Positions 1-64,000 of a DNA stretch of 64,000 bases are shown one piece after another. Each line of letters begins with the position of its first letter. Position 1 is the stretch's first letter. A program made the position numbers and the translations under genes. The notes below the pieces were generated by a model. It saw only the letters and a program-made list of their open reading frames with translations, was not told the DNA's origin and did not search any database. The stretch comes from Draconibacterium aestuarii (lineage in GTDB: Bacteria > Bacteroidota > Bacteroidia > Bacteroidales > Prolixibacteraceae). Location of the stretch: contig JAPOHD010000003.1 of assembly GCA_026671195.1 (NCBI GenBank), positions 1-64,000 on the forward strand, written 5' to 3'.

Positions 1-86
1 ACAAACAAAATGGTATAACAACACTGATACATTATGTGATTTATGAATGTATGAACTTTCACGCATACACAAATTTACTAAATTAA

Positions 87-113
87 CGCTGCAAGCAGCG
101 GGGAACTAACCCC
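87..113. repeat. REP-like double hairpin
   Basis: CGCTGC-AA-GCAGCG is followed directly by GGGG-AACTAA-CCCC, so two small hairpins stand side by side. The layout resembles other GC-rich intergenic hairpins in this window (16317 and the paired copies at 18.7 and 24.7 kb). The function is unknown, and the 217 bases at the left edge hold no gene that I can support. Confidence 0.4.
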
Positions 114-131
114 GAAGTGATTAGAAAATTT

Positions 132-165
132 AAAAAGCCGACTGAATTCTTATTCAGCCGGCTTA
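132..165 (-). terminator. Rho-independent terminator of the SQR-like gene
   Basis: On the minus strand an 11-bp stem (AGCCGGCTGAA pairing with TTCAGTCGGCT, one G-U pair, 6-base loop) is followed by TTTTT. It lies about 55 bases after the stop codon of the flavoprotein gene ending at 218. Confidence 0.8.
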
Positions 166-217
166 TATAAATCCGTTAAAACTATATCTCGGTGTTGATT
201 TCCGTTATTTGGTACAT

Positions 218-1570
218 TTATATCAAACCTTTTAACATGCCATGGTAATACATGGGTTTTAAACCATGTTTTTTAAGCACCCACCACATGCCTTTTTCCA
301 CTCCCGGATCGAGCCATGAGATGGTCGGCATAATCTCTTTGTCGTAACCAAATTCACACATTAACACTTTTCCATATTCAGTAACAATGGGGCAGGCTGT
401 GTAGCCATTGTACTTTTGCTCCGGTTCATTGCCTTCCATTAACGAAACCAAATTAGCAGCTGCGATTGGTGCCTGCATTCGAATTGCTGCACCGGTTTTA
501 CTGGTTGGGAGTGAAGATACATCTCCAAAAGAAATAACATTTTTGTATTTATTATGTACCATGGTTTCCTTGTCGACATCTACCCAACCGCCGAATTTTA
601 AATCGCCCTCCTGAGTTGCCAATGGCGACTTTTTTACAAAATCGGGAGTGCTCATTGGCGGAACAAAATGTAAGAAATAGTAGTCCACAACCACCTTTTC
701 GTAATTTGCCGATGAAGGTGTTGGTGCTAAAGTTGGCTCGGGTAGTTCTTCAAAAGTAGCTTTTTTACCATAGGTATCAACCGCTACCAAACGATGTTTT
801 AAATGGGGTGTAATCGCTTTTTCATTGTACAACGTTGCCAGACGATCGCCATAAAGATCGGGCGTCATTAATGTTGCACCGTTGTTATAATAATCGAAAG
901 TTTTCCCGGTACGCGCATCCTTTTTGCGCAGGTAACTATCGGTAATAAAAGTTATTTTTTTGGGTGCACCTCCACATTTTAGTTTGGTGTAGGTATCGGT
1001 AAAAACCAGCTTTGTTTCCTTTTTATTTTCCAACTTTTGAATGGCTTCAAAACAACGTTGAGCCCCATCGTAATCGTAAATACAATGCGCATTCCCTTCC
1101 CCCAAATTCTTTCGCGAAATACCTTCCACCAGATCAAAATTCATTTGACCACCGGGAACCAAAACAAGATAATCGAATGAAATGGTGCCCGAGCTTTTTG
1201 TAACCACTTTGTTACTCTCGGGATTTAAATCCTGAACCGAATCTTTTAACCAGGTAACTCCTCTCGGGATCAACTTCGATGTGGGTTCTGCCACATCTTT
1301 TGCGTTAAAAATTCCGGCAGCAATCAGTGTAAATCCGGGCTGATACAAATGAATCTCATTGGGTTCGATAATGGTTATATCCTTATCGCGGAGCATATTT
1401 GAAAGGTAAGCAGCCATAGTAATTCCGGCAGCTCCTCCACCTACAATAACAATTTTAGCTTTTGCTGTACTCTGGTTTATATATTTATAACCCTGTCGGG
1501 CCACAATTAATCCGCCAAGCCCCAGCGCACTGGTTTTAATAAACTTACGTCGTGTCTGATTCTTCTTCAT
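218..1570 (-). CDS. Tat-exported FAD/NAD(P)-dependent oxidoreductase, sulfide:quinone oxidoreductase-like
   Basis: This 450-residue flavoprotein probably oxidises sulfide or a related reduced sulfur compound and passes electrons to quinone. Residues 7-8 are the RR of a twin-arginine signal (TRRKFIK) followed by a hydrophobic stretch, so export or membrane attachment is likely. An FAD-binding GGGAAG lies at 44-49. Two cysteines sit where type II sulfide:quinone oxidoreductases have their redox pair: Cys199 in KCGGAPKK and Cys393 in YTACPIVTEYGK. The C-terminal CEFGYD and aromatic tail also fit that family. A terminator follows, and the next gene upstream has its own terminator, so it seems to be transcribed alone. 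The start is the ATG giving a short basic n-region before RR. It could instead be a flavocytochrome-c-type dehydrogenase, but the Cys spacing favours SQR. Seen: motifs. Known: SQR family roles. Inferred: substrate. Confidence 0.8.
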   Translation of the reverse strand: MKKNQTRRKFIKTSALGLGGLIVARQGYKYINQSTAKAKIVIVGGGAAGITMAAYLSNMLRDKDITIIEPNEIHLYQPGFTLIAAGIFNAKDVAEPTSKLIPRGVTWLKDSVQDLNPESNKVVTKSSGTISFDYLVLVPGGQMNFDLVEGISRKNLGEGNAHCIYDYDGAQRCFEAIQKLENKKETKLVFTDTYTKLKCGGAPKKITFITDSYLRKKDARTGKTFDYYNNGATLMTPDLYGDRLATLYNEKAITPHLKHRLVAVDTYGKKATFEELPEPTLAPTPSSANYEKVVVDYYFLHFVPPMSTPDFVKKSPLATQEGDLKFGGWVDVDKETMVHNKYKNVISFGDVSSLPTSKTGAAIRMQAPIAAANLVSLMEGNEPEQKYNGYTACPIVTEYGKVLMCEFGYDKEIMPTISWLDPGVEKGMWWVLKKHGLKPMYYHGMLKGLI

Positions 1571-1886
1571 GTATTTTTGGGTTTATAAAATTTTAAACAA
1601 AAAATGAAATTATTATTGTTTACACAAGGACTTTAACTTCAACAGGGATTTTTTAATATTTTTTAGCTTCTTGTTTTTATGTTAGTATTGTTGAGATGAA
1701 TAACAAGGGATGCTTATAAACTAATTGCGCCTTGAATTCTACAATCAATTAATTTTTCATAGCTCCTATTGCCAAACAATTTTCCAAGAAATGCGTGGTG
1801 CAATATTTACTCTAAAAAGTATACCAAAAAAGGCAGTTACTACACTGAGTAACTGCCTTTCGGAAATATATTAAAGTTGTGATCTC
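1571..1886. other. intergenic region, 316 b
   Basis: This region holds the promoter side of the SQR-like gene and the 3' side of the next minus-strand lipoprotein gene, including the terminator at 1825-1862. I see no small ORF or RNA in the AT-rich remainder. Confidence 0.5.
1825..1862 (-). terminator. terminator after NigD-like lipoprotein
   Basis: A near-perfect stem, AAAGGCAGTTACT with AGTAACTGCCTTT, closes a short loop and is flanked by A and T runs on both sides. On the minus strand it ends in TTTTTT about 25 bases after the stop codon at 1887. Confidence 0.85.
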
Positions 1887-2546
1887 CTAGAATTCGAACC
1901 CTGTTTCAAATTCAGCTTCTTCACCGTCAACATCGGTATATTTGATAACCAACTTAGCTCCTTCTGCAATTTCTACATCTAAAGTAGCCAGGCTGAATTG
2001 AGCAATTTGAGTAAGATCGTCAGTACCGTTGTCAAGGTTAACATCATGTATCAAAGTTAATACTACGCTGTCTGAAGCAGTTTCGAAATCAGCAGCATCG
2101 TAAGCCAATTCACTCCAGTGGCTGTCTTTACCACCTACGTATGACATTGTAATTGTGATAATTCCGTTTTCAACAGTTACATCCTCAATAGTAATTCCGT
2201 CGTTAGAAGCAGTAACGTCGTCTAACTCAACAATACTTTCAACCTTAGCATAAGAAATTGCAACCAGATTAACATTGATACCTAAACCAACTTCAGGAGT
2301 TTGAGAATACTCCATTTTGTACCATGCGTAATCAGCAACATCTCCGTTATCCTTTGCCAGGTTTTCTACAACATCAAATTGTACGCTGTCAAGGCTAATA
2401 ATAGATGCTCCGTCGAAGTTGGCTGTTTCTGCCATTACAACAGTACCTGCAAAATCAGGAATTGTTTCCACTTTGTCATCATCTTTACAACTCATCATCA
2501 CCAATGCAGCAAGTGCTACCAAAATTCCTTTTTTCAAAATTTTCAT
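1887..2546 (-). CDS. NigD-like lipoprotein
   Basis: This is a 219-residue lipoprotein with a clear lipobox (VMMSC, Cys20) followed by KDDDK, the acidic +2 region typical of surface-directed Bacteroidota lipoproteins. The beta-rich body ends in a domain with the pattern SVVLTLIHD...QFSLATLDV that is shared with the neighbouring lipoprotein at 2855-3601, so the two look like diverged paralogues of the NigD-like family (N-terminal OB-like plus C-terminal beta domain). The role of this family is not established. It has its own terminator downstream and about 310 bases upstream, so it is probably monocistronic. The C-terminus EFETGFEF is not a T9SS signal. Confidence 0.7.
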   Translation of the reverse strand: MKILKKGILVALAALVMMSCKDDDKVETIPDFAGTVVMAETANFDGASIISLDSVQFDVVENLAKDNGDVADYAWYKMEYSQTPEVGLGINVNLVAISYAKVESIVELDDVTASNDGITIEDVTVENGIITITMSYVGGKDSHWSELAYDAADFETASDSVVLTLIHDVNLDNGTDDLTQIAQFSLATLDVEIAEGAKLVIKYTDVDGEEAEFETGFEF

Positions 2547-2854
2547 TGTTCTAAATTTTAATTGTTTTTTATATTAAGTAATCTGCAAACTGTTTCTTCA
2601 ATGCGTCATTTTTTGAAACATACAACTACTAGATGGTAGGTTTTTAAAAAGGTTGCGTTAAAAGTTGTGCTTTTTAAAAAAAAACATACCCCCACAACTT
2701 AACACACTCGCTGCTTGATTTTTATGCATATAATTTTTTGCAACTATTTTTACTCTTCCGTATTACCCCTAATAAAACAAGTCATCTTTCGTATGTCATA
2801 AAAACAAAAAAGCACCCCGAAAGGTGCTTTTCTATCCATATATTACAAAGATGA
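2547..2854. other. intergenic region, 308 b
   Basis: It contains the upstream region of the NigD-like gene and the terminator of the next gene (2806-2832). AAAAAGGTTGCG near 2646 also occurs upstream of the next lipoprotein gene (near 3683), so it may be a shared control element of the two paralogues. Confidence 0.4.
2806..2832 (-). terminator. terminator after second NigD-like lipoprotein
   Basis: The stem AAAAGCACC/GGTGCTTTT has a five-base loop and lies about 23 bases after the stop codon at 2855. On the minus strand it is followed by a T-rich tail. Confidence 0.8.
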
Positions 2855-3601
2855 TTACTTAACCAAACCTGAAATATCCTCAGTTTTAAACGACTTACTT
2901 ACCGGTGTTTTCACCAGGTATTCGTAGGTCAGCACTTTATTGTACTGGTACTCTCCTGCCTTATCCAAGGCTCTTACAAATACATCGACTGATGTTTGCC
3001 CGGGCACTTGCAATTCCGAAATATCAAATGAAGCTACACTCCACTGTAAATAATTATAAGGATCGTCATTTTTGTTGTGTTTCAACTCAAGGATGATTGC
3101 TCCATCTTCAGTTTCTAGGTCTTCGGTATCTTTTACAAGGTTAATGTAATGTACTCTGCTACCACCACCGTATTCAAACTGAACATTCAGGTAATCATCT
3201 GTAAACCATGTATCCGTAATTGAAACGGCATCGTTACCAATCGAATCTTTTACTTCCTCTGTTGTTTCTTCAGTGAAATTAAAGATCGGTTTTGTCAGAA
3301 TTTCTGTCAATGAGTTAATTTTCACATAATAATCGTAGGAGCCATCAGTAACATCACCCAGAATGGTATAGTTTACAAATACGCGCATTCCGTCTTCCAG
3401 ATTTTTGGAGCTTACATTACTCGCCGATGGCCAAAGGTCATCTCCAGAATCGGTAGTAACATAAAAGTAGTCATCAGTTAAATTCACTGTTCCTGTAGTA
3501 ATCCAATATTTACCCAAAGAGTAACCATCATCGTCATTACAGCTCATCAAAAACAAACTGATAAGTGCAATGATAAATCCATTTTTTAATAATTGTTTCA
3601 T
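2855..3601 (-). CDS. NigD-like lipoprotein, paralogue of its neighbour
   Basis: This 248-residue lipoprotein has a lipobox LFLMSC (Cys21) followed by NDDD, again an acidic surface-export type. Residues about 30-105 form a beta-rich domain. Residues about 165-230 carry GAIILELKHN...QWSVASFDISEL, aligning by eye with SVVLTLIHD...QFSLATLDV of the 1887-2546 gene, which supports NigD-like family membership and a local duplication. It stands alone between terminators. Its function is unknown, and a role in outer-membrane or capsule biology would be guesswork. Confidence 0.7.
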   Translation of the reverse strand: MKQLLKNGFIIALISLFLMSCNDDDGYSLGKYWITTGTVNLTDDYFYVTTDSGDDLWPSASNVSSKNLEDGMRVFVNYTILGDVTDGSYDYYVKINSLTEILTKPIFNFTEETTEEVKDSIGNDAVSITDTWFTDDYLNVQFEYGGGSRVHYINLVKDTEDLETEDGAIILELKHNKNDDPYNYLQWSVASFDISELQVPGQTSVDVFVRALDKAGEYQYNKVLTYEYLVKTPVSKSFKTEDISGLVK

Positions 3602-4047
3602 AATCCTTTTTCTTTAATTGTTATCCTGTTTATATGATATGCTTTTAATTCAAAATGTATTATTTAGATGAAACTATTTGAAAAAGGTTGCGTGCCCTTC
3701 AAATTTTTTTCAGAATAATAGAGCTGTCATCACCTATCATTCAAATATTTACACAGCCAAAACATCTTCATTAATTTTGAGAATATCAATATTTTCAGGC
3801 ATTCCCGGGATATTAGTAAATCCGGAATTTAAATTTCAGCTTAAAATGCGATAAATAAAAACTACTTTAAAACTTTAGGCCTTTGGGTAAAAGCGTATTA
3901 ACTTTTATAAAAAAAATGCAACTGAATGAGCCTTACAAATATATCAGCTTTCATTAAAGTTGAACCTACAATCTAATTGACGAGATGCACCTCTTCTATA
4001 TTACCATTCGGTTTAAATAATACTGAAGATATAACTAAGCTTTCAAA
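3602..4047. other. intergenic region, 446 b
   Basis: It is AT-rich with no convincing ORF. It holds the upstream region of the NigD-like gene, including TTGAAAAAGGTTGCG near 3680, which matches a motif upstream of the paralogous gene. Nothing else stands out. Confidence 0.4.
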
Positions 4048-4512
4048 TTATTCTTTAGGAAGAAAATGTTTAAACCGTTCGTGATATACTTCCAATTGTT
4101 CACGAGGTAAATTCTGCTCGTAACGAACACAGTTACCGTGCTTGTCCAGAAATAATTTCAAACTGAACACATTCTGCTGATAAATAGAATATTGCGGATC
4201 ATTCGTCTCCTTGTTTACATTACTCGTATAGGTAACCCCCTCTCGTTTGCCAGACAAATCGGTATTAAAGTTGTATGTAATATTTGATTTATTAGGTGTT
4301 AAAAACATCCCCTTACTATAGTGTTCATATATCATAACTTTTCCGCCTTCACGATCCAGGATGATTTTTGTCGGCGGTCCGAGTCTGGAGAATAAAGTTA
4401 TTTCGTTTTGTCCGATAACTGAGTTCCGAAATTCTTTGTCGGTCATTTTATTTGTCGATGCACAAGAACTTAAAAGTACGATCAGGATCGATAATAAAAA
4501 TAAATTTTTCAT
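4048..4512 (-). CDS. small lipoprotein, possibly BamE/SmpA-like
   Basis: This 154-residue lipoprotein has lipobox VLLSSC (Cys17). The segment IGQNEITLFSRLGPPTKI followed by a beta hairpin (KVMIYEHYS) resembles the N-terminal helix-turn-strand of BamE/SmpA-like outer-membrane assembly lipoproteins, where a conserved G-x-P follows a helix. That similarity is by eye only. The rest has no motif I recognise. No partner gene of the BAM complex is nearby, so a generic envelope role is the most that can be said. Confidence 0.5.
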   Translation of the reverse strand: MKNLFLLSILIVLLSSCASTNKMTDKEFRNSVIGQNEITLFSRLGPPTKIILDREGGKVMIYEHYSKGMFLTPNKSNITYNFNTDLSGKREGVTYTSNVNKETNDPQYSIYQQNVFSLKLFLDKHGNCVRYEQNLPREQLEVYHERFKHFLPKE

Positions 4513-5207
4513 GACGAGTTAACTTTTGGATGAAAGGACTAGTCTTGATACGAAAAAATATACAGAAATGTTAGGTGGTTAATTCTTGATTTTAAGTAAA
4601 CGCATAAACAAAAACCATTTCTGGCTGACCTCTTGTGCCCCCCGATTTTAAGAAGTTGTAACCTATACATTAATTTTAGCGCAATGTACTACTTATCCTA
4701 CTTAAGCTAGGAATCCAGAATGAATAGGAAGTTGCAATAACAGTTTAAAGTTGCTAAATAAATTATCCTTTTTTAAAACCACTAAAAAACAAAACACTTT
4801 CACATATTGACTAAGTCCATATATTTCAGTAACTTGTATGCAAATAACCATTAAATCATGAATATTGCCAATGTCCTCCTGATAATTTTCAAGTTATACT
4901 ACTTACAAAATTATACTATTGTCTTTCGTTAAATAAATGGACTTTCTTAATCCTTATCAAACTCTAAAATGAAAATAACTTATATTAACCCACAGTTTCA
5001 TTTGACGATAAATCCACGCGAAAAAGGAGTTGATAGATCTTTGTGTATTTACGGCCTAAAAACAGCATTGAAAAGTGCCTTTATAATCAGTCAACTTAAA
5101 GTAAGAATGTAAATCGTTTTATACATGACGATGAATTTGTTACGCAAGATTTATCCTGAAATTAATCCGATCAATATTACAGGTATGAAAAACGAAATCA
5201 AAACAAC
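4513..5207. other. intergenic region, 695 b, with unassigned short ORFs
   Basis: This is an AT-rich stretch. It holds a decayed copy of the tRNA-Asn-tail repeat (4627-4669) and two short plus-strand ORFs. The first is 4969-5112 (47 codons, beginning MKITYINPQFHL), which resembles no family I know. The second is 5125-5211 (28 codons), whose stop overlaps the ATG at 5208 as ATGA, so it could be a leader peptide coupled to the next gene. Neither is secure enough to call a gene. Confidence 0.35.
4627..4669 (-). repeat. tRNA-Asn-tail repeat, decayed copy A
   Basis: GACCTCTTGT, then GCCCCCC, then AAGAAGTTGTAACCT follows the order of the better copies (terminator half-stem, GGCTCCCC, AAGTTGCAACCT) but with many changes and no complete hairpin. 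Confidence 0.4.
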
Positions 5208-5462
5208 ATGAATGTAGAACAATTAAAAAAAGTGATGAAATATCATCTGGCAAATTTCAACGACGAAGGAGTTGAAATCAACAACGACACCATCCACAAT
5301 ACAGTGCTGAGTGCCATCGATGGTTACGGGAATGCAAATTCCAAATATATCTATCGCGCAGTTATCCGATGGACACTGAAAAAGAACGGACACGAAGACA
5401 AGCCCTGGCCGTCTGATTGGTTTGATCAGAGTGTTGCCTATTTGGCACCCAAAATCATTTAA
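5208..5462 (+). CDS. hypothetical protein, 84 aa
   Basis: This is a small soluble acidic/charged protein with no signal peptide or membrane segment. It looks helical at the N-terminus (NVEQLKKVMKYHLANF) and tryptophan-rich near the end (KPWPSDWFDQ). I do not recognise a family. It begins a plus-strand run that continues with a 21-base gap into an exported protein and then the SIR2/CHAT/TIR genes, so co-transcription with them is possible but unproven. The ATG at 5208 overlaps the stop of a short upstream ORF. Confidence 0.55.
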   Translation: MNVEQLKKVMKYHLANFNDEGVEINNDTIHNTVLSAIDGYGNANSKYIYRAVIRWTLKKNGHEDKPWPSDWFDQSVAYLAPKII

Positions 5463-5483
5463 TTCCTCACAAAAATTAACCTG

Positions 5484-6341
5484 ATGAAAAAAATCCGATC
5501 ACTCTTTTTTATCTGTTTGCTGTCAGTAGCTCAGTTGTCGGTAGCTCAGGAAAAACCACTGCAACTTTCTCTGGGAACCATAAAAACCGTATTGAAGGAA
5601 AATGCGATTGATTTTGGGATTAAATACCTGCAGTCGTACGACAGTTTATTTCAGCAACAGGATATTCTATTTGCCGGTAAAAACAATTTATTTCAGTTTT
5701 CCCCGGAATTTAACGTTCAATCCGGGACCGGCGATGCATTTTCTTCCGTTAATCTGAAATTAACAGGCTTGCTCATGTTTTTTCAAACTACAGAAATTTC
5801 AGAAGTAATCACCCCCTGCACCAACTGTTACATGCACCTACTCCCAGTTAGTGCGGGAATAGAAACCAATAATACGTTTACAGTGGTAAACGGAATTTTT
5901 GAAGCGGGTTATGTTCCCTGGTATCAATCACCCATGATGACAAAGGTTCCCGACTGGTTGAAACATACAAAGGCAGGAATTTTCGTTCAGGCCGGATACA
6001 AATTCAGCCGCGACACAAGCATTGTAGAATCCCAAGGAGGTCAGGCAGATGAAAGCGCAGAAATGGAGGACGACGGCATTCTCCGTTTAAAAGGCAGTTT
6101 TACCATCGATACAAAATCGATATTTACAATTAGCGGAGTGGGTATCGGGATTTTTGGAAGTGCCAATGGTTGGTACGATCTGCTCAACAACGAAGTTTAT
6201 TACCGGCTAGAAGGAACCATGCGTTTTTTTCTGTCGGCGAGCCATGATAAATCTTTTAATCTGAATTACCAGAAAGGTTCCGGGGCCCCCAACTTTAACC
6301 AGGGAGACCAATTTGGTATGGGACTGACCCTAACGTTTTAA
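5484..6341 (+). CDS. exported protein of unknown function, likely outer-membrane or periplasmic
   Basis: The 285-residue product has a Sec signal peptide (MKKIRS, hydrophobic core, cleavage near VAQ at 20-22). The mature part is rich in alternating aromatic and polar residues, and the C-terminus GMGLTLTF ends in phenylalanine, as in outer-membrane beta-barrels. A CxxC pair (Cys112 and Cys115) might bind metal or form a disulfide. No known family is evident. It sits 54 bases before the SIR2 gene on the same strand. An envelope protein would be an odd member of a cytoplasmic defence cassette, so it may simply be the last gene of a separate unit. Confidence 0.6.
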   Translation: MKKIRSLFFICLLSVAQLSVAQEKPLQLSLGTIKTVLKENAIDFGIKYLQSYDSLFQQQDILFAGKNNLFQFSPEFNVQSGTGDAFSSVNLKLTGLLMFFQTTEISEVITPCTNCYMHLLPVSAGIETNNTFTVVNGIFEAGYVPWYQSPMMTKVPDWLKHTKAGIFVQAGYKFSRDTSIVESQGGQADESAEMEDDGILRLKGSFTIDTKSIFTISGVGIGIFGSANGWYDLLNNEVYYRLEGTMRFFLSASHDKSFNLNYQKGSGAPNFNQGDQFGMGLTLTF

Positions 6342-6395
6342 ACGTGCTTTTCTTCATACTTTGCTATGATTTCGTTTTTAAACTAAATATCAACA

Positions 6396-7544
6396 ATGAT
6401 GGAAGCATTAAATCTAGATCAATTAAAAGAGGTTTATAAAAAAAACTACCAGATCGTATTGTATACAGGCTCAGGCGTATCAACATGCCCCAATGAACCG
6501 AAATACGGTATACCAACCTGGATATCATTACTACAAAGAATTGGCGGTTTGCAGGAATCTTCAGATCAAAAAGAAGAAAATCCTTATAAACTGGTAAAAA
6601 TCGCTATTGATAATTGCGGAGGTCTTAAGGAATTTTTCGAAAGGCTACGCCAAATCATTGAAAAAGAGGAGAATTACACTCAAAAATATGGACTTTTAAG
6701 CAAAGCTTTCATCAATAAAGCAAAAACACTTAGTGCAGTTGCTGCCTTTTGTGGAAAACTGGATGGACAGATTGACCATTCACACCTAAAAGATCCACGT
6801 TTTGTTTATTTCCAAACAAAACCAAACCCCAGAATTCAGGCTATATTAACCTCAAACTATGATTGTTTTCTTGAATCGTGCGGTGCTAATTTATTCCGCA
6901 AAAGTCCCTTAAAACCAGTAACTGCAAAAGGATCACTCGCCGGACACCTTAACCGAATACCGGTTTTTCACATTCACGGATATATTCCACACCCTTTCTA
7001 CAAAAGGGAAAGAGAGCCTGAAATAAACGATTTAATCATTACAGAAGAAGATTACAGGAAATACTGGAATGAACAAGATGTTTTTGGAACGACCATGGGA
7101 CCACAAATTCACTATTTGAGGTACTACACCACTGTTTTTATAGGCTTTTCTTTTAACGATGAATTCGTATGTAAATTACTTAGAAAAATATACAAGGATT
7201 ATTTATCAAAAAGAAACAGAACTCATTTTGCTTTTATTGATGAAATATTATATGAGAAACAGGGAGATAATTTCTTCACAGAAATGGGAGTTACACCGGT
7301 TGTTTATAAAAACCATGATGATCTTACTGATTTATTAGGTGAAGTTTATAAAGCCGGGCTACAAAATGAATTACTTAGAACAAAAAATAGAAAAATTGAG
7401 CTGCCCCTACTTTTAACGAAAAAGCATATTTCATCTGGCAAGTCAGTTCGTTTTCCGCTAGAAATGATATGGGATATTTTAATAAACTGCAGACTTGAAT
7501 CCATCACCCGTTCCAAATTCGAAACTCTATTAACAATGTACTAA
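6396..7544 (+). CDS. SIR2-like domain protein, probable NADase effector
   Basis: This 382-residue protein matches the SIR2-like fold used by many bacterial defence NADases. It shows the nucleotide-binding YTGSGVS (23-29), LTSNYD (151-156, with Asn154 where catalytic Asn is expected), FHIHGY (His194) and the late motif FIGFSFND (248-255). It lacks the zinc-binding cysteines of true sirtuin deacetylases, so NAD hydrolysis is more likely than deacetylation. There is no signal peptide, so it should be cytoplasmic. It is the first gene of a tight plus-strand set, with a 35-base gap to the CHAT gene. TACTTTG at 6357-6363 could be the -7 element of a promoter for the set. The C-terminal 60 residues are unassigned and might contact partners. 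Seen: motifs. Known: SIR2 NADases in Thoeris-, DSR- and AVAST-type systems. Inferred: effector role here. Confidence 0.82.
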   Translation: MMEALNLDQLKEVYKKNYQIVLYTGSGVSTCPNEPKYGIPTWISLLQRIGGLQESSDQKEENPYKLVKIAIDNCGGLKEFFERLRQIIEKEENYTQKYGLLSKAFINKAKTLSAVAAFCGKLDGQIDHSHLKDPRFVYFQTKPNPRIQAILTSNYDCFLESCGANLFRKSPLKPVTAKGSLAGHLNRIPVFHIHGYIPHPFYKREREPEINDLIITEEDYRKYWNEQDVFGTTMGPQIHYLRYYTTVFIGFSFNDEFVCKLLRKIYKDYLSKRNRTHFAFIDEILYEKQGDNFFTEMGVTPVVYKNHDDLTDLLGEVYKAGLQNELLRTKNRKIELPLLLTKKHISSGKSVRFPLEMIWDILINCRLESITRSKFETLLTMY

Positions 7545-7579
7545 TTGAAAAGAAGTCTATATTACATAAAATCACAACT

Positions 7580-10500
7580 ATGAAAATCAATGAAATAAAC
7601 ATCCAGGGAATTGAACAAATTGTAAATTCGGAAGAACAACATCTCGACAGTTTACTAACAGTTACACGCACGTTTCAAATAAGCGGGAAAATGCGTGGAA
7701 AAACAGAAAGTCATCACATCGCTTTAAAAGAAAATGAATTAGTTGAATTCGTTTTCGACGATGGCACAACCTGGCTGGCAAGTCAGGAAACGCTGGCAGA
7801 CATTTTTCCTGAAGAAGCAATAAAGAAAAACCAACGCGATACTGAACATTTTCTGATTCCGGCTGAAATTACTATGCCTGTCGAAGAACGGGGCATTCTA
7901 AAAAAAGCACTGGTGAAACTGGTGAAAATTTTGGCAAAAAAGGCGATGCAGGTAAGCGTGAACAAACTAGCCGGCGAATTGGAAGACAAACAACTGGAAG
8001 GCAAAACCGGTTTATTCAGGCTTTCACACGATTTTAAACTGCTTGATTTTGACCCGGCCGGCGAAAGTAAAAAAACCTTCTGCCTGTTTATTCATGGTAC
8101 TGCATCCTCAGTTCAGGGCTCTTTCGGAGACATTGAAAGAAGCGAACTGAATATGTTTTTGAAAGAGAAGTATGGCGACAGAATATTAGGATTTCAACAC
8201 CGTACACTGACGGAGAATCCGCTCGAAAATGTAAAAACACTGGTTGAGCAATTACCTCAGCAATGTTCCCTGCATTTAATTAGTACGTCGCGTGGCGGTT
8301 TGGTTGGAGAAGTTTTGTCTAGATTCTGTAACAGTGCAAGTAACGACAAAGGTTTTACCAATGAAGAACTAAAATTTCTAAAAAAGGAATACCCCAAAAA
8401 TTATTTTGAAACCTTAGTTGCCAGCATAGAATCTATTCAACAAATTGTTTCTGCCAAACAAATAACAATCGAAAAGTTCGTTAGAATTGCGTGCCCGGCA
8501 GGAGGTACAACTCTGGCATCGGATCGTCTGGACAAGGTATTAAATGTCGCACTTAACCTCCTTGGATTGGGTATCGGCGCATCAGCCAACCCGGTTTTCA
8601 TCGCATTTAAGAACCTGATTGCAGCAGTAACCGATTCTAAAAATCAGGAAAATGTTTTACCCGGGCTTGAAGTTCAGCGACCTAAATCGCCATTTATCAC
8701 GGTATTAAACGGAATCGACGAAGAAGAAAATAAGATAGTGATTGATAACTCGCTGGCTGTTATTGCCGGAAACTCAAAAATAGGGTTTAAACTGAATGCA
8801 TTACTGATCATCGCCAGCAAACTGTTTTACAAACGAGAAAACGATTTGGTTGTTGATACGGTTTCGATGATGATGGGTACACCAAGAACCGGAATAATGC
8901 AGGAATATTTTTACGAAAGCAAGGATATTAATCACTTTAAATATTTTGAGAACCTACATACCAACAAGGCTATACAAGATATACTGAGTCAGGAATGGGG
9001 AGATTCGCTGCCCCGCTTTGAACCAATCAAAATTATTCCAGCAGAAACGCGTGATTACGACCTGACAAAAATCAATATTGAAAATCCGCTTCTGGAACTC
9101 ACCCGAAAAACTTCCTCAAAACAAATGATAAAAACACCGATAACAATTTCGGTTAGTGCAGGCAATTTGTCGTTTGCCCCATACCCGGTTTTGGCCGGCC
9201 ATTTTGAAGACGACAGCATTTTGTACGCCGAAAAACAAATCGACAAAAATCTAGACGGCTTGCTCACTCAATTTAACCAGGTTGGAAAATATCCAGGTAA
9301 AATAGAAGACAGCAGGGTGTTTCTAAGCCACAAAAAAGGATTTAAAGGAGCCATTATTGTTGGGCTCGGACGACCAGAAGATTTAACGGCCTCGGAACTG
9401 ACACAAACGATTGAAGCCGGAGTGATTGGTTATCTTTTCGACCTGCAAAAAAAGCAGAAAATAAAGGTTGATACAACATCGAATCAGGAAATAGGACTTT
9501 CCTCTGTTATTATCGGATGCGGTTATGGAGGTCTGTCAATCGACACATCTATAAAAGCCATTTTACAGGGCATTCGCAACGCCAATGCCGCAATGTGCCA
9601 ATTAAACGGAGGTGATTTTGTAGTTAAAAACCTTGAATTTGTGGAAGTGTTTGAAGACAAGGCAATGAATGCGCTGTTTGCCATAAATCGTTTTGCAAAG
9701 GAAGAACCAGACCTGTTTCAGATTAACAGCGGGAAAAACGGTTTTTTGTCTCGCCTGGGCTGTATGAAAAGAATTCCACAAGACGCAACCGAAGAATGGT
9801 GGAACCGGTTGACTGTTGTAAAAGAGGAAGATGTAAATAAAACTATTCAGAAGTTGAAATTTAGTGCATCAACTCAAAGTGCAAGAGTTGAACAACAACC
9901 CTTGTACACTACTCCTAATTTAATTGAAGGAATTATTGAAAACATTTCAACCAACAACAAGTGGGACGAAGAGCGTGCCAAGACGATCTTCGAGATGTTG
10001 ATTCCGAATGATTTTAAGGACGAATTAAAAAGACATGGGAACATAGTTTGGGTACTGGATTCTTACACAGCCACCTATCCGTGGGAACTAATTCAGGAAA
10101 GTTTGGAATCCGACCCCATTTGCGTGAGTTCAGGAATGGTACGTCAGCTAAAAACTCCTAACTACCGGAAAAATATTAAAATGGTGAATAGTAAAAGTGC
10201 TCTCGTTGTGGCAGATCCCAATCTCGAAGGATTTGTTGGTCAACTGCCCGGAGCACTTGAGGAAGGCAAACAAGTATCAAAATTGCTGATAAAAAACGGC
10301 ATGACGGTAACCGAAAGTTACAATGAAAATCATGCCGATATTATAAAAAAGTTCTTTGGACACGAATATAAAATTATCCACCTCTCCGGACACGGCATTT
10401 TTAACGAGGATCCCGACCTGGGGTCTGGCATGGTAATCGGTAACAACAAATTTCTATCTACCCGTGAGCTACAGCAAATGAGCACCGTTCCGGAATTTGT

Positions 10501-11821
10501 CTTTGTAAATTGTTGTCATTTGGGAAAATCAGATGGAGTTGCCGAAGAATTATATCAGAAACGTTTTAAACTGGCTGCCAACATTGGCACTCAACTCATA
10601 AACAACGGTGTACGATGCGTTATTGCCGCCGGCTGGGCGGTGAACGACGATGCAGCGCTACAGTTTGCCGAAGTTTTTTACAAACAAATGAACAACGGAG
10701 ACACCTTTGGAAGTGCCGTAAAAGAAGCCCGAAATGCCATTTATAATGACAATAAAAGCATCAACACCTGGGGTGCTTACCAGGCCTATGGCGATCCGTT
10801 TTATCGCTTTGAAGAACGGGAAATAGAAAAAGCAACAAAATCGTACCTAATTAGCAGGGAAGCAGAAATTGATCTCGAAAATTTATTAAGTGAAATCGAA
10901 ATCGGAAATGCCACCTCGGCAGAATACCTGAAACAACTGGATGTTATTTCCAATGCCGTTGACGACAAGATAAGAAACACCAAAATCACCGAACTGGAGG
11001 CATTTATCTGCACGGAAATCAGGGAATACTCCAGGGCTTGCATCAAGTTCAAAGATATCATCGATAAAAACGACGATTCAGTGTCTTTTACCAGCTTCGA
11101 AAAATATCAGAATGTCAGGGCCAAAAAGGTGATTGAAGATTACCGGGCCAAAACAGAATCAACTCAAAAACTTAGCGCGGAATTAGTAAAAGTGATTACG
11201 GAGCTGAAACTGCTGAAGCAAATTAGTCCGACAGCTGAAAGGATCAATATTTTAGGAAGTAGCTACAAACGCAAGGCTTTTATATCTGCCAAAAAGGAGT
11301 TAAAACAAACAGCCTACGAAAATGCAGCATTCTATTACCACGAAGCCTATTCCAATTACGAATCGTGGTATTCGTTAACCAACTGGCTTACTCTGGAAGC
11401 CATCCTGGTTTTGGCAGAAAAACGGAAATGGGCCGCCACCGTACAAGCCGATGAAGGAAACTACCAGCTTCCAAAATTCCAGGAAGCACACAAATTACTG
11501 GTAGAAATGGAGCATACCGTTCCGAAAGACACAGAAGAAATGAACTACTGGGATATGATTAAAGCCATAAACATCATGCTTTGCAGGTATATTTTAAATT
11601 TCTCGCGCTATAATTCGCAAAAATACCTGGATATTATTTTGGATAGCATTAGCGATTTATGGAAACTGGCCGGTTCAAAAGGAAAACGATTTGCTGAAAT
11701 TGAGCACCTTGAACTAGTCATCGACGGTTTATCAATCGAACAAAATGAGTTAACCAAATCGCTTCAGGAAAATTTCAAAAAAATGAAAAAAGAGCTGGAA
11801 GAATTAATTCAGAAAAGATAA
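7580..11821 (+). CDS. CHAT-domain (caspase-like) protein with N-terminal alpha/beta-hydrolase and M17-N-like domains
   Basis: This is a 1413-residue cytoplasmic protein. Residues about 165-460 form an alpha/beta-hydrolase of the lipase-like type seen in conflict proteins: LFIHGTAS (169-176), nucleophile elbow STSRGG with Ser237, a later acid in VVDTVS (Asp426) and His452. Residues about 520-700 resemble the N-terminal macro-like domain of M17 aminopeptidases (IIVGLGRPEDLTASEL). Residues about 820-1080 are a CHAT protease with the dyad His938 (HLSGHG) and Cys979 (VNCCHLG), plus INTWGAYQAYGDP. The last 330 residues are helical and TPR-like. The gaps of 35 and 24 bases to its neighbours indicate an operon. 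A protease that cuts a partner or a host protein on infection is the likely role, with the hydrolase as a second activity. Both active sites look complete. Seen: motifs. Inferred: function. Confidence 0.82.
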   Translation: MKINEINIQGIEQIVNSEEQHLDSLLTVTRTFQISGKMRGKTESHHIALKENELVEFVFDDGTTWLASQETLADIFPEEAIKKNQRDTEHFLIPAEITMPVEERGILKKALVKLVKILAKKAMQVSVNKLAGELEDKQLEGKTGLFRLSHDFKLLDFDPAGESKKTFCLFIHGTASSVQGSFGDIERSELNMFLKEKYGDRILGFQHRTLTENPLENVKTLVEQLPQQCSLHLISTSRGGLVGEVLSRFCNSASNDKGFTNEELKFLKKEYPKNYFETLVASIESIQQIVSAKQITIEKFVRIACPAGGTTLASDRLDKVLNVALNLLGLGIGASANPVFIAFKNLIAAVTDSKNQENVLPGLEVQRPKSPFITVLNGIDEEENKIVIDNSLAVIAGNSKIGFKLNALLIIASKLFYKRENDLVVDTVSMMMGTPRTGIMQEYFYESKDINHFKYFENLHTNKAIQDILSQEWGDSLPRFEPIKIIPAETRDYDLTKINIENPLLELTRKTSSKQMIKTPITISVSAGNLSFAPYPVLAGHFEDDSILYAEKQIDKNLDGLLTQFNQVGKYPGKIEDSRVFLSHKKGFKGAIIVGLGRPEDLTASELTQTIEAGVIGYLFDLQKKQKIKVDTTSNQEIGLSSVIIGCGYGGLSIDTSIKAILQGIRNANAAMCQLNGGDFVVKNLEFVEVFEDKAMNALFAINRFAKEEPDLFQINSGKNGFLSRLGCMKRIPQDATEEWWNRLTVVKEEDVNKTIQKLKFSASTQSARVEQQPLYTTPNLIEGIIENISTNNKWDEERAKTIFEMLIPNDFKDELKRHGNIVWVLDSYTATYPWELIQESLESDPICVSSGMVRQLKTPNYRKNIKMVNSKSALVVADPNLEGFVGQLPGALEEGKQVSKLLIKNGMTVTESYNENHADIIKKFFGHEYKIIHLSGHGIFNEDPDLGSGMVIGNNKFLSTRELQQMSTVPEFVFVNCCHLGKSDGVAEELYQKRFKLAANIGTQLINNGVRCVIAAGWAVNDDAALQFAEVFYKQMNNGDTFGSAVKEARNAIYNDNKSINTWGAYQAYGDPFYRFEEREIEKATKSYLISREAEIDLENLLSEIEIGNATSAEYLKQLDVISNAVDDKIRNTKITELEAFICTEIREYSRACIKFKDIIDKNDDSVSFTSFEKYQNVRAKKVIEDYRAKTESTQKLSAELVKVITELKLLKQISPTAERINILGSSYKRKAFISAKKELKQTAYENAAFYYHEAYSNYESWYSLTNWLTLEAILVLAEKRKWAATVQADEGNYQLPKFQEAHKLLVEMEHTVPKDTEEMNYWDMIKAINIMLCRYILNFSRYNSQKYLDIILDSISDLWKLAGSKGKRFAEIEHLELVIDGLSIEQNELTKSLQENFKKMKKELEELIQKR

Positions 11822-11845
11822 GTATAACCACAAAATTTTATACCA

Positions 11846-13264
11846 ATGGAAAAATATTTCGACATCCACAACCACCTTTTCAACAAGGATTTTCTTGCCA
11901 AAGAGTTACTCTACCGTTTGATGAAAGAGCTAAAAAAACTCATTCATCCGGAAAATGACGATGAACGCGAGCGCGGCATCAAAGACCGTTTTGTAAAGAT
12001 CAAAGAAGTAATTCAGGCATTGAAACGTTTCAGATATGCCCTAAAAGTTTTTAAAAAGAAGAATTCAACTGCCATTTACGAGGAGCTAAATAAAACTTAC
12101 AAAGGCGAATTTATTCTTACACCGCTAACCTTCGATCTGACCTTCTGTTTTACCTCATCGCCCAACCGCGACGAGAACAGCGATAACGATCCGTTGAAGG
12201 ATGTATTTGAGAAAGAGATGGAAAAAATGTTCGGGGAAATTGAAGACAGAACCCGCTCACTTTCACGTGATTTCAATTCAGATTCAACCAGCGAAGAAGA
12301 TCAACTTTGGAACAACTACTTAAAAGAAAAGGAAGAATTTTTAGCCGCTGCACAAGAGTTGAATGTTCAGCACGAAACCGACACCGGAAAAACAAGAGGT
12401 TTGTTCGGCAAACATTTACCCGGTAAATACGATGGTTTTGAGGAACAAATTAAACAACTGGAGGAACTAAAGAATCATCCCGAATATAAGGACATGGTAT
12501 TTCCATTTTTGGCGGTTGACCCACGCAGAGATGGGATTCTGGAGTATGCAAAAGCCAATGTTGGAAAAGGGAAACTGTTTATCGGCGTAAAATTATATTG
12601 CCCAAACGGTTATTCTCCAACCGATCCGCTCTTGTATGGCCCCGAAGGAGAAAGAGGAGGTATTTATGCCTTTTGCGAAGACAATGGCATCCCCATAACC
12701 ACCCACAATTCCGATGGTGGATTCGCAACCTTTTCTAAAAAAGTACTGATCGACGGAGATATTCATGTAAACGGCAATCTCGTCAGGATTAACAAGGAAA
12801 AAATAGCTTTTAAAACTTCCATCTTAGGGAAAGATGCGGTTTACGAAAGAGCGGTTACTTTAAATCATCCTTTATTATGGCGAAAAGTAATTGAGAAGTA
12901 CCCCAACCTGATTCTGAACCTGGCTCATTTTGGAGGTGGACAACAGCTGGAGGGTGCCATCGATCATCGCGATAAACAAGAGCTTTGGGCGAATCAAATT
13001 ATCGCTCTCGTGAAAGACCCACGGTACAAAGTCCATACTGATCTATCGTGTTTCTCAGAACCCGACATTCTGAAAAAATTTGTAGCAAGCCCGGTTTATC
13101 AGGAAATTAAACACAGGGTTCTTTATGGTTCTGATTTTATTCTGCTACTGCTTTTCGAAAATGATTTTACCGATAATGTGACACAATTCAAAAAAATATT
13201 TGGCAGCGACTTTGATGTGATTGCCCGCGATAACCCGAAAGAATTTTTGAAACATGTGCTTTGA
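11846..13264 (+). CDS. amidohydrolase-family metal-dependent hydrolase (TIM barrel)
   Basis: The 472-residue protein opens with DIHNH (His8, His10), the metal-binding HxH of the amidohydrolase superfamily. It continues with IGVKLY (Lys249), ITTHNSDGG (His287), NLAHFGGG (His361) and LYGSDF (Asp430), so the metal ligands run in the usual order of the Amidohydro_2 type. Residues about 100-215 are a long charged helical insertion (NDPLKDVFEKEMEKMFG, EEDQLWNNYLKEKEEF) that is not part of the usual core. There is no signal peptide. It is 24 bases after the CHAT gene and 92 before the TIR-NACHT gene. The substrate cannot be read from sequence. In this context a nucleotide-like signal, a modified base or a CHAT product are all guesses, and decarboxylase-type members of the superfamily are also possible. 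Confidence 0.75.
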   Translation: MEKYFDIHNHLFNKDFLAKELLYRLMKELKKLIHPENDDERERGIKDRFVKIKEVIQALKRFRYALKVFKKKNSTAIYEELNKTYKGEFILTPLTFDLTFCFTSSPNRDENSDNDPLKDVFEKEMEKMFGEIEDRTRSLSRDFNSDSTSEEDQLWNNYLKEKEEFLAAAQELNVQHETDTGKTRGLFGKHLPGKYDGFEEQIKQLEELKNHPEYKDMVFPFLAVDPRRDGILEYAKANVGKGKLFIGVKLYCPNGYSPTDPLLYGPEGERGGIYAFCEDNGIPITTHNSDGGFATFSKKVLIDGDIHVNGNLVRINKEKIAFKTSILGKDAVYERAVTLNHPLLWRKVIEKYPNLILNLAHFGGGQQLEGAIDHRDKQELWANQIIALVKDPRYKVHTDLSCFSEPDILKKFVASPVYQEIKHRVLYGSDFILLLLFENDFTDNVTQFKKIFGSDFDVIARDNPKEFLKHVL

Positions 13265-13356
13265 GAAAATTCATGAAGAACCTTGAGCTTGAATTAATAA
13301 AGTTGTTACCGCAATTTTTCACCATTATTAATTGATATAACTTAAATTCAGTTGTT

Positions 13357-16293
13357 GTGGAGAATACAGTAAATTTTCAGAAAAGTCCAGATAAAAGTCT
13401 GCCCCCCAAAAGCCTACGGATCTTTTTAAGTTACGGACACGACGAATACATCGGCATAGCCAAACGCATTAGAGATGATCTCAAAAAAAGAGGACACGAG
13501 GTATGGTTCGATGAAGAAAAGTTATTGGAAGGAAGATACTGGGAACAGGACATTGAAAAAGGGATTAGCTGGGCAGGTGAAATTAAAAATAAAGGGCGGG
13601 TGGTACTGATAATGACCCCACACTCGGTGAGGAGACCTAACGGTTTCTGTCTGAATGAAATTGCACGCGCTCTCGACAGAGAGATAAATATTATTCCTGT
13701 TATGGCCGTGATGGTAGAACCCCCGTTAAGCATTTGCCGGATTCAGTGGTTAGACCTTACTGACAGTATTCCAATTTCGAACAGGGAAGGCAGGTACGAA
13801 CAAAAATTCCAACGTCTGCTTGATGCTCTTGAAAACGACGCAATAAATTTTGAGGGAGTACACAATTCATTAAAAACTATATTAAAACCAATCTCTTATG
13901 AGGCGGATCTCAATCATCATCTGCCGCGCTTTACCGGAAGAGATTGGCTATTTAAACAGGTCGAAAATTGGATGGATAATGAAAAAGGGGGACGAGTTTT
14001 CTGGATCACAGGCGATCCGGGAGTTGGAAAAACGGCCATCGCATCGAAGCTTTCCTTCAAATATCGCCAGATAATGGCTTTTCATGTCTGCAGGTTGCAA
14101 GATGATGATAAAATTGATCCAAGGCGTACAATTCTTTCAATTGCTTATCAACTGGCAACGCAAATACCTGAACTTCTTGATAAAGTAAATGAAATAGTGG
14201 ATCTCGAAACGGTATGTGAATCAAGCAATCTGGATAAGATTTTTGAACGTCTTCTGGTAGAGCCGTGTACAAAAAAAATAACTCCTCCATTAAAACCGGT
14301 TGTTATTCTTATCGATGCCCTTGACGAAGCAACAAAAGATGGAAAAAATGCGTTGGTCGACTTTCTTGCCGACGAAATGGATAGGCTACCAAAATGGTTC
14401 AGGTTTATACTTACGAGCCGGGAAGAAGAGGAAGTGATGAATCCTTTACAAAAGTATAAACCTGTACATATTTCTAAAAACAGCGAACACAATATAAAAG
14501 ATATAAAACAATTTCTGAGAAAAGAATTCGCTTCTTTCGAAAAGGATGCTACAAAACTGGATACCATAGTGGAATTATTGTTAAAGCAAAGTGAAGGAAT
14601 CTTTCTCTACCTCGAGGAGATTAGAAGAGAAATAGAAGAAGAAAGAGTGGATTTATCCGATTTGGATCAATTTCCCCGGGGCCTTGGAGCATTGTACAGT
14701 AAATATTTCAGAAGAAAATTCCCGGACACACAACGTTACCTGGATGTACACTTTAAGGCATTTTCATTGATATGTGCTGCCTACAGACCGATACCCGTTG
14801 ATTTAATGATGGAAATATTTGGTTGGGACGAAAAAGGAAAAGAGATCATTATTGAAGAGTGGGGTGCGTATTTCCAGATTCGAGACAACCGCATCAGGCC
14901 ATTCCACCGATCGTTGATAGATTGGCTTATTGATAGTAAAAAAGCAGGATCGAAATACTTTGTTGATCCGAATTACGGACACCGGTTAATTGCAACAATT
15001 GGCTGGGATGAGTTTCAAAAAGATCCGAATAGTATGCTTGATTATTTAAAAGTACACCTGCCCGAACACCTTAAGAAAACCGGTAACACTGAAAAGTTAG
15101 AGCTATGTGTAACAAATTGTTTGTTCATCTTAAATTTCCAAAAACAAGAAAACCTGTTTAATCTTTCAAAATACTGGAAAGACATCCAAAAAGAGAAGCG
15201 AATTGAACTTTGCAGGGCATCGTGGAAAGCAAGTAAACAAAAAGCCCCTGACAACCTAAATAATATTGCAGAATACCTGGGAAAACTATTCCAGAATCAT
15301 GGGGATTATGAAACGGCCTTATTTTATTTTGGAGAAGAACAGAAATACGCGAAAAAAATTAGGGACGAATGTGAAATTGCAGAATCAAAATACAACATTG
15401 CATGGTGTTCCAGGCATACAGACCAGTTCGACTTTGCTATTAAAATGGCCGGCAAGGCACAAAACAGTTACCTCAAACACGATAATAAACCCGGATATGC
15501 AAAATGTTTTGCAGTTATTGGTATTTGCTATTGGCATAAATTTGAAGATGTGCTGGCCATTGAAACTCTGGAACAGGCGCTGGTGCAATACAAAGACATT
15601 AAGGATTTTAGAAATGAGGCTTTAATATTAAATCATCTGGGAATAGTTTATCGAAGTTTGGGGAGATATAACGAAGCGCTGAAACATTATAAAAGAACAC
15701 AAGATATTTATCACCGTTTGAATGATTTTAAAGGTTTGGGAAAAGTTCTAAACAGCATAGGTACTTGTAATTGGTGGGCCGGACGAATAAAAAATGCCAT
15801 CGAAAATTATGCAGAAGCAAATAAAATTAACACCGAGCTTGACAATCAATATGTTTTAGGGCTGACTGCGAATAATATGGGATATATCCACCTTGAAAAC
15901 GGTGATTTTGATAACGCAAAAAAAGAGTTCATAAAAGCTAAAGAAATTAGAGATAAGATAGGTAGCGAAAGTTTTGGTCTAATGGATTTATCAGGATTAG
16001 CCAGAGCACATTATGAATCAGGAAATAAAACGGAGGCAAAAAATCTTTCCCAAGTGGTTTTGAAAGGGCTGAAAAAGCATAAAAAAGTTGAAGATGTAAG
16101 AAGAGCCTATTACAACCATTATGTTATAATGAAAAATGGTAGCGCAAAGGAGCAAAAATCTGCAAAAATGGCTCTAATAAAGGCAAAGGGACTTATTATG
16201 TCGAGGATGAAACGAATGGGAAGTGATGAGATGAGGGAAACTTTCATAAATAATGTTCCGTTAGTTAAAGAGATTCTTGCAATAAATCTGTAA
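13357..16293 (+). CDS. TIR-NACHT-TPR protein (STAND/NLR-like)
   Basis: This is a 978-residue protein. Residues 19-160 are a TIR domain: RIFLSYGHDE, a long helix to WFDEEKLL, and FCLNEI, where Glu101 corresponds to the catalytic Glu of NAD-cleaving TIRs. Residues about 190-420 are a NACHT-type ATPase with Walker A GDPGVGKT (219-226), Walker B VVILIDALDEA (315-325) and a sensor TSRE (353-356). Residues about 640-900 are TPR repeats (for example AEYLGKLFQNHGDYETALFY, LNSIGTCNWWAGRIKNAIEN). The order TIR-NTPase-repeat matches animal NLRs and bacterial STAND defence proteins, so the repeats should sense a trigger and the TIR should cleave NAD or make a signal. The start is GTG at 13357; there is no internal Met before the TIR and no clear ribosome site. 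A bidirectional terminator follows at 16507. Confidence 0.85.
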   Translation: MENTVNFQKSPDKSLPPKSLRIFLSYGHDEYIGIAKRIRDDLKKRGHEVWFDEEKLLEGRYWEQDIEKGISWAGEIKNKGRVVLIMTPHSVRRPNGFCLNEIARALDREINIIPVMAVMVEPPLSICRIQWLDLTDSIPISNREGRYEQKFQRLLDALENDAINFEGVHNSLKTILKPISYEADLNHHLPRFTGRDWLFKQVENWMDNEKGGRVFWITGDPGVGKTAIASKLSFKYRQIMAFHVCRLQDDDKIDPRRTILSIAYQLATQIPELLDKVNEIVDLETVCESSNLDKIFERLLVEPCTKKITPPLKPVVILIDALDEATKDGKNALVDFLADEMDRLPKWFRFILTSREEEEVMNPLQKYKPVHISKNSEHNIKDIKQFLRKEFASFEKDATKLDTIVELLLKQSEGIFLYLEEIRREIEEERVDLSDLDQFPRGLGALYSKYFRRKFPDTQRYLDVHFKAFSLICAAYRPIPVDLMMEIFGWDEKGKEIIIEEWGAYFQIRDNRIRPFHRSLIDWLIDSKKAGSKYFVDPNYGHRLIATIGWDEFQKDPNSMLDYLKVHLPEHLKKTGNTEKLELCVTNCLFILNFQKQENLFNLSKYWKDIQKEKRIELCRASWKASKQKAPDNLNNIAEYLGKLFQNHGDYETALFYFGEEQKYAKKIRDECEIAESKYNIAWCSRHTDQFDFAIKMAGKAQNSYLKHDNKPGYAKCFAVIGICYWHKFEDVLAIETLEQALVQYKDIKDFRNEALILNHLGIVYRSLGRYNEALKHYKRTQDIYHRLNDFKGLGKVLNSIGTCNWWAGRIKNAIENYAEANKINTELDNQYVLGLTANNMGYIHLENGDFDNAKKEFIKAKEIRDKIGSESFGLMDLSGLARAHYESGNKTEAKNLSQVVLKGLKKHKKVEDVRRAYYNHYVIMKNGSAKEQKSAKMALIKAKGLIMSRMKRMGSDEMRETFINNVPLVKEILAINL

Positions 16294-16589
16294 TGTGTTT
16301 TATAAAGAATGAAACTCCTCGCAGCAAGCTGACGAGGTATCTCAATGGAATCCTTAATTTTTTCAATGCGCATCAAAATGCGAGGAATATTACCCAGGAG
16401 ATCCCTCTTCGTCAGCTAACAGATCGGAGTCTCCGTCTGACCGTACGGGCAGGAGTTCGACAAAATAGTTTTGTTTCTCAAAACTTAAGTCTCACTGATT
16501 TAAGAACAAAAAAGGTTAGCAAAATTACTAACCTTTTTCGTGTGGTTCCCCAATTGCAAGAAGTTGCAACGTACTCTTTTAAATGTAAT
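16294..16589. other. intergenic region with REP-like hairpins, 296 b
   Basis: It lies between convergent genes. It holds a stem CCTCG...CGAGG at 16317-16337, a second small hairpin TGCGCAT-caaa-ATGCG near 16365-16381, a GATCCC-type degenerate palindrome near 16400-16450, and then the terminator at 16507-16538 and a tRNA-Asn-tail relic. No gene is supported here; an open frame of 186 codons that crosses it continues antisense into the DUF1080 gene. Confidence 0.5.
16507..16570. terminator. bidirectional terminator fused to tRNA-Asn-tail repeat, copy B
   Basis: AAAAAGGTTAG-CAAAATTA-CTAACCTTTTT (16507-16538) is flanked by A and T runs, so it can end transcripts of both convergent genes. It is directly followed by TGTGGTTCCCC and AAGAAGTTGCAAC, the signature of the tRNA-Asn-tail repeat family. 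Confidence 0.75.
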
Positions 16590-17576
16590 TTAGTTGACCG
16601 ATGGAGTAACAACAAATTTGCGGAATTCCACCGGCCCGTGATCTCCCTGAATCATAAATGGTCCGGGTTCTCCTTCTTTGCTGTCGAGCGATCCACCTGT
16701 AATTCCCGGGATAGGACGATTGGAAATCACTTCTGTTCCATTGAGTACAACAGTAACGTGGCGACCAACCAATGTTACTTCGTAAGTCTGCCATTCTCCT
16801 GGTTTTTTAGCTGCATTAACCGCTGGTGCGATAAAACCGTAAATACCACCTAAACTTACGAGATCAGTTCTTCCTTTTGAATCTTCAATTTGAAGTTCAT
16901 GACGGCCACGAAGGTAAATTCCACTGTTACTTCCTTCAGGATACCTGAATTCTACACTGAGTTTGAAATCGTTAAATTTTTGGTTGGAGATTAGATTACC
17001 ACCCGATTCGGTGTTAACCATTACACCATCTATCATTTGAAATTTGCAGTTCTCCGGAATTATCCATCTGTCCATGTTTTCGGTAATCAGATTTACGGGA
17101 TTACCCCAAATGGGCGGATTTTTTCTTTCCAGCGACGGAGCCCGAACACCTGTCCATTCCAATTTATTACCATTGAGCATTTGATAACCCGAAAGCTTAT
17201 CGTCTTTTAAAGTAAATTCAAAATAAAGATCATCAATATCCATCCATTGAGGAGGAATTGTGAAATTATATTTATCCTCACTGGCAGAATAGTGTATTTC
17301 TGCAATTGGTCTTGCACTACCTTCGTATCCAACGTAGTATCCAACAAGAGTGGAAAAGCCCGATAATTTTACCTGAAGCCATCCAGGGAAGCCATCTGAA
17401 GCCATTAATCCGTGTCGGAAAAGCCCAAGATTCTCTATCTGTTTATCAGTCATATTTATGGTAAGATCCCACTTGCCAATTAATGGCGAGTCACTTTCAA
17501 CGCGCTGTGCCTGCGCAGGAACGAAACTAATTAAAGTAAAAACAATTAATAAAAGGAACGCTTTTAGTTTTTTCAT
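16590..17576 (-). CDS. exported DUF1080 (3-keto-disaccharide hydrolase-type) protein
   Basis: The 328-residue product starts with a Sec signal peptide (MKKLKAF, cleavage near AQA at 22-24). The first half (about 30-145) is a beta domain seen in front of some DUF1080 proteins. The second half (about 165-328) is the concanavalin-like DUF1080 domain: FKLSVEFRYPEGSNSGIYLRG in pieces, HELQIED, PGEWQTYEVTL and the final HGPVEFRKF. Characterised members hydrolyse 3-keto-glycosides. It acts in the periplasm or on the surface and stands alone, whereas its distant relative at 30713 is within a sugar operon. The start gives a normal signal peptide. Confidence 0.78.
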   Translation of the reverse strand: MKKLKAFLLLIVFTLISFVPAQAQRVESDSPLIGKWDLTINMTDKQIENLGLFRHGLMASDGFPGWLQVKLSGFSTLVGYYVGYEGSARPIAEIHYSASEDKYNFTIPPQWMDIDDLYFEFTLKDDKLSGYQMLNGNKLEWTGVRAPSLERKNPPIWGNPVNLITENMDRWIIPENCKFQMIDGVMVNTESGGNLISNQKFNDFKLSVEFRYPEGSNSGIYLRGRHELQIEDSKGRTDLVSLGGIYGFIAPAVNAAKKPGEWQTYEVTLVGRHVTVVLNGTEVISNRPIPGITGGSLDSKEGEPGPFMIQGDHGPVEFRKFVVTPSVN

Positions 17577-18070
17577 CGTATATCTATTTTGATTAGTAAA
17601 ATGACAATTTTGTTTTTAGAAATACAAAGCTACTTAAAAACTGTATTGGATTAAAATCCTTACACCCAATTTATCCATTAAAAAACATTCTTATTCCGGA
17701 CGCATTTTGAGCTGTTTGTATTATTCTCGTTTCAAAAAAACAGGCATAAAAAAAGGTCAACCGAAACTGATTGCCCCTTTTGCTCCCCTGACAGTTGGTA
17801 GTTGCAACTTAAATTTGGAAAAAGGTTGTAATAAGAATCATTACAAAACACATTAAAAAATCGTTCAAAGCAGCTACAAGAGGGGTAAGTAATGTCAAAT
17901 ACGTTTTTTTTAGCGTAGCGAAGATTTTTGCATGAAAATGGAAATCCAACGAATTTTACGGGTGATGATCCCCCGAAGGCTCACAACACGATGAACCTCA
18001 TTGATCTTATTCAAAAGCGGCAAAAAAGATAGTATTACCAGGGGACAGCAAACAATAAACTATCGTTTTT
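17577..18070. other. intergenic region, 494 b
   Basis: This is the upstream region of the DUF1080 gene. It holds copy C of the tRNA-Asn-tail repeat (17748-17811). A GC-rich patch around 17955-17995 (GATCCCCCGAAGGCTC) could be a decayed element. No gene is supported. Confidence 0.4.
17748..17811 (-). repeat. tRNA-Asn-tail repeat, copy C
   Basis: An imperfect hairpin (AAAAGGTCAA with TTGCCCCTTTT) is followed by GCTCCCCTGACAGTTGG and AGTTGCAACT, matching the consensus of the family in order and spacing. Confidence 0.6.
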
Positions 18071-18340
18071 TTACAATTCCTTCACCTTTGCAATTAATTT
18101 ATCAAGGCGGGCTCTTATTGCAGGGTAGCTCATTTTATATATACCGTTTAAACGCTGCGGACTGCCGTTGCTTTTTACAAAATCCAACATAAGTTGCTGT
18201 TCTTCGTGTGTTAACGTTAAAATGGCAGGAAGCACGTAATTGCCTTCTATTTTTGTTTCGCACTTGGGGCAATGCAGGTGCGAAACATGCAGTGCCTGCC
18301 GACAACTGGGGCACGAAAGAGGGAGATTCTGCTCGGTCAT
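18071..18340 (-). CDS. DUF2089-family zinc-ribbon/HTH protein
   Basis: This 89-residue protein carries a four-cysteine zinc ribbon (Cys10, Cys13, Cys24, Cys27: CPSC and CPKC) followed by KIEGNYVLP and a helix-turn-helix-like region (LNGIYKMSYPAIRARLDKLI). This is the standard DUF2089 layout of about 90-120 residues, a probable DNA-binding regulator. DUF2089 genes are often followed by a membrane-protein gene, but here the gene is alone. The start Met precedes TEQNLPLSC without a strong ribosome site. Confidence 0.85.
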   Translation of the reverse strand: MTEQNLPLSCPSCRQALHVSHLHCPKCETKIEGNYVLPAILTLTHEEQQLMLDFVKSNGSPQRLNGIYKMSYPAIRARLDKLIAKVKEL

Positions 18341-18502
18341 AAGTCAATTGTGTTTATTTGCGATTAAAGTTAGGGTAAAATGTAATATAAACCTAAGTGC
18401 TGTTATAGAAAATATGTGTTTTAGTTCGTTTTATATTAATTCTAAATCAATACAGATACATTTGGTTAATTTAATTATTTGTCTAGTTTTTGTATTAATT
18501 AT
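18341..18502. other. upstream AT-rich region
   Basis: This is the upstream flank of the DUF2089 gene, very AT-rich, leading into the 21-bp periodic stretch. No gene or RNA is seen. Confidence 0.3.
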
Positions 18503-18649
18503 TCCAATTTTTAAATGGCCATCTCCCATTTGATATATTATTAATCCCATACGGTAAATAACCGTTCCCATTTTTTATACCATCATTCCCATTGTTATTT
18601 TAAGTAATGCCGTTAATATATTTATTAATGCCTTTAAAATTCGTTTAAA
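18503..18649 (-). repeat. 21-bp periodic repeat, relic of a heptapeptide-repeat gene
   Basis: TCCCAT recurs at 18524, 18545, 18566 and 18587, exactly 21 bases apart, and weaker units extend the phase from 18503 to 18649. Read on the minus strand the unit is seven codons with a loose G-I-N-x-x-x-N pattern (GINKYIN, GNDGIKN, GINNISN), ending in WNN and a stop, with one TAA interrupting it. The stretch stops about 18 bases before the 200-bp repeat at 18667. The best reading is the decayed 3' end of a gene encoding heptad repeats. Confidence 0.5.
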
Positions 18650-18666
18650 TCGTGTTTGAAAGGTGC

Positions 18667-18866
18667 AATAAAGAAAATTCTTGAAGTTGACTATCCCCGT
18701 GGCAGAGCCAAGGGGTATTACGCCAACTTCATTTCAGCTAAAACGCTGAAAACCGAATTTTCTTTATTTTACCCCTCTGTCAGCCTTAAAGGCTGCCATC
18801 TCCCCTCAACAGGTGAGAAAAAGCGGAACCCCGAGGCAAAGCCTCGGGGAATTATTCAGATTAAAA
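18667..18866. repeat. 200-bp dispersed repeat with 14-bp inverted ends, copy 1
   Basis: The first 102 bp are bounded by AATAAAGAAAATTC and its exact inverse GAATTTTCTTTATT (18755-18768). Inside is a hairpin CCCCGTGGCAGAGCCAAGGGG, followed outside the inverted ends by GTCAGCCTTAAAGGCTG-type and CCCCGAGGC-AAA-GCCTCGGGG hairpins. A nearly identical copy in the same orientation is at 24637-24835. It codes for no protein that I can support and looks like a non-autonomous mobile or REP-type element. Confidence 0.8.
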
Positions 18867-19016
18867 AGTTTTTCAGGATTTCCCCAGAACCATTCATAAA
18901 AAACAGAAGATTCAACAGGAGATAAAATATACGGAGACCAAACCACATTCCCGACGTTCGGGTTATACGGTAAAAATTCTTCAGCAGAATCATTCAATGC
19001 AAAGTTATACCAATTC
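18867..19016 (-). pseudogene. unidentified gene fragment cut by the 200-bp repeat
   Basis: On the minus strand an open stretch of about 50 codons reads NWYNFALNDSAEEF, then PYNPNVGNVVWSPYI, then FYEWFWGNPEKLF, which has the composition of a real protein. It is preceded by an in-frame TAG and has no ATG start. Its 3' end runs into the repeat at 18866, where the frame continues with repeat-encoded residues. It looks like an internal piece of a lost gene. I cannot name the family. Confidence 0.3.
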
Positions 19017-19043
19017 TATTTTGAAATGAGACCACCACTGTCA

Positions 19044-19281
19044 GGCTAAAGTTAAAACCGCAATATGCATTAAAAAGTCTATTGCACATTGAAACTACTT
19101 CAAAACAAGGCGCTTCATTCACTTGCTTCAACTCACCAGAACGGTGCTATGCCTCCTCTCAGCAAGTGCTTGTTTTATTGTATTTTCAATGCTCATTACA
19201 ACTCCTTATTGTATAATCTGAGTTAAAGAGATCCCTCGCTTTGCTCGGGATGACACGCTTTTGCGGAATTTAACTTTAGGG
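19044..19281. repeat. inverted-repeat-bounded 238-bp element, possible MITE
   Basis: GGCTAAAGTTAAAACCGC (19044-19061) is matched in inverse orientation by GCGGAATTTAACTTTAGGG (19263-19281). Between them lie no ORF, an internal GCTTGCTTCA..AGCAAGTGCTTG dyad and a GATCCCTCG-CTTTG-CTCGGGAT hairpin. The structure suits a small non-autonomous transposable element. Only one copy is in the window. Confidence 0.4.
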
Positions 19282-19392
19282 AGGGTTGGAGATATTTTTT
19301 CGTCATAGAATAAAGTAGACAATCTATTTTTATCGTAAATTTATATGAGTTAAAACAGAAATATAAATTGTTCATTTTTAAATCCGTAAGCC

Positions 19393-19539
19393 ATGTCAAA
19401 GTTTCATGAAGCTTTAAAAAGTGCTAAAAAAGCTCCCAAAAAAAGTGCAAAAGAAAAGAGACAGGAAAAGAGAGAAAAAAGAGCTATGAAAAATGTAGTG
19501 ATTAATTTTAAAAAAGTTTTTAAAGCAAAGGACAAGTAA
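19393..19539 (+). CDS. small highly basic protein, 48 aa
   Basis: ATG at 19393 opens 48 codons rich in Lys and Arg (SAKKAPKKSAKEKRQEKREK) and ends VFKAKDK. The composition resembles short basic proteins found near stress genes in Bacteroidota, and a similar 41-residue one lies at 47972-48097 in this window. Nucleic-acid binding is plausible from charge alone. The gene is short and isolated, so its reality rests mainly on the coding-like sequence. Confidence 0.5.
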   Translation: MSKFHEALKSAKKAPKKSAKEKRQEKREKRAMKNVVINFKKVFKAKDK

Positions 19540-19923
19540 ATTTTTAATTTGGCAAATAAGAATACGCCAGCTAATATTCTACATCGTTGTGTTGGTATAT
19601 ACCTGCCACACAGTTATAACCTTTTATTCTTTTTGATACTTTCCCGGATTTTGTGCAAGCTCCCATCACATAAAATCGCTATGTCTTTTAAGTAGTGTCC
19701 GACTAAAAAAACAATTATGAAGAAGATTCCCTGCCTGACGGCAGACAGGTTTCGCTTCATTTCCTTACGCTACCAATGACAGATATCATTAAAGCATTCA
19801 ATATGGACAAAGTACAATAATTGCCATTAATAACCTTGTGTTTTGTCAGTAACGAACCGCACAAAACCGATTGAAATATCAGTAAAAAGCAGTAACTTTC
19901 TTATACATTAATACCACTAAGCC
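19540..19923. other. intergenic region, 384 b
   Basis: It contains AAGTAGTGTCCGACTAAAA near 19690, which resembles an insertion-sequence end, and an imperfect palindrome CCTGCCTGACGGCAGACAGG near 19730-19750. A related CTGTCGCCAGACAGG occurs near 59738. No gene is supported. The final part is the upstream region of the beta-barrel gene at 19924. Confidence 0.35.
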
Positions 19924-20463
19924 ATGAAAACAACACTGTTGCGATCGACTCTACTAAAGAGCATTACAATATTCGCCCTGATTGCAATGCTGAGTATTCC
20001 CCTGTTGTTTGGACAGTCCTCTCATCATGGTGATATCGGTGCAGGTGCGGGATTGAGTTATGGTGGATTTGGAACGCGATTTACTTACAGGCCCGTTGAA
20101 CAACTCGGTTTATTTGGCTCGTTAGGATACAACCTGGATGCTCTGGGATATAACCTCGGAGTGCAGTATCATGTGCCATCCCAAAAAAGACTGAGTGCAT
20201 ACCTCACGGGCATGTACGGATACAATACAGTATTGATTGTTGACGCCGTGGTTATGGAAAGCAAAACAACTTATTTTGGCTTTTCAACAGGTGCTGGTAT
20301 TGAATTCAAATTAAAGGAAAAATCATTCCTAAGTGCTGAGTTACTGGTTCCATTTCGGCCCCAAGCCTATAAAGATGCTGTTGATGATCTTGAGTCGATC
20401 AGTTTTGAAATGAAAGACCCCTTGCCAGTAGCATTTTGTATCGGTTATCATTTAAAATTTTAA
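19924..20463 (+). CDS. outer-membrane beta-barrel protein
   Basis: This 179-residue product has a Sec signal peptide with a long hydrophobic core (SITIFALIAMLSIPLLFGQ, cleavage after Q31 or nearby). The mature chain is made of short amphipathic strands (GAGAGLSYGGFGTRFTY, YHVPSQKRLSAYLTGMYGY) and ends FCIGYHLKF with terminal Phe, the usual 8-strand outer-membrane barrel pattern of Bacteroidota. Only 10 bases separate it from the next lipoprotein gene, so the two are probably co-transcribed. No specific role is known. Confidence 0.7.
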   Translation: MKTTLLRSTLLKSITIFALIAMLSIPLLFGQSSHHGDIGAGAGLSYGGFGTRFTYRPVEQLGLFGSLGYNLDALGYNLGVQYHVPSQKRLSAYLTGMYGYNTVLIVDAVVMESKTTYFGFSTGAGIEFKLKEKSFLSAELLVPFRPQAYKDAVDDLESISFEMKDPLPVAFCIGYHLKF

Positions 20464-20473
20464 TCTTAACGAA

Positions 20474-22042
20474 ATGAATCCACGGCTTACTCGCTATGAA
20501 AGCAAACTCGATAAAGGTTTTCTTACACTTGTTATCGTTTGCCTGGGAATATTTCTGAATTCCTGCTTTGAAAATCCTTTCCCTCCGGAGCTCACAACAC
20601 AGCCCATAGAACTTGTTGATGCAGTAACAATAATAAGCGGAGGAAATATAACAGACGATGGCGGTACAGAGATCTTTCAAAAAGGTATCTGTATAAGTTT
20701 CGGCAGTACACCCACACTGCAAGATATTTTCACGCTGGATGGCGTTGGAAATGATAATTTTACAACAACCCTAAACCTGGATCCGGAAAATACTTATTAC
20801 GTTAGGGCCTATGCTATCAATGGCGCTGGTATTGGGTATGGAAATATTTTATCCATCACACTGGATCCACTCCCCTTTACTGAAGCCGTTATTATGGATT
20901 TTGGAGATATCACCGGCAATGAAGCATTTATGAGAGGGCGTATTGAGTCGAATCAGACGGTTATTTCAAGAGGAGCCTGCTGGAGCACTTCGATGAATCC
21001 AACCATCAGTGACAGTAAAACCGAAGCAGGAAGTGGAACCGGAATTTTTGAAACCACAATTACCGGACTTTTACCAGGTACAACGTATTATACGCGTGCT
21101 TATGCTATTGTAAACGATGAAGTTTTTTACAGTAGTAATTATGAATTCACCACCATAGGATTCCCACAACTTACTACCAAACAAATAATCAACGCAGGAA
21201 CCTTCGTAATATCAACCGGGGGCGATATTTTGTCACAGGGTCTCATCCTAAACGCAGGTGTTTGCTGGAGTACTAATCCTTCGCCAACTATTGCTGATAA
21301 CAAAACCGAGGACCAGCTCAATTATTCATCCTTTACCAGTGATCCATATGGGTTATTACCCGCTACTACCTACTATATCCGAAGTTATGCGACCAATATT
21401 GCAGGCACCGGATATGGTAATGAACTTGTAGTTACCATGCCTGAAGCTACAGTTTTTGATCCGGATGGGAATCCTTACTCGTCTGTGACCATTGGAACAC
21501 AGACCTGGTTGGTCGAAAATCTGAGGACTACAAAATATGCCAATGGAGATAATATCCCCAATATAATTGATAATAGTGATTGGCAGAATGCTACATCCGG
21601 AGCCTGGTGCTACAACGAAAATGTTACTGACCTTGAGGTTCCCTATGGCAAATTATATAACTGGTTTGCTGTAACTGACTCCCGTAATGTATGCCCGGCA
21701 GGATGGCACGTTCCGACCGATGAAGAATGGCAAATCCTTATTACATTCTTGGGCGGCAGTGATATGGCAGGCAATAAATTGAAAGAAACAGGAACAGCGC
21801 ATTGGGCGACCAACAACGATTTTGCGACCAACAGCAGTGGATTTACGGCATTGCCGGGAGGAGCTCAGAGTGCGTTCCCCGGATTTTCATATCCTGTTAA
21901 CAGCCTGGGAATGTTCTGGACTGTAACACCTCTTGATGGAGAAAATGCATACGGTTATTATTTATTTGATTCCTATCAATCCATTCACAAACAAGAATAT
22001 ATCAAACAAACCGGGCTTTCAGTGCGATGCATAAAAGATTAA
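20474..22042 (+). CDS. surface lipoprotein with fibronectin-III-like repeats and a FISUMP domain
   Basis: The 522-residue lipoprotein has a lipobox FLNSC (Cys31). Three repeats of about 90-95 residues (about 40-120, 130-225, 230-320) share the pattern GxCWSTS..P...D.KTE and TTYYxRAYA.N..GxxYGN, typical of Bacteroidota fibronectin-III-like tandem domains. Residues about 335-520 form a FISUMP domain (Fibrobacter succinogenes major paralogue): VTIGTQTWLVENLRTTKYA, NWFAV, CPAGWHVPTDEEW, ending GLSVRCIKD. It is probably displayed on the cell surface and may bind a polymer or a partner. It follows the barrel gene by 10 bases. Confidence 0.82.
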   Translation: MNPRLTRYESKLDKGFLTLVIVCLGIFLNSCFENPFPPELTTQPIELVDAVTIISGGNITDDGGTEIFQKGICISFGSTPTLQDIFTLDGVGNDNFTTTLNLDPENTYYVRAYAINGAGIGYGNILSITLDPLPFTEAVIMDFGDITGNEAFMRGRIESNQTVISRGACWSTSMNPTISDSKTEAGSGTGIFETTITGLLPGTTYYTRAYAIVNDEVFYSSNYEFTTIGFPQLTTKQIINAGTFVISTGGDILSQGLILNAGVCWSTNPSPTIADNKTEDQLNYSSFTSDPYGLLPATTYYIRSYATNIAGTGYGNELVVTMPEATVFDPDGNPYSSVTIGTQTWLVENLRTTKYANGDNIPNIIDNSDWQNATSGAWCYNENVTDLEVPYGKLYNWFAVTDSRNVCPAGWHVPTDEEWQILITFLGGSDMAGNKLKETGTAHWATNNDFATNSSGFTALPGGAQSAFPGFSYPVNSLGMFWTVTPLDGENAYGYYLFDSYQSIHKQEYIKQTGLSVRCIKD

Positions 22043-22346
22043 TTTTCGTTAGAACAAAACTTATTGCCCCTGGCCCGGTTTCATTTATTTAGCTAATCCG
22101 ATATGTCTGAAAACAAAAAAAACCTGAAATTCAACGACTTCAAGCTTTTCATTTTTTTCAGATATGTTCTGGCTCCCCAGACAGTTGGAAGTTGCAAGCT
22201 GGTTTGTGAAAATTTATGAATTATCAATTTTTCATCTGAGTTGTATTCAGGAAATGAAACTCCACCAATTCAACGAACGTATTAACTTCAGTAACAGCAA
22301 ATTCATCAAACGAATTCCAACCCAGCCGTAGCAAAAAAACCAAAAA
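22043..22346. other. intergenic region, 304 b
   Basis: A long imperfect dyad pairs ATATGTCTGAAAA (22101-) with TTTTTTTCAGATAT (to 22165) and may end the lipoprotein transcript. Copy D of the tRNA-Asn-tail repeat follows. The rest is the upstream region of the sensor kinase gene. Confidence 0.45.
22160..22216 (-). repeat. tRNA-Asn-tail repeat, copy D
   Basis: TGGCTCCCCAGACAGTTGG, then AAGTTGCAAGCTGGTTTGTG and AAAATTT match copies F and G almost base for base. On the minus strand it contains CTGGGGAGCCA, the exact 3' acceptor strand plus CCA of tRNA-Asn. Confidence 0.75.
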
Positions 22347-24518
22347 ATGAAATACACTCCCGGTAAAGAAATTATCAACCGCATTGATTGTCATCTGGCA
22401 GATCAGCGGCTTGACCCCGAAGCAAAACTCCGAAAGCGCTGGGCGTGGATTTGGATGGTTGTTACCTTTGTGTTTGTTGTTCTCTCTATAGCTGTCACTT
22501 TATTTGTGTGGAATTTATGGCCACTCTCCTGGTTTGGTATTATGTTCCTACTAGGCTACGCTATTGGTTTCCCTGTGTATCGGCGTGCCAGGCGTTTCGA
22601 TTTGGTGATCAACATCCTTTTCACCGTTTTTACAACGGGAGCCATGTTCGCCATGCTTCAAACCGGGGGGTTGACAACCTCGCTGGGTTATGTTTTTATA
22701 GGGATGAATTGCGCCATGGGCTCGATACTGGCCGGAAACCTTCGCTGGACCATTGGTATGTTTATCTGGTATTGTATCACGGTTCTAATCGTAGGAATAT
22801 TTCAACCAGTATTAGCTACTCCGGAATACATTACGCCACATATAAATACAATATCGTTCGTTGGACTTACATTTTGGATCAATTCCTGTATTCTGTTAAT
22901 CGTTATACTTTTTATGAAGGACAAAAGCCGTTATGAAGAAGCAGAAGCTGAAAGACTTCGAAAAATCGACGAGGCTAAAACCAAACTGTTCACCAATGTA
23001 TCGCACGAATTCAGAACACCACTTACCTTAATTCAGGGAATAGCAGAACAATTGGAACAACATCCTGAACGATGGCTGCAGAGTGGTCCGGGAAAAATAA
23101 AAGCTCAAAGCCAGGTCCTACTTCAACTGGTCAACCAAATGCTTGATATCGCCAAAATTGAAGCCAATGAAATGCCACTGGACCTGATAAACGGTGATAT
23201 CAACAGGTTTATCCGTTACCTGGCAGAATCTTTTTACAGCCTCGCAGAAAGTTTACACATCAACCTGATTGTAAGCAACGAAGAAAATCCCGTTTATACC
23301 GATTACGATCCGGACAAACTGATGCATATAATTTCCAACCTTTTGTCGAATGCCTTAAAATTCACTCCGGCGGGTGGACAGATTTACGTAAAGGTTGAAA
23401 AGGGCATAGAGCGCGAAAAAGAAGTAGTTAGAATTATCGTAAAAGATACGGGCAGAGGAATCCCTCAGGATTCGGTCGAAAAGATATTTGAACGGTTTTA
23501 TCATGCTCCCGACAAATACGATCAGATTCCGGGCACCGGATTAGGACTTGCACTCACATCCGAGCTGGTTAAACTGATAAAAGGCAAAATCCGCGTAAAA
23601 AGTGAGGAAGGAAAAGGCGCTGAATTTTCGGTCTCGCTCCCTGTTTTAAAAAACGCAAAAGGGAGTAACGATCACGGAATTTCCGTCATAAATCCGGAGT
23701 TAATCGATGCCGGGATGCCAAAATCAGAGGCCGGCCCTGTTTTCGAAACTAATCGCGAAAAACAGGAAGAGTTGCCGCTGCTGCTGATTGTTGAAGACAA
23801 CAACGATGTGATTGAATATCTTCAGGTAATTCTTGATAAGCACTATAACATAGAACTGGCATCGAACGGAAAAGCCGGGTTTGAAAAAGCCAGAGAAATC
23901 ATTCCGGATATTATTCTTTCGGACGTTATGATGCCGCTGATAGACGGATTCGAGATGCTCAAACAATTGAAGGCTGATATTCGTACCGACCACATTCCGG
24001 TTGTGATTTTAACGGCTCGCGGCGATTTCGACTCCAAACTAACCGGCCTTGAAATTGGAGCCGATCACTACCTGATTAAACCTTTCAATGAAAAAGAGCT
24101 TCTGTTAAAGCTCAACAACCTGCTGGAACTTCGCAAAAAAATGCAAAAACAACTTGGAAGCCTTCCTTTTTCACGAACTGACGAGAACATAAAATACAAG
24201 CAGGAAACCTTGTTTATAAAACGACTAAATACATTGATCGGACATGAATTGCACAACGAAGATTTTGGAATAAATGACATTTGTGAGTCGATGAACATGA
24301 GCCGTGCCCAATTGTACCGAAAATTCAGCGCCCTGACCAATAATTCTGTTGGACATTATCTTCGCTCGTACCGACTGCTGCATGCTAAAACATTACTCGA
24401 GAAACATGGCCGAAACGTAAGCGAGGCAGCCTTTGAATCCGGATTCAGGAATCTTTCCCACTTCAGCACTTGTTTTCATGAGGAATTTGGATTCGCTCCA
24501 AACACCCTTCTACGTTAG
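22347..24518 (+). CDS. hybrid sensor histidine kinase/response regulator with AraC-type DNA-binding domain
   Basis: The 723-residue protein has about six transmembrane helices (34-190), then HisKA with FTNVSHEFRTPL (His220), an HATPase domain (NLLSNALKF 331-339, KDTGRGIP 366-373, GTGLGLAL 396-403), a receiver domain (IVEDNNDV 481-488, phosphoacceptor Asp526 in LSDVMMP) and a C-terminal AraC HTH (630-720, EAAFESGFRNLSHFS). This is the one-protein two-component design of Bacteroidota, but it lacks the large periplasmic beta-propeller of glycan-sensing HTCS proteins, so it probably senses through its membrane domain. Likely targets are neighbouring genes; the exported proteins on either side are candidates. 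All key residues are present. Confidence 0.92.
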   Translation: MKYTPGKEIINRIDCHLADQRLDPEAKLRKRWAWIWMVVTFVFVVLSIAVTLFVWNLWPLSWFGIMFLLGYAIGFPVYRRARRFDLVINILFTVFTTGAMFAMLQTGGLTTSLGYVFIGMNCAMGSILAGNLRWTIGMFIWYCITVLIVGIFQPVLATPEYITPHINTISFVGLTFWINSCILLIVILFMKDKSRYEEAEAERLRKIDEAKTKLFTNVSHEFRTPLTLIQGIAEQLEQHPERWLQSGPGKIKAQSQVLLQLVNQMLDIAKIEANEMPLDLINGDINRFIRYLAESFYSLAESLHINLIVSNEENPVYTDYDPDKLMHIISNLLSNALKFTPAGGQIYVKVEKGIEREKEVVRIIVKDTGRGIPQDSVEKIFERFYHAPDKYDQIPGTGLGLALTSELVKLIKGKIRVKSEEGKGAEFSVSLPVLKNAKGSNDHGISVINPELIDAGMPKSEAGPVFETNREKQEELPLLLIVEDNNDVIEYLQVILDKHYNIELASNGKAGFEKAREIIPDIILSDVMMPLIDGFEMLKQLKADIRTDHIPVVILTARGDFDSKLTGLEIGADHYLIKPFNEKELLLKLNNLLELRKKMQKQLGSLPFSRTDENIKYKQETLFIKRLNTLIGHELHNEDFGINDICESMNMSRAQLYRKFSALTNNSVGHYLRSYRLLHAKTLLEKHGRNVSEAAFESGFRNLSHFSTCFHEEFGFAPNTLLR

Positions 24519-24636
24519 CTCGGATCATATTTGAGACAAAATCAAAAGCATTCGAGACAATTACCAAAGCGCAAGCTTCTACTCTGTAGTAACTTTGATT
24601 ACAGGTTCGTAGCAGAACACATTAGTACTCGAAACC

Positions 24637-24835
24637 AATAAAGAAAATTCTTGCAGTTGACTATCCCCGTGGCAGAGCCAAGGGGTATTACGCCAACTTC
24701 ATTTCAGCTAAAGTGCTAAAAACCGAATTTTCTTTATTCACCCCTCTGTCAGCCTTAAAGGCTGACATCTCCCCTCGGCAGGGGAGAAAAAGCGGAACCC
24801 CGAGGCAAGGCCACGGGGAATTATTCAGATTAAAA
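24637..24835. repeat. 200-bp dispersed repeat with 14-bp inverted ends, copy 2
   Basis: AATAAAGAAAATTC and GAATTTTCTTTATT bound the first part, as in copy 1 (18667-18866), and the rest matches with few substitutions. The last hairpin here is CCCCGAGGCAAGGCCACGGGG, with compensation partly lost. The repeat ends 9 bases before the ATG at 24845, so it occupies the whole near-upstream region of that gene. Confidence 0.8.
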
Positions 24836-24844
24836 TTCAAAACA

Positions 24845-25801
24845 ATGAAACGATTGATTTTTTTATTATGGAGCATAAGCTTGCTTTTTGCAGGCTGCGA
24901 TATGAGCGATTCGTTGTCTCCCGAGAACGATGAGAACCTGAAATCGGCCGAAATGAAAATGGTTCCGATCAAAGGTGAGCTGCAATCGCACGTAACTGAA
25001 AACTTAAATGGTATTCCTGTTTATGGAACTTTATCCGGCAACCTTTCTCATTTAGGAAAGTTGATTACTGATAAAAGTACCTGGTACACCATTTCTGTGG
25101 AAATGGATGAGCAGACCTGGACAATTTCGTGGGAAATGTTTGGATCAGTTTGTGCGGCCAATGGCGATTTTCTGAAATACACCTTATCAGGATCGTTTAG
25201 CATCCCCGAGAATCAAATATTTGGACAGGCGACTTTTAATGGGGGCACGGGCAGATTTTGCCAGGCGCAGGGCACTATAGAATTTACCGGCTACGCTGAT
25301 GATCCGACGAACATTACAACGATGCATATGCAAATGGAAGGTATGATCACAAATGTTGGGAGCAGCCGTAACGGTGAAAATACAATGGTAAAGCAAAATG
25401 AATCGATTGCCCAATCATTTATTGAGGCATGGGATACTCACGATGCCGACTTGCTCTCGTCATTATTCGCCGATGAGTTTATCTACACGGAAGTAACAAC
25501 AGGTCGCAGCTACACAGAAAAAGACGCACTTGCAGCGTATGTAAACGCCACTATATCGGGAATACCGGACACCCGGTTTGAAGTAGTTTCGATTGTTGCA
25601 AATGAACAATTTGCTGCTGTAGAATGGATTTGGAAAGGAACAAACACAATTGGCTGGCCTTATCTGGGAATTCCTGCCACCGATAAATATTTTGAGTTGC
25701 CGGGTTCTTCTGTTATGGAAATTGAAAACGGTAAAATAATCTGGGACAAAGATTACTGGGACTGGAATACGTTTATGCAATTGATAGGTGTCGGTCTGTA
25801 A
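24845..25801 (+). CDS. lipoprotein with SnoaL-like domain
   Basis: The 318-residue product has a lipobox LLFAGC (Cys18). The middle (about 55-165) is a beta-rich domain with GNLSHLGKLITDKSTW and a glycine-rich FNGGTGRFCQAQG, resembling secreted beta-barrel lipoproteins. The last 130 residues carry a SnoaL-like/NTF2 fold (QSFIEAWDTHDADLLSSLFA, VEWIWKGTN, IENGKIIWDKDYWD), a fold used for small-molecule binding or isomerisation. An in-frame extension upstream to 24713 exists but is encoded by the repeat, and this ATG gives a proper lipoprotein signal. The repeat abutting the start probably sets or disrupts its expression. A bidirectional terminator follows at 25826. Confidence 0.75.
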   Translation: MKRLIFLLWSISLLFAGCDMSDSLSPENDENLKSAEMKMVPIKGELQSHVTENLNGIPVYGTLSGNLSHLGKLITDKSTWYTISVEMDEQTWTISWEMFGSVCAANGDFLKYTLSGSFSIPENQIFGQATFNGGTGRFCQAQGTIEFTGYADDPTNITTMHMQMEGMITNVGSSRNGENTMVKQNESIAQSFIEAWDTHDADLLSSLFADEFIYTEVTTGRSYTEKDALAAYVNATISGIPDTRFEVVSIVANEQFAAVEWIWKGTNTIGWPYLGIPATDKYFELPGSSVMEIENGKIIWDKDYWDWNTFMQLIGVGL

Positions 25802-25825
25802 ACAAAGATCATTCAAATCAAACAC

Positions 25826-25858
25826 AAAAAAGGTCGGAAGTGATTCCGACCATTTTTG
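25826..25858. terminator. bidirectional terminator
   Basis: AAAAAGGTCGGAA-GTGA-TTCCGACC-ATTTTTG has a perfect 8-bp stem with A and T flanks. It lies 25 bases after the SnoaL-like gene, and the minus-strand sulfatase gene also ends about 75 bases further on, so it can serve both. Confidence 0.85.
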
Positions 25859-25932
25859 TTCTCATGTGGCCGCACTCCTATTAGCATTCAACCAGACGGA
25901 AAAGCTTAATGAGAATTACTTTCATTCTTAGT

Positions 25933-27423
25933 TTAATTAACTTTTTTGGCTATTTCTTTCCAACCTTTTCCCTTATCCAGCAGTTCGCTCAGTTTTTGCA
26001 TTAGTTCTTCGTTTTCCTGATTATTTGCAATGCTTACATTTTCATCAGGATCGGTTTGATGATCAAATAAATCGCGTGCCAGCACTTCACCTGTACTTTC
26101 CCTTATCCACTCGGTATACCGATAACGATCGGTTTGAACGGTATACCCCATCACTACCTTCGCCGGATCGGTTCTGTTACTTGCGGGCCAATAACTTAGT
26201 GCACCTTCCTTCCATTCTTTTTCCGGGCTTTCAATCAAGGGTACAAAACTTTTCCCTTGCAAATGGCCTGGTAATTCCAATCCTGCCAATTCGCATAACG
26301 ACGGGTAAATATCCACAAATTCAGCGAGTGCATTGGTTTTTGCCGGTTTTTGCCCCGGAACCTTTAGTATCATCGGGACATGATTGTCTAAATGAAACTG
26401 TGTATGTTTACACCACATACCATGTTCTCCCAGCTTCCAGCCATGATCGCCCCAAATAATCACAATCGTATTTTTATCCAATCCATTTGCTTTCAGTTCA
26501 TCCAGTAAACGACCAATTTGCTCATCGATGTACGAAACGCAGGCATAATATCCGTGTTTTAAAGTTTTATTGAGTGTTTCGTCGAAATCTATTTTACCTT
26601 TTGGAATCCCGTAATAATTTCTCAATTCGCCAAAATTATAGTTAAAATACTCGCTTACATTTTCCGGATGAAATGGATTCTCTGCCGGTTCAATTTCATC
26701 TGCATCGTACATATCCCAGTATTTCTTGGGCGCATTAAAAGGCAAATGTGGTTTTTTAAAACCAACCGCCATAAAAAATGGCTTTTCCGATGTTTTTAAA
26801 GTCGCCAGCTTTTCAATAGCCATATCAGTCATTTTACCATCGTCATATGCGTTGTCGGGCACGTTGGGCCATTCGAATGCAGGACCTCTCCCACCACCTG
26901 ACTCATTTCGGTTTTTTTGGTACCACTCATCATATTCTTTCACCATTTTTATGGCTTCAGCTGAAAGGTAGCCCCTGCCAACCTGCTCTGTTTCGATCTT
27001 ATGGTAAGCATCTCCAAATTGTACATCGTAATCAATTCCGTGATGATAAATCTTGCCGGCTGCCCATATTTCATAACCATTATTTTCGAAATGTTGGTCG
27101 AGTGTCAGAATATCCGGAGCATCCTCGTTCAACGACCCGCAATTGTAGATATGTAAGGTATCCGGTCTTAAACCCGACATCAAACTTGCCCTTGAAGCCA
27201 TACAAATAGGTTGTTGACAATACGCACGATTGAACACCAATCCTTCTGAGGCAAGTTGATCAATATTCGGACTTTTTATTTGTGTATTTCCATAACATCC
27301 CAACTCAGTGCGTAAGTCATCAACTGCAATAAAAAGAATATTTGGTTTTTTATTCTCCGTTTGACATGATACGGCAATTACTGAAATAACAAATACAAAA
27401 AGGAATAGCTTTAAAGCATTCAT
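25933..27423 (-). CDS. sulfatase lipoprotein (iduronate-2-sulfatase-like)
   Basis: The 496-residue enzyme has a lipobox-like IAVSC (Cys20). Family features are the metal-binding VDDLR (Asp35-Asp36), the formylglycine signature around Cys74 (QQPICMASRASLMSG), AGKIYHHG and WGDHGWKLGEHG. Cys74 would be matured to formylglycine. The signature reads C-M-A-S-R, with Ala in place of the usual Pro, a variant tolerated in some environmental sulfatases. It should desulfate algal or host glycans in the periplasm or on the surface. No maturase or SusC/D pair is next to it. It is oriented like the sugar operon upstream but separated by a broken regulator. Confidence 0.9.
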   Translation of the reverse strand: MNALKLFLFVFVISVIAVSCQTENKKPNILFIAVDDLRTELGCYGNTQIKSPNIDQLASEGLVFNRAYCQQPICMASRASLMSGLRPDTLHIYNCGSLNEDAPDILTLDQHFENNGYEIWAAGKIYHHGIDYDVQFGDAYHKIETEQVGRGYLSAEAIKMVKEYDEWYQKNRNESGGGRGPAFEWPNVPDNAYDDGKMTDMAIEKLATLKTSEKPFFMAVGFKKPHLPFNAPKKYWDMYDADEIEPAENPFHPENVSEYFNYNFGELRNYYGIPKGKIDFDETLNKTLKHGYYACVSYIDEQIGRLLDELKANGLDKNTIVIIWGDHGWKLGEHGMWCKHTQFHLDNHVPMILKVPGQKPAKTNALAEFVDIYPSLCELAGLELPGHLQGKSFVPLIESPEKEWKEGALSYWPASNRTDPAKVVMGYTVQTDRYRYTEWIRESTGEVLARDLFDHQTDPDENVSIANNQENEELMQKLSELLDKGKGWKEIAKKVN

Positions 27424-27799
27424 AATGTTTTATTTTATTTAGTTATGTTATAATCTTTGGCGCTAAGTGCTTTCACAGTTTAATGCGTAGCCCCCAACCG
27501 TCAGATTCTCTATAAAACTAAGCGATACTTTTCATTTAAAAAAATTGTTTTTGGAAAGCAGAAAAGTTGCAACCTGCGAATTCTCAAAACCGATACAAGT
27601 ACTTCTCAATGCCAGTAAGGTTTTCATCTCACTAAAATAAATTGATTTTAAAGGTGTTCGATGTAACTCATCCCGATAAATCGGGAATTCATTTCAAAAA
27701 TTTAGGCACAAGACAAGAGGTCGGAAATGACCTCTTGTCTTGTCTGGCTCCCCTGATTGCAGGAAGTTGCAAGCTAATATGTGAAATACTGAGTTGATT
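27424..27799. other. intergenic region, 376 b
   Basis: It holds the upstream region of the sulfatase gene and copy E of the tRNA-Asn-tail repeat with its extended flank (27562-27790). A small CCCGATAAATCGGG palindrome lies near 27672. No gene is supported. Confidence 0.45.
27562..27790 (-). repeat. tRNA-Asn-tail repeat with extended flank, copy E
   Basis: 27562-27630 (AAAAGTTGCAACCTGC, ACCGATACAAGTACTTCTCA, GCCAGTAAGGTTTTCA) matches the 3' flank of the true tRNA-Asn gene at 56722-56790. Then follow a perfect hairpin AGACAAGAGGTC-GGAAAT-GACCTCTTGTCT (27711-27740) and TGGCTCCCCTGATTGCAGG with AAGTTGCAAGC. The hairpin is a strong terminator. Confidence 0.75.
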
Positions 27800-28155
27800 T
27801 TATTGTTTCACAAATTTATATTCAACACCACGAACACTAATAATATGTTTAGGTTCCGAAGGATTTCCCTCTAATTTTTTTGCAAATCAAGAATAAAGTT
27901 ATCGACGGTACGTGTGGAGGGCATTGCTTCATAACCCCATACATTATTTAAAAGATCGTGCCGATGGATTGCTTCTCCTTCGTGCTCGACCATGTGCTTC
28001 AGAATTTGGATTTCTTTGCTTAACAGGCTTACTTCAGTTTTACCAACAAATGCCTGAAATTTTTTAAAATCAACATGTACATAAATTATCATCCACTCCT
28101 GTTTATACTTCTCGTTGCATTCAATAAAGGCGTCGGCTGCTTTTAAAAAAGGCAA
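27800..28155 (-). pseudogene. broken OmpR-type response regulator (DNA-binding domain only)
   Basis: The minus-strand frame from 28155 encodes a winged-helix trans-regulatory domain (VSLLSKEIQILKHMVEHEGE, LLNNVWGYEAMPSTRTVDNF, ILDLQKN) but stops at 27871 in an A-run. Shifting one base restores KKLEGNPSEPKHIISVRGVE and YKFVKQ up to a stop at 27800-27802, exactly the expected end of the domain. The N-terminal receiver domain is missing, and there is no ATG (a TTG at 28155 follows an in-frame stop). It is therefore truncated and frameshifted. A single base error at the A-run is possible but would not explain the missing receiver. Confidence 0.8.
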
Positions 28156-28240
28156 CTTGTTCCTTTAACTATACTACAACTAAATATTTTTTTCCACAAT
28201 GGATAAATGGGTTAGAATTCAGGGAGTATATTCTTAAAAC

Positions 28241-28273
28241 AAAAGAAGACACCAAATTACGATGTCTCCTTTT
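28241..28273. terminator. terminator of the sugar operon
   Basis: AAAAGAAGACA and TGTCTCCTTTT pair (one G-U) around a 10-base loop, 91 bases past the stop of the ROK gene. A and T runs flank both sides. Confidence 0.65.
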
Positions 28274-28363
28274 GTGTCTATTTCATTTTATTAGGACCAT
28301 TTCCACGAATAATCAACTCGTATTTTTGCACACAAATAATTGTAACGGTCAAATAATATCAAT

Positions 28364-29248
28364 TCAGAATTGTTTAGCAAAACAAGCCGCACCAACAGCA
28401 CCAGCCAAATCGCCATATTGTGCTTTTACAACCTCGGTTTGGTTCCCACCACTGCGCCATTCGTATTTAGCCATCAGTTTTTCCAATGGTTTAAATAAAT
28501 CATTTCCAGCTTCTGTAATTCCACCTCCTAGTATGATTGTTTCGGGCGATAAGATATTGGTAAATGATGCCAATGCTACTGCTAATTTATTCACCGAAGT
28601 CATCCAAACCTGAGTTGCAAACTCATCTCCTTTTCGATGCGCTTTAATTAATTCATCGGTCGATGTAAATCTTCCTCCCGTACGTTTTTCTATGGTACAA
28701 TTTCCTATGGCATCTTCCAAACTTCCCGGAACTCCAATAATATCAGGTTCGGCATTGCTATCGAGCGACAGATGCCCCAAATGTCCGGCTTTTTGAAAAG
28801 CACCTTGATAAGGCTTTCCATCAATAAGAATTCCACCGCCAACGCCTGTGCCCAGTGTAAGCATTATTACATTCTTTTTATTTTTGGCAGCTCCAAACTT
28901 TGCCTCGGCCATCATTGCAGCAACAGCATCGTTTAAAACAAAAGCTTTTGTTCCAAGAAAATCGGACCAGATGAAATTCTCGAGTCCTTGCAAACGTCCG
29001 GGCATAAATCCAATGGCAGAGTTTTTTTCGTTAGGTAAACCAGGGGCTGAAATTCCTATTACTGTTCCAGCATTTTCAATTTTATTTTGAATCGTTTGAA
29101 CCGCCCTTTTCACAGCATTCTTCCAAATTTTATCATCGCCATCGTCGGTAGGCTGATAATTCTCGAATAAGATGTTTCCGGTTTCGTCAATAGCCACCGC
29201 CTTTATTCTAGTTCCTCCTAAATCAACTCCAATTATAATTTCTGACAT
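28364..29248 (-). CDS. ROK-family sugar kinase
   Basis: The 294-residue protein has the ATP-binding GVDLGGTRIK (7-16), a catalytic-type LNDAVAA with Asp, TLGTGVGGGI and GHLGHLSLD. ROK kinases phosphorylate glucose, N-acetylmannosamine, allose and related sugars in the cytoplasm. The cysteine-rich zinc motif of many ROK members (CxCGxxGCxE) is absent; the corresponding stretch is SNAEPDIIGVPGS. This occurs in a subset of the family. It is the last gene of the minus-strand operon starting at 33848, after a 196-base gap filled by a REPIN-like repeat. It probably phosphorylates the free sugar released by the pathway. Confidence 0.88.
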   Translation of the reverse strand: MSEIIIGVDLGGTRIKAVAIDETGNILFENYQPTDDGDDKIWKNAVKRAVQTIQNKIENAGTVIGISAPGLPNEKNSAIGFMPGRLQGLENFIWSDFLGTKAFVLNDAVAAMMAEAKFGAAKNKKNVIMLTLGTGVGGGILIDGKPYQGAFQKAGHLGHLSLDSNAEPDIIGVPGSLEDAIGNCTIEKRTGGRFTSTDELIKAHRKGDEFATQVWMTSVNKLAVALASFTNILSPETIILGGGITEAGNDLFKPLEKLMAKYEWRSGGNQTEVVKAQYGDLAGAVGAACFAKQF

Positions 29249-29282
29249 AGTTTTTGGTTTTTATAAAGTTTGTTATTCGCTC

Positions 29283-29430
29283 ATTAACACCGTCCTTCAG
29301 GGCGGTGATTATTAGCGATGAACCAATAATCAGGGTTAATGAAATTTTGTATTTTGTTAAAATACAAAATTTCATTAATCCATTACCTCAAGCTGTTTTG
29401 TCATTCACCGCCCTAAAGGACGGTGTTATT
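29283..29430. repeat. REPIN-like paired palindromes
   Basis: AACACCGTCCTTCAGGGCGGTGA at the left (from 29286) and TCACCGCCCTAAAGGACGGTGTT at the right (to 29427) are inverse copies. Each is itself a small hairpin. Between them is a perfect 20-bp stem TTAATGAAATTTTGTATTTT (29336-29355) with its inverse (29360-29379) and a GTTA loop. The layout is that of paired REP sequences moved by RAYT transposases, or of a short IS200/IS605-type derivative. It lies inside the sugar operon, between the URO-D-like and ROK genes, and could weaken read-through. Confidence 0.75.
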
Positions 29431-29444
29431 CAAAAGCATTAATT

Positions 29445-30707
29445 CTATTTTTCTCCGTTAAATTCTTTAACTGCATTTACCATTGCCACAAGATTTTCAA
29501 CCGGAACATTTGCCTGAATATTATGAACCGTGTTAAAAACAAAACCGCCATCTTTCGCGAAAACTTCACTTAATCGAAGTACTTCCTCGCGTACCTTTTC
29601 GGGCGAAAAGTTTGGAAGTGCGTTTTGTGTATCAATTCCGCCACCCCAAAAAACCAGGTCTTTCCCATAGGTCTTTTTTAAATGAACAGGGTCCATTCCA
29701 ACAGCATTAATTTGTACCGGATTAATTATATCGAAACCGGCTTCTATAAATTTTGGCATAAACGATTCCACTGCACCACACGAATGTTTAAAGGTCTTCC
29801 AATTGGTATTTTCGTGAATCCAATTGTTAATACGTTTATAATACGGCATCCATAAATCGTCGAACTGCTCGGGTGCACAAAAAGTAGAATCCTGTGTTCC
29901 AAAATCGGTTCCACAAATAAATACGGCATCAATATTATCGCCAATAACAGTATGCAAGCGACTATAATTTTCCAATGCAATTTCCGATTGACGGTCGAAA
30001 ATTGCTTTAATATAGTCGGGGCGCATAATAATGCTCAAGTACCATTCGGTAATATCGCGAATACCTTTGGGCTTTTTTAATTTCATACCCGGAATATGAG
30101 CAATGTCGCCAAGTGCGGTACCTCCTAAACCGGCAACCACTGCTTTTCCGGTGGCTCGAGCAGTTTGGGCAGTTTCTTTCCAATACTCCAAATCACTGTC
30201 AGAAACCAATCCATGTTCTTCCAAGTTATCTTGGGGGTTGAGGTCTTCTTCGTTAAACGGCTGCTGACGAATTATGGCATCGAAAAAATAACTGGACTTT
30301 GGCATTTTTGCAGAAGGGTCTGCTGAAATATCTCCGCCGGGAAAGCTCAAAGTATCACCATTTTCATCGATACTGGTGTTAAAACCCTCGGGCACGCTTA
30401 CAATTTGCCCCCAAGGAGTACGATACTCTTTAAAAGGTGCATTATTATAGAAACCAAATGAACTGCTTTTTCCTTTGGCACCAACTGCATCGGCTCCCAT
30501 AAGTTCACGCAGTTCTTCATCAACCTCTCCCAACATTTGATAAGGGTCGGTTACACGAACCGGTTTCCACTTTAAACCATAATATTTCCTTAAGTTTTCA
30601 ATAGATAAGACATGAATACCCGTAGTTGAGGTGGCTCCAAAATCAACCATCATTTTATCGGGTTGTTTGTGGTTTACCGTTAAATCAAATCTTTGTTTTG
30701 AATTCAT
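29445..30707 (-). CDS. uroporphyrinogen decarboxylase-like (URO-D superfamily) protein
   Basis: The 420-residue product has the URO-D/methyltransferase TIM-barrel pattern: MNSKQRFDLTVNHKQPDKMM at the start, VFICGTDFGTQDSTFCAPE, FKHSCGAVESFMPKFIEAGF, INPVQINAVGMDPVHLKKTY and VFWGGGIDTQ. Members without the heme-specific residues often work as methyltransferases or in carbohydrate operons of Bacteroidota and Lentisphaerae, where their reaction is not settled. The HSCG Cys/His could bind zinc as in methyltransferases. It starts 5 bases after the DUF1080 gene stops, so it is surely co-transcribed. It is not needed for heme here, and a sugar or methylated-substrate role is inferred from context. 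Confidence 0.82.
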   Translation of the reverse strand: MNSKQRFDLTVNHKQPDKMMVDFGATSTTGIHVLSIENLRKYYGLKWKPVRVTDPYQMLGEVDEELRELMGADAVGAKGKSSSFGFYNNAPFKEYRTPWGQIVSVPEGFNTSIDENGDTLSFPGGDISADPSAKMPKSSYFFDAIIRQQPFNEEDLNPQDNLEEHGLVSDSDLEYWKETAQTARATGKAVVAGLGGTALGDIAHIPGMKLKKPKGIRDITEWYLSIIMRPDYIKAIFDRQSEIALENYSRLHTVIGDNIDAVFICGTDFGTQDSTFCAPEQFDDLWMPYYKRINNWIHENTNWKTFKHSCGAVESFMPKFIEAGFDIINPVQINAVGMDPVHLKKTYGKDLVFWGGGIDTQNALPNFSPEKVREEVLRLSEVFAKDGGFVFNTVHNIQANVPVENLVAMVNAVKEFNGEK

Positions 30708-30712
30708 TGCAC

Positions 30713-31363
30713 CTACTTAATTGGAGCAATTTTTATATTCCGAAAGAAAATATTTGCTTCGCCGTGTTTTCCTTGAAAACCTATGTAACCTTTGGTTGAA
30801 ATTTCGGCAAACGGTTTGGGTAACCACGATGGAATATCGGAACCATCGGGATTTTTCGTGCCACTTGTCCAAAGCGCCATATCCATATCTGCCGATACTT
30901 CACCATTAAGTTTTACCACAATGTGTTGTCCTTCGCAACGTACATTCATGTGATTCCATTCGCCGGCTTTTTTTACCAATGTTGATGTTGGTGCCAAATG
31001 ACCAAAAATTCCGCCACACATGTAATTAGGTACCCATCCTTTATCTTCGAAATAAAAATCATCGCCAATTTGTATTTCTACCGAATTTGGAATCCAATCT
31101 TCACGATTGGTGCAATAAACAATTACACCACTATTGGTTCCCTTTTCATTTTTAAACTCCAAATCAATTTCAAAATTTTCGTACTCAACAGTCGTGAATA
31201 TACAGGCATCTTCCAACGCTGTAAGCACATCGCCTTTATACGACCACACACCTTGCGAGTCCATGGCATTCGAAAGGTCTTCGTTAAAAACAGCTTGCCA
31301 TTTTGGTTGACAGCTACATAACACAGCAAGCGCTATAAGTGCAAATAAGTTTCTTACTTTCAT
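30713..31363 (-). CDS. DUF1080 lipoprotein (3-keto-glycoside hydrolase-type)
   Basis: The 216-residue lipoprotein has a lipobox VLCSC (Cys18). It is almost entirely the DUF1080 concanavalin-like domain: WSYKGDVLTALED, FEIDLEFKNEKGTNSGV, NSVEIQIGDD, AGEWNHMNVRCEGQ, GYIGFQGKHGEANIFFRNIK. Established members cleave glycosides whose sugar has been oxidised at C3. It sits in the operon with a Gfo/Idh/MocA dehydrogenase and a sugar isomerase/epimerase, as expected for that chemistry, and would act in the periplasm. It is shorter than the exported homologue at 16590, which carries an extra N-terminal domain. Confidence 0.85.
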   Translation of the reverse strand: MKVRNLFALIALAVLCSCQPKWQAVFNEDLSNAMDSQGVWSYKGDVLTALEDACIFTTVEYENFEIDLEFKNEKGTNSGVIVYCTNREDWIPNSVEIQIGDDFYFEDKGWVPNYMCGGIFGHLAPTSTLVKKAGEWNHMNVRCEGQHIVVKLNGEVSADMDMALWTSGTKNPDGSDIPSWLPKPFAEISTKGYIGFQGKHGEANIFFRNIKIAPIK

Positions 31364-31408
31364 TATTCGTTTATTTAAACTATTATTTGAAATTCTATTT
31401 TTTTGACA

Positions 31409-32320
31409 TTAAATTCCCGTTGTTTTTTTCAGATAATCCCTACTTATTTTCAGGGTTTCTTTTGATGGTCGAGTTGGTTTAAATCCACCTTCAAATGCCA
31501 ATTCTATAATTACATCGCCAGCAAAGCCTATCTGTTTTAAAGTATCCCCTATTTCTTCAAAATTCACATCGCCTTCGCCCAATGCTTCGCTCCATTTTCC
31601 ATTATTTAATTGGTCGCGTAAATGCAAAAAGAAAATTTGTTTTTGATACTTTTCTAAGAACTCAATTGGATCGACATTAGCTCGTAATAACCAATTTAAA
31701 TCGGGACCTAATTTAATGTCAGGTATTCTTTTAAGTGTACCTCCCAAATCGTACATATTATTCTTCACTTCCGAAGTATGATTGTGAAGATTCAGTACAA
31801 TTCCTTTATCGTGACCCAGTTTTACCAATCGTTTTAAGAGTTCGGCTTGTGCATCTAATTCTGCTTCCGATTTTAATCTTCCATGCGGTTCTCCCACCGA
31901 TGTTCCAAAGGTTCGTCCACCCAACGATGCTAAATTTGTCATTACCAAATCAACATCTTCGTATATTTCGCTGTGCTTGCTTTTATCCCACATGTCAGCG
32001 CCATACGAAGTTCCAATTAAACCGATTTTGTACTTTTCTATTAATTCAACAATTTGTTTGGTGTAGGTTTCAGATCGAAGCGGCTGTTCCATTGTTTCTA
32101 CAGCATCGAATCCGGCATACAACATATCTGAAAAAATTTGTTCCAAAACCGGAGAAACATCGTAATTTGGCTGTGTGCTTGCATAAACCCAAACGTGCGC
32201 GCCAACGGTAAGTTTTTTGCTTTTTTTAGCATTTATAATTGAACTTGCAAAACCATTTTTTGCAAGCACTGCAGCCATCATTGTAAGAGATGTATTTTGA
32301 ATAAATTTTCGTCGTTCCAT
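31409..32320 (-). CDS. exported sugar phosphate isomerase/epimerase-like TIM-barrel protein
   Basis: From the ATG at 32320 the product is 303 residues: MERRKFIQNTSL begins a twin-arginine-like signal, followed by an AP-endonuclease-2/xylose-isomerase TIM barrel (KLTVGAHVWVY, VLNLHNHTSEV, GPDLNWLLR, VIIELAFEGGF). Metal ligands Glu/Asp/His fall in the expected strands. A longer frame to 32392 exists but overlaps the upstream gene, and AGGGAACAG lies just before the chosen ATG. Such proteins epimerise or isomerise keto-sugars, and in 3-keto-glycoside clusters they accompany Gfo/Idh/MocA enzymes. Export in common with the dehydrogenase suggests a periplasmic reaction chain. Confidence 0.85.
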   Translation of the reverse strand: MERRKFIQNTSLTMMAAVLAKNGFASSIINAKKSKKLTVGAHVWVYASTQPNYDVSPVLEQIFSDMLYAGFDAVETMEQPLRSETYTKQIVELIEKYKIGLIGTSYGADMWDKSKHSEIYEDVDLVMTNLASLGGRTFGTSVGEPHGRLKSEAELDAQAELLKRLVKLGHDKGIVLNLHNHTSEVKNNMYDLGGTLKRIPDIKLGPDLNWLLRANVDPIEFLEKYQKQIFFLHLRDQLNNGKWSEALGEGDVNFEEIGDTLKQIGFAGDVIIELAFEGGFKPTRPSKETLKISRDYLKKTTGI

Positions 32321-32363
32321 CTGTTCCCTTTTTTTAATTAAAAGTTGTGAACTTAGCATTTGA

Positions 32364-33848
32364 CTACGGCATATCGGGTAGTTTCCACCCATCGCGATAC
32401 TTATGCTTTATATAACTATTTGCAGTTTCTAAGGCATTAAATTTTGCATACTTGGTATTAAAATGTGGATGCCCTTCAACTACCTTAAATTCATCCGAGG
32501 TCATAATTTTCAACTCTTCAGACGGAGATATATTTGTAATTTGCATTTTATCGGCATCCCACTGCAGCGATTTATTCAAGCCCTGTAAACGAATTGCCAA
32601 TACCCCAAGTAACACCATTTCGTTAAACGGACCTGAAAATCCAAAGTTAGAAGTACTTTCTACTCTGTTTTCGGGCGACTCTTTACACGCACGAATCCAA
32701 TCTTGCTCGTGTGGTCCATCTACATAACCTACAGCACCTTCAATTCGACGTAGATAAGGTGCAACGTTTGGTTTTCTGCCCGAGCCTAAACGAGCGTTAA
32801 AACCACCGCAACCACAGATTAGAGTATCTTTTGTTCCGACGAATAAACAGCCGCCAAGACCGTCAGCCATTAGGTTTTCACCTTCCGGAACCAAGTCGGA
32901 AACGTTCGGTAACAAACCTCCATCGTACCAATATACTTTTACGCGCGGCATACCAACTTGTTTGTATTTGTCGCGTGCCGGAAAAGTAAATTCTACAGTC
33001 TCAGCTTGTGGTGCCGATTCAGTATTTATAGCCGTTGAACTACCACGAACTTTCTCGGGATATCCTAATTTTAACGATTGATAAACCGGGTCGAGCACAT
33101 GACAAGCCATGTCGCCAAAAGCTCCAGTTCCAAAATCCCACCAACCTCGCCAGTTCCAAGGGGTATAAATTTCGTGGAATGGACGCATTGGTGCCGGTCC
33201 AATAAACTTATCCCAATCCAAAGTATCGGGTGTTTTCATTGCTTCGGTAGGACGTTGTAAACCCTGTGGCCAAATTGGGCGATCGGTCCATGCGTGCACC
33301 TCTTTTATCTCGCCAATTTCACCATTCCAAATCCACTCACACACTTCGCGAACGCCATGCCCCGAGTTTCCTTGATTACCCATTTGAGTAGCCACTTTGT
33401 GTTTCTCTGCAAGATTCGTTAGTAACCTCGACTCGTAAATAGAATGTGTTAAAGGTTTTTGGCAATACACATGCTTGTTCATGGTTAAAGCGGTGGCAGC
33501 TACAATTGCATGTGTGTGGTCGGCTGTCGCCACCATTACGCCATCAATCGAGTCACCCATTTCATCGAACATTTTTCGCCAATCCCAGTATTTCTTAGCT
33601 TTTGGAAACTCTTTAAAACACCGTTCGGAATACTTCCAATCCACATCACAAAGTCCAATAATGTTTTCAGTATTCATCCCAACCAAGTTAGGATGCCCTT
33701 TTCCACCAACACCAATGCCCACAATATTTAGTTTGTCGCTAGGTGCTTTGTGTCCTAAACCGGCTACAGCAAAATTTGGAATAATTGAAATACCAGCAGT
33801 TGCAGCTGCTGCATTTTTCAGAAAGTCTCGTCTTGATTTAGCATTCAT
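32364..33848 (-). CDS. Tat-exported Gfo/Idh/MocA-family oxidoreductase
   Basis: The 494-residue enzyme starts with a twin-arginine signal (SRRDFLKNA, Arg6-Arg7). The Rossmann motif VGIGVGGKG is at 43-51 and the family EKP motif appears as CQKP (Lys131-Pro132). GFGTGAFGDMACH-type residues (GDMACHVLDP) lie in the substrate domain. It is the long, exported subgroup common in Bacteroidota and Planctomycetes that oxidises or reduces sugar hydroxyls, typically C3, with a tightly bound NAD. It is the first gene of the operon, and the AraC regulator at 34033 is divergent. The start ATG gives a standard Tat n-region. Confidence 0.9.
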   Translation of the reverse strand: MNAKSRRDFLKNAAAATAGISIIPNFAVAGLGHKAPSDKLNIVGIGVGGKGHPNLVGMNTENIIGLCDVDWKYSERCFKEFPKAKKYWDWRKMFDEMGDSIDGVMVATADHTHAIVAATALTMNKHVYCQKPLTHSIYESRLLTNLAEKHKVATQMGNQGNSGHGVREVCEWIWNGEIGEIKEVHAWTDRPIWPQGLQRPTEAMKTPDTLDWDKFIGPAPMRPFHEIYTPWNWRGWWDFGTGAFGDMACHVLDPVYQSLKLGYPEKVRGSSTAINTESAPQAETVEFTFPARDKYKQVGMPRVKVYWYDGGLLPNVSDLVPEGENLMADGLGGCLFVGTKDTLICGCGGFNARLGSGRKPNVAPYLRRIEGAVGYVDGPHEQDWIRACKESPENRVESTSNFGFSGPFNEMVLLGVLAIRLQGLNKSLQWDADKMQITNISPSEELKIMTSDEFKVVEGHPHFNTKYAKFNALETANSYIKHKYRDGWKLPDMP

Positions 33849-34032
33849 AGATATTGGTTTTAATTGGTAATTGATACATGATTATGATTTTATTCGTTTA
33901 TTCAGTGAGAACAAAATAAGTTGAAAAAGAATACTTCCTCAACTGTTTTTCTGCTATATTTATCCGTTATTTTGAACACAAACACAACTGCAGTTAAGAT
34001 TTGCCGGCATATAACAGATAAAAAGGTTTCAA
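33849..34032. promoter_or_regulatory. divergent control region between sugar operon and AraC regulator
   Basis: The 184 bases separate two divergent starts. On each strand TATTTTG, close to the Bacteroidota TAnnTTTG -7 element, appears: on the minus strand near 33912-33918 with TTG about 20 bases upstream, and on the plus strand near 33968-33974. The AraC protein encoded next door is the obvious binder. Confidence 0.45.
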
Positions 34033-34884
34033 ATGAAAACGCTTATTCAGAAATTACCACTTAAACAAAACCGCTCGTTTATCGCTCGCACCTTTGAAAC
34101 TCCATATTTCGAAACCCCTTACCATCAGCACAACGAGTACGAATTAATGGTAATTAAAAAGGGAAATGGAACTGCATTTATTGGCGATTATATTGGCGAC
34201 TACCAAGTTGGCGATGTATACCTGCACGGTAAAAGTTTACCACATTGGTTTCGCAAAAAAGAAGAAAAAATGATTGGTGCATCGATGGTGGTACAATTTA
34301 AAGACGACTTTTTGGGAAACGGTTTTTTTGATGTTCCAGAGATGAAAGCAATCCGGAAGTTGCTTGATGATTCGTCGCGAAGTATATACTGCAAGGGCGA
34401 GCTAAAAAAGAGGATACGAAAACAGTTGCTCGAAATGGAAGACCTAAATGGCTTCGAAAAAATTATTAGCCTCTTAACTATGCTTCATGAAATAAGTTTG
34501 TCTGACGAATATGAATATGTTTCGGGAGCAGTAATTACTCATTCAGAAAAAGACCAACTGCTAGTTAATAAGGTTTTTGAGTTTAGCATGAATAACTTTA
34601 AACGCAAAATTAAGCTTGAAGAAGTAGCAGGGCTTTGTAACAAAAGCACATCGGCATTTAGCCATTATTTTAAAAAAGTTACCAAAACCAGCTACATAAA
34701 TTTCCTTAAACAAATACGTATTTCGCATGCCTGCGAGCTTCTAAAATCAACTAATTTATCGATTACGGAAATTTGTTTTGAAAGCGGATTTAATAACTGG
34801 GCAAATTTTAGTAAACACTTTAAAGAACATTGTAAAATCTCACCTTCGCAATACCGGGCAAGTTTAACTCCTAAGAAAAATTAA
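34033..34884 (+). CDS. AraC-family regulator with N-terminal cupin
   Basis: The 283-residue protein has an N-terminal cupin-like sensor (YHQHNEYELMVIKKGNG, YQVGDVYLHGKSLPHW) and a C-terminal double HTH (about 185-283: LEEVAGLCNKSTSAFSHYF, ITEICFESGFNNWANFSKHF). It belongs to the sugar-responsive AraC type. Its divergent position against the Gfo/Idh/MocA operon makes it the likely regulator of that operon, with a sugar or keto-sugar as the ligand (inference). It ends immediately before a sulfatase relic. Confidence 0.9.
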   Translation: MKTLIQKLPLKQNRSFIARTFETPYFETPYHQHNEYELMVIKKGNGTAFIGDYIGDYQVGDVYLHGKSLPHWFRKKEEKMIGASMVVQFKDDFLGNGFFDVPEMKAIRKLLDDSSRSIYCKGELKKRIRKQLLEMEDLNGFEKIISLLTMLHEISLSDEYEYVSGAVITHSEKDQLLVNKVFEFSMNNFKRKIKLEEVAGLCNKSTSAFSHYFKKVTKTSYINFLKQIRISHACELLKSTNLSITEICFESGFNNWANFSKHFKEHCKISPSQYRASLTPKKN

Positions 34885-34885
34885 A

Positions 34886-34996
34886 GCAAGCACTGTTAGT
34901 AATGAACTCATCAGTCAAGTAGATATTTTAAGAGCCATCGCCTCTATTATAGATGTGCCTTTACCAATAGGTCTTGCACATGACAGTCACGATTAA
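34886..34996 (+). pseudogene. arylsulfatase C-terminal relic
   Basis: The reading STVSNELISQVDILRAIA, then SIIDVPLPIGLAHDSHD and a stop, matches the segment of arylsulfatases that places the second metal-side Asp near ISQVDLLATLAS and ends in a HDS/EDS motif. There is no start and no upstream sulfatase sequence. The AraC stop codon precedes it by two bases. It is a fragment left after deletion, or after insertion of the AraC unit. Confidence 0.55.
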
Positions 34997-35062
34997 GTTT
35001 CAATCATAAATGGACATTTAAACATTCGCATTGCAGATTTGTCCATTTGTAATAATTGAAAC
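34997..35062. repeat. long inverted repeat between convergent genes
   Basis: GTTTCAATCATAAATGGACA (34997-) pairs with TGTCCATTTGTAATAATTGAAAC (to 35062) with small bulges and a loop of about 20 bases. It may work as a transcription stop or be the residue of an element. There is no T-run of the classic terminator kind. Confidence 0.4.
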
Positions 35063-35149
35063 AATTGGACTGGCTACAATTTGGATTGATTTAGGATTAT
35101 TTTGAAAAGATTATGATTGGTTCTCCTGATTACTGGTTATTGTAATCCG

Positions 35150-36241
35150 TTATTCCAAGTACACTTTTTTTACAGCTTCTATTTTTTTCTTATCATCGGC
35201 TATTGCTCGGGTGGTAAACATCATAACTCCACTTGATTCTGCTGCCAAGCCGCCTTTTAATACAGTTTCAAATTCTGCTGCAGATACAATGTAAGGATTG
35301 TTGTAGGCCTGTACAATGGGCCAGACTTTTGGAGTTTCGCCCCGTTTAATATTCATCCGTTCGCAGAACCAACGAATGTTTTCTTCTACCCAAATCGGTT
35401 CTCTGCCCATTCGTGCATGGTAAACCATAGGTGAAAATACATCAAAAACATCGTGCAACAGGTCATAGTCAAGCCCGAGAATTCGACGACGGGCTCCTTC
35501 AAATTCCTCATCATTCCAGGGACAGTGAAAAAGGCCGAGTAATGTCTCTGGCTTTTGTTCATTAATTCTATTTCTGATTAGAACCGACCAGTCGTAAATT
35601 ACATGGCAGCGCCAATCACGCCACTCCGTGTCTTTGTTTTGCAGTATCCATTGGGCTTTATCTTTTGTAGTACCTTCCGGGATTTTAATATTTTTATCCT
35701 CAGCAAAAGAGGAAAGACAAGAGTTACAAAAACAGGTTTCATGCAGTATTGGCTCAGGTTCCTCGAACTGGGCGTGCCAATGCACATAATCCATCCAGAT
35801 TCCTTCTATATCGTAGCTATTCAACAGTTTATCTAACTGACCTAATCGATATTCACGAAAACCGGGATCGCTGGGACAAACCCCCATAAACCATGACGCT
35901 GCTTCAACCCGCTCTCCCTGTTCATTTATTGCCCAGGCTTCAGGATGCTTTTCCACATAATTTTTTCCGTTTAATGTTGGAAATTCGGCATAAACTTTTA
36001 TTCCTTCTTTTTTTGCACGTTCCATCAAGGCCGAATCTATACTTGCACCATGCACAAACACAGCATTTATACCCAATTCCTGTAGTGAATATCCTTTTTC
36101 CCACAAGGGGTTTGGATGTCCGTAAATCCCCTTGATTTCAATATGCTCTTCAGATTCCTGGCTGCAGGAACACAATTGAAATAAAATTAAAAAGATCAAG
36201 GCGAAATTTTGTAACAGGATTATCGGTTGCAGTCTCAACAT
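35150..36241 (-). CDS. lipoprotein with glycoside-hydrolase-like TIM barrel
   Basis: From the ATG at 36241 the product is 363 residues with a lipobox QLCSC (Cys26); a TTG eight codons upstream is less likely. The body reads as a hydrolase-like barrel: GINAVFVHGASI, IKVYAEFPTLNG, YDIEGIWMDYVHWHAQ (with Asp as possible acid/base), GLFHCPWN, DVFSPMVYH, and GVMMFTTRA near the end. These are features of hypothetical glycosidase families (GHL or alpha-amylase-like), without an exact assignment. CFCNSC could bind metal or form a disulfide. It probably acts on glycans at the cell surface. It is not closely linked to the operon at 28-34 kb. Confidence 0.65.
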   Translation of the reverse strand: MLRLQPIILLQNFALIFLILFQLCSCSQESEEHIEIKGIYGHPNPLWEKGYSLQELGINAVFVHGASIDSALMERAKKEGIKVYAEFPTLNGKNYVEKHPEAWAINEQGERVEAASWFMGVCPSDPGFREYRLGQLDKLLNSYDIEGIWMDYVHWHAQFEEPEPILHETCFCNSCLSSFAEDKNIKIPEGTTKDKAQWILQNKDTEWRDWRCHVIYDWSVLIRNRINEQKPETLLGLFHCPWNDEEFEGARRRILGLDYDLLHDVFDVFSPMVYHARMGREPIWVEENIRWFCERMNIKRGETPKVWPIVQAYNNPYIVSAAEFETVLKGGLAAESSGVMMFTTRAIADDKKKIEAVKKVYLE

Positions 36242-37413
36242 CTGATTCTGTTTTAAGTATAACAAATATAAACATATTTCTATTCAGGTTTCACCAAAAC
36301 GAGAAGTTTGTCAGTTGGCAATAGTTGTGGGTTTAGAAGTCGTGTTAAAGATCCGAATTAGACTAAAAATAGCCATATCTCATTGATATAATTGTCATTA
36401 CATCGCCTGATCTGTGGTTCAATACGAAAACATATTAAATAAAATGATGCTGCAACAGTTAATCCCCAAAATGGAATTTTCAATCAGTAAGGATTTGTAT
36501 CAGAATAAAACGAAAAAAGGTCGTCAAAATTGACAACCTTTTTTTGGTGCTCCCCTAACAGTTGGAAGTTGCAACCTGGTTTGTGAAAATTTGGTGTGAA
36601 TTACCTCATTCTGAATCAATTTAAAGCGATTTTCAAATTGTACTTATTTCTTTGCACCTTATATTAAGGTGTCTAAAGTGGTGTTTTTTGAAACTTAACT
36701 AACTGTTCATTCAAATGAAACACTTCCATTCTGAATTGTTTAAAGATCAACCTTTATCCATCTAAGTGAAAGCAATTCTTCCACATCTCAATAGCTTAAA
36801 GTGAATCTGAACTTGAAATAAACAGATTGAAGGATAATTGCTTTGGGATATCGGTGTGCTTGAACATCTAACTAAAATTCTGATTGAGAGGTAAAATTAT
36901 TTTTAATAGATTTATGTTTGATTAATTCGACAGATCCAACCAAAATTTTATCATTTTTATTGTATCTTTCAGGTACTTTTTGCAGTAATATTAATGAATT
37001 GTTTTCAAGGTCTTTAAATAATGTTATTATTATAATTAACTAATATTATTACTGGCTTAATAATCTCAAACATCAATATACCCAACGCCAACATTATGGA
37101 CTTAAGAACAAAATAAGTCCACAAAAAAGAATGTTGTATGATACTATTCACTGGCATGTTTTAAATTTTTTGTCATCTAATATTTTAACAAGGCTTCTAA
37201 ATTAAATTGTCGTTTTCTGTTTTTTGCAGCCTGGCTTTAAGGCATTCTTTATGTTCTATCAGTTCTTTTATAAACCGTCACAAAGTCTTTTTTATTAATT
37301 TTTCCAAAAATATTCCAAATCAGGAAGGCAGAAATAAAAGTTCGTAGACAATGTAAAACTCTTATTGCATCTTTTTAAACCATTCTGTTAAGTTAATTTT
37401 AGTGAAACAGGTA
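36242..37413. other. intergenic region, 1172 b
   Basis: This is a long AT-rich gap. It holds copy F of the tRNA-Asn-tail repeat (36513-36596). On the minus strand 37276-37198 reads FIKELIEHKECLKARLQKTE and then a stop, which looks like the tail of a lost helical protein, with a stop codon just upstream. I see no intact gene or RNA. Confidence 0.4.
36513..36596 (-). repeat. tRNA-Asn-tail repeat, copy F
   Basis: The hairpin AAAAAAGGTCGTCA-AAAT-TGACAACCTTTTTT is followed by GCTCCCCTAACAGTTGG and AAGTTGCAACCTGGTTTGTG, nearly identical to copies D and G. The hairpin alone would end transcription in either direction. Confidence 0.75.
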
Positions 37414-38010
37414 TTAAAATTTGAAACCAAAATTCAGACTTGGCTCAATAATGGTTTTGGGAGTTCCTTTTTCAACTGCTGCAAAGTCCACAGGAATATT
37501 TGTATCAACTGGCCAATATTTTATCGCATAAGCAGGTTCAACATAGAGGCGTTTTTTAAAGAATTCGAAACGGTAACCAATGGCAAACTGCAGATATAAT
37601 TGAAAACCTTTTTGGATTTTTTCGCCTTCCAAATCGTAATACTGTTTCATAAATGGTGTTGCCTGAACCGTGTTAAACAATCCTTTCCAATGAAAACGTT
37701 GGTATCCAAAACCAATACCATGTGTTCGCACATAACCGGGGTATAATTCTTCTGAATCTCCGTATGTTCCCATTGGTTCTTCGTATTTCCATGTGTTGTA
37801 TTCAGCAAAAATCCGTTCTTTGGGTGTTAACTGATAACCGTAAGTTAGCAGGGCATAGTCGGCAGATTCTTCAGTAAAATTGAATAACATAAACAATGAA
37901 GATCCTATTGAATGTCTGTGTTTTATCTCATTTGTTTGAGATTGATTTTGACCAAACACCATTGTAATTGAAATGGCAAATACTAAAAATGTTAAGCTAA
38001 ATTTTTTCAT
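37414..38010 (-). CDS. outer-membrane beta-barrel protein
   Basis: The 198-residue product has a Sec signal peptide (MKKFSLTFLVF, cleavage after FGQ at 19-21). Regular amphipathic strands (YALLTYGYQLTPKERIFAEY, GIGFGYQRFHWKGLF, FQLYLQFAIGYRFEFF) and the end SLNFGFKF with terminal Phe identify a small outer-membrane barrel. It starts 28 bases after the small gene at 38039 ends, so the two may be co-transcribed. The substrate is unknown. Confidence 0.7.
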   Translation of the reverse strand: MKKFSLTFLVFAISITMVFGQNQSQTNEIKHRHSIGSSLFMLFNFTEESADYALLTYGYQLTPKERIFAEYNTWKYEEPMGTYGDSEELYPGYVRTHGIGFGYQRFHWKGLFNTVQATPFMKQYYDLEGEKIQKGFQLYLQFAIGYRFEFFKKRLYVEPAYAIKYWPVDTNIPVDFAAVEKGTPKTIIEPSLNFGFKF

Positions 38011-38038
38011 GATTCTAAGTTTATAATTATTAGTGATT

Positions 38039-38245
38039 CTAATTTTCTTCGTGTGGATTAACTGAAATAAGCTTTAGATTTAAATCCCGTATTCGATTTA
38101 AAATTCCATGTAAGTGAGATTCGTCTGACACAGTTCCCACAAGAACAGTATTATCTCTTTCATAGCTAATTGCCATTCCATCAAACCAGTCTTGCCATTT
38201 AATGTCAAGAATCCCTTCTACTTTAATTTCCAATTTTCCTTTCAT
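38039..38245 (-). CDS. conserved small protein, 68 aa
   Basis: The 68-residue cytoplasmic protein has the pattern FDGMAISYERDNTVLVG, DESHLHGILNRIRDLNLKL and ISVNP. Proteins with this pattern are widespread in Bacteroidota and elsewhere as conserved hypotheticals of unknown role; this is from memory. It has an alpha/beta look and no metal motif. It is divergent from the MalT-like regulator, sharing the 153-base region between them. Confidence 0.6.
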   Translation of the reverse strand: MKGKLEIKVEGILDIKWQDWFDGMAISYERDNTVLVGTVSDESHLHGILNRIRDLNLKLISVNPHEEN

Positions 38246-38398
38246 TTATTTAAACTTTAATGGTTCTACTTTTTGTAATGAAATCCTAGGTCAAAAGTAC
38301 GGGGTGATCTTAAATATAAAATCACTCTCAAGAGTGAAAATGAGGGTGATTTTGAAGAAAAGGACCTGATTTTGAGGATTTTTCTGTAATTTGCATTA
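38246..38398. promoter_or_regulatory. control region upstream of MalT-like regulator
   Basis: AAAATCAC (38318-38325) and GTGATTTT (38346-38353) form a spaced dyad, and GGGGTGAT (38301-38308) repeats the half site, which suits an operator for the dimeric regulator encoded next. TAATTTGC ends 4 bases before the ATG at 38399, so if it is the -7 element the transcript would have almost no leader. Confidence 0.45.
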
Positions 38399-41074
38399 AT
38401 GCTCAAAACAAAACTAAATAGGCCAAACTCAACCAATAAACTAATATTTAGAAAAGAACTTATTGATAAGTTGGAGAGTGGCAGAGAAAAGAAGTTAACT
38501 TTAGTATCTGCTCCGGCAGGATACGGTAAAAGTACTTTAATAAGTCAATGGATTGACCATAGTAACTTGTCTTATTCGTGGTATTCGCTGGATAAATCGG
38601 ATAATGACATTGTTACTTTTTTACGCTATACCATTGCAAGCATTCAATCAAAATATAAAAATCTGGGCAAAAAGGCAGAGAAACTCCTGGAATCAAATAG
38701 TAATTCTTCATTCGAATCGGTTGCAACCTATATAATAAATGATCTCTTTGAAATAAATGAAAAATTTTATCTGTTTTTTGATGACTATCATTTAATTGAA
38801 AATAATGAAATAAACAAACTACTATCCTTTCTATTAGATAACCTGCCTGATACTATTCAGATAGTACTGATTACACGCTCTGACCCCTCAATACCATTGG
38901 CACGACTGAGAAGTCTTCAACAGTTTACTGAATTACGTTTGTCCGATTTATGTTTTAACGCAAATAATATTTACGACTTTTTTAAAAAGTGTCTGAATAT
39001 CAATCTTACCATTGAAGATGCGAAGAATCTTGAGTCTAAAACCGAAGGATGGGTCGCAGGACTTCAGCTTACAGGTTTATCTTTGCAAGGCAAAGAAGAC
39101 ATAAGCAGGTTTATAAATAAGCTAAAAGGTGATAATCGGTATATAATGGACTATCTGATAGAAGAAGTCCTTCAGCAGCAAAGCTCAGAGTTAAGAGATT
39201 TTCTTTTAGATACTTCCATATTAAAGCGTTTTAATGCTTCGCTCTGTAATTCTATTCTGGGTATAAATAATAGTCAGAATATAATTGAATATCTTGAACA
39301 GAATAACATGTTTGTTGTCCCCCTGGACTCAGAGAGGCAATGGTATAGGTATCATCATTTGTTAGAAGATTTATTGTTAAACAGACTAAAAAATAAAAAC
39401 CTCGAATACTCAAATGGCTTACATAAAAAAGCATGTGATTGGTATGAAAAAAATGGAATGATTGAGGATGCAATTCAGCATTCCTTAGAAATAAAGGACT
39501 TTAAAAGAAGTTTAGGATTGTTGAATCAAATTTCTGCCAAATTATGGGCTATGGGCAAGCATAGCAGTTTATTAGAGTATGGAAACCTATTGATGGATAA
39601 TGATATTTATACCAATCCCGAGTTTTCAATTTATTACTCATGGGTACTTATACATTCCGGTCAGGCACTTAAAGCTGTTCAATATCTAAGTAATGCAGAA
39701 ATTGAAATTGAAAAAAGGTTAGCAAAGTCAAATGACTCAAAAGAATTATTCGAACTTAAAGGAAGGTTAGCTGTAGCGCAGGCTATTTTGTATGCTGTGA
39801 CTGGCAATTTTGAACAAATCGAAAAACATTCTTGCATTGCTATAGAATATCTTTCCGAAGAAGATCCACTTTGGTATAGCTGGGCCTGGTATTCTGTTGG
39901 ATTAAAAGACATGGCCTTAAATAATCTTCCGGAAGCAATAAAATCTTTAAAAGTTGCCATTGACTACGCTAAAAAATCAGGTAATATCTATTTGGTTTCA
40001 ACCATTGTGTTACGTTTAGTGTATACCGAACAACGTATGGGACATAATGTATCTGCGTTCCAAAACTGCACAGAATTATTGGCTTATATCGAAGAGCGAG
40101 GTTATTCTGAATTAACTAAAGTAGATTGGATATACTCCGGAATATATACTACTCTTTCGATGATAAATTTTATGTGGGGAGATTTTGAAAAGGCTAAAGA
40201 GCATATAAAAATTGGTTATGAATTATCGTTGAAAGAATCCAATTTTACTTACCAGTTCCTAAGCTTGTTTACACTATCATTTGTTAGTTACGATAAGAAT
40301 AACTTGAATAATTGTTTAAAGGCATTTGAGAAATTAGAGAAGCTAATGCAGGATAACACTGTTCAACCACACTTTACTATTCTTTATCTGGCCCGGAAAG
40401 GATTTATTCTTTTAGAAACAGAAGGACCAGAGAAAGCACTGGCATTTTTTAATAATAACAACATAACTTCTGATTCAGAAATAAATTCCTTTAACGAGTA
40501 CGCTTTTATCCCTTATGTACATTACCTTATCACCATTGGAGATATCAGTGAAGCACAAAAGAAACTGGATGAAATAAATAATCTGGCAACAAAAGCAAAT
40601 CGATTAGATCGAATAATTCAAATTCAGATAATTTATTCATTAATACATGTGGAACTGGGAGAAACAGAAGAAGCTATTCAATGTCTTATAAATGCTATGG
40701 ATATTGCATCGGGTGAAAGAATTGTAATTTACTTTTTGTATTATCTTGATAAAATTAAAGAACTCTTGTACAAGGCTTTTAAAGTCCTTGCAACACGTAA
40801 GCATAATATACCAAAAGAATACCTCGAAAAATTGAAAATACTAATTGAAAGACATGAAAAAGTAATTAAAAACCAAAATTACTCTGATATAAGTAGGCGT
40901 GAATTAGAAACTTTAAAACTAATAGCTGAAAATCTAACTAACCAGGAAATAGCAGAACAATTATTTATATCGATTCAAACTGTAAAATCTCATGTTAAAA
41001 GCATACTCCTAAAACTTGATGCAGATAGCAGATACAAAGCAGCACAAAAGGCTAAAGAATTAGGTCTTGTTTGA
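38399..41074 (+). CDS. MalT-like LuxR-family transcriptional activator (STAND ATPase)
   Basis: The 891-residue protein has Walker A SAPAGYGKST (37-46), Walker B FFDDYHLI and the sensor LITRSDPSIPLARLR, typical of MalT-type STAND ATPases. A long TPR-like helical middle (about 350-800) would bind the inducer. The C-terminal 65 residues are a LuxR HTH (ISRRELETLKLIAE, NQEIAEQLFISIQTVKSHV). MalT activates maltodextrin genes in enterobacteria. Here the next gene is a GH130 phosphorylase, so a mannoside-related inducer is possible. It starts at ATG 38399 with no ribosome site but a possible -7 element just upstream. Confidence 0.9.
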   Translation: MLKTKLNRPNSTNKLIFRKELIDKLESGREKKLTLVSAPAGYGKSTLISQWIDHSNLSYSWYSLDKSDNDIVTFLRYTIASIQSKYKNLGKKAEKLLESNSNSSFESVATYIINDLFEINEKFYLFFDDYHLIENNEINKLLSFLLDNLPDTIQIVLITRSDPSIPLARLRSLQQFTELRLSDLCFNANNIYDFFKKCLNINLTIEDAKNLESKTEGWVAGLQLTGLSLQGKEDISRFINKLKGDNRYIMDYLIEEVLQQQSSELRDFLLDTSILKRFNASLCNSILGINNSQNIIEYLEQNNMFVVPLDSERQWYRYHHLLEDLLLNRLKNKNLEYSNGLHKKACDWYEKNGMIEDAIQHSLEIKDFKRSLGLLNQISAKLWAMGKHSSLLEYGNLLMDNDIYTNPEFSIYYSWVLIHSGQALKAVQYLSNAEIEIEKRLAKSNDSKELFELKGRLAVAQAILYAVTGNFEQIEKHSCIAIEYLSEEDPLWYSWAWYSVGLKDMALNNLPEAIKSLKVAIDYAKKSGNIYLVSTIVLRLVYTEQRMGHNVSAFQNCTELLAYIEERGYSELTKVDWIYSGIYTTLSMINFMWGDFEKAKEHIKIGYELSLKESNFTYQFLSLFTLSFVSYDKNNLNNCLKAFEKLEKLMQDNTVQPHFTILYLARKGFILLETEGPEKALAFFNNNNITSDSEINSFNEYAFIPYVHYLITIGDISEAQKKLDEINNLATKANRLDRIIQIQIIYSLIHVELGETEEAIQCLINAMDIASGERIVIYFLYYLDKIKELLYKAFKVLATRKHNIPKEYLEKLKILIERHEKVIKNQNYSDISRRELETLKLIAENLTNQEIAEQLFISIQTVKSHVKSILLKLDADSRYKAAQKAKELGLV

Positions 41075-41226
41075 AAAATGATGCAAAATTTTTAGTCGCT
41101 TTAACAAATTCCCTCCATTAAATTTGAAATAGACAACCAAATGAATACTATTCTGACTAAATAGATTACAGAAGCTATTAATCCACTTTAACCATTACCT
41201 TTAGAAAGTTCTAATACAAACGATAA

Positions 41227-42699
41227 ATGCAAGTAGCAGTAAACAGAAAGGATGTTAGATTTATACCCGATAGCTCCAGGGTAATTGCACGGTTTCTTTA
41301 TACCGGCGATGAAAGAGCACTTAACACCATTCGCTCAGTACTTGGTTTGTCTGAAAATGCTGCATCACAAATATTAAGCCCGGTATTGAGAGATTACTCG
41401 CTACGACACAGAAATATCTCCAAAATTTTTGAAAAACATTACAATAAGATTGCACATCTGTTAAGACTGCTAAATGTCGATCCTGATTCACTAAATATTT
41501 CTCAAAGAATATTAATTGGCTCCTATTTTACAATGGAGTATTCCATTGAATCAGCAGCATTTTTTAATCCATCTATTGTAGAACACCCCGATCAGTCGGA
41601 GACGAGTCCGGATGAAAAAAGAGTTATTCTTAGTTTCAGGGCTACCGGCGAAGGGCACATTTCATCCATCGTATTCAGAACAGGGATACTGGATAAAAAC
41701 AATAATTTATCTGTTGAACCGGTAGGTAAAATGCTGGAGGAAGCTGCTCAAATCCGCCGACATATTTACGATAAGAAATCTTTCCAAAATAAGCTAAACG
41801 AGATGAAGGATTTTCATTCCATCATTCCTTCCGGCTTAATTCTCGACAAGTTAAACGACACATTTACCTATGATGAACTTTACTATTGTATAAAGGAAGC
41901 CCGTAAATCGTTAGATCTTACAGCAGAAAAGGAAGTACTGTTTAATCAAATTATCTGGCTGGCCTCGTCACATTATGAACTTGAATTTTCGTTGGACACC
42001 AACATTTCAGAACGGGTAATTTTCCCTGTTTCAGCGAACGAAAAAAACGGAGTTGAAGATGCGCGTTTCGTGAAATTTGTTGATGAAGATGGCAAGACAA
42101 GTTATTATGCCACTTACACAGCATATGACGGCACTACTATAATGCCAAAAATGCTGGATACTACGGATTTTTACCACTTTCGGATATTGCCTCTTCATGG
42201 TGAAATTGCACAAAATAAAGGGATGGCACTTTTTCCACGAAAAGTAAATGGCAAATATGCCATGCTCTGCCGCCTTGATGGATTTAATAATTACATCGCT
42301 TTTTCTGATAATATTTCAATCTGGCGTGAAGCAAAATTATTGCAGCAACCTAAATTTCCCTGGGAATTTATTCAAATCGGAAATTGTGGCTCGCCCATTG
42401 CAACTCCAGATGGATGGTTGGTAATCACGCATGGTGTCGGGCCAATGCGGGAATATGTTCTTGGCGCATCATTATTAGATCTTCAAGATCCTGAAAAGGA
42501 AATCGGCCGATTAAAATCACCTTTATTAATACCTAACATCGAAGAGCGGGAAGGATACGTACCCAATGTGGTTTATTCCTGTGGCTCAATGATTCATAAT
42601 GAGGATTTGATAATCCCCTATGCCATGTCTGATTATGCATCAACTTATGCTACCGTTAATCTAAGAGAACTCCTTAACGAACTGAAAAATTCAAAATAA
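41227..42699 (+). CDS. GH130-family mannoside phosphorylase-like protein
   Basis: The 490-residue product has the five-bladed beta-propeller pattern of GH130: ILSFRATGEGHISSIVFRTG, NGVEDARFVKF (Asp as catalytic acid candidate), YYATYTAYDG, GMALFPRKVNGKYAML, EFIQIGNCGSPIATPDGWL, THGVGPMREYVLG and REGYVPNVVYSCG. GH130 enzymes phosphorolyse or hydrolyse beta-mannosides. The first 170 residues (helical, DERALNTIRSVLGLSE) are an N-terminal extension found in the larger members. There is no signal peptide, so it acts in the cytoplasm. A GT4 glycosyltransferase is encoded at 45441-47687, and such pairs are common in Bacteroidota, where a storage or envelope mannoside cycle is possible (inference). 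Confidence 0.88.
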   Translation: MQVAVNRKDVRFIPDSSRVIARFLYTGDERALNTIRSVLGLSENAASQILSPVLRDYSLRHRNISKIFEKHYNKIAHLLRLLNVDPDSLNISQRILIGSYFTMEYSIESAAFFNPSIVEHPDQSETSPDEKRVILSFRATGEGHISSIVFRTGILDKNNNLSVEPVGKMLEEAAQIRRHIYDKKSFQNKLNEMKDFHSIIPSGLILDKLNDTFTYDELYYCIKEARKSLDLTAEKEVLFNQIIWLASSHYELEFSLDTNISERVIFPVSANEKNGVEDARFVKFVDEDGKTSYYATYTAYDGTTIMPKMLDTTDFYHFRILPLHGEIAQNKGMALFPRKVNGKYAMLCRLDGFNNYIAFSDNISIWREAKLLQQPKFPWEFIQIGNCGSPIATPDGWLVITHGVGPMREYVLGASLLDLQDPEKEIGRLKSPLLIPNIEEREGYVPNVVYSCGSMIHNEDLIIPYAMSDYASTYATVNLRELLNELKNSK

Positions 42700-42858
42700 T
42701 CTTCAACATACATTCTAAAATCAGTTTATTAAACTCATTTACAACACGTTATTAAATTTCCCAACTAAATGTGTGAATGATGTAACTCTTATTCAGAATT
42801 GTGTAATATCCTATGAAACATAATTCATTACCTTTATTCACAGATTAAATCAGAAAGC

Positions 42859-43311
42859 ATGAAAACAAAAAAATTGAAAAGCCTGTCGAAAAGTATCTTT
42901 TTAGGGATTTTTGTAATAGCAATGGTCATTCCATTTACATCATGTGCAAAAAAGTACACTTTTCGAAATTCAAGCATTGTGCCGGGTGCAGATGGTTATG
43001 TTAAAGTGAAAAAGGATAAAAACAAGAATTATATTGTAAAAGTAGAAGTGTCGGATTTGGCAGAAGTTGACAGGGTACAATCATCTCAAACTACATATGT
43101 TGTTTGGATGGAAACCGACGAGGGCAATGCTGAAAATCTGGGACAATTAAAAAGTTCAACCAGCTTTTTATCAAGACGCCATAAGGCATCCCTGGAAACG
43201 GTGTCTTCCTACAGACCGGTTAAAATATTTATTACAACAGAAAACGGCACAAATGTGCAATATCCGGGCCGGCAGGTGGTGTTAACTACCGAGAATTTTA
43301 AAGTGAAATAA
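42859..43311 (+). CDS. small exported lipoprotein
   Basis: The 150-residue product has a signal with lipobox IPFTSC (Cys29). The mature part is a single beta-rich domain (VPGADGYVKVKKDKNKNYIV, TYVVWMETDEGN, PVKIFITTENGT) and reads like the small lipoproteins linked with stress-induced membrane proteins of the Bacteroidota. It opens a run of closely spaced plus-strand genes up to 45387. Function unknown. Confidence 0.65.
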   Translation: MKTKKLKSLSKSIFLGIFVIAMVIPFTSCAKKYTFRNSSIVPGADGYVKVKKDKNKNYIVKVEVSDLAEVDRVQSSQTTYVVWMETDEGNAENLGQLKSSTSFLSRRHKASLETVSSYRPVKIFITTENGTNVQYPGRQVVLTTENFKVK

Positions 43312-43329
43312 TTATGAATAAATAGTAAC

Positions 43330-43518
43330 ATGAAAAATTCACTTTACATCATTGCAGGGTCACTCCTAATTCTTTGGGCCATTGTAACCTTTGTATTTTA
43401 TACATTCCGATATATTGATATACTTCTTCCAATAGCTGGATTTTTTGTGCTTCTCCAAATTCTTTTTAATAAAAAATCACCTAGAAATTATAACAATAAA
43501 ATTAAACGACAAATATGA
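43330..43518 (+). CDS. small two-helix membrane protein, lmo0937/DUF5670-like
   Basis: The 62-residue protein has two hydrophobic segments (about 4-24 and 29-46) and a basic tail (KKSPRNYNNKIKRQI). Its pattern LYIIAGSLLILWAIVTF then IDILLPIAGFFVLLQILF matches the lmo0937/DUF5670 membrane proteins, which are often encoded in stress-response groups. The stop overlaps the next start (43515-43518), so translation may be coupled. Confidence 0.7.
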   Translation: MKNSLYIIAGSLLILWAIVTFVFYTFRYIDILLPIAGFFVLLQILFNKKSPRNYNNKIKRQI

Positions 43519-44015
43519 AAAAACAGATTTTAACTTTCGTTTTACTGGTTGCAACAAGTGTAATCTTTGCACAAGGTCCAATTCTCAAGGGGCAATCACA
43601 AATTAATGTGGGTGTTGGACTTTCTTCGTGGGGTGTTCCCGTTTATTTGGGATTCGATTATGGTGTGCACCCCGATATTACACTGGGTGCTGAACTGTCT
43701 TTCCGCTCGTACAATGACAACTGGCACGATAATAAATACAACCACTCAATTATTGGTTTATTAGGGAATGCCAATTATCATTTTAATACTGTACTGAATA
43801 TTCCTTCTCCCTGGGACTTTTATGCAGGACTTAATCTTGGTTTCTATAGTTGGAACTCCCCAAATGATTATGAAGGTTCTCATAATTCAGGGCTGGGGCT
43901 TGGCGCTCAGATTGGCGGTCGGTATTATTTCAGCAATAAGGTGGGAATAAACCTGGAATTTGGCGGAGGAAATGCATTCTCAGGCGGAAAGTTTGGCATA
44001 ACTATTAAAATATAA
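43515..44015 (+). CDS. outer-membrane beta-barrel protein
   Basis: The 166-residue product has a Sec signal peptide (MKKQILTFVLLVATSVIFAQ). Strands such as VGVGLSSWGVPVYLGFDYG, LGAELSFRSYND and LGLGAQIGGRYYFSNKVGIN and the end GKFGITIKI indicate a small barrel of the OmpW/OmpA-like type. It overlaps the upstream small membrane protein gene by 4 bases and is followed 2 bases later by the CsbD-like gene, so it is part of the stress operon. Confidence 0.72.
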   Translation: MKKQILTFVLLVATSVIFAQGPILKGQSQINVGVGLSSWGVPVYLGFDYGVHPDITLGAELSFRSYNDNWHDNKYNHSIIGLLGNANYHFNTVLNIPSPWDFYAGLNLGFYSWNSPNDYEGSHNSGLGLGAQIGGRYYFSNKVGINLEFGGGNAFSGGKFGITIKI

Positions 44016-44017
44016 GT

Positions 44018-44203
44018 ATGGAAGAAGATTTTGATTTGAAAAAATGGGAAAATGCAAAGTGGAAACTTAAAGATTTATATCCACAATTAACAGATTCCGA
44101 TTTAATATGGCGCCACGAAACGAAGAACGCTTTGTATAATATGATTGCGACAAAACTGTTAATCTCAAATAAAGAATTTTCAGATTTAATTGATTCGCTT
44201 TAA
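44018..44203 (+). CDS. CsbD-like stress protein
   Basis: The 61-residue protein has KWENAKWKLKDLYPQLTDSDLIW and a second helix TKLLISNKEFSDLIDSL in pieces, the helical pattern of CsbD-type general stress proteins (K-W-x-x-x-K-x-K-x-x-x-x-x-L-T-D-x-D-L). It is 2 bases after the barrel gene and 40 before the stomatin gene. Confidence 0.7.
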   Translation: MEEDFDLKKWENAKWKLKDLYPQLTDSDLIWRHETKNALYNMIATKLLISNKEFSDLIDSL

Positions 44204-44243
44204 GCTTCTATTTTTCTGATAATCAAACTAAAAAGAAATATAA

Positions 44244-45128
44244 ATGAATTATTATTTGTACTTACTTATTCCTGTCATATTCATCCTTTTTGCAGGAATC
44301 AGAATTGTGAGGCCAACGCACCGCGGGCTTATTGAGCGACTTGGGAAATATAAGAAACTTGCGGATCCAGGTTTTCACTGGATCATTCCCATTGTTGATC
44401 GTCTTTTCATGGTAAATATCACAGAGCAAATGGTTGATGCAGAACCACAAGAAATAATCACCAATGATAACCTAAACGCAAGTGTAGATGCCCAGGTATA
44501 TTTTCGTGTAAAAGCGGATGAAGAAAGTATAAAAGGTTCTACCTACGATGTTGACAATTACCAATGGCAGATTGTCAATCTTGCCCGTACAACGCTCCGT
44601 AATATTATTGGAACACTTACTCTGAAATCGGCGAATAGCGAACGAGGGAAAATAAACACTGAATTGCACGAAACCCTACATAAAGAAACCCAAAGCTGGG
44701 GAATTGAAATAATACGTACTGAATTAAAACAGATTGATCCCCCCTCTGATGTGCAGGAAACCATGAATAAAGTGGTGAAAGCCGAAAATGAAAAAATAGC
44801 CGCTATTGACTCAGCAACTGCTGCCGAAACCGTTGCAGACGGAGTAAAACGTGCAAAAATAAAAGAAGCTGAAGGGTACAAACAATCAAAAATATTGCAC
44901 GCCCAGGGAGAAGCTGAAGCTATAAAATTGGTAAACGAAGCTGCTGATAAATATTTTATAGGTAACTCGCAGCTTTTACGAAAGCTCGAAGCGCTGGAAG
45001 CATCGCTCGGGAATAATGCCAAAATTGTTATACCAGCCGGCTCCGATTTGGTCAATATTATTGGAGAAATGGCCGGGATTGTTCCATTGGAGCGAAAACA
45101 AAAAGAGGAATCAGGAGCAAAAAAATAG
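44244..45128 (+). CDS. stomatin/SPFH-family membrane scaffold protein
   Basis: The 294-residue protein has an N-terminal membrane segment (about 4-20), then the SPFH (band 7) domain: IVRPTHRGLIERLGKYKKL, PGFHWIIPIVDRLFMV, DAQVYFRVKADEES, LRNIIGTLTLKSANSERGKI, WGIEIIRTELKQIDPP. A helical region with EAEGYKQSKILHAQGEAEAI follows. Members build membrane microdomains and often control proteases. A NfeD partner is not present nearby. It lies in the stress group before a cold-shock gene. Confidence 0.92.
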   Translation: MNYYLYLLIPVIFILFAGIRIVRPTHRGLIERLGKYKKLADPGFHWIIPIVDRLFMVNITEQMVDAEPQEIITNDNLNASVDAQVYFRVKADEESIKGSTYDVDNYQWQIVNLARTTLRNIIGTLTLKSANSERGKINTELHETLHKETQSWGIEIIRTELKQIDPPSDVQETMNKVVKAENEKIAAIDSATAAETVADGVKRAKIKEAEGYKQSKILHAQGEAEAIKLVNEAADKYFIGNSQLLRKLEALEASLGNNAKIVIPAGSDLVNIIGEMAGIVPLERKQKEESGAKK

Positions 45129-45195
45129 CTCTTGTTTTGAATGATTTAAAAATAAAAAACACACGCGACTCACGCGTAATTAATATTTTAACAAA

Positions 45196-45387
45196 ATGAA
45201 CAAAGGAACAGTAAAGTTTTATAATGATCTAAAGGGATTTGGATTCATTAAAGATGACGATTCATCAAAAGAATTCTATGTAAATGCATCCGGATTGAAA
45301 GAAGATATTCGGGAAAATGATAAAGTATCTTTTGATTTGGAAGAAGGAAAAAAAGGATTAAATGCCGTGAATGTTAAAGTAGTTTAA
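45196..45387 (+). CDS. cold-shock domain protein
   Basis: The 63-residue protein is one cold-shock domain: KGTVKFYNDLKGFGFIKDD contains RNP1 (KGFGFI), and the RNP2-like EFYVNASGL follows where FVHxSAI is usual. The second aromatic patch is therefore FYV. It binds single-stranded nucleic acid and acts as an RNA chaperone. It ends the plus-strand group, with a strong terminator 30 bases later. Confidence 0.93.
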   Translation: MNKGTVKFYNDLKGFGFIKDDDSSKEFYVNASGLKEDIRENDKVSFDLEEGKKGLNAVNVKVV

Positions 45388-45416
45388 CTAAAAAATAGTT
45401 TGCCATTTAATATTTC

Positions 45417-45441
45417 ATCCCGCTTTATGCGGGATTTTTTT
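45417..45441. terminator. bidirectional terminator
   Basis: ATCCCGC-TTTAT-GCGGGAT is followed by eight T. It ends the cold-shock transcript, and its last base is the first base of the glycosyltransferase stop codon on the other strand, so read-through into either gene is blocked. Confidence 0.9.
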
Positions 45442-47687
45442 TACACTAATTTTAAATCCGATCGGTGCAATTCTTCATACGCCTGCAAAACCGTCAAATG
45501 CGAGATTAAGTAGGCAAGCGAACTTTCAGCCCCCTGATTCCGGTTTACTCCATAACTTTCGAATCCATCGCAACAACCGTTGGTTTCAAAATCGTACAAG
45601 CTCATTCGCAAATCATTCTCGCCAAGGAACCACAGGAACGAAGTGTATAGCTTATTCAGATAATCTTTGTCTTTTGTGACCGAGTATGCCTGATGATACA
45701 TTAGTACCATTGCCATAGCATCAATGGGTTGCTGGGCAAAAACGGAACGTTCACCTTCTTTTTTAAACCACTTTTCATTACCTATAATCGAAAGGTAATT
45801 ATCCTTTAACGTGTGGCGGGTTAGAAAATTCATTGATTCAATGGCTATTTCCGTTATTTTATCATCATTTAGTATTTCTGCTGAATGTAAAAGTGCCAGA
45901 GGTAAAATTCCATTGTCATAAGCCAGCAAAGTTTCAAACCAATTCCAATCATCCGCCTGGTTTTCTTTATAATGTTTAATTAAAACATTGGCGAGATTCC
46001 TCAATCTTTCCGTCATTGAATCATCAGAAGGATTACTTTTCAGGTAATAACTTATTCCGATCATTGTATTGGCAATTCCCCGAATTGATTTTAATTTTTC
46101 AAAATTAGGAGCAGCGTTAAAAAACACCAATCTGCCGGTTTGGTAATAAGCATCGTTTGGTGCATTTGCCAGTAAATAACCTAATGCCCAAATGGTTCTT
46201 CCAAACGAATCTTCAGAGCCCACTTCATCCAAAAAATTTCGGTTAAAACTCAGGAAATTTCTAAAAGTCCCGTCAGCGTTTTGCAAATAATGAATGTAAC
46301 TTAAATAGATAGGCGATAATTCAAGTGCGCGCATATCTTTCTTTTGGCGGTAAGCCATTAAAACCATTAGTAAAGCTCGCGAATTATCATCTAAACAATA
46401 TCCTTCCTTTAAATTAGGTATTCCAAATTTTGCATGTTGAATGATGCCTGTATCGTCTGTTAAACGATTAATATGAGCAAGGGAAAAGGGGGGAAGAATG
46501 AGTAAATCAGGTTCCGGTTCTTTTCGTTTAAGAATCGGCTGCTCATCCTTCATTATTTTTTTGGCAAGTGCCATGTATTTTTCACCGGTTTTTCGCCAGG
46601 TAATTTTTTTGCCATATTCACCGGCATTTTGCTTCAGTTGCTTCAGTTCTTCAGGGTTGTCAAAGAGTTCAACGAGCGTCTCGGCCAGCTCTTCTGTATC
46701 ATTAAAATTGAACAACCTACCTCTTCCCTGTGCCAGCAATTCAGCGGCATGCCAATATGGAGTTGATAGCACTGCGGCTCCCACTCCCACGGCATACGAA
46801 AGGGTTCCGCTTGTAATTTGGGCTTCGTTCAAATAAGGTGTGATGTATATATCGCAGGCATACAAATATTTGAATAAATCCTGTTCATCAATAAATTCGT
46901 TAAGAAATATTACATGATTTTCAAGTTGAAGATTTTTCACCAGGCACAACAGAAATATACGGTATTCCTCGCCTGAATGACGCAGCACATTTGGATGCGT
47001 TTTCCCCAAAACGATATAAATAAGCTCCGGATATTTTTTAACCACTTCAGGCAAAGCTTTAATTACTGTTTCAATGCCTTTGCTTCGGCCAATAAAGCCA
47101 AAGGTTAAGAGTACTTTTTTGCTTTCGAGTTTAAACTCCTTTTTCGATATTTCGGGACTGAAACGAATATCAGGGACTCCATGTTCAATTAGTACAATTT
47201 TTTCTTTTGGCACATCGTAAATATCTACCAAAAAGCCAACTGCTTTATGGCTCATTACCACAATTTTATGCGCCATTTTACATATCTCTTTCAAAACTGC
47301 CTTTTCATTATAAGAAGGTGTTTTAAGTATGGTATGAAGTGTAACAATTAGTGGAATCTCCAACCGATGAAGTAAGGGAAGAATATAAACACCGCTCTGT
47401 CCGCCAAATATGCCAAATTCGTGCTGCAGGATGCAGACGTCGGCGCCACTAAAATTAATATATTTTACAGCTTTTAAATAATCTTCCTGATGATCTTGCC
47501 GAATCGTTAATTTAACCTCTTCGGGGTATTTATAGGTGAGATCGTTGTCGTTTAATGCAACCACATAACCTTCATGTTTTTGTTCTTCCGGAGCATTGCA
47601 AGTTAACATCGATTTGAACAAATTGTGGGTAAAAGTACCAATTCCACATTCTCGGGGAGGGTATGTAGCGATATAAGATATCTTCAT
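45441..47687 (-). CDS. GT4 glycosyltransferase with C-terminal (alpha/alpha)-barrel domain
   Basis: The 748-residue protein has a GT-B/GT4 domain (about 1-385): PRECGIGTFTHNL near the N-terminus, ILQHEFGIFGG, IEHGVPDIRF, LTFGFIGRSKGIETVIKALP and the donor-binding SYAVGVGAAVLSTPYWHAAE. Residues about 400-748 are helical, with a toroid-like pattern (DDNSRALLMVLMAYRQKK, DSFGRTIWALGYLLAN, DNGILPLALLHSAEIL), similar to the unknown C-terminal part of some mannosyltransferases. Probable donor is a GDP- or UDP-sugar, with mannose favoured by the GH130 gene nearby. The gene overlaps the small gene at 47684 by 4 bases. Confidence 0.88.
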   Translation of the reverse strand: MKISYIATYPPRECGIGTFTHNLFKSMLTCNAPEEQKHEGYVVALNDNDLTYKYPEEVKLTIRQDHQEDYLKAVKYINFSGADVCILQHEFGIFGGQSGVYILPLLHRLEIPLIVTLHTILKTPSYNEKAVLKEICKMAHKIVVMSHKAVGFLVDIYDVPKEKIVLIEHGVPDIRFSPEISKKEFKLESKKVLLTFGFIGRSKGIETVIKALPEVVKKYPELIYIVLGKTHPNVLRHSGEEYRIFLLCLVKNLQLENHVIFLNEFIDEQDLFKYLYACDIYITPYLNEAQITSGTLSYAVGVGAAVLSTPYWHAAELLAQGRGRLFNFNDTEELAETLVELFDNPEELKQLKQNAGEYGKKITWRKTGEKYMALAKKIMKDEQPILKRKEPEPDLLILPPFSLAHINRLTDDTGIIQHAKFGIPNLKEGYCLDDNSRALLMVLMAYRQKKDMRALELSPIYLSYIHYLQNADGTFRNFLSFNRNFLDEVGSEDSFGRTIWALGYLLANAPNDAYYQTGRLVFFNAAPNFEKLKSIRGIANTMIGISYYLKSNPSDDSMTERLRNLANVLIKHYKENQADDWNWFETLLAYDNGILPLALLHSAEILNDDKITEIAIESMNFLTRHTLKDNYLSIIGNEKWFKKEGERSVFAQQPIDAMAMVLMYHQAYSVTKDKDYLNKLYTSFLWFLGENDLRMSLYDFETNGCCDGFESYGVNRNQGAESSLAYLISHLTVLQAYEELHRSDLKLV

Positions 47688-47923
47688 TTATTTATGATTA
47701 CGTTCAAGGATGTTAATAAGCCGATATTTTGTATTTCAAGAGGAAGAAGTTCCCGTTCAAAATAAACCAAATCTTTATGTCCGGGGTTTTCTTGTATTTT
47801 GCAATAATATATTCGGTCGACATACCTCCTCACAATCAAATTTTGATTTGGATTATCTTTCGCCCGCATAATATCTCCTTCTTTAAATTTGTTTTCCATA
47901 ATTTCCAATGAACTTGTTTCCAA
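47684..47923 (-). CDS. small conserved protein co-transcribed with GT4
   Basis: The 79-residue protein has KFKEGDIMRAKDNPNQNLIV, RRYVDRIYYCKIQE and KDLVYFERELLPLE, an SH3-like beta pattern seen in Bacteroidota hypothetical proteins (from memory). The stop overlaps the GT4 start as ATGA-type coupling. The Met at codon 9 is an alternative start. Function unknown; it may assist the glycosyltransferase. Confidence 0.6.
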   Translation of the reverse strand: METSSLEIMENKFKEGDIMRAKDNPNQNLIVRRYVDRIYYCKIQENPGHKDLVYFERELLPLEIQNIGLLTSLNVIINK

Positions 47924-47971
47924 ACCACGTTTTAAAAGCTTTCCTATTAGAAATTCTTTCTAAATCAGAGA

Positions 47972-48097
47972 TTAAATAATACTAGAATCACTTTTCCCTG
48001 CTTTTTTTGCTGCTTTTGCCGCCCTTTTTTCTTTCAGGTTCATAACAGCTTCCTTTTTCTCGCTTTTTCTCGCTTTCCCTTCTTTGCTTTTTGCCAT
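47972..48097 (-). CDS. small highly basic protein, 41 aa
   Basis: The 41 codons start MAKSKEGKARKSEKKEA and contain NLKEKRAAKAAKKAGK. It resembles the 48-residue protein at 19393. The high Lys content suggests nucleic-acid binding. It lies between the GT4 pair and a cupin gene and is too short for a standard search, but the frame is clean and has an ATG. Confidence 0.5.
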   Translation of the reverse strand: MAKSKEGKARKSEKKEAVMNLKEKRAAKAAKKAGKSDSSII

Positions 48098-48121
48098 GTC
48101 TTTTATTTTATGATATTAATA

Positions 48122-48562
48122 CTATAATATAGTTCCTTCATACCCACTTTTAATCACTGTTGAAATCATTTTAAACCTACCGTTTGCCCGAACAATATTT
48201 GAGGTATGTGCCGGAATTATTATGCCTTGTCCAATTTGAAGAACATTTGGTTGATCATCGATAACAACTTCGGCTGTTCCTTCAATAATTTGAATAAAAG
48301 TGTCAAACGGAGAGATTTTTTCTGCCAGTGCTTCGCCGGTGTCGACGGCCACAATGCTAATATTCCCTGTCGATTTTCTGATGACTGTTTTGCTAACTAC
48401 TGAACTGGGAACATACTCAATGATTTCAATCAGGATGTGAACTTTTGATTTTTCAATTTCTTTCATTTGTAGTTGGTATCCAAATAAGACAACCTTGTCA
48501 AAGGTACCCCTGCTCAATTTTGAAAGTGTTACACGATTGATGTTTTTATTTACATCATTCAC
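48122..48562 (-). CDS. cupin-domain protein
   Basis: The 146-residue frame holds a single cupin: EYVPSSVVSKTVIRKSTG, EKISPFDTFIQIIEGTAEVV, IGQGIIIPAHTSNIVRA. The metal His set is incomplete (H in PAHTS is present, and the usual HxH is replaced by SPFDT). The first 32 residues before MKEIEK are basic and unlike the family, so the Met at codon 33 is a possible start. Such stand-alone cupins are linked to redox or stress control in this phylum. Confidence 0.75.
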   Translation of the reverse strand: MNDVNKNINRVTLSKLSRGTFDKVVLFGYQLQMKEIEKSKVHILIEIIEYVPSSVVSKTVIRKSTGNISIVAVDTGEALAEKISPFDTFIQIIEGTAEVVIDDQPNVLQIGQGIIIPAHTSNIVRANGRFKMISTVIKSGYEGTIL

Positions 48563-48766
48563 ACATTTGCAAAATACCTTATATCCTGCAATTCAAAATA
48601 TTCGAAGATGAAAAGATGTTTGTCACAATCGCTCAAGAGCGCCAAAAATGAGCTGGAAATCAGCTTTCTATTCATATCGTTCAGCTATGGACCAAGAGAA
48701 AAATTATGAATTATCAGTGATTGGAGGTATCGGAAAGAGGACAAGAACAATACTTTAGGGTAATTC

Positions 48767-49225
48767 TTATTTCAAATGTTTAACAAAAAAGGGGATATAG
48801 AAATCAAAGGTAGATTCATTAACGCTCCTTTCGTTCAACTCATCAATAAACTCCTGGTAAAACTTGTTAAAGCGTTCCAAATCATCATAAATTAATAAAA
48901 ACAGTAATTTTTGGGTATTATGAAAATTGAATTCTCCAACACTGGTGTAAATTACAACCATTTCAAAATCATCAACTTTATCATGCTTATGCAGGTAAAA
49001 ACTAATGAATTTATTTTTGTTTCTAACTGGCGTTACAACAAAACGATATTTCCTGGATATATGATCCCATTCAAAATAAATTATATACTCCGTGATTGGG
49101 AAATGGGGCTCAATAAATTTTTTAAAGATTTCCTGCAGATAATATTTCTCACTGTTATTCATTAGCACTCCTTTAAATTGTACATCCCTTTGCTGCCAAA
49201 TTCCTCTATATTTTGCATTATTCAC
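48767..49225 (-). CDS. hypothetical protein, 152 aa, coupled to AraC-type regulator
   Basis: The 152-residue soluble protein is rich in aromatic and charged residues (HFPITEYIIYFEWDHISRKY, FVVTPVRNKNKFISFYLHKH). No known family is evident. Its start overlaps the stop of the CxxC-AraC gene by 4 bases (49222-49225), so it follows that gene in one transcript. It might be a partner or target of the regulator. Confidence 0.5.
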   Translation of the reverse strand: MNNAKYRGIWQQRDVQFKGVLMNNSEKYYLQEIFKKFIEPHFPITEYIIYFEWDHISRKYRFVVTPVRNKNKFISFYLHKHDKVDDFEMVVIYTSVGEFNFHNTQKLLFLLIYDDLERFNKFYQEFIDELNERSVNESTFDFYIPFFVKHLK

Positions 49226-49782
49226 ACATCTTCAAGTGTTTCGCGACGTTTATTCTTGAGATTTTTGAAGTGAGTTGGAGTAAGTCCGGTAAATTTTTTA
49301 AACTGATTTGAAAGATGAGCAACACTACTGTAGTGCATTTTGTAAGCAATCTCAGTAAGATTAAGTTCATTATAAACGATCAGTTCTTTCACCCGTTCGA
49401 TTTTGTGGGTCAGGTAAAATTTTTCAATGGTGATACCTTTCACTTCTGAAAAGAGATTGGCAAGATAGGTATAATCATAATTGAGTTTTTCGCTCAGGTA
49501 ATCTGAAAGATTCACCTTAATTTGATCTTCGGCATAATGAACCAATTCGATGATAGCACTTTTAATTTTTTCGACAAGTACACTCTTTTTATTGTCCATC
49601 AACAGCAATCCTGCCTTTTTTAAACCTATTTTTAATTGTTCTAACTGTTCTGTACGAACATCACCTATAATATCAGCTTCGCCAATTTTCACATAAACAT
49701 AAGGAAGACCGACTTTTTCAAGTTCGGCTTTCACCACCATCTGGCAGCGAATGCAAACCATATTTTTAATGTATATCTTCAA
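49222..49782 (-). CDS. AraC-type regulator with N-terminal CxxC metal-like domain
   Basis: The 186-residue protein combines a short N-terminal domain MKIYIKNMVCIRCQMVVKAE (Cys10, Cys13), like the heavy-metal-associated beta-alpha-beta fold, with a C-terminal AraC HTH (about 95-180: DYTYLANLFSEVKGITIEKF, LTEIAYKMHYSSVAHLSNQF). The first domain has only the first half of an HMA fold by eye (strand, CxxC, helix, strand YVKIGEADIIG). Metal or redox sensing is the natural inference. It leads a two-gene unit with the 152-residue protein. Confidence 0.85.
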   Translation of the reverse strand: MKIYIKNMVCIRCQMVVKAELEKVGLPYVYVKIGEADIIGDVRTEQLEQLKIGLKKAGLLLMDNKKSVLVEKIKSAIIELVHYAEDQIKVNLSDYLSEKLNYDYTYLANLFSEVKGITIEKFYLTHKIERVKELIVYNELNLTEIAYKMHYSSVAHLSNQFKKFTGLTPTHFKNLKNKRRETLEDV

Positions 49783-50134
49783 CTTGAGTTTTTCTTAACT
49801 AAATTTACTCTAAATTTGATACGAATTATTTAATCATTGGGTTATTCGTGATTTTAGAATCATTGATTTGCTTATATCCAGTGGCATCAGCCGGTTAGTT
49901 GTTTCCTTTCGTAAATTGCAAAAAGATAATTCCATAACATCAAAACCAGCATAATTTTACAAATTGAAATTCTCCATCCATTAAATTACAATGATATATT
50001 ATAATAATTTCTCTCTGAAAAATAGCCTATTCCAAAATCGTGAAGAAATTTAATTCATTTTTATCAATTAAGGCTTAAAGAAAGGGGTGAATTGACACTA
50101 TTCTCTTTGAAATTTTGTTAGAATAATTAATTAG
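49783..50134. other. intergenic region, 352 b
   Basis: This is the upstream region of the CxxC-AraC gene on the minus strand, AT-rich, running into the tRNA-Asn-flank duplication at 50135. No gene or RNA is seen. Confidence 0.4.
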
Positions 50135-50385
50135 TTACCCCTGTAAAGACTTGCAACCTAATTAAGTTGTTCATTTTCTTTTGGTTAAATGATTTTAGTG
50201 GATCATTTTTTACGATTAAATCAAAATGTTGCAACCTGATTTATAAAAAGGATGTAATTGTGAATCTATTATCAGATAAGGTTTTCAAAAATTCGGGTAC
50301 AAAAAAAGAGGTCGAAAATGACCTCTTGTACTGTGTGGCTCCCCAGACAGTTGAAAGTTGCAACCTGGTTTGTAAAAGATTGTTA
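50135..50385 (-). repeat. tRNA-Asn-tail repeat with full flank, copy G
   Basis: The whole stretch resembles 56640-56845, the 3' flank of the real tRNA-Asn gene: GACTTGCAACC, then TTGGTTAAATG-like text, TTGCAACCT, AAGGTTTTCAAAA, the hairpin AAGAGGTC-GAAAAT-GACCTCTT (50306-50328) and ACTGTGTGGCTCCCCAG. At that point the tRNA body is replaced by ACAGTTGAAAG and TTGCAACCTGG. Only the last 11 bases of the tRNA (CTGGGGAGCCA on the minus strand) remain. Confidence 0.8.
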
Positions 50386-50467
50386 TAATTTATCGTCAAA
50401 TTGGATTAATCTTTTTAAATTTTTCAATTAAAAAATAAGTAACTTGTAGTAGCAAAAATTCAAACAG

Positions 50468-51658
50468 ATGCTGTTGTTTTTATCCTTTCTTGGCATTTTT
50501 CTTTCGTTAATTCTATTGCTTTTTAACGCACGAAAATACAAGTCATCCTTGTACCTGGGATTATTTTTTTTTCTTATAAGTCTTTATGGTTTTTATCAGT
50601 ACATTTTACTGTATTCCAAATCAGTAACACTAATCAGTCTTTTCCTTTTTAATTTATCGGTTGCAGGCTCTCCCGTGTATTTAATCGGGCCAATGTTGTT
50701 TTGGTACACAAGAAGTGTTTTAACAGATGATGCGAAACTGAAAAGAATCGATTTATGGCATTTTCTTCCCGCCATTGTCTTTTTTGTTTCGGCGTTGCCC
50801 AACGCACTTGTTCCCTGGCATGAAAAAGTAGAAGTAGCTAAAACCGTGGCTCAGAACCAAAGTTTCATTATGGAATACAAAGCTACGCTGTTAAGTGAAT
50901 TTCTTTCTTCTGCTACAATTTTCCTAATGCGCCTTATCCTAGTTTTGGCTTATACAATTTGGTCGTTTGGTTTATTTATAAATTACCTGGTGAAGAAAAA
51001 AATATCAATCGTATTATCGAAGCAACAATTCATGAAAAAGTGGTTATGCTATTTGCTCGGGTTTATGTTAATTTTGGTTATCAGCCAATTGTTTATGGTT
51101 TTTAAGAGTTTTGAAATGCATTTTTCTGCCATTTTCTTTACTTTCAATTTCATACGGGTAATATCGGTAGTTGGGCTTGTCGGACTTTTAATCTCTCCAT
51201 TCTTTTTCCCGACTATTCTTTACGGATTGCCCCGCATGCCAGAAATAAATGAACCGGAAAATGACGACAGGCAATTAAATGAGACTAAACTACTTTCCAA
51301 TTCTTTTGAATCCGATTATCTCAAATCTATCGGGCAAAAATCAGATTCTTTTATGGAAAAGGGGAGGCTTTACCTTGACCCTGATTGTAATCTTGGCTTT
51401 TTCGCTAAGCAAATCGATGTTCCGGCTCATCATCTTGCATATTATTTTAGAGAGATAAAAAAGCAACGCTTTAATGATTTTCGCAATGAGTGGCGGATTA
51501 ACCATGCAAAGGCCCTCATTCAGGAAGGGAAGGCTAATGAAGTTACCCTGGAAGCCATTGGAATGCAATCCGGTTTCTCGTCGCGAAACGCATTTATTTC
51601 CGATTTCAAAAAAACAGAGGGCGTTTCACCTGGCGCCTATGCAGCCCGTTACAATTAG
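50468..51658 (+). CDS. membrane-anchored AraC-type regulator
   Basis: The 396-residue protein has about seven hydrophobic helices (1-260, for example LLFLSFLGIFLSLILLLF, YLLGFMLILVISQLFMVF) and a C-terminal AraC HTH (about 290-395: DCNLGFFAKQIDVPAHHLAY, LEAIGMQSGFSSRNAFISDF). This is the DNA-binding membrane protein type common in Bacteroidota, which probably senses an envelope or small-molecule signal. The start ATG sits about 80 bases after the copy G repeat. The T9SS surface protein downstream is its nearest potential target. Confidence 0.88.
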   Translation: MLLFLSFLGIFLSLILLLFNARKYKSSLYLGLFFFLISLYGFYQYILLYSKSVTLISLFLFNLSVAGSPVYLIGPMLFWYTRSVLTDDAKLKRIDLWHFLPAIVFFVSALPNALVPWHEKVEVAKTVAQNQSFIMEYKATLLSEFLSSATIFLMRLILVLAYTIWSFGLFINYLVKKKISIVLSKQQFMKKWLCYLLGFMLILVISQLFMVFKSFEMHFSAIFFTFNFIRVISVVGLVGLLISPFFFPTILYGLPRMPEINEPENDDRQLNETKLLSNSFESDYLKSIGQKSDSFMEKGRLYLDPDCNLGFFAKQIDVPAHHLAYYFREIKKQRFNDFRNEWRINHAKALIQEGKANEVTLEAIGMQSGFSSRNAFISDFKKTEGVSPGAYAARYN

Positions 51659-51893
51659 AAAATTGCCTGTTAATTCTCAACCTTGCACCATTTTTCAAAA
51701 ACAGTACAAGGGTAAGCTCCAAAAATTTCTGTTTTGTTTTTCACTTCCCGAATTTTGTTTCAGGTTATTCAACTACAGCTGAATTCATGAGATGGTCGTG
51801 CAAAGCTGAATGATACAGTTAACATGACCGTCTCTGATCAGCAGCAGTAGATAACCTTTATTCAACTGAGTTTGTAACCTTAATTAAAGAATC

Positions 51894-54800
51894 ATGAAAA
51901 AATTATTACTTCTTAACCTGATGATGCTCCTGATGAGCTGGGACATACATGCACAAACCGCCACCCCGCCTGCACTTGGTGATGGTTCAGTCGACCATCC
52001 TTACGAGATTGCCACTCTTGAAAATCTTTACTGGATTGGAGCATCCGATGCTGAAATAGCGAGCCCATCGCAGGCAGACCGTTTTGCAGCTTATTATATC
52101 CAAACGGCAGATATCGATGCATCGGAAACAGCAGAATGGTGTACAGGGGGGTGGTCGCCAATCGGCGAAACTGATTTTGATGAACTTCAATTCTCTTTTA
52201 AGGGAAATTACAATGGAAAGGGACACACCATCTCCGGGCTTACAATTACGGATTCCTCACATAAATTTTACGGGCTTTTTTGCTACGCTTATGGAGCTGT
52301 ATTTCAGAACCTGGGTGTAACGGATGTTTACATCAACGTTGAAGGGACTACAAGGCCATCAGGAGCCCTTCTTGGATATGCGCATGAGGTACAAATTAAC
52401 AATTGTTATAGTACAGGAGTTGTGAAAGGGAATGATTATACAGGTGGATTGGTGGGATGTACAATATATTCAACCATTACAGACAGTTACAGCACTTGCG
52501 AAGTAAGTGGAGGTTACCTTGTTGGCGGGTTAGTAGGTGACTGCAATGCTGGAAATTCTATTATCAATTGTTTCCATACTACCGGAGTTGTAAAAGGTGA
52601 TGCTTATACAGGAGGACTAACTGGATGGAGTGTTAATGATAGTAAAATAATGAAATGTTACAGTACCGGAGAAGTGCAGGGTCGAATTTCTGGTGGTCTG
52701 GCTGGAGAGAATATTTCCGCCACTATTTCAGACTGTTACAGCAGATGCATTGTGTCAACTTCGGACATCGGAGGAGGGCTTGTAGGAGAAAATTATTTCT
52801 CTGCCATCATAGACAATTGCTATAGTACTGGATCCGTTGGAGCAGGTGTGGGCGGATTGGTTGGAGACCAGGACGACGGTTCTATTACAAGTAATTCTTT
52901 CTGGGATATCGAAACATCAGGAACATCCACGAGTGCTGCCGGTGAGGGAAAAAACACCACAGACATGAAAACGCAATCTACTTTTACCGATGCCGGCTGG
53001 GATTTTTCAACCATTTGGGGTATAAATGTAGGTTGCAACGACGGGTATCCTTGCCTGAGACAGGGGTTCCCACCTTTGGTAAACATTACATGTGATGTTT
53101 CAGGAGAGATATGTTCCAATATGGAACCGATCTTTACGGCAACGCCATTCGGCGCCGACGGAGGCAATGTTTCCTATCAATGGAAACTCAACGGTGAATC
53201 GGCTGGACTGAATCAGAACTTATATACTTTAGTAGACCTTGTACCTGGATATGTGTATAAGGTAAGCTGTGAAATAACCGTTACCAATATTACTAATTGT
53301 GAATCTGCTTCAGCTACTTCAGAAAAAATCACAATATCTGTATCTCCTTTGCCAGATGCCGGTGAGATTACAGGTAACAATGTGATTCTTGTTGGGGAAA
53401 CCACCTCACTCAGCTCCAATGAACCCGGAGGTTTTTGGCTCAGTGATGAGGATGATTTGGATGTGGCCACAGTAGATGCTGCCACTGGTATCGTAACTGG
53501 AATTAGTGTTGGAACTGCAACCATTTATTATTATAAAGAAGGAATAGTATCGGAATGCTATAATTTTGGCAGGTCAGAATTTCAGGTTACAGTGTGTACC
53601 CAGCCATCCGGTGTAATTGTCGAAAGTAATTCCCCTGTATGTGAAGGAGACAATATAGAATTAAGTGCAAGCGTTTCCGAGGGTTCAGAGCCGTTTACAT
53701 ACAGTTGGACAGGACCTGATGGTTTTACATCCGAAGAACAAATCCCAGTTATTACTAATTCTACACTTGCAGCTTCAGGCACCTACAGTGTCACAGCAAC
53801 CAATGGTTGTGGTTCTGTAACCGGTTCAGTTGAAGTTACTTTAATGGTTAGTCCAACTGCCACAGCCCCTGCAATTGGCGATGGCACTGAAGGCAATCCC
53901 TATCAAATTGCAACTCTTGAAAATCTGTACTGGATTGCAGAAAATTCATTGACATGGGATAAATACTTTATTCAAACAGCAGATATCGATGCATCGGCAA
54001 CAGCAGAATGGTGTAACGGCGGGTGGTTGCCAATCGGCGAAACTGATTTTAATGAATTTCAATTTCCTTTTAAGGGAAATTATAATGGAAAGGGGCACAC
54101 CATTTCCGGACTTACAATTACAATTACGGGGGATTCAAATAAATTTTACGGGCTTTTTGGCTACGCTGAAGGAGCAGTATTTCAGAACCTGGGTGTAACG
54201 GATGTTTCTATCAACGTTGAAGGGTCGTCAAGACCATCCGGAGCCCTTCTTGGAGGAGCAAAGGCGGTACAAATTAACAATTGTTATAGTACAGGAGTTG
54301 TAAAAGGAAATGATTTTACAGGCGGATTGGCCGGATCGATAAGGTCTTCAATCGTTACAAACTGTTTCAGCACCTGCGAGGTAAGTGGGGATGACGTTGT
54401 TGGCGGGTTGGTTGGTGACTGTAATTCTGGAAATTCTATTATCAACTGTTGGCATACTACGGGAACTGTAAGAGGGGATGTTTCTACAGGAGGCCTGACT
54501 GGATCAAATTCGAATTGTCAAATGTCGTTATGTTACAGTACGGGAGAAGTGTTTGGTGGAGATTTTACCGGTGGTCTGGTTGGTGATAACTGGACTTCCT
54601 CTATTTCAGATTGTTACTGCAGATGCAATGTATTAACTTCATTTAGAGGAGGAGGGCTTGTAGGATATAATTCTTCCTATGCCACAGTAACCAATTGCTA
54701 TAGTACCGGATCCGTTACAGTAATAGAAATGGGCGGAGGACTGGTTGGAATTCAAAATGAAAATGCTACTACTACCTATTCTTTCTGGGATATGGAAACA

Positions 54801-56558
54801 TCTGGAACTGAATCAAGTGCTGACGGTGAAGGAAAAACAACTGCAGAAATGAAAACGCTATCAACATTTACGGATGCCGGGTGGGATTTTACATCTATCT
54901 GGGGTATGAATGCCGGCTGTAATGACGGGTATCCTTGCCTGAGACAAGGGTTCCTACCTTTAGTAAACATTACGTGTGATGTTTCAGAAGAGATATGTTC
55001 CAATATGGAACCGACCTTTACGGCAACGCCATTCGGCACCGACGGAGGCAATGTTTCCTATCAATGGAAACTTAACGGTAATTCGGTTGGACAGAATCAG
55101 AACTCATATACTTTAAAAGACCTTAAACCTGGTTATGTGTATAAGGTAAGCTGTGAAATAACTGTTACCAATATTACTAATTGTGAATCTGCCTCAGCTA
55201 CTTCAGAAGAAATCACATTATCTGTTGCTCCAAGGCCGGATGCCGGTGTAATCACTGTTAAAGAAGGAGACAATGAGATTCAGGTTGGGGAAAGCACTCA
55301 ACTTAGCTCCACTGTTGAAGGCGGCTCCTGGTTAAGTGCTGATGAGACTATAGCCACAATAGATGAATATGGCCATGTTACCGGCACGGGTGTAGGAGAA
55401 ACAACCATTGGCTATGTTGTAATAGGAGATGATCCATGCAATGAAGTTGGCTGGACGGAATTTTCGATAACTGTGGTAGCCTCATCAGGAGCGAATACAC
55501 CTCCTGAAATTTCTGATATTGTCCCTTCAACTACAGACCCAATTGCAGTAAGTGCATTATTTTCAGTAACTGTTTCTTACTCTGATGTTGACGATAACAT
55601 CAAAACTGCTGTTATTGACTGGGGAGATGGATTACCGACAACTGATATTTTATCTCAAGCGGATGACGAAACTTATTCTAATACTTATTCTAATGCTGGA
55701 GTTTATACAGTTACTGTATCAGTAAACGATGGTTATGGTCCGGTAACTAAAACATACCAATATGTTGTTGTTTACGACCCATCAGAAGGCTTTGTAACCG
55801 GTGGTGGTTGGATAGAATCACCAATATGCGTCAACGTCGATCCGGCATATGATTATATGGATGTAAGTGGTACAGCTAATTTTGGTTTTGTTGCCAAATA
55901 CCAAAAAGGAAAAGTAACACCCGATGGCAGCACCGAATTCCAATTTAAGGCCGGAGGATTAAATTTTAAAAGTACCGAATATGAATGGTTGATCATTGCA
56001 GGTTCAAAAGCCATGTATAAAGGCTCAGGAACAATAAACGGATCAGGGGATTTCGGATTTATGCTTAGTGCTATCGATGGTGATTTGACAGAAACTCCGG
56101 GTGACGATCTCTTCCGAATCAAAATCTGGGATAAAAACAATGAGAATGCAGTAGTATATGACAACCAATGCGGAGCTGATGACTATGCTAATCTTGATCA
56201 AACGACAGCAATTGCAGGTGGTTCAATTGTGATACACTCTGCAGACAATAAATCTAAATCTGCCGAAATTATTTATGCTGTTACACCGGAATTTGATGAA
56301 GTCAATCTAACTGTTTATCCAAATCCATTCAGCGAAAAACTGAACTTTGAATTTGTTTCACCAGAGGACGGAACTGCACGTATTGATATCTATGATCTGT
56401 CGGGGCGGTTAATCAAAACTGTTTTTAACAATCGAGTAGTAAAAGATGTAACATATAAACCAGCATTCAACCCTGAACTCACGGTTAATGAAATATTTAT
56501 TTACAGGATGATTTTTGGGGGAACCGTTCTTACAGGAAAGGCGATTTATAAAAAGTAG
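51894..56558 (+). CDS. giant T9SS-exported surface protein with GLUG repeats, internally duplicated
   Basis: The 1554-residue protein has a Sec signal peptide (cleavage near HAQ, residue 21) and a T9SS type-A sorting domain at the end (VYPNPFSEKLNFEF, IDIYDLSGRLIKTV, ending LTGKAIYKK). About residues 24-490 and 656-1120 are two copies of the same unit: a GDGSVDHPYEIATLENLYWI opening, GLUG-type repeats (NCYSTGVVKGNDYTGGLVG and the like), TDAGWDF..IWG, and an Ig-like part GYVYKVSCEITVTNITNC. A Big_2-like domain follows each unit, then a PKD domain (about 1200-1290, IDWGDGLPTTD) and a beta domain (about 1300-1410, GTINGSGDFGFML, FRIKIWDK). It should be a large adhesin or polymer-binding protein on the surface. 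Confidence 0.9.
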   Translation: MKKLLLLNLMMLLMSWDIHAQTATPPALGDGSVDHPYEIATLENLYWIGASDAEIASPSQADRFAAYYIQTADIDASETAEWCTGGWSPIGETDFDELQFSFKGNYNGKGHTISGLTITDSSHKFYGLFCYAYGAVFQNLGVTDVYINVEGTTRPSGALLGYAHEVQINNCYSTGVVKGNDYTGGLVGCTIYSTITDSYSTCEVSGGYLVGGLVGDCNAGNSIINCFHTTGVVKGDAYTGGLTGWSVNDSKIMKCYSTGEVQGRISGGLAGENISATISDCYSRCIVSTSDIGGGLVGENYFSAIIDNCYSTGSVGAGVGGLVGDQDDGSITSNSFWDIETSGTSTSAAGEGKNTTDMKTQSTFTDAGWDFSTIWGINVGCNDGYPCLRQGFPPLVNITCDVSGEICSNMEPIFTATPFGADGGNVSYQWKLNGESAGLNQNLYTLVDLVPGYVYKVSCEITVTNITNCESASATSEKITISVSPLPDAGEITGNNVILVGETTSLSSNEPGGFWLSDEDDLDVATVDAATGIVTGISVGTATIYYYKEGIVSECYNFGRSEFQVTVCTQPSGVIVESNSPVCEGDNIELSASVSEGSEPFTYSWTGPDGFTSEEQIPVITNSTLAASGTYSVTATNGCGSVTGSVEVTLMVSPTATAPAIGDGTEGNPYQIATLENLYWIAENSLTWDKYFIQTADIDASATAEWCNGGWLPIGETDFNEFQFPFKGNYNGKGHTISGLTITITGDSNKFYGLFGYAEGAVFQNLGVTDVSINVEGSSRPSGALLGGAKAVQINNCYSTGVVKGNDFTGGLAGSIRSSIVTNCFSTCEVSGDDVVGGLVGDCNSGNSIINCWHTTGTVRGDVSTGGLTGSNSNCQMSLCYSTGEVFGGDFTGGLVGDNWTSSISDCYCRCNVLTSFRGGGLVGYNSSYATVTNCYSTGSVTVIEMGGGLVGIQNENATTTYSFWDMETSGTESSADGEGKTTAEMKTLSTFTDAGWDFTSIWGMNAGCNDGYPCLRQGFLPLVNITCDVSEEICSNMEPTFTATPFGTDGGNVSYQWKLNGNSVGQNQNSYTLKDLKPGYVYKVSCEITVTNITNCESASATSEEITLSVAPRPDAGVITVKEGDNEIQVGESTQLSSTVEGGSWLSADETIATIDEYGHVTGTGVGETTIGYVVIGDDPCNEVGWTEFSITVVASSGANTPPEISDIVPSTTDPIAVSALFSVTVSYSDVDDNIKTAVIDWGDGLPTTDILSQADDETYSNTYSNAGVYTVTVSVNDGYGPVTKTYQYVVVYDPSEGFVTGGGWIESPICVNVDPAYDYMDVSGTANFGFVAKYQKGKVTPDGSTEFQFKAGGLNFKSTEYEWLIIAGSKAMYKGSGTINGSGDFGFMLSAIDGDLTETPGDDLFRIKIWDKNNENAVVYDNQCGADDYANLDQTTAIAGGSIVIHSADNKSKSAEIIYAVTPEFDEVNLTVYPNPFSEKLNFEFVSPEDGTARIDIYDLSGRLIKTVFNNRVVKDVTYKPAFNPELTVNEIFIYRMIFGGTVLTGKAIYKK

Positions 56559-56586
56559 TATTAAAATTAATCTCTTTATAAAAATT

Positions 56587-56614
56587 AAAGGTAGTCAATT
56601 GGCTACCTTTTTTA
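56587..56614 (+). terminator. terminator of the T9SS surface protein gene
   Basis: AAAGGTAG-TCAATTGG-CTACCTTTTTT, 5-7 bp stem with a T-run, about 30 bases after the stop codon. Confidence 0.75.
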
Positions 56615-56639
56615 TTAATTTATATTATTAAATCATATT

Positions 56640-56838
56640 AGCCTCACAAGACTTGCAACCAATTTAATCCATTCATTTACTTGTGATTAAATGTATGAGT
56701 CTGGATAAAAATTGAAAAAGAAAGGAAAAGTTGCAACCTATGAGTTCACAAAACCGATACAAGTACTTCTCAAAGCCAGCAAGGTTTTCAAAATTTCAGG
56801 CAAAAAAAAAGAGGTCAAAAATGACCTCCTGTACTGTG
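56640..56838 (-). repeat. 3' flank of tRNA-Asn, source-like copy H
   Basis: This flank is repeated in whole at 50135-50340 and in part at 27562-27740. It includes the hairpin AGAGGTC-AAAAAT-GACCTCC-type stem (56810-56830), which ends the tRNA transcript on the minus strand, then ACTGTG next to the CCA of the tRNA. Confidence 0.75.
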
Positions 56839-56915
56839 TGGCTCCCCAGGTAGGACTTGAACCTACGACCTACGGATTAACAGTCCGCCGCTCTAACCAA
56901 CTGAGCTACTAGGGA
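56839..56915 (-). tRNA. tRNA-Asn (anticodon GTT)
   Basis: The 77-base gene on the minus strand folds as a full cloverleaf: acceptor TCCCTAG with CTGGGGA (one G-T, otherwise paired), D-arm GCTC..GAGC, anticodon arm GCGGA-CTGTTAA-TCCGT with GTT, variable AGGTC, T-arm GTAGG-TTCAAGT-CCTAC, discriminator G and encoded CCA. A Bacteroidota-type promoter lies upstream (56959-56989) and a terminator downstream. Confidence 0.97.
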
Positions 56916-56958
56916 ATTTCTTTGTTGTTTCGTGAACGTTTGCTTTTCAAAAGCGATG

Positions 56959-56989
56959 CAAAAGTAATAGCTTTTCTGAAAACTCAAAA
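56959..56989 (-). promoter_or_regulatory. promoter of tRNA-Asn
   Basis: On the minus strand TACTTTTG matches the Bacteroidota -7 consensus TAnnTTTG (56959-56966) and TTTTG lies about 18 bases upstream (56985-56989), the -33 element. It is about 44 bases before the mature tRNA. Confidence 0.7.
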
Positions 56990-57116
56990 CTTTTTTTTGA
57001 AAAAAATCAATGTTTTTTTCGAGCAATTCACCCAACTCTCAAAAACCAAAACCGTGTTTTCTTGTTATACAGTCAGTTATTATTTCAAATAGGTTTAAAA
57101 TCAAATTATATTAAAA

Positions 57117-57596
57117 ATGAAAAAAGTTACTCAACTATTCTCAGCTGTCCTTCTAATGGGCATTTTTACTATCTCAAGTTTCCAGGCAAAGGCCCACTGC
57201 GAAATTCCGTGTGGCATTTATGGCGACTCGGTACGTATCGCACTGCTGTACGAGCACATTGAGACCATAGAAAAATCGATGAATCAAATCAACGAACTTT
57301 CAAAAGCCGAAACCCCCGACTACAACCAATTGGTGCGTTGGGTGATGAACAAAGAAGAACACGCCAAAAAAATGCAGGAAATCGTTAGTCAGTATTTCCT
57401 TCACCAGCGTGTAAAACCTACCTCATCAACCGATGATGCCGCATTTCGAAAATACATTAAACAGTTGGAGCTGCTTCATCACATTTCGGTTTTTGCAATG
57501 AAAAGCAAACAAAGTACCGATTTGCCCATTATTGATACCTTGCGCGAAAAAGTACATTTATTCGAACACGCTTATTTTGATGAGCACAAACACTAA
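57117..57596 (+). CDS. sodN: exported nickel superoxide dismutase
   Basis: The 159-residue product has a Sec signal peptide (MKKVTQLFSAVLLMG) with an AKA cleavage site (24-26). The mature chain would begin HCEIPCGIYGD, the nickel hook of Ni-SOD (His27, Cys28, Cys32 and Tyr35 of the precursor, equal to His1, Cys2, Cys6 and Tyr9). The rest is helical with the family segments RIALLYEHIETIEKSM, VRWVMNKEEHAKKMQEIVSQ and QLELLHHISVFAMKSKQ. Ni-SOD needs a free N-terminal His, usually made by the protease SodX. Here signal peptidase would make it directly during export, so it would dismutate superoxide in the periplasm. No SodX gene is next to it. A perfect 28-bp palindromic terminator follows. Confidence 0.9.
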   Translation: MKKVTQLFSAVLLMGIFTISSFQAKAHCEIPCGIYGDSVRIALLYEHIETIEKSMNQINELSKAETPDYNQLVRWVMNKEEHAKKMQEIVSQYFLHQRVKPTSSTDDAAFRKYIKQLELLHHISVFAMKSKQSTDLPIIDTLREKVHLFEHAYFDEHKH

Positions 57597-57620
57597 AATA
57601 ACTATAACGATATCAGAAAA

Positions 57621-57655
57621 GGAGGGAACACAAATTTGTGTTCCCTCCTTTATTA
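57621..57655 (+). terminator. terminator of sodN
   Basis: GGAGGGAACACAAA directly followed by its inverse TTTGTGTTCCCTCC gives a perfect palindrome, then TTTATT. On the minus strand it is followed by TTTTCT. Confidence 0.85.
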
Positions 57656-57860
57656 AAACCAAATACAACCAAATAAGTAACCCATTTATAAAATTGAATT
57701 AAGTCTTCCTCCTGATCAATTTTATCGAAAAATATTACCCCGTCATTAAACTGACCTTCAATACTTAAACTCAACAACTCAATAAAGTGGCGCATTATAA
57801 CGCAATGAAAATGTGATACTGCACGTTGTCTTTCGGTATAAATTTTATAAAACCGTTATT

Positions 57861-59411
57861 TTGAAAAAGAACCTAATCCACATTTGCTGGTTTATTCCAT
57901 TAACTTTTGTTACTACCTCCCTGTTTTCTCAACCTTATTCAATTAAATTTGAAATAAAAGGTCAGCCCAATAGAAAAGTCATTTTAGGCACAATAAAAGG
58001 CGACGATTTTTTTGCAAAAGACAGCACCGTATCATATAGTGAAATCATTCATTTCTCACTTCCGACAAATAGCGAAAGCGGAATTTACAGAGTTATACTT
58101 GGGCAAACTCCCTATGCCAGAATTATGAACGAAGCACCGCAACATCTTGATTTCATTTTCAACAAGGAAGACATTGAAATATGCACTGAATTTAAAACAC
58201 CGAAAGACAGCGCAGTAGTTATACAATCAGTAGAAAATGATCTTTGGTTTTCGTTTCATAAGTTTGAAACCAACTACCAAAAAGAAATCGCGTTATTGGA
58301 ACAAGAAGTTGATTATTTTTGGTCAAAGCAAGACACACAGAATGTACTGAAAAAAGCCAACGAATTCAATGAGAAACAGTCAATTAGAAACCTATCGATA
58401 AAACAAAATTGCGAAAAATACTCCGATCTTCTTGCTGCCAAACTTATTGCACTCTTTTACGAACCAGTAAGGGACGGCCATCTAAGTCCTGATGACCGGA
58501 AAAAGGCTTACCAAAAAGACTATTTTACAACCATTGATTTCTCTGATGCAGAACTCATAAAATCCGCTGGTTACACCGATAAAGTTTTTCAATACCTAAC
58601 AACATACAACAGCCCTGAACTCACACAAAAAGAAAGGGAAACAGCTTATAAAAAAGGGGTTGACATTATCCTCTCGAATACTACAAAAAATATAGAAGTA
58701 TCAGAGTTCATCACAAATTACCTTTGTCATGGTTTTGAAGTGCTCAAAATGCAAAATGTAATTGACCATATAAAAAACTCACAAGTTTTTTCAATTAAAT
58801 TTGAGGTGAAAGACCAACCCAACAGCATGGTAACACTGGGCTTTGTAAAAGGCAACGATTTTATTGCAATAGACAGTACCCGATCGAACAATGAGATTAC
58901 CTGTGTCTCACTTCCTTGGCAAAGCGAAAGCGGCATTTACAGAGCTATTTTATCAGACAAGCATAACAAAAAGAGTGTGAATACAGTACCACGACACATT
59001 GATTTTATTTTCAACAAAGAACACATTGAAATTAAAACCACCTTTACTGCTCCTCAAGATAGCGCAGTAGTTATACATTCACGAGAAAACGAGCTCTGGT
59101 TTTCTTTCCTGAATTACGAAACAAACTACCGAAAAAATATTACTGCTTTGGAACAAGAAGCGGATAACCTATGGGCAAAACAGGACACGGCGAATGCACT
59201 TAAAAAGACGAATGAATTTAACCAAACACAAATAACCAGGAATTTGATGATTGAGCAAAACACTCAAAAACATCCGGAACTATTTGCTACCAAAATAATT
59301 TCATTATTTATCGAACCTGTTAAAGACGGATTCCTGAGCCCGGATGAACGCAATAAAGCTTTTCGAAAAGAATACAACAAAACAGCTGGTATCATAAAAA
59401 AGCCCGATTAA
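57861..59411 (+). CDS. exported protein with tandem DUF4369-like repeats, frameshifted 3' end
   Basis: From TTG 57861 (KKNLIHICWFIPLTF signal) the product is about 516 residues; a GTG at 57813 is possible but gives a poor signal peptide. Two copies of a unit are present, starting near 57936 and 58788: (Y/F)SIKFE(I/V)K.QPN..V.LG, SESGIYR, HIDFIFNKE, DSAVVI, ENDLWFSF and LSPDERNKAF-type. They resemble the N-terminal DUF4369 and linker of TlpA-like thioredoxin proteins, but no thioredoxin domain follows. The second copy stops at 59411, whereas a shifted frame continues with LTQTEYSETVLQYKRTYN and another stop at about 59480, so the 3' end is damaged. An envelope role is inferred. Confidence 0.6.
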   Translation: MKKNLIHICWFIPLTFVTTSLFSQPYSIKFEIKGQPNRKVILGTIKGDDFFAKDSTVSYSEIIHFSLPTNSESGIYRVILGQTPYARIMNEAPQHLDFIFNKEDIEICTEFKTPKDSAVVIQSVENDLWFSFHKFETNYQKEIALLEQEVDYFWSKQDTQNVLKKANEFNEKQSIRNLSIKQNCEKYSDLLAAKLIALFYEPVRDGHLSPDDRKKAYQKDYFTTIDFSDAELIKSAGYTDKVFQYLTTYNSPELTQKERETAYKKGVDIILSNTTKNIEVSEFITNYLCHGFEVLKMQNVIDHIKNSQVFSIKFEVKDQPNSMVTLGFVKGNDFIAIDSTRSNNEITCVSLPWQSESGIYRAILSDKHNKKSVNTVPRHIDFIFNKEHIEIKTTFTAPQDSAVVIHSRENELWFSFLNYETNYRKNITALEQEADNLWAKQDTANALKKTNEFNQTQITRNLMIEQNTQKHPELFATKIISLFIEPVKDGFLSPDERNKAFRKEYNKTAGIIKKPD

Positions 59412-59898
59412 CCCAAACGGAATACTCCGAAACGGTTTTACAATACAAACGCACCTACAACCAAACAAATTTATCCCGATAAAAATTAGCGGTTTCGAAA
59501 ACATTAAGGACAAACACTAACTACATCAAAGTTAACCCGGTTTAATCAGTAATTTTCTCGTTTTCGCATGACCTATTTTGACCGCATCCTAAAATACAGA
59601 TAAGGGTAATATTCCTCATTTTGCCAATCTCCCATCCCATTTTTTAAAAAAAGGTAACCTGTTTTGAATTACATGTGTAAGTAACTGCATCATTTCACCT
59701 GTTATTTTTAAGTTTTTTATGGCAACGCATGACTGACTGTCGCCAGACAGGGAATTCGCATAAGTCTTTAATCATTCCTACTGCTGTGAATTCCATTCTC
59801 CTGCTCATTTCATATTAACAATTATCTGTCAACTGTTTAGTTTAAATGTTTTGTACTCGCTATTTTTAAATCCTTATTTTAGCCTAAAATTTACTGCT
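59412..59898. other. intergenic region with shifted remainder of the repeat protein, 487 b
   Basis: The first 70 bases hold the out-of-frame continuation of the upstream gene. A GACTGTCGCCAGACAGG palindrome is near 59735. The rest is AT-rich and leads to the M17 aminopeptidase start. No separate gene is seen. Confidence 0.45.
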
Positions 59899-61329
59899 AT
59901 GATTCCAAAAATATCACAAACAACAGAATTCAAAGAGAATATTTCAAGAGCCATTTTATTTGATGACTTTTCGCAAGTTACCATTCCTCAATTATCAGAT
60001 GCTGAAAAAGCCCACATTCACAAAAAATTAGAAAAAGAAACGGAGTGTGTAATCAACCATTTCCCTAATCTTTTCTTTTTTGGTAAAATTAAGAAAGCCA
60101 AAGAAGCTTACATGGAAACAGAAGCAGCACGCAAGGCCGGATCGAAACTTTACGATGCCCTAAAAGCCAGTGATGTTAAAACGGTTCAACTGGAAAATTT
60201 CAGCAAGCCAGAATTAATGCCGGCATTTTTGGAAGGACTTCTGCTTACCACTTATTCATTCGAAAAATACAAAAAGGAAAAAGAACAGTTTTGTATTGAG
60301 CAGATTTTTATTAATGATAAGACAACATCTGACAAAATAATTTCGGAAATTACAAAACTAAGCAAAGCTGTTTTTGCAGCCCGTGACCTGGTAAACGAGC
60401 CACTTTCGTTTTTAACCGCAACACAGTTTTCCGAAGAAATTGAAAAACTAAGCAAAGAATCTGGATTTAATCTGGAAGTATTCAACAAACAAAAAATTGA
60501 AGCCTTAAAAATGGGTGGAATACTTGCAGTAAACAAAGGAAGTATTGATCCTCCGACATTTAATATTCTGGAATGGAAACCTGAGAATGCAACAAATAAG
60601 CAACCCATTGTTTTAGTAGGTAAAGGTATTGTTTTCGACACAGGTGGCCTGAGTTTGAAGCCCACGCCAAATTCGATGGATTATATGAAATGCGACATGG
60701 CAGGCGGTGCAGTTATTGCCACAACTGTTTATGCTGCAGCTTTAAATGAGCTTCCACTGCACATTGTGGGATTAGTTCCCGCAACCGACAACCGGCCTGA
60801 CGGTAATGCTTATGTTCCGGGCGATATAATTACCATGTTCGACGGAACTACAGTTGAAATAAAAAATACCGATGCCGAAGGTCGTTTGATTTTAGCCGAC
60901 GCGTTAAGCTATGCAAAAAAATACAAACCTCAGCTGGTTATCGATTACGCAACCTTAACCGGTGCGGCGGTTATGGTAGCAGGAGCACACGCTGCAGTGG
61001 CGATGGGAAATACACAAGAAAACATGCAATCGTTAAAAGAAAGCGGATTTGAAACCTACGAACGAATTATTGAAGTTCCGCTTTGGGAAGAATACGCCAA
61101 ACCGTTAAAGTCGACAATTGCTGATTTAAACAACCTCGGAGCGCGGGAAGCACAGTCGACAATTGCTGGCAAATTCCTGGAACATTTTACCGATTACAAC
61201 TGGATTCATATCGACTCGGCAGACACTCCGTTTTTTAAAGAAAAAAGTGATTATCTCCCGGCTGGAGGAACCGGTTACGGCACACGTTTGCTTTATAATT
61301 TTCTGAAGAAACTGATTGTGTCCAAATAA
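59899..61329 (+). CDS. leucyl aminopeptidase family (M17) protein
   Basis: From ATG 59899 the enzyme has 476 residues; an in-frame TTG at 59851 lies in the promoter-like region and is rejected. It shows the complete M17 catalytic set: VGKGIVFDTGGLSLKP (Lys and Asp ligands), MKCDMAGGAV, the signature NTDAEGRL and TLTGAAVM. Two metal ions in the cytoplasm remove N-terminal residues. The N-terminal third is the usual macro-like domain. It is the first of a housekeeping run (M17, pdxA, ruvA, sprA). Confidence 0.93.
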   Translation: MIPKISQTTEFKENISRAILFDDFSQVTIPQLSDAEKAHIHKKLEKETECVINHFPNLFFFGKIKKAKEAYMETEAARKAGSKLYDALKASDVKTVQLENFSKPELMPAFLEGLLLTTYSFEKYKKEKEQFCIEQIFINDKTTSDKIISEITKLSKAVFAARDLVNEPLSFLTATQFSEEIEKLSKESGFNLEVFNKQKIEALKMGGILAVNKGSIDPPTFNILEWKPENATNKQPIVLVGKGIVFDTGGLSLKPTPNSMDYMKCDMAGGAVIATTVYAAALNELPLHIVGLVPATDNRPDGNAYVPGDIITMFDGTTVEIKNTDAEGRLILADALSYAKKYKPQLVIDYATLTGAAVMVAGAHAAVAMGNTQENMQSLKESGFETYERIIEVPLWEEYAKPLKSTIADLNNLGAREAQSTIAGKFLEHFTDYNWIHIDSADTPFFKEKSDYLPAGGTGYGTRLLYNFLKKLIVSK

Positions 61330-61422
61330 AACCAGTTTTCCCCTCTCAATCAAAAGGAAATTGAAACAAAATACATGAGATATGAATTGTTGGTTACATA
61401 CTATACCGGAGAATTCCAACAA

Positions 61423-61452
61423 TGTGCATTTCAATTAAAAAAATTAACTTTG
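61423..61452 (+). promoter_or_regulatory. promoter of pdxA
   Basis: TAACTTTG (61445-61452) fits TAnnTTTG exactly, with TGTG about 18 bases upstream as a weak -33. The start would fall near 61459, leaving a leader of about 35 bases with a small GCCTT-TACAAT-AAGGC hairpin. Confidence 0.6.
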
Positions 61453-61494
61453 CACCGCCTTTACAATAAGGCATTTATTTGAAAAATAAACAAA

Positions 61495-62601
61495 ATGGCA
61501 AAACAAGATACAATACGAATAGGAATCACACATGGCGATATTAATGGAATTGGTTACGAGGTAATTATGAAAACGTTAAAGGATCCCCGGATTCTGGAAA
61601 TGTGCACACCTATTATTTACGGCTCGCCCAAGGTAGCGGCATACCACCGAAAAGCCCTGAATATTAGCGACATAAACTTCAACCATATTCGTTCAACCAA
61701 AGAAGCTTTCCACAAAAAAGCAAACATTATTAATTGTATTGATGAAAATGTTAGGGTTGAACTGGGAAAATCAACAGCCGAAGCAGGAATATCGTCTTTT
61801 AATGCCTTAGACAGAGCCACCTCTGATTTAAAAATGGGATTTATTGATGCACTTATTACTGCTCCAATCAATAAAGACAATATTCAAAACGAAGATTTCA
61901 AATTTCCGGGACATACCGAATTTCTGGCAGAAACCTTCGACGCAAAAGATTATGCCATGTTAATGGTAAGTGAGACCATGAAAGTAGGGGTCGTTACCAC
62001 GCACATCCCTATTTCGCAAGTAGCACAAAGCATCACAAAAGAAGCCATTTTATCAAAAATCAGGATTATTGCCAAATCGTTGCAGCAAGACTTTGCCATT
62101 ACCAAACCACGAATTGCTGTTTTTGGATTAAATCCACATGCCGGCGATAACGGGTTATTAGGAAATGAAGAAAAAGATATCATTCTTCCTGCCATTATTC
62201 AGGCAAAAAAAGAGGGGATCATTGCCTTGGGACCTTATCCTGCCGATGGTTTTTTTGGCTCCGAAGATCACCGCAAATTTGATGCAATAATAGCCATGTA
62301 CCATGACCAGGGCTTGATTCCATTTAAACTGGCATCGTTTGACAGAGGTGTAAATTTCACAGCGGGACTACCCGTTATCAGAACATCGCCGGCACATGGC
62401 ACAGCCTATTCACTCGCCGGAGAAGACAAAGCTTCACCTGAATCGTTCAGACAAGCCTTGTATCTGGCCATTGATATTTACAAAAACCGCGAGATTTATA
62501 AAGAAATTTCAAAAAATCCGCTGCGCAAGTTTGAAATCAACCCAAACCAAATTGATGAAAGTGTTGATATTGAAGCCAGCGAAGAAGAAGACAACTTATA
62601 A
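61495..62601 (+). CDS. pdxA: 4-hydroxythreonine-4-phosphate dehydrogenase
   Basis: The 368-residue enzyme oxidises 4-phosphohydroxy-L-threonine in the DXP-dependent route to pyridoxal phosphate. Family features are RIGITHGDINGIGYEVI, ALITAPINKDNIQ, FPGHTEFLAE, the metal ligands His in THIPISQV, NPHAGDNG and MYHDQGLIPFK, and GTAYSLAGEDKA. It is cytoplasmic and dimeric, with a divalent metal. A good promoter precedes it, and ruvA starts 11 bases after the stop, so both are in one transcript. Confidence 0.96.
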   Translation: MAKQDTIRIGITHGDINGIGYEVIMKTLKDPRILEMCTPIIYGSPKVAAYHRKALNISDINFNHIRSTKEAFHKKANIINCIDENVRVELGKSTAEAGISSFNALDRATSDLKMGFIDALITAPINKDNIQNEDFKFPGHTEFLAETFDAKDYAMLMVSETMKVGVVTTHIPISQVAQSITKEAILSKIRIIAKSLQQDFAITKPRIAVFGLNPHAGDNGLLGNEEKDIILPAIIQAKKEGIIALGPYPADGFFGSEDHRKFDAIIAMYHDQGLIPFKLASFDRGVNFTAGLPVIRTSPAHGTAYSLAGEDKASPESFRQALYLAIDIYKNREIYKEISKNPLRKFEINPNQIDESVDIEASEEEDNL

Positions 62602-62612
62602 AACAGATCTGT

Positions 62613-63194
62613 ATGTATGAATATATACGTGGTAACATTGCCGATATTAGTCCGGCAAATATTATTATTGATGCGGGAGGAATCGGTTATTTTGTCAACA
62701 TCTCGCTAAATTCATATAGCCAGCTGAGTGGAAAAAAAGACGCTAAACTTTTTTTACATCAGATTGTACGCGAAGATGCACATACTTTATATGGGTTTTC
62801 CAATGCAACCGAACGCGAATTATTCCGGAATTTAATATCTGTAAATGGTGTTGGAGCCAGTACTGCAATTATGATGTTATCGTCGTTAACACCCGATGAG
62901 CTAAGAACTGCAGTAACCACCGAAAATGTTAATGTGTTAAAGGCTGTAAAAGGAATTGGAGCAAAAACGGCACAACGAATAATAATAGATTTAAAAGATA
63001 AACTTGGAAAATTACCCGAATCAGGGCAAATTTTACATTCTCCAGACAATACTATCCGAAATGAATCGTTATCAGCATTAGTCATGCTTGGATTTGTAAG
63101 GCGCGATGCTGATAAAACGGTAACAAAGATTCTTGAGGAGCAACCAGACATCACGGTGGAGAGCGTGATAAAGCAAGCATTAAAGAGGTTATAA
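62613..63194 (+). CDS. ruvA: Holliday junction branch migration protein RuvA
   Basis: The 193-residue protein has the N-terminal OB fold (MYEYIRGNIADISPANIIID, GIGYFVNISLNS, REDAHTLYGFSNATERELFR), two helix-hairpin-helix motifs (SVNGVGASTAIMML and AVKGIGAKTAQRIIIDLKDK) and the small C-terminal domain that contacts RuvB (ALVMLGFVRRDADKTV). It binds Holliday junctions as a tetramer. It lies directly after pdxA; ruvB is not in the window. Confidence 0.97.
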   Translation: MYEYIRGNIADISPANIIIDAGGIGYFVNISLNSYSQLSGKKDAKLFLHQIVREDAHTLYGFSNATERELFRNLISVNGVGASTAIMMLSSLTPDELRTAVTTENVNVLKAVKGIGAKTAQRIIIDLKDKLGKLPESGQILHSPDNTIRNESLSALVMLGFVRRDADKTVTKILEEQPDITVESVIKQALKRL

Positions 63195-63325
63195 AAACAG
63201 AACAGGATTAACCTGAATTGTAATGGGTGAGTAAACCAAATCCAAACAGTTAAAATTCAGCAACCTTTTTCAAAGCCGATGTAGAAATGCATCGATAACC
63301 TTTTGACCTAAGTAAATTGATTGAA

Positions 63326-64000
63326 ATGACACTAGACCGAAGTTTACGAAAGATATACTTCATATTTACAGCAATTTTTGCTTTGGCAATTCCATTCAAC
63401 GGTTTTGCACAGGAAACGACTGATATTGACACAACCGGGACCTTGCCTTATCCTTTTGAGGATCAACCTGCTTTTGGCTATTCAAAGCAAGATTCAGGGA
63501 AAATATATCTGAATAAACCCAGCAATATTAAATACGAAATCGAGTACGATCCGGTACTTGGACAATATGTTTTCTACGAAAAGATAGGAAACCTAAACTA
63601 TCGACTTCCCCAAAGTATGTCGCTGGAAGACTATATCGAGTACGATTTCGACAAATCAATAAATGAATATTGGCGCACCCGCTCACAATTGGAAGACATG
63701 GACCAACGTGGCGGATTAATTCCGAAACTTACCATAGGAAGCGAAGCGTTTAACCGCATTTTTGGAGGAAATACCATCAACATTCAGCCTCAGGGTTATG
63801 TGGAAGTTAGTTTTGGTTACCAAATGAATAAAACCGACAATCCCGCCATCCCCGAAAGATTACGAAAAGTTCCCACATTCGATTTTGATGAAAAAATTCA
63901 AATGAATGTTACCGGTCAGATTGGTACAAAAATGAATATGAGGGTGAACTACAACACGGAAGCCACCTTCGATTACGAAAATAAAATGAACCTGGAATAT
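63326..64000 (+). CDS. sprA: T9SS translocon protein SprA, 5' part (cut by window edge)
   Basis: The ATG at 63326 opens 225 codons that run off the right edge. A signal peptide (SLRKIYFIFTAIFALAIPF, cleavage near FAQ) is followed by IEYDPVLGQYVFYEKIGNLN, SLEDYIEYDFDKSINEYW and IFGGNTINIQPQGYVEVSFG, all characteristic of the N-terminus of SprA, the giant outer-membrane channel of type IX secretion and gliding. The full protein should be about 2300-2400 residues. Its presence fits the T9SS sorting domain on the surface protein at 51894. ruvA-sprA adjacency is common in Bacteroidota. Confidence 0.93.
   Translation, partial: MTLDRSLRKIYFIFTAIFALAIPFNGFAQETTDIDTTGTLPYPFEDQPAFGYSKQDSGKIYLNKPSNIKYEIEYDPVLGQYVFYEKIGNLNYRLPQSMSLEDYIEYDFDKSINEYWRTRSQLEDMDQRGGLIPKLTIGSEAFNRIFGGNTINIQPQGYVEVSFGYQMNKTDNPAIPERLRKVPTFDFDEKIQMNVTGQIGTKMNMRVNYNTEATFDYENKMNLEY

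Follow-up and report, generated by a model that had tools for sequence, protein, structure and literature searches.

The locus described here, in a stretch of 64,000 nucleotides of the Draconibacterium aestuarii genome (the window), combines known immune parts in a new way and is not a fixed four-gene system, since its SIR2 and TIR genes look local, while the pair of genes between them, encoding a CHAT protein and an amidohydrolase, repeats. Judged from gene neighbourhoods, the repeated unit is this pair and not the row of four genes. The locus is likely to be a cell-suicide locus.

Organisation of the locus

Four open reading frames follow each other on the forward strand, with gaps of 35, 24 and 92 bases. 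They encode a SIR2_2 protein (382 aa; 6396..7544, +), a hydrolase/M17_N-like/CHAT/TPR-S protein (1413 aa; 7580..11821, +), an Amidohydro_2 protein (472 aa; 11846..13264, +) and a protein that joins TIR, an NPHP3_N/NACHT-type STAND ATPase and TPR (978 aa; 13357..16293, +; GTG start). The analysis of reading frames, Pfam matches and motifs thus agrees with the preliminary description, which had reported these four genes, their spacing and their catalytic motifs. The same-strand run extends upstream of the SIR2 gene: it opens with an 84 aa ORF (5208..5462, +), followed after 21 bases by a 285 aa ORF (5484..6341, +), which lies 54 bases before the SIR2 gene. Both lack Pfam matches and are unsure members of the run; the start of the 285 aa ORF resembles, by eye, a signal peptide. 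Some 215 bases past the last stop codon, a hairpin with a T run (16509..16538, +) may be the intrinsic terminator of the run. It is absent from the list produced by the consensus terminator scan, although the consensus scans for promoters and terminators, the sole scan applied between the genes, perform at chance level. ORF 16293-16853 was rejected as spurious, as it lies opposite a real gene and has no Pfam match. When positions 1-24000 of the window were compared with 20 kb stretches of five relatives (E up to 1e-10), no clean empty site was found, and the only DNA in common was the right-hand gene for a 3-keto-disaccharide hydrolase.

The four proteins carry motifs of their families, which we take to mark active sites. 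The SIR2 protein (SIR2_2, 61.4 bits, cutoff 24.5) has the NADase-type motifs GSGVS-25, TSNYD-152 and HIHG-192, and Pfam reports SIR2_2 alone, with no SLOG domain. In the CHAT protein, the CHAT domain (residues 798-1072; 104.5 bits, cutoff 24) has its His-Cys dyad (SGHG-936, NCCH-977), and both columns are invariant across 48 aligned proteins. It is preceded by a DUF7379-type alpha/beta hydrolase (97.3 bits, cutoff 33; best stretch 169-254, with a second stretch further on; motifs HGTAS-172 and SRGG-237) and by a marginal Peptidase_M17_N-like stretch (542-614; 23.8 bits against a cutoff of 23.4), and is followed by a C-terminal TPR-S domain (1174-1272; 37.1 bits, cutoff 27.6). The M17_N-like stretch and the TPR-S domain were absent from the preliminary description. 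The window protein lacks the LCAT-like second hydrolase that most of its relatives carry (66 of the 68 complete CHAT proteins, the remaining two being both amidohydrolase-linked). When the CHAT profile was compared with solved structures, LCAT/PLA2G15 chains were matched only in this second hydrolase; the SIR2 protein and the amidohydrolase had no match among solved structures.

The amidohydrolase (Amidohydro_2, 38.6 bits, cutoff 26.4; motifs HNH-8, THNS-286, NLAHFGG-358 and GSDF-428) has a complete metal and catalytic set (HxH, His, His, Asp), with H8, H10, H287, H361 and D430 invariant in 10 sequences. The 978 aa protein has TIR, STAND and TPR in that order (TIR_2, 66.5 bits, cutoff 28; NPHP3_N, the best STAND model, 88.8 bits, cutoff 24.8), and the NACHT model narrowly misses its cutoff (26.6 against 26.7), which makes NACHT-type STAND the more cautious label. 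The TIR motif is CLNEI-98, and the ATPase, with its P-loop (GDPGVGKT-219) and Walker B motif (ILIDALDEA-317), sits between an effector domain (TIR) and a repeat domain (TPR), as in STAND/NACHT sensors.

The CHAT-amidohydrolase pair in Prolixibacteraceae

CHAT is patchily distributed (found in 4 of 101 relatives, the window's own genome counted). Where the locus is readable, in the window and in genomes G427 and G420, the CHAT gene is in all three cases followed by the amidohydrolase gene, after 24, 23 and 41 bases, respectively; the fourth Prolixibacteraceae locus (G410) ends at a contig end. Relative to the window, the CHAT protein and the amidohydrolase are 61% and 71% identical in G427, and 51% and about 58% identical in G420. 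In phylogenetic trees, the four Prolixibacteraceae CHAT proteins form a clade with an SH-like support of 100, and the support of the amidohydrolase clade is 100/99. The chromosomal sites differ: in G427 the pair's neighbours are genes named by eye as clpP/clpX-like, in G420 it sits by a gene named rsmI-like in the same way, and the pair is missing from the clpPX stretch in the window's genome. Between this genome and G427, ClpP/ClpX are 89-90% identical and the right-flank protein 94%. The lower identity of the pair and its differing sites suggest that the pairing has outlasted movement, exchange or fast change.

The flanking genes do not follow the pair. In G427 it occurs without SIR2 and without TIR-NACHT, no sensor gene is seen in the stretch of 19.9 kb, and the next gene, which shares the strand and begins 40 bases after the pair, seems to have a metabolic product (by eye, a PLP-dependent lyase). 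In G420 the pair is followed by a gene for a TPR protein. The preliminary description had called for a search for the same gene order in other genomes and regarded rare adjacency as evidence against a single system; the four genes are adjacent in none of the 80 CHAT loci kept in our scan (from 422 relatives). At the thresholds used, the SIR2 protein has no match in 139 other genomes of the family or in 389 others of the phylum. Locus L116 has a weak SIR2-like match (E 4e-4) about 7 kb from its CHAT gene, and the plasmids gave one weak match, in Leuconostoc, and nothing else. Relatives of the TIR-NACHT protein occur in one other genome of the family (G446), as two copies, and only the window's genome, among those examined, has TIR-STAND-TPR and SIR2 genes flanking the pair. 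A fixed four-gene system was thus rejected. The SIR2 gene is apparently, from its distribution in the genomes searched, a local addition beside the pair, and the TIR-STAND gene looks like another. The earlier interpretation is supported in part: the amidohydrolase accompanies CHAT in the nearest relatives, but one conserved system of all four genes is not supported.

These patterns raise the possibility, which we find doubtful but take seriously, that the genes are mere neighbours and not one machine, with the pair forming one system and the SIR2 and TIR-STAND genes being separate immune genes that landed alongside. The pair's other loci show neither flanking gene, no CHAT match lies in the stretches that hold the two TIR-STAND relatives of G446, and not only the SIR2 protein but also the 285 aa ORF is unmatched (the latter in all 36 other genomes of the genus searched). 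On the other hand, the genes of the run share a strand and are spaced 21-92 bases apart, with a strong hairpin after the last, and TIR genes recur by this CHAT family in other genomes.

CHAT neighbourhoods across bacteria

We compared 90 CHAT loci. In 85 of them the available sequence continues for at least 1 kb past the CHAT gene, and in 76 it also extends 1 kb before it. TIR genes were enriched within two ORFs of CHAT (13/318 against 7/812), with a p value of 6e-4 that is rough because the loci are not independent and also served to extend the TIR profile, whose seeds came from the window and three CHAT neighbours. Such genes were found in 10 of 88 loci (window and L024 excluded); the other 78 have no TIR within two ORFs. 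Pfam matched TIR_2 in 8 of 70 CHAT neighbours (six of these within the gap rule according to our own TIR profile) and nSTAND1 in 4, in a set made of 68 of the 116 neighbours meeting the gap rule plus two TIR genes of L024 outside the rule. Among 70 of the 620 eligible controls, TIR is absent from the 25 families listed, which implies at most one. Peptidase_M19 and AAA_31 were each found in one of these controls, so the presence of these kinds beside CHAT means little.

The neighbours are varied and include TIR, STAND, DUF4062, SLOG, caspase and peptidoglycan hydrolases. Many more have no immune character, such as SNF2 helicases, a ParA-like protein, periplasmic binding proteins, a response regulator and DUF5995, or match nothing; the neighbours scanned individually were chosen by size and closeness, not randomly. 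CHAT relatives also occur on plasmids. A copy on a plasmid of R. leguminosarum, which matches residues 502-1411 only, sits between two TIR genes, one of which scans as TIR-nSTAND1-WD40. TIR and STAND genes thus recur beside the CHAT protein, and the parts of the locus belong, as had been proposed, to kinds that serve in bacterial immunity.

The amidohydrolase follows another distribution. It is near CHAT in none of the other 87 loci (one of which, L115, taken to be the G410 locus, ends at a contig end), it was found on none of the plasmids searched, and neither it nor the CHAT protein matched viral contigs. A near relative in G431 (57% identical) has no CHAT gene in its stretch of 19.9 kb. More distant relatives are found in 25 of the 36 other genomes of the genus, with CHAT alongside in none of the seven read. 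This last observation would suit a pair that is not immune, devoted to protein processing or metabolism, e.g., a protease and a hydrolase that turn over peptides or the cell envelope. Also in favour of such a role, CHAT often stands without a close neighbour on its strand (none within 150 bases in 44 of the 90 loci, and 35 of these 44 are flanked by 1 kb or more in both directions), its neighbours elsewhere include peptidoglycan hydrolases, an M19 dipeptidase and a CN-hydrolase, and a PLP-type enzyme follows the G427 pair. We consider this explanation unlikely, given the patchiness of CHAT, its occurrence on plasmids and the enrichment of TIR nearby.

Relation to known immune systems

Burroughs and Aravind reportedly described, in 2020, TPR-S effector systems in which TPR-S is predicted to read NAD-derived signals. 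The window protein resembles them in that its TPR-S, which passes the Pfam threshold, is attached to an effector, and in that some loci have genes for NAD handling nearby; it differs in its pairing with an Amidohydro_2 gene. Craspase (type III-E CRISPR) is a TPR-CHAT protease, and CHAT is joined to TPR-type repeats in the window protein too, although the domain order differs. We found no CHAT-amidohydrolase system in the literature searched (titles and beginnings of abstracts among the matches listed, subscription papers being mostly outside), and the word amidohydrolase was absent from the 12 matches listed, of 139, in one of these searches.

Thoeris type I membership was rejected, as the better ThsA models match mainly the SIR2 part of a protein in which Pfam finds no other domain. 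The ThsB models match the window's TIR weakly (18.5 bits), this TIR being fused to STAND-TPR, and the type III ThcB4 model reaches 22.4 bits against a cutoff of 220. DSR1 and DSR2 were also rejected (Dsr2 15.2 and Dsr1 12 bits, cutoff 1400). In PMC12847820, TIR signals are described as driving SIR2, TM-macro or caspase-like effectors in Thoeris. The run resembles Thoeris (types I, II and IV) in bringing together genes for TIR, SIR2 and a caspase-like protease, but the models of these types match its proteins weakly, its SIR2 lacks SLOG and its TIR forms one protein with a STAND ATPase and TPR. Compared with type IV, it has CHAT in place of the caspase-like protein, plus an added amidohydrolase; the type IV protease is reportedly activated by N7-cADPR, and the window protein is caspase-like by family alone. 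Like the bacterial NACHT/Avs sensors, as presented in PMC10907252, the 978 aa protein has a P-loop, a Walker B motif, an N-terminal effector and C-terminal repeats, but its best model is NPHP3_N and a separate protease-amidohydrolase pair lies upstream. PMC12799240 presents the nuclease-protease pairs of Hachiman and AVAST as protease-activated proenzyme pairs. The window likewise pairs a protease with a separately encoded hydrolytic enzyme, but these are CHAT, not a trypsin-like protease or caspase, and an amidohydrolase, not an MBL nuclease, and activation by cleavage would be hypothetical here.

Possible mechanisms

Our preferred reading, which we hold tentatively and short of calling it probable, is a modular suicide locus of the abortive-infection type, Thoeris-like or NLR-like, with the TIR-STAND protein as sensor, the TPR-S/CHAT protein as responder and the amidohydrolase as paired downstream enzyme. 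The TIR-STAND protein would sense an invader via its TPR region, oligomerise with ATP and cut NAD. The NAD-derived product, or the loss of NAD, would be read by the TPR-S of the CHAT protein, perhaps also by its M17_N-like part, which would free the caspase-like protease and the lipase-like hydrolase to damage the cell. The amidohydrolase could be activated by cleavage, and SIR2 might contribute to the depletion of NAD. Counting against a suicide locus are the loci lacking TIR, the lone CHAT genes, the absence of a sensor and the metabolic-looking next gene in G427, the non-immune neighbours and the CHAT-free copy in G431. To our knowledge, no amidohydrolase has so far been assigned the role of an immune effector. 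Should the pair function in this way, this enzyme would join the immune executioners, and the pair would offer a tractable two-gene core to ask whether TPR-S reads NAD-derived signals. The locus also cautions against naming defence systems from a single genome, as its four-gene row is a repeated pair with local additions.

The amidohydrolase might instead be a brake or antidote, removing the NAD-derived signal or a CHAT product so that leakage spares the cell. Enzymes that destroy immune signals exist, and the pairing in the three readable loci is equally compatible with an antidote and with an effector. That the other 87 CHAT loci (the truncated L115 among them) do without it, and that the G431 copy has no CHAT gene in its stretch, makes this very unlikely in our view. 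A more elaborate form of the suicide reading, which we consider distinctly unlikely, is an apoptosis-like relay in which NAD signals made by TIR and SIR2 would act on the TPR-S/CHAT protease-lipase and, through it, on a dedicated amidohydrolase executioner. The executioner would then be exchangeable across the CHAT family: the built-in LCAT-like hydrolase in most bacteria, the neighbouring amidohydrolase in Prolixibacteraceae and peptidoglycan hydrolases elsewhere.

A recurring pair of CHAT and amidohydrolase genes

The genes for SIR2_2 (6396-7544), the CHAT protein (7580-11821), an amidohydrolase (11846-13264) and a TIR-STAND-TPR protein (13357-16293) had been taken in the preliminary description for one infection-triggered system. 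Their arrangement is as described there, i.e., four ORFs on the + strand with gaps of 35, 24 and 92 bases. Motifs expected of active enzymes were also found in their proteins, where, read from knowledge of the families, they may mark active sites. As a conserved unit, the row did not hold: of 80 CHAT loci in named genomes (the best 80 of 422 relatives), two have the amidohydrolase beside CHAT, those of the related genomes G427 and G420, and neither SIR2 nor a close relative of this TIR-STAND was found near CHAT in any. The earlier interpretation is partly supported: the pair of CHAT and amidohydrolase genes recurs, whereas among the genomes examined SIR2 and TIR-STAND accompany it in the window only.

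The CHAT protein has matches in 4 of 101 relatives' genomes, its own included and all of the same genus (E <= 1e-10). G427 has the amidohydrolase (71% identical) 23 bases downstream of CHAT (61%), and SIR2 and TIR-STAND are absent from the 19.9 kb stretch around the pair. Genes resembling clpP/clpX border this pair on one side; on the other, 40 bases past its end and on the same strand, comes the gene of a PLP-type enzyme (all assigned by eye). In G420, CHAT (51%) and the amidohydrolase (~58%) are 41 bases apart, and the place of the TIR-STAND-TPR gene is occupied by that of a 997 aa TPR protein (L050, 3575-6568) with a weak, below-cutoff C-terminal match to DUF2971. Since the window, G427 and G420 all show the pair and the contig of the fourth genome, G410, stops inside the CHAT gene, we count it in 3/3 readable loci; no amidohydrolase match was found anywhere in G410. 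The pair sits at differing chromosomal places in the window's genome and G427: it is absent from the clpPX stretch of the former, and ClpP/ClpX (89-90% identical) and the right-flank protein (94%) are far less diverged between the two genomes than the pair.

The four CHAT proteins form a single clade (SH-like 100), as do the three CHAT-linked amidohydrolases together with one unlinked copy from another relative, G431 (100/99); the latter is 57% identical and has no CHAT gene within its 19.9 kb stretch. Across 90 CHAT loci, 85 of them with at least 1 kb of sequence 3' of the CHAT gene, the amidohydrolase-family profile matched only in the window, G427 and G420. Relatives of the enzyme occur in 17 of 394 other genomes of the phylum (E <= 1e-10), with no CHAT match in the stretches around them, and no solved structure matched the profile. 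Of the 36 other genomes within the genus, 25 carry a more distant relative (35-48% identical, open frames mostly of 520-550 aa). No CHAT was found around it in the seven of these 25 whose surroundings were read, and it was not seen in the four CHAT-bearing genomes (E <= 1e-10), which may reflect their common ancestry.

Domains and surroundings of the row

Curated Pfam cutoffs were exceeded by SIR2_2 in the first protein; by the DUF7379 hydrolase, Peptidase_M17_N (by 0.4 bit), CHAT and TPR-S in the second; by Amidohydro_2 in the third; and by TIR_2, NPHP3_N and TPR repeats in the fourth, where NACHT proper fell 0.1 bit short. PADLOC and NCBIfam models matched the row's proteins weakly. Two ORFs without Pfam matches open the same-strand run ahead of SIR2, one of 84 aa (start 5208, +) and one of 285 aa (5484-6341, +) whose beginning resembles a signal peptide. 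Downstream of the row lies a hairpin with a T run (16509-16538). Genes for a 3-keto-disaccharide hydrolase and for 748 aa, 186 aa and 370 aa proteins, close together in G427 (L193), seem spread over ~45 kb in the window (16590-17576 and 45441-63300; matched by eye), and this suggests rearrangement or insertions between them.

Order of assembly and a working model

SIR2 was found in none of 139 other genomes of the family (E <= 1e-15) or 389 others of the phylum (E <= 1e-10), with one weak match on plasmids, and the 285 aa ORF in none of 36 others of the genus. TIR-STAND has two relatives (36-40% identical) in one of 139 other family genomes, G446, in stretches without CHAT.

A second, LCAT-like hydrolase separates the first one from the M17_N-like part in 66 of 68 complete CHAT proteins (of 90; the 22 incomplete ones, some of which, L024 included, start past this region, were left out). 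The two complete proteins without it are those of the window and G427, both amidohydrolase-linked. Taken with the CHAT tree, this distribution suggests as the simplest order that the amidohydrolase was gained in the Prolixibacteraceae clade, the LCAT-like domain was then lost in the window/G427 branch, and SIR2 and TIR-STAND joined in the window only. The CHAT/TPR-S effector class is known; the amidohydrolase would be a new partner enzyme, and the NAD arm would be locally assembled.

TPR-S was reportedly predicted in an earlier study to sense NAD-derived signals. TIR, SIR2 and a TPR-S/CHAT protease lie within one run in the window, and an NAD-signal relay is therefore the simplest working model. 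TIR-STAND would be the sensor, an NAD signal or NAD loss downstream of it would activate TPR-S/CHAT, and the activated protease and hydrolase would damage the cell, with the amidohydrolase as the putative paired enzyme of the CHAT protein. In Thoeris, as presented in PMC12847820, NAD-derived signals from TIR proteins drive same-operon SIR2, TM-macro or caspase-like effectors. PMC12799240 describes an immune protease that activates a paired proenzyme, which for the amidohydrolase is a parallel rather than evidence.

Neighbours of the CHAT family

All of the best 80 of the 422 CHAT relatives in genome contigs are from Bacteroidota by their titles. Thirty plasmid records also match, and among the 20 listed, eight cover 63-76% of the query (Azotobacter, Ensifer, Paracoccus, Rhizobium). 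The R. leguminosarum copy, which spans residues 502-1411 only, is flanked by two TIR genes ~1 and 1.7 kb off.

No same-strand neighbour lies within 150 bases in 44 of 90 CHAT loci. Among the neighbours scanned, the immune-type ones (TIR-nSTAND1-LRR, TIR, nSTAND1, DUF4062, SLOG-SLATT, FRG and caspase) and the hydrolytic ones (M19 dipeptidase with CN-hydrolase, M15 carboxypeptidase, CHAP with PG_binding, and Amidase_2) are 4 to ~400 bases from CHAT; DUF4062 proteins are described as TIR-like NADases in PMC13174449. Others encode SNF2 helicases, a ParA-like protein, periplasmic binding proteins, DUF5995 and proteins matching nothing. With the window and L024 excluded, TIR ORFs are more frequent within two ORFs of CHAT than farther off (13/318 vs 7/812, odds ratio 4.9, p = 6e-4, a rough value because the TIR profile was seeded with the window and three CHAT neighbours and extended on the same loci, and the loci are not independent), and 10 of 88 loci have one there.

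Peptidoglycan-active genes (CHAP, M15, Amidase_2, PG_binding) adjoin the CHAT gene in L099, L111, L131, L142, L146 and L065, those of L131 and L146 being assigned from similar start and place. In Flavisolibacter nicotianae (L152, 15640-18270), the CHAT gene is followed by an M19-type dipeptidase, another enzyme of the amidohydrolase superfamily, and a CN-hydrolase. Three Chitinophaga genomes (L104, L126, L139) carry a ~1340 aa gene 11-49 bases 3' of CHAT; in L126, it matches SNF2 helicase models.
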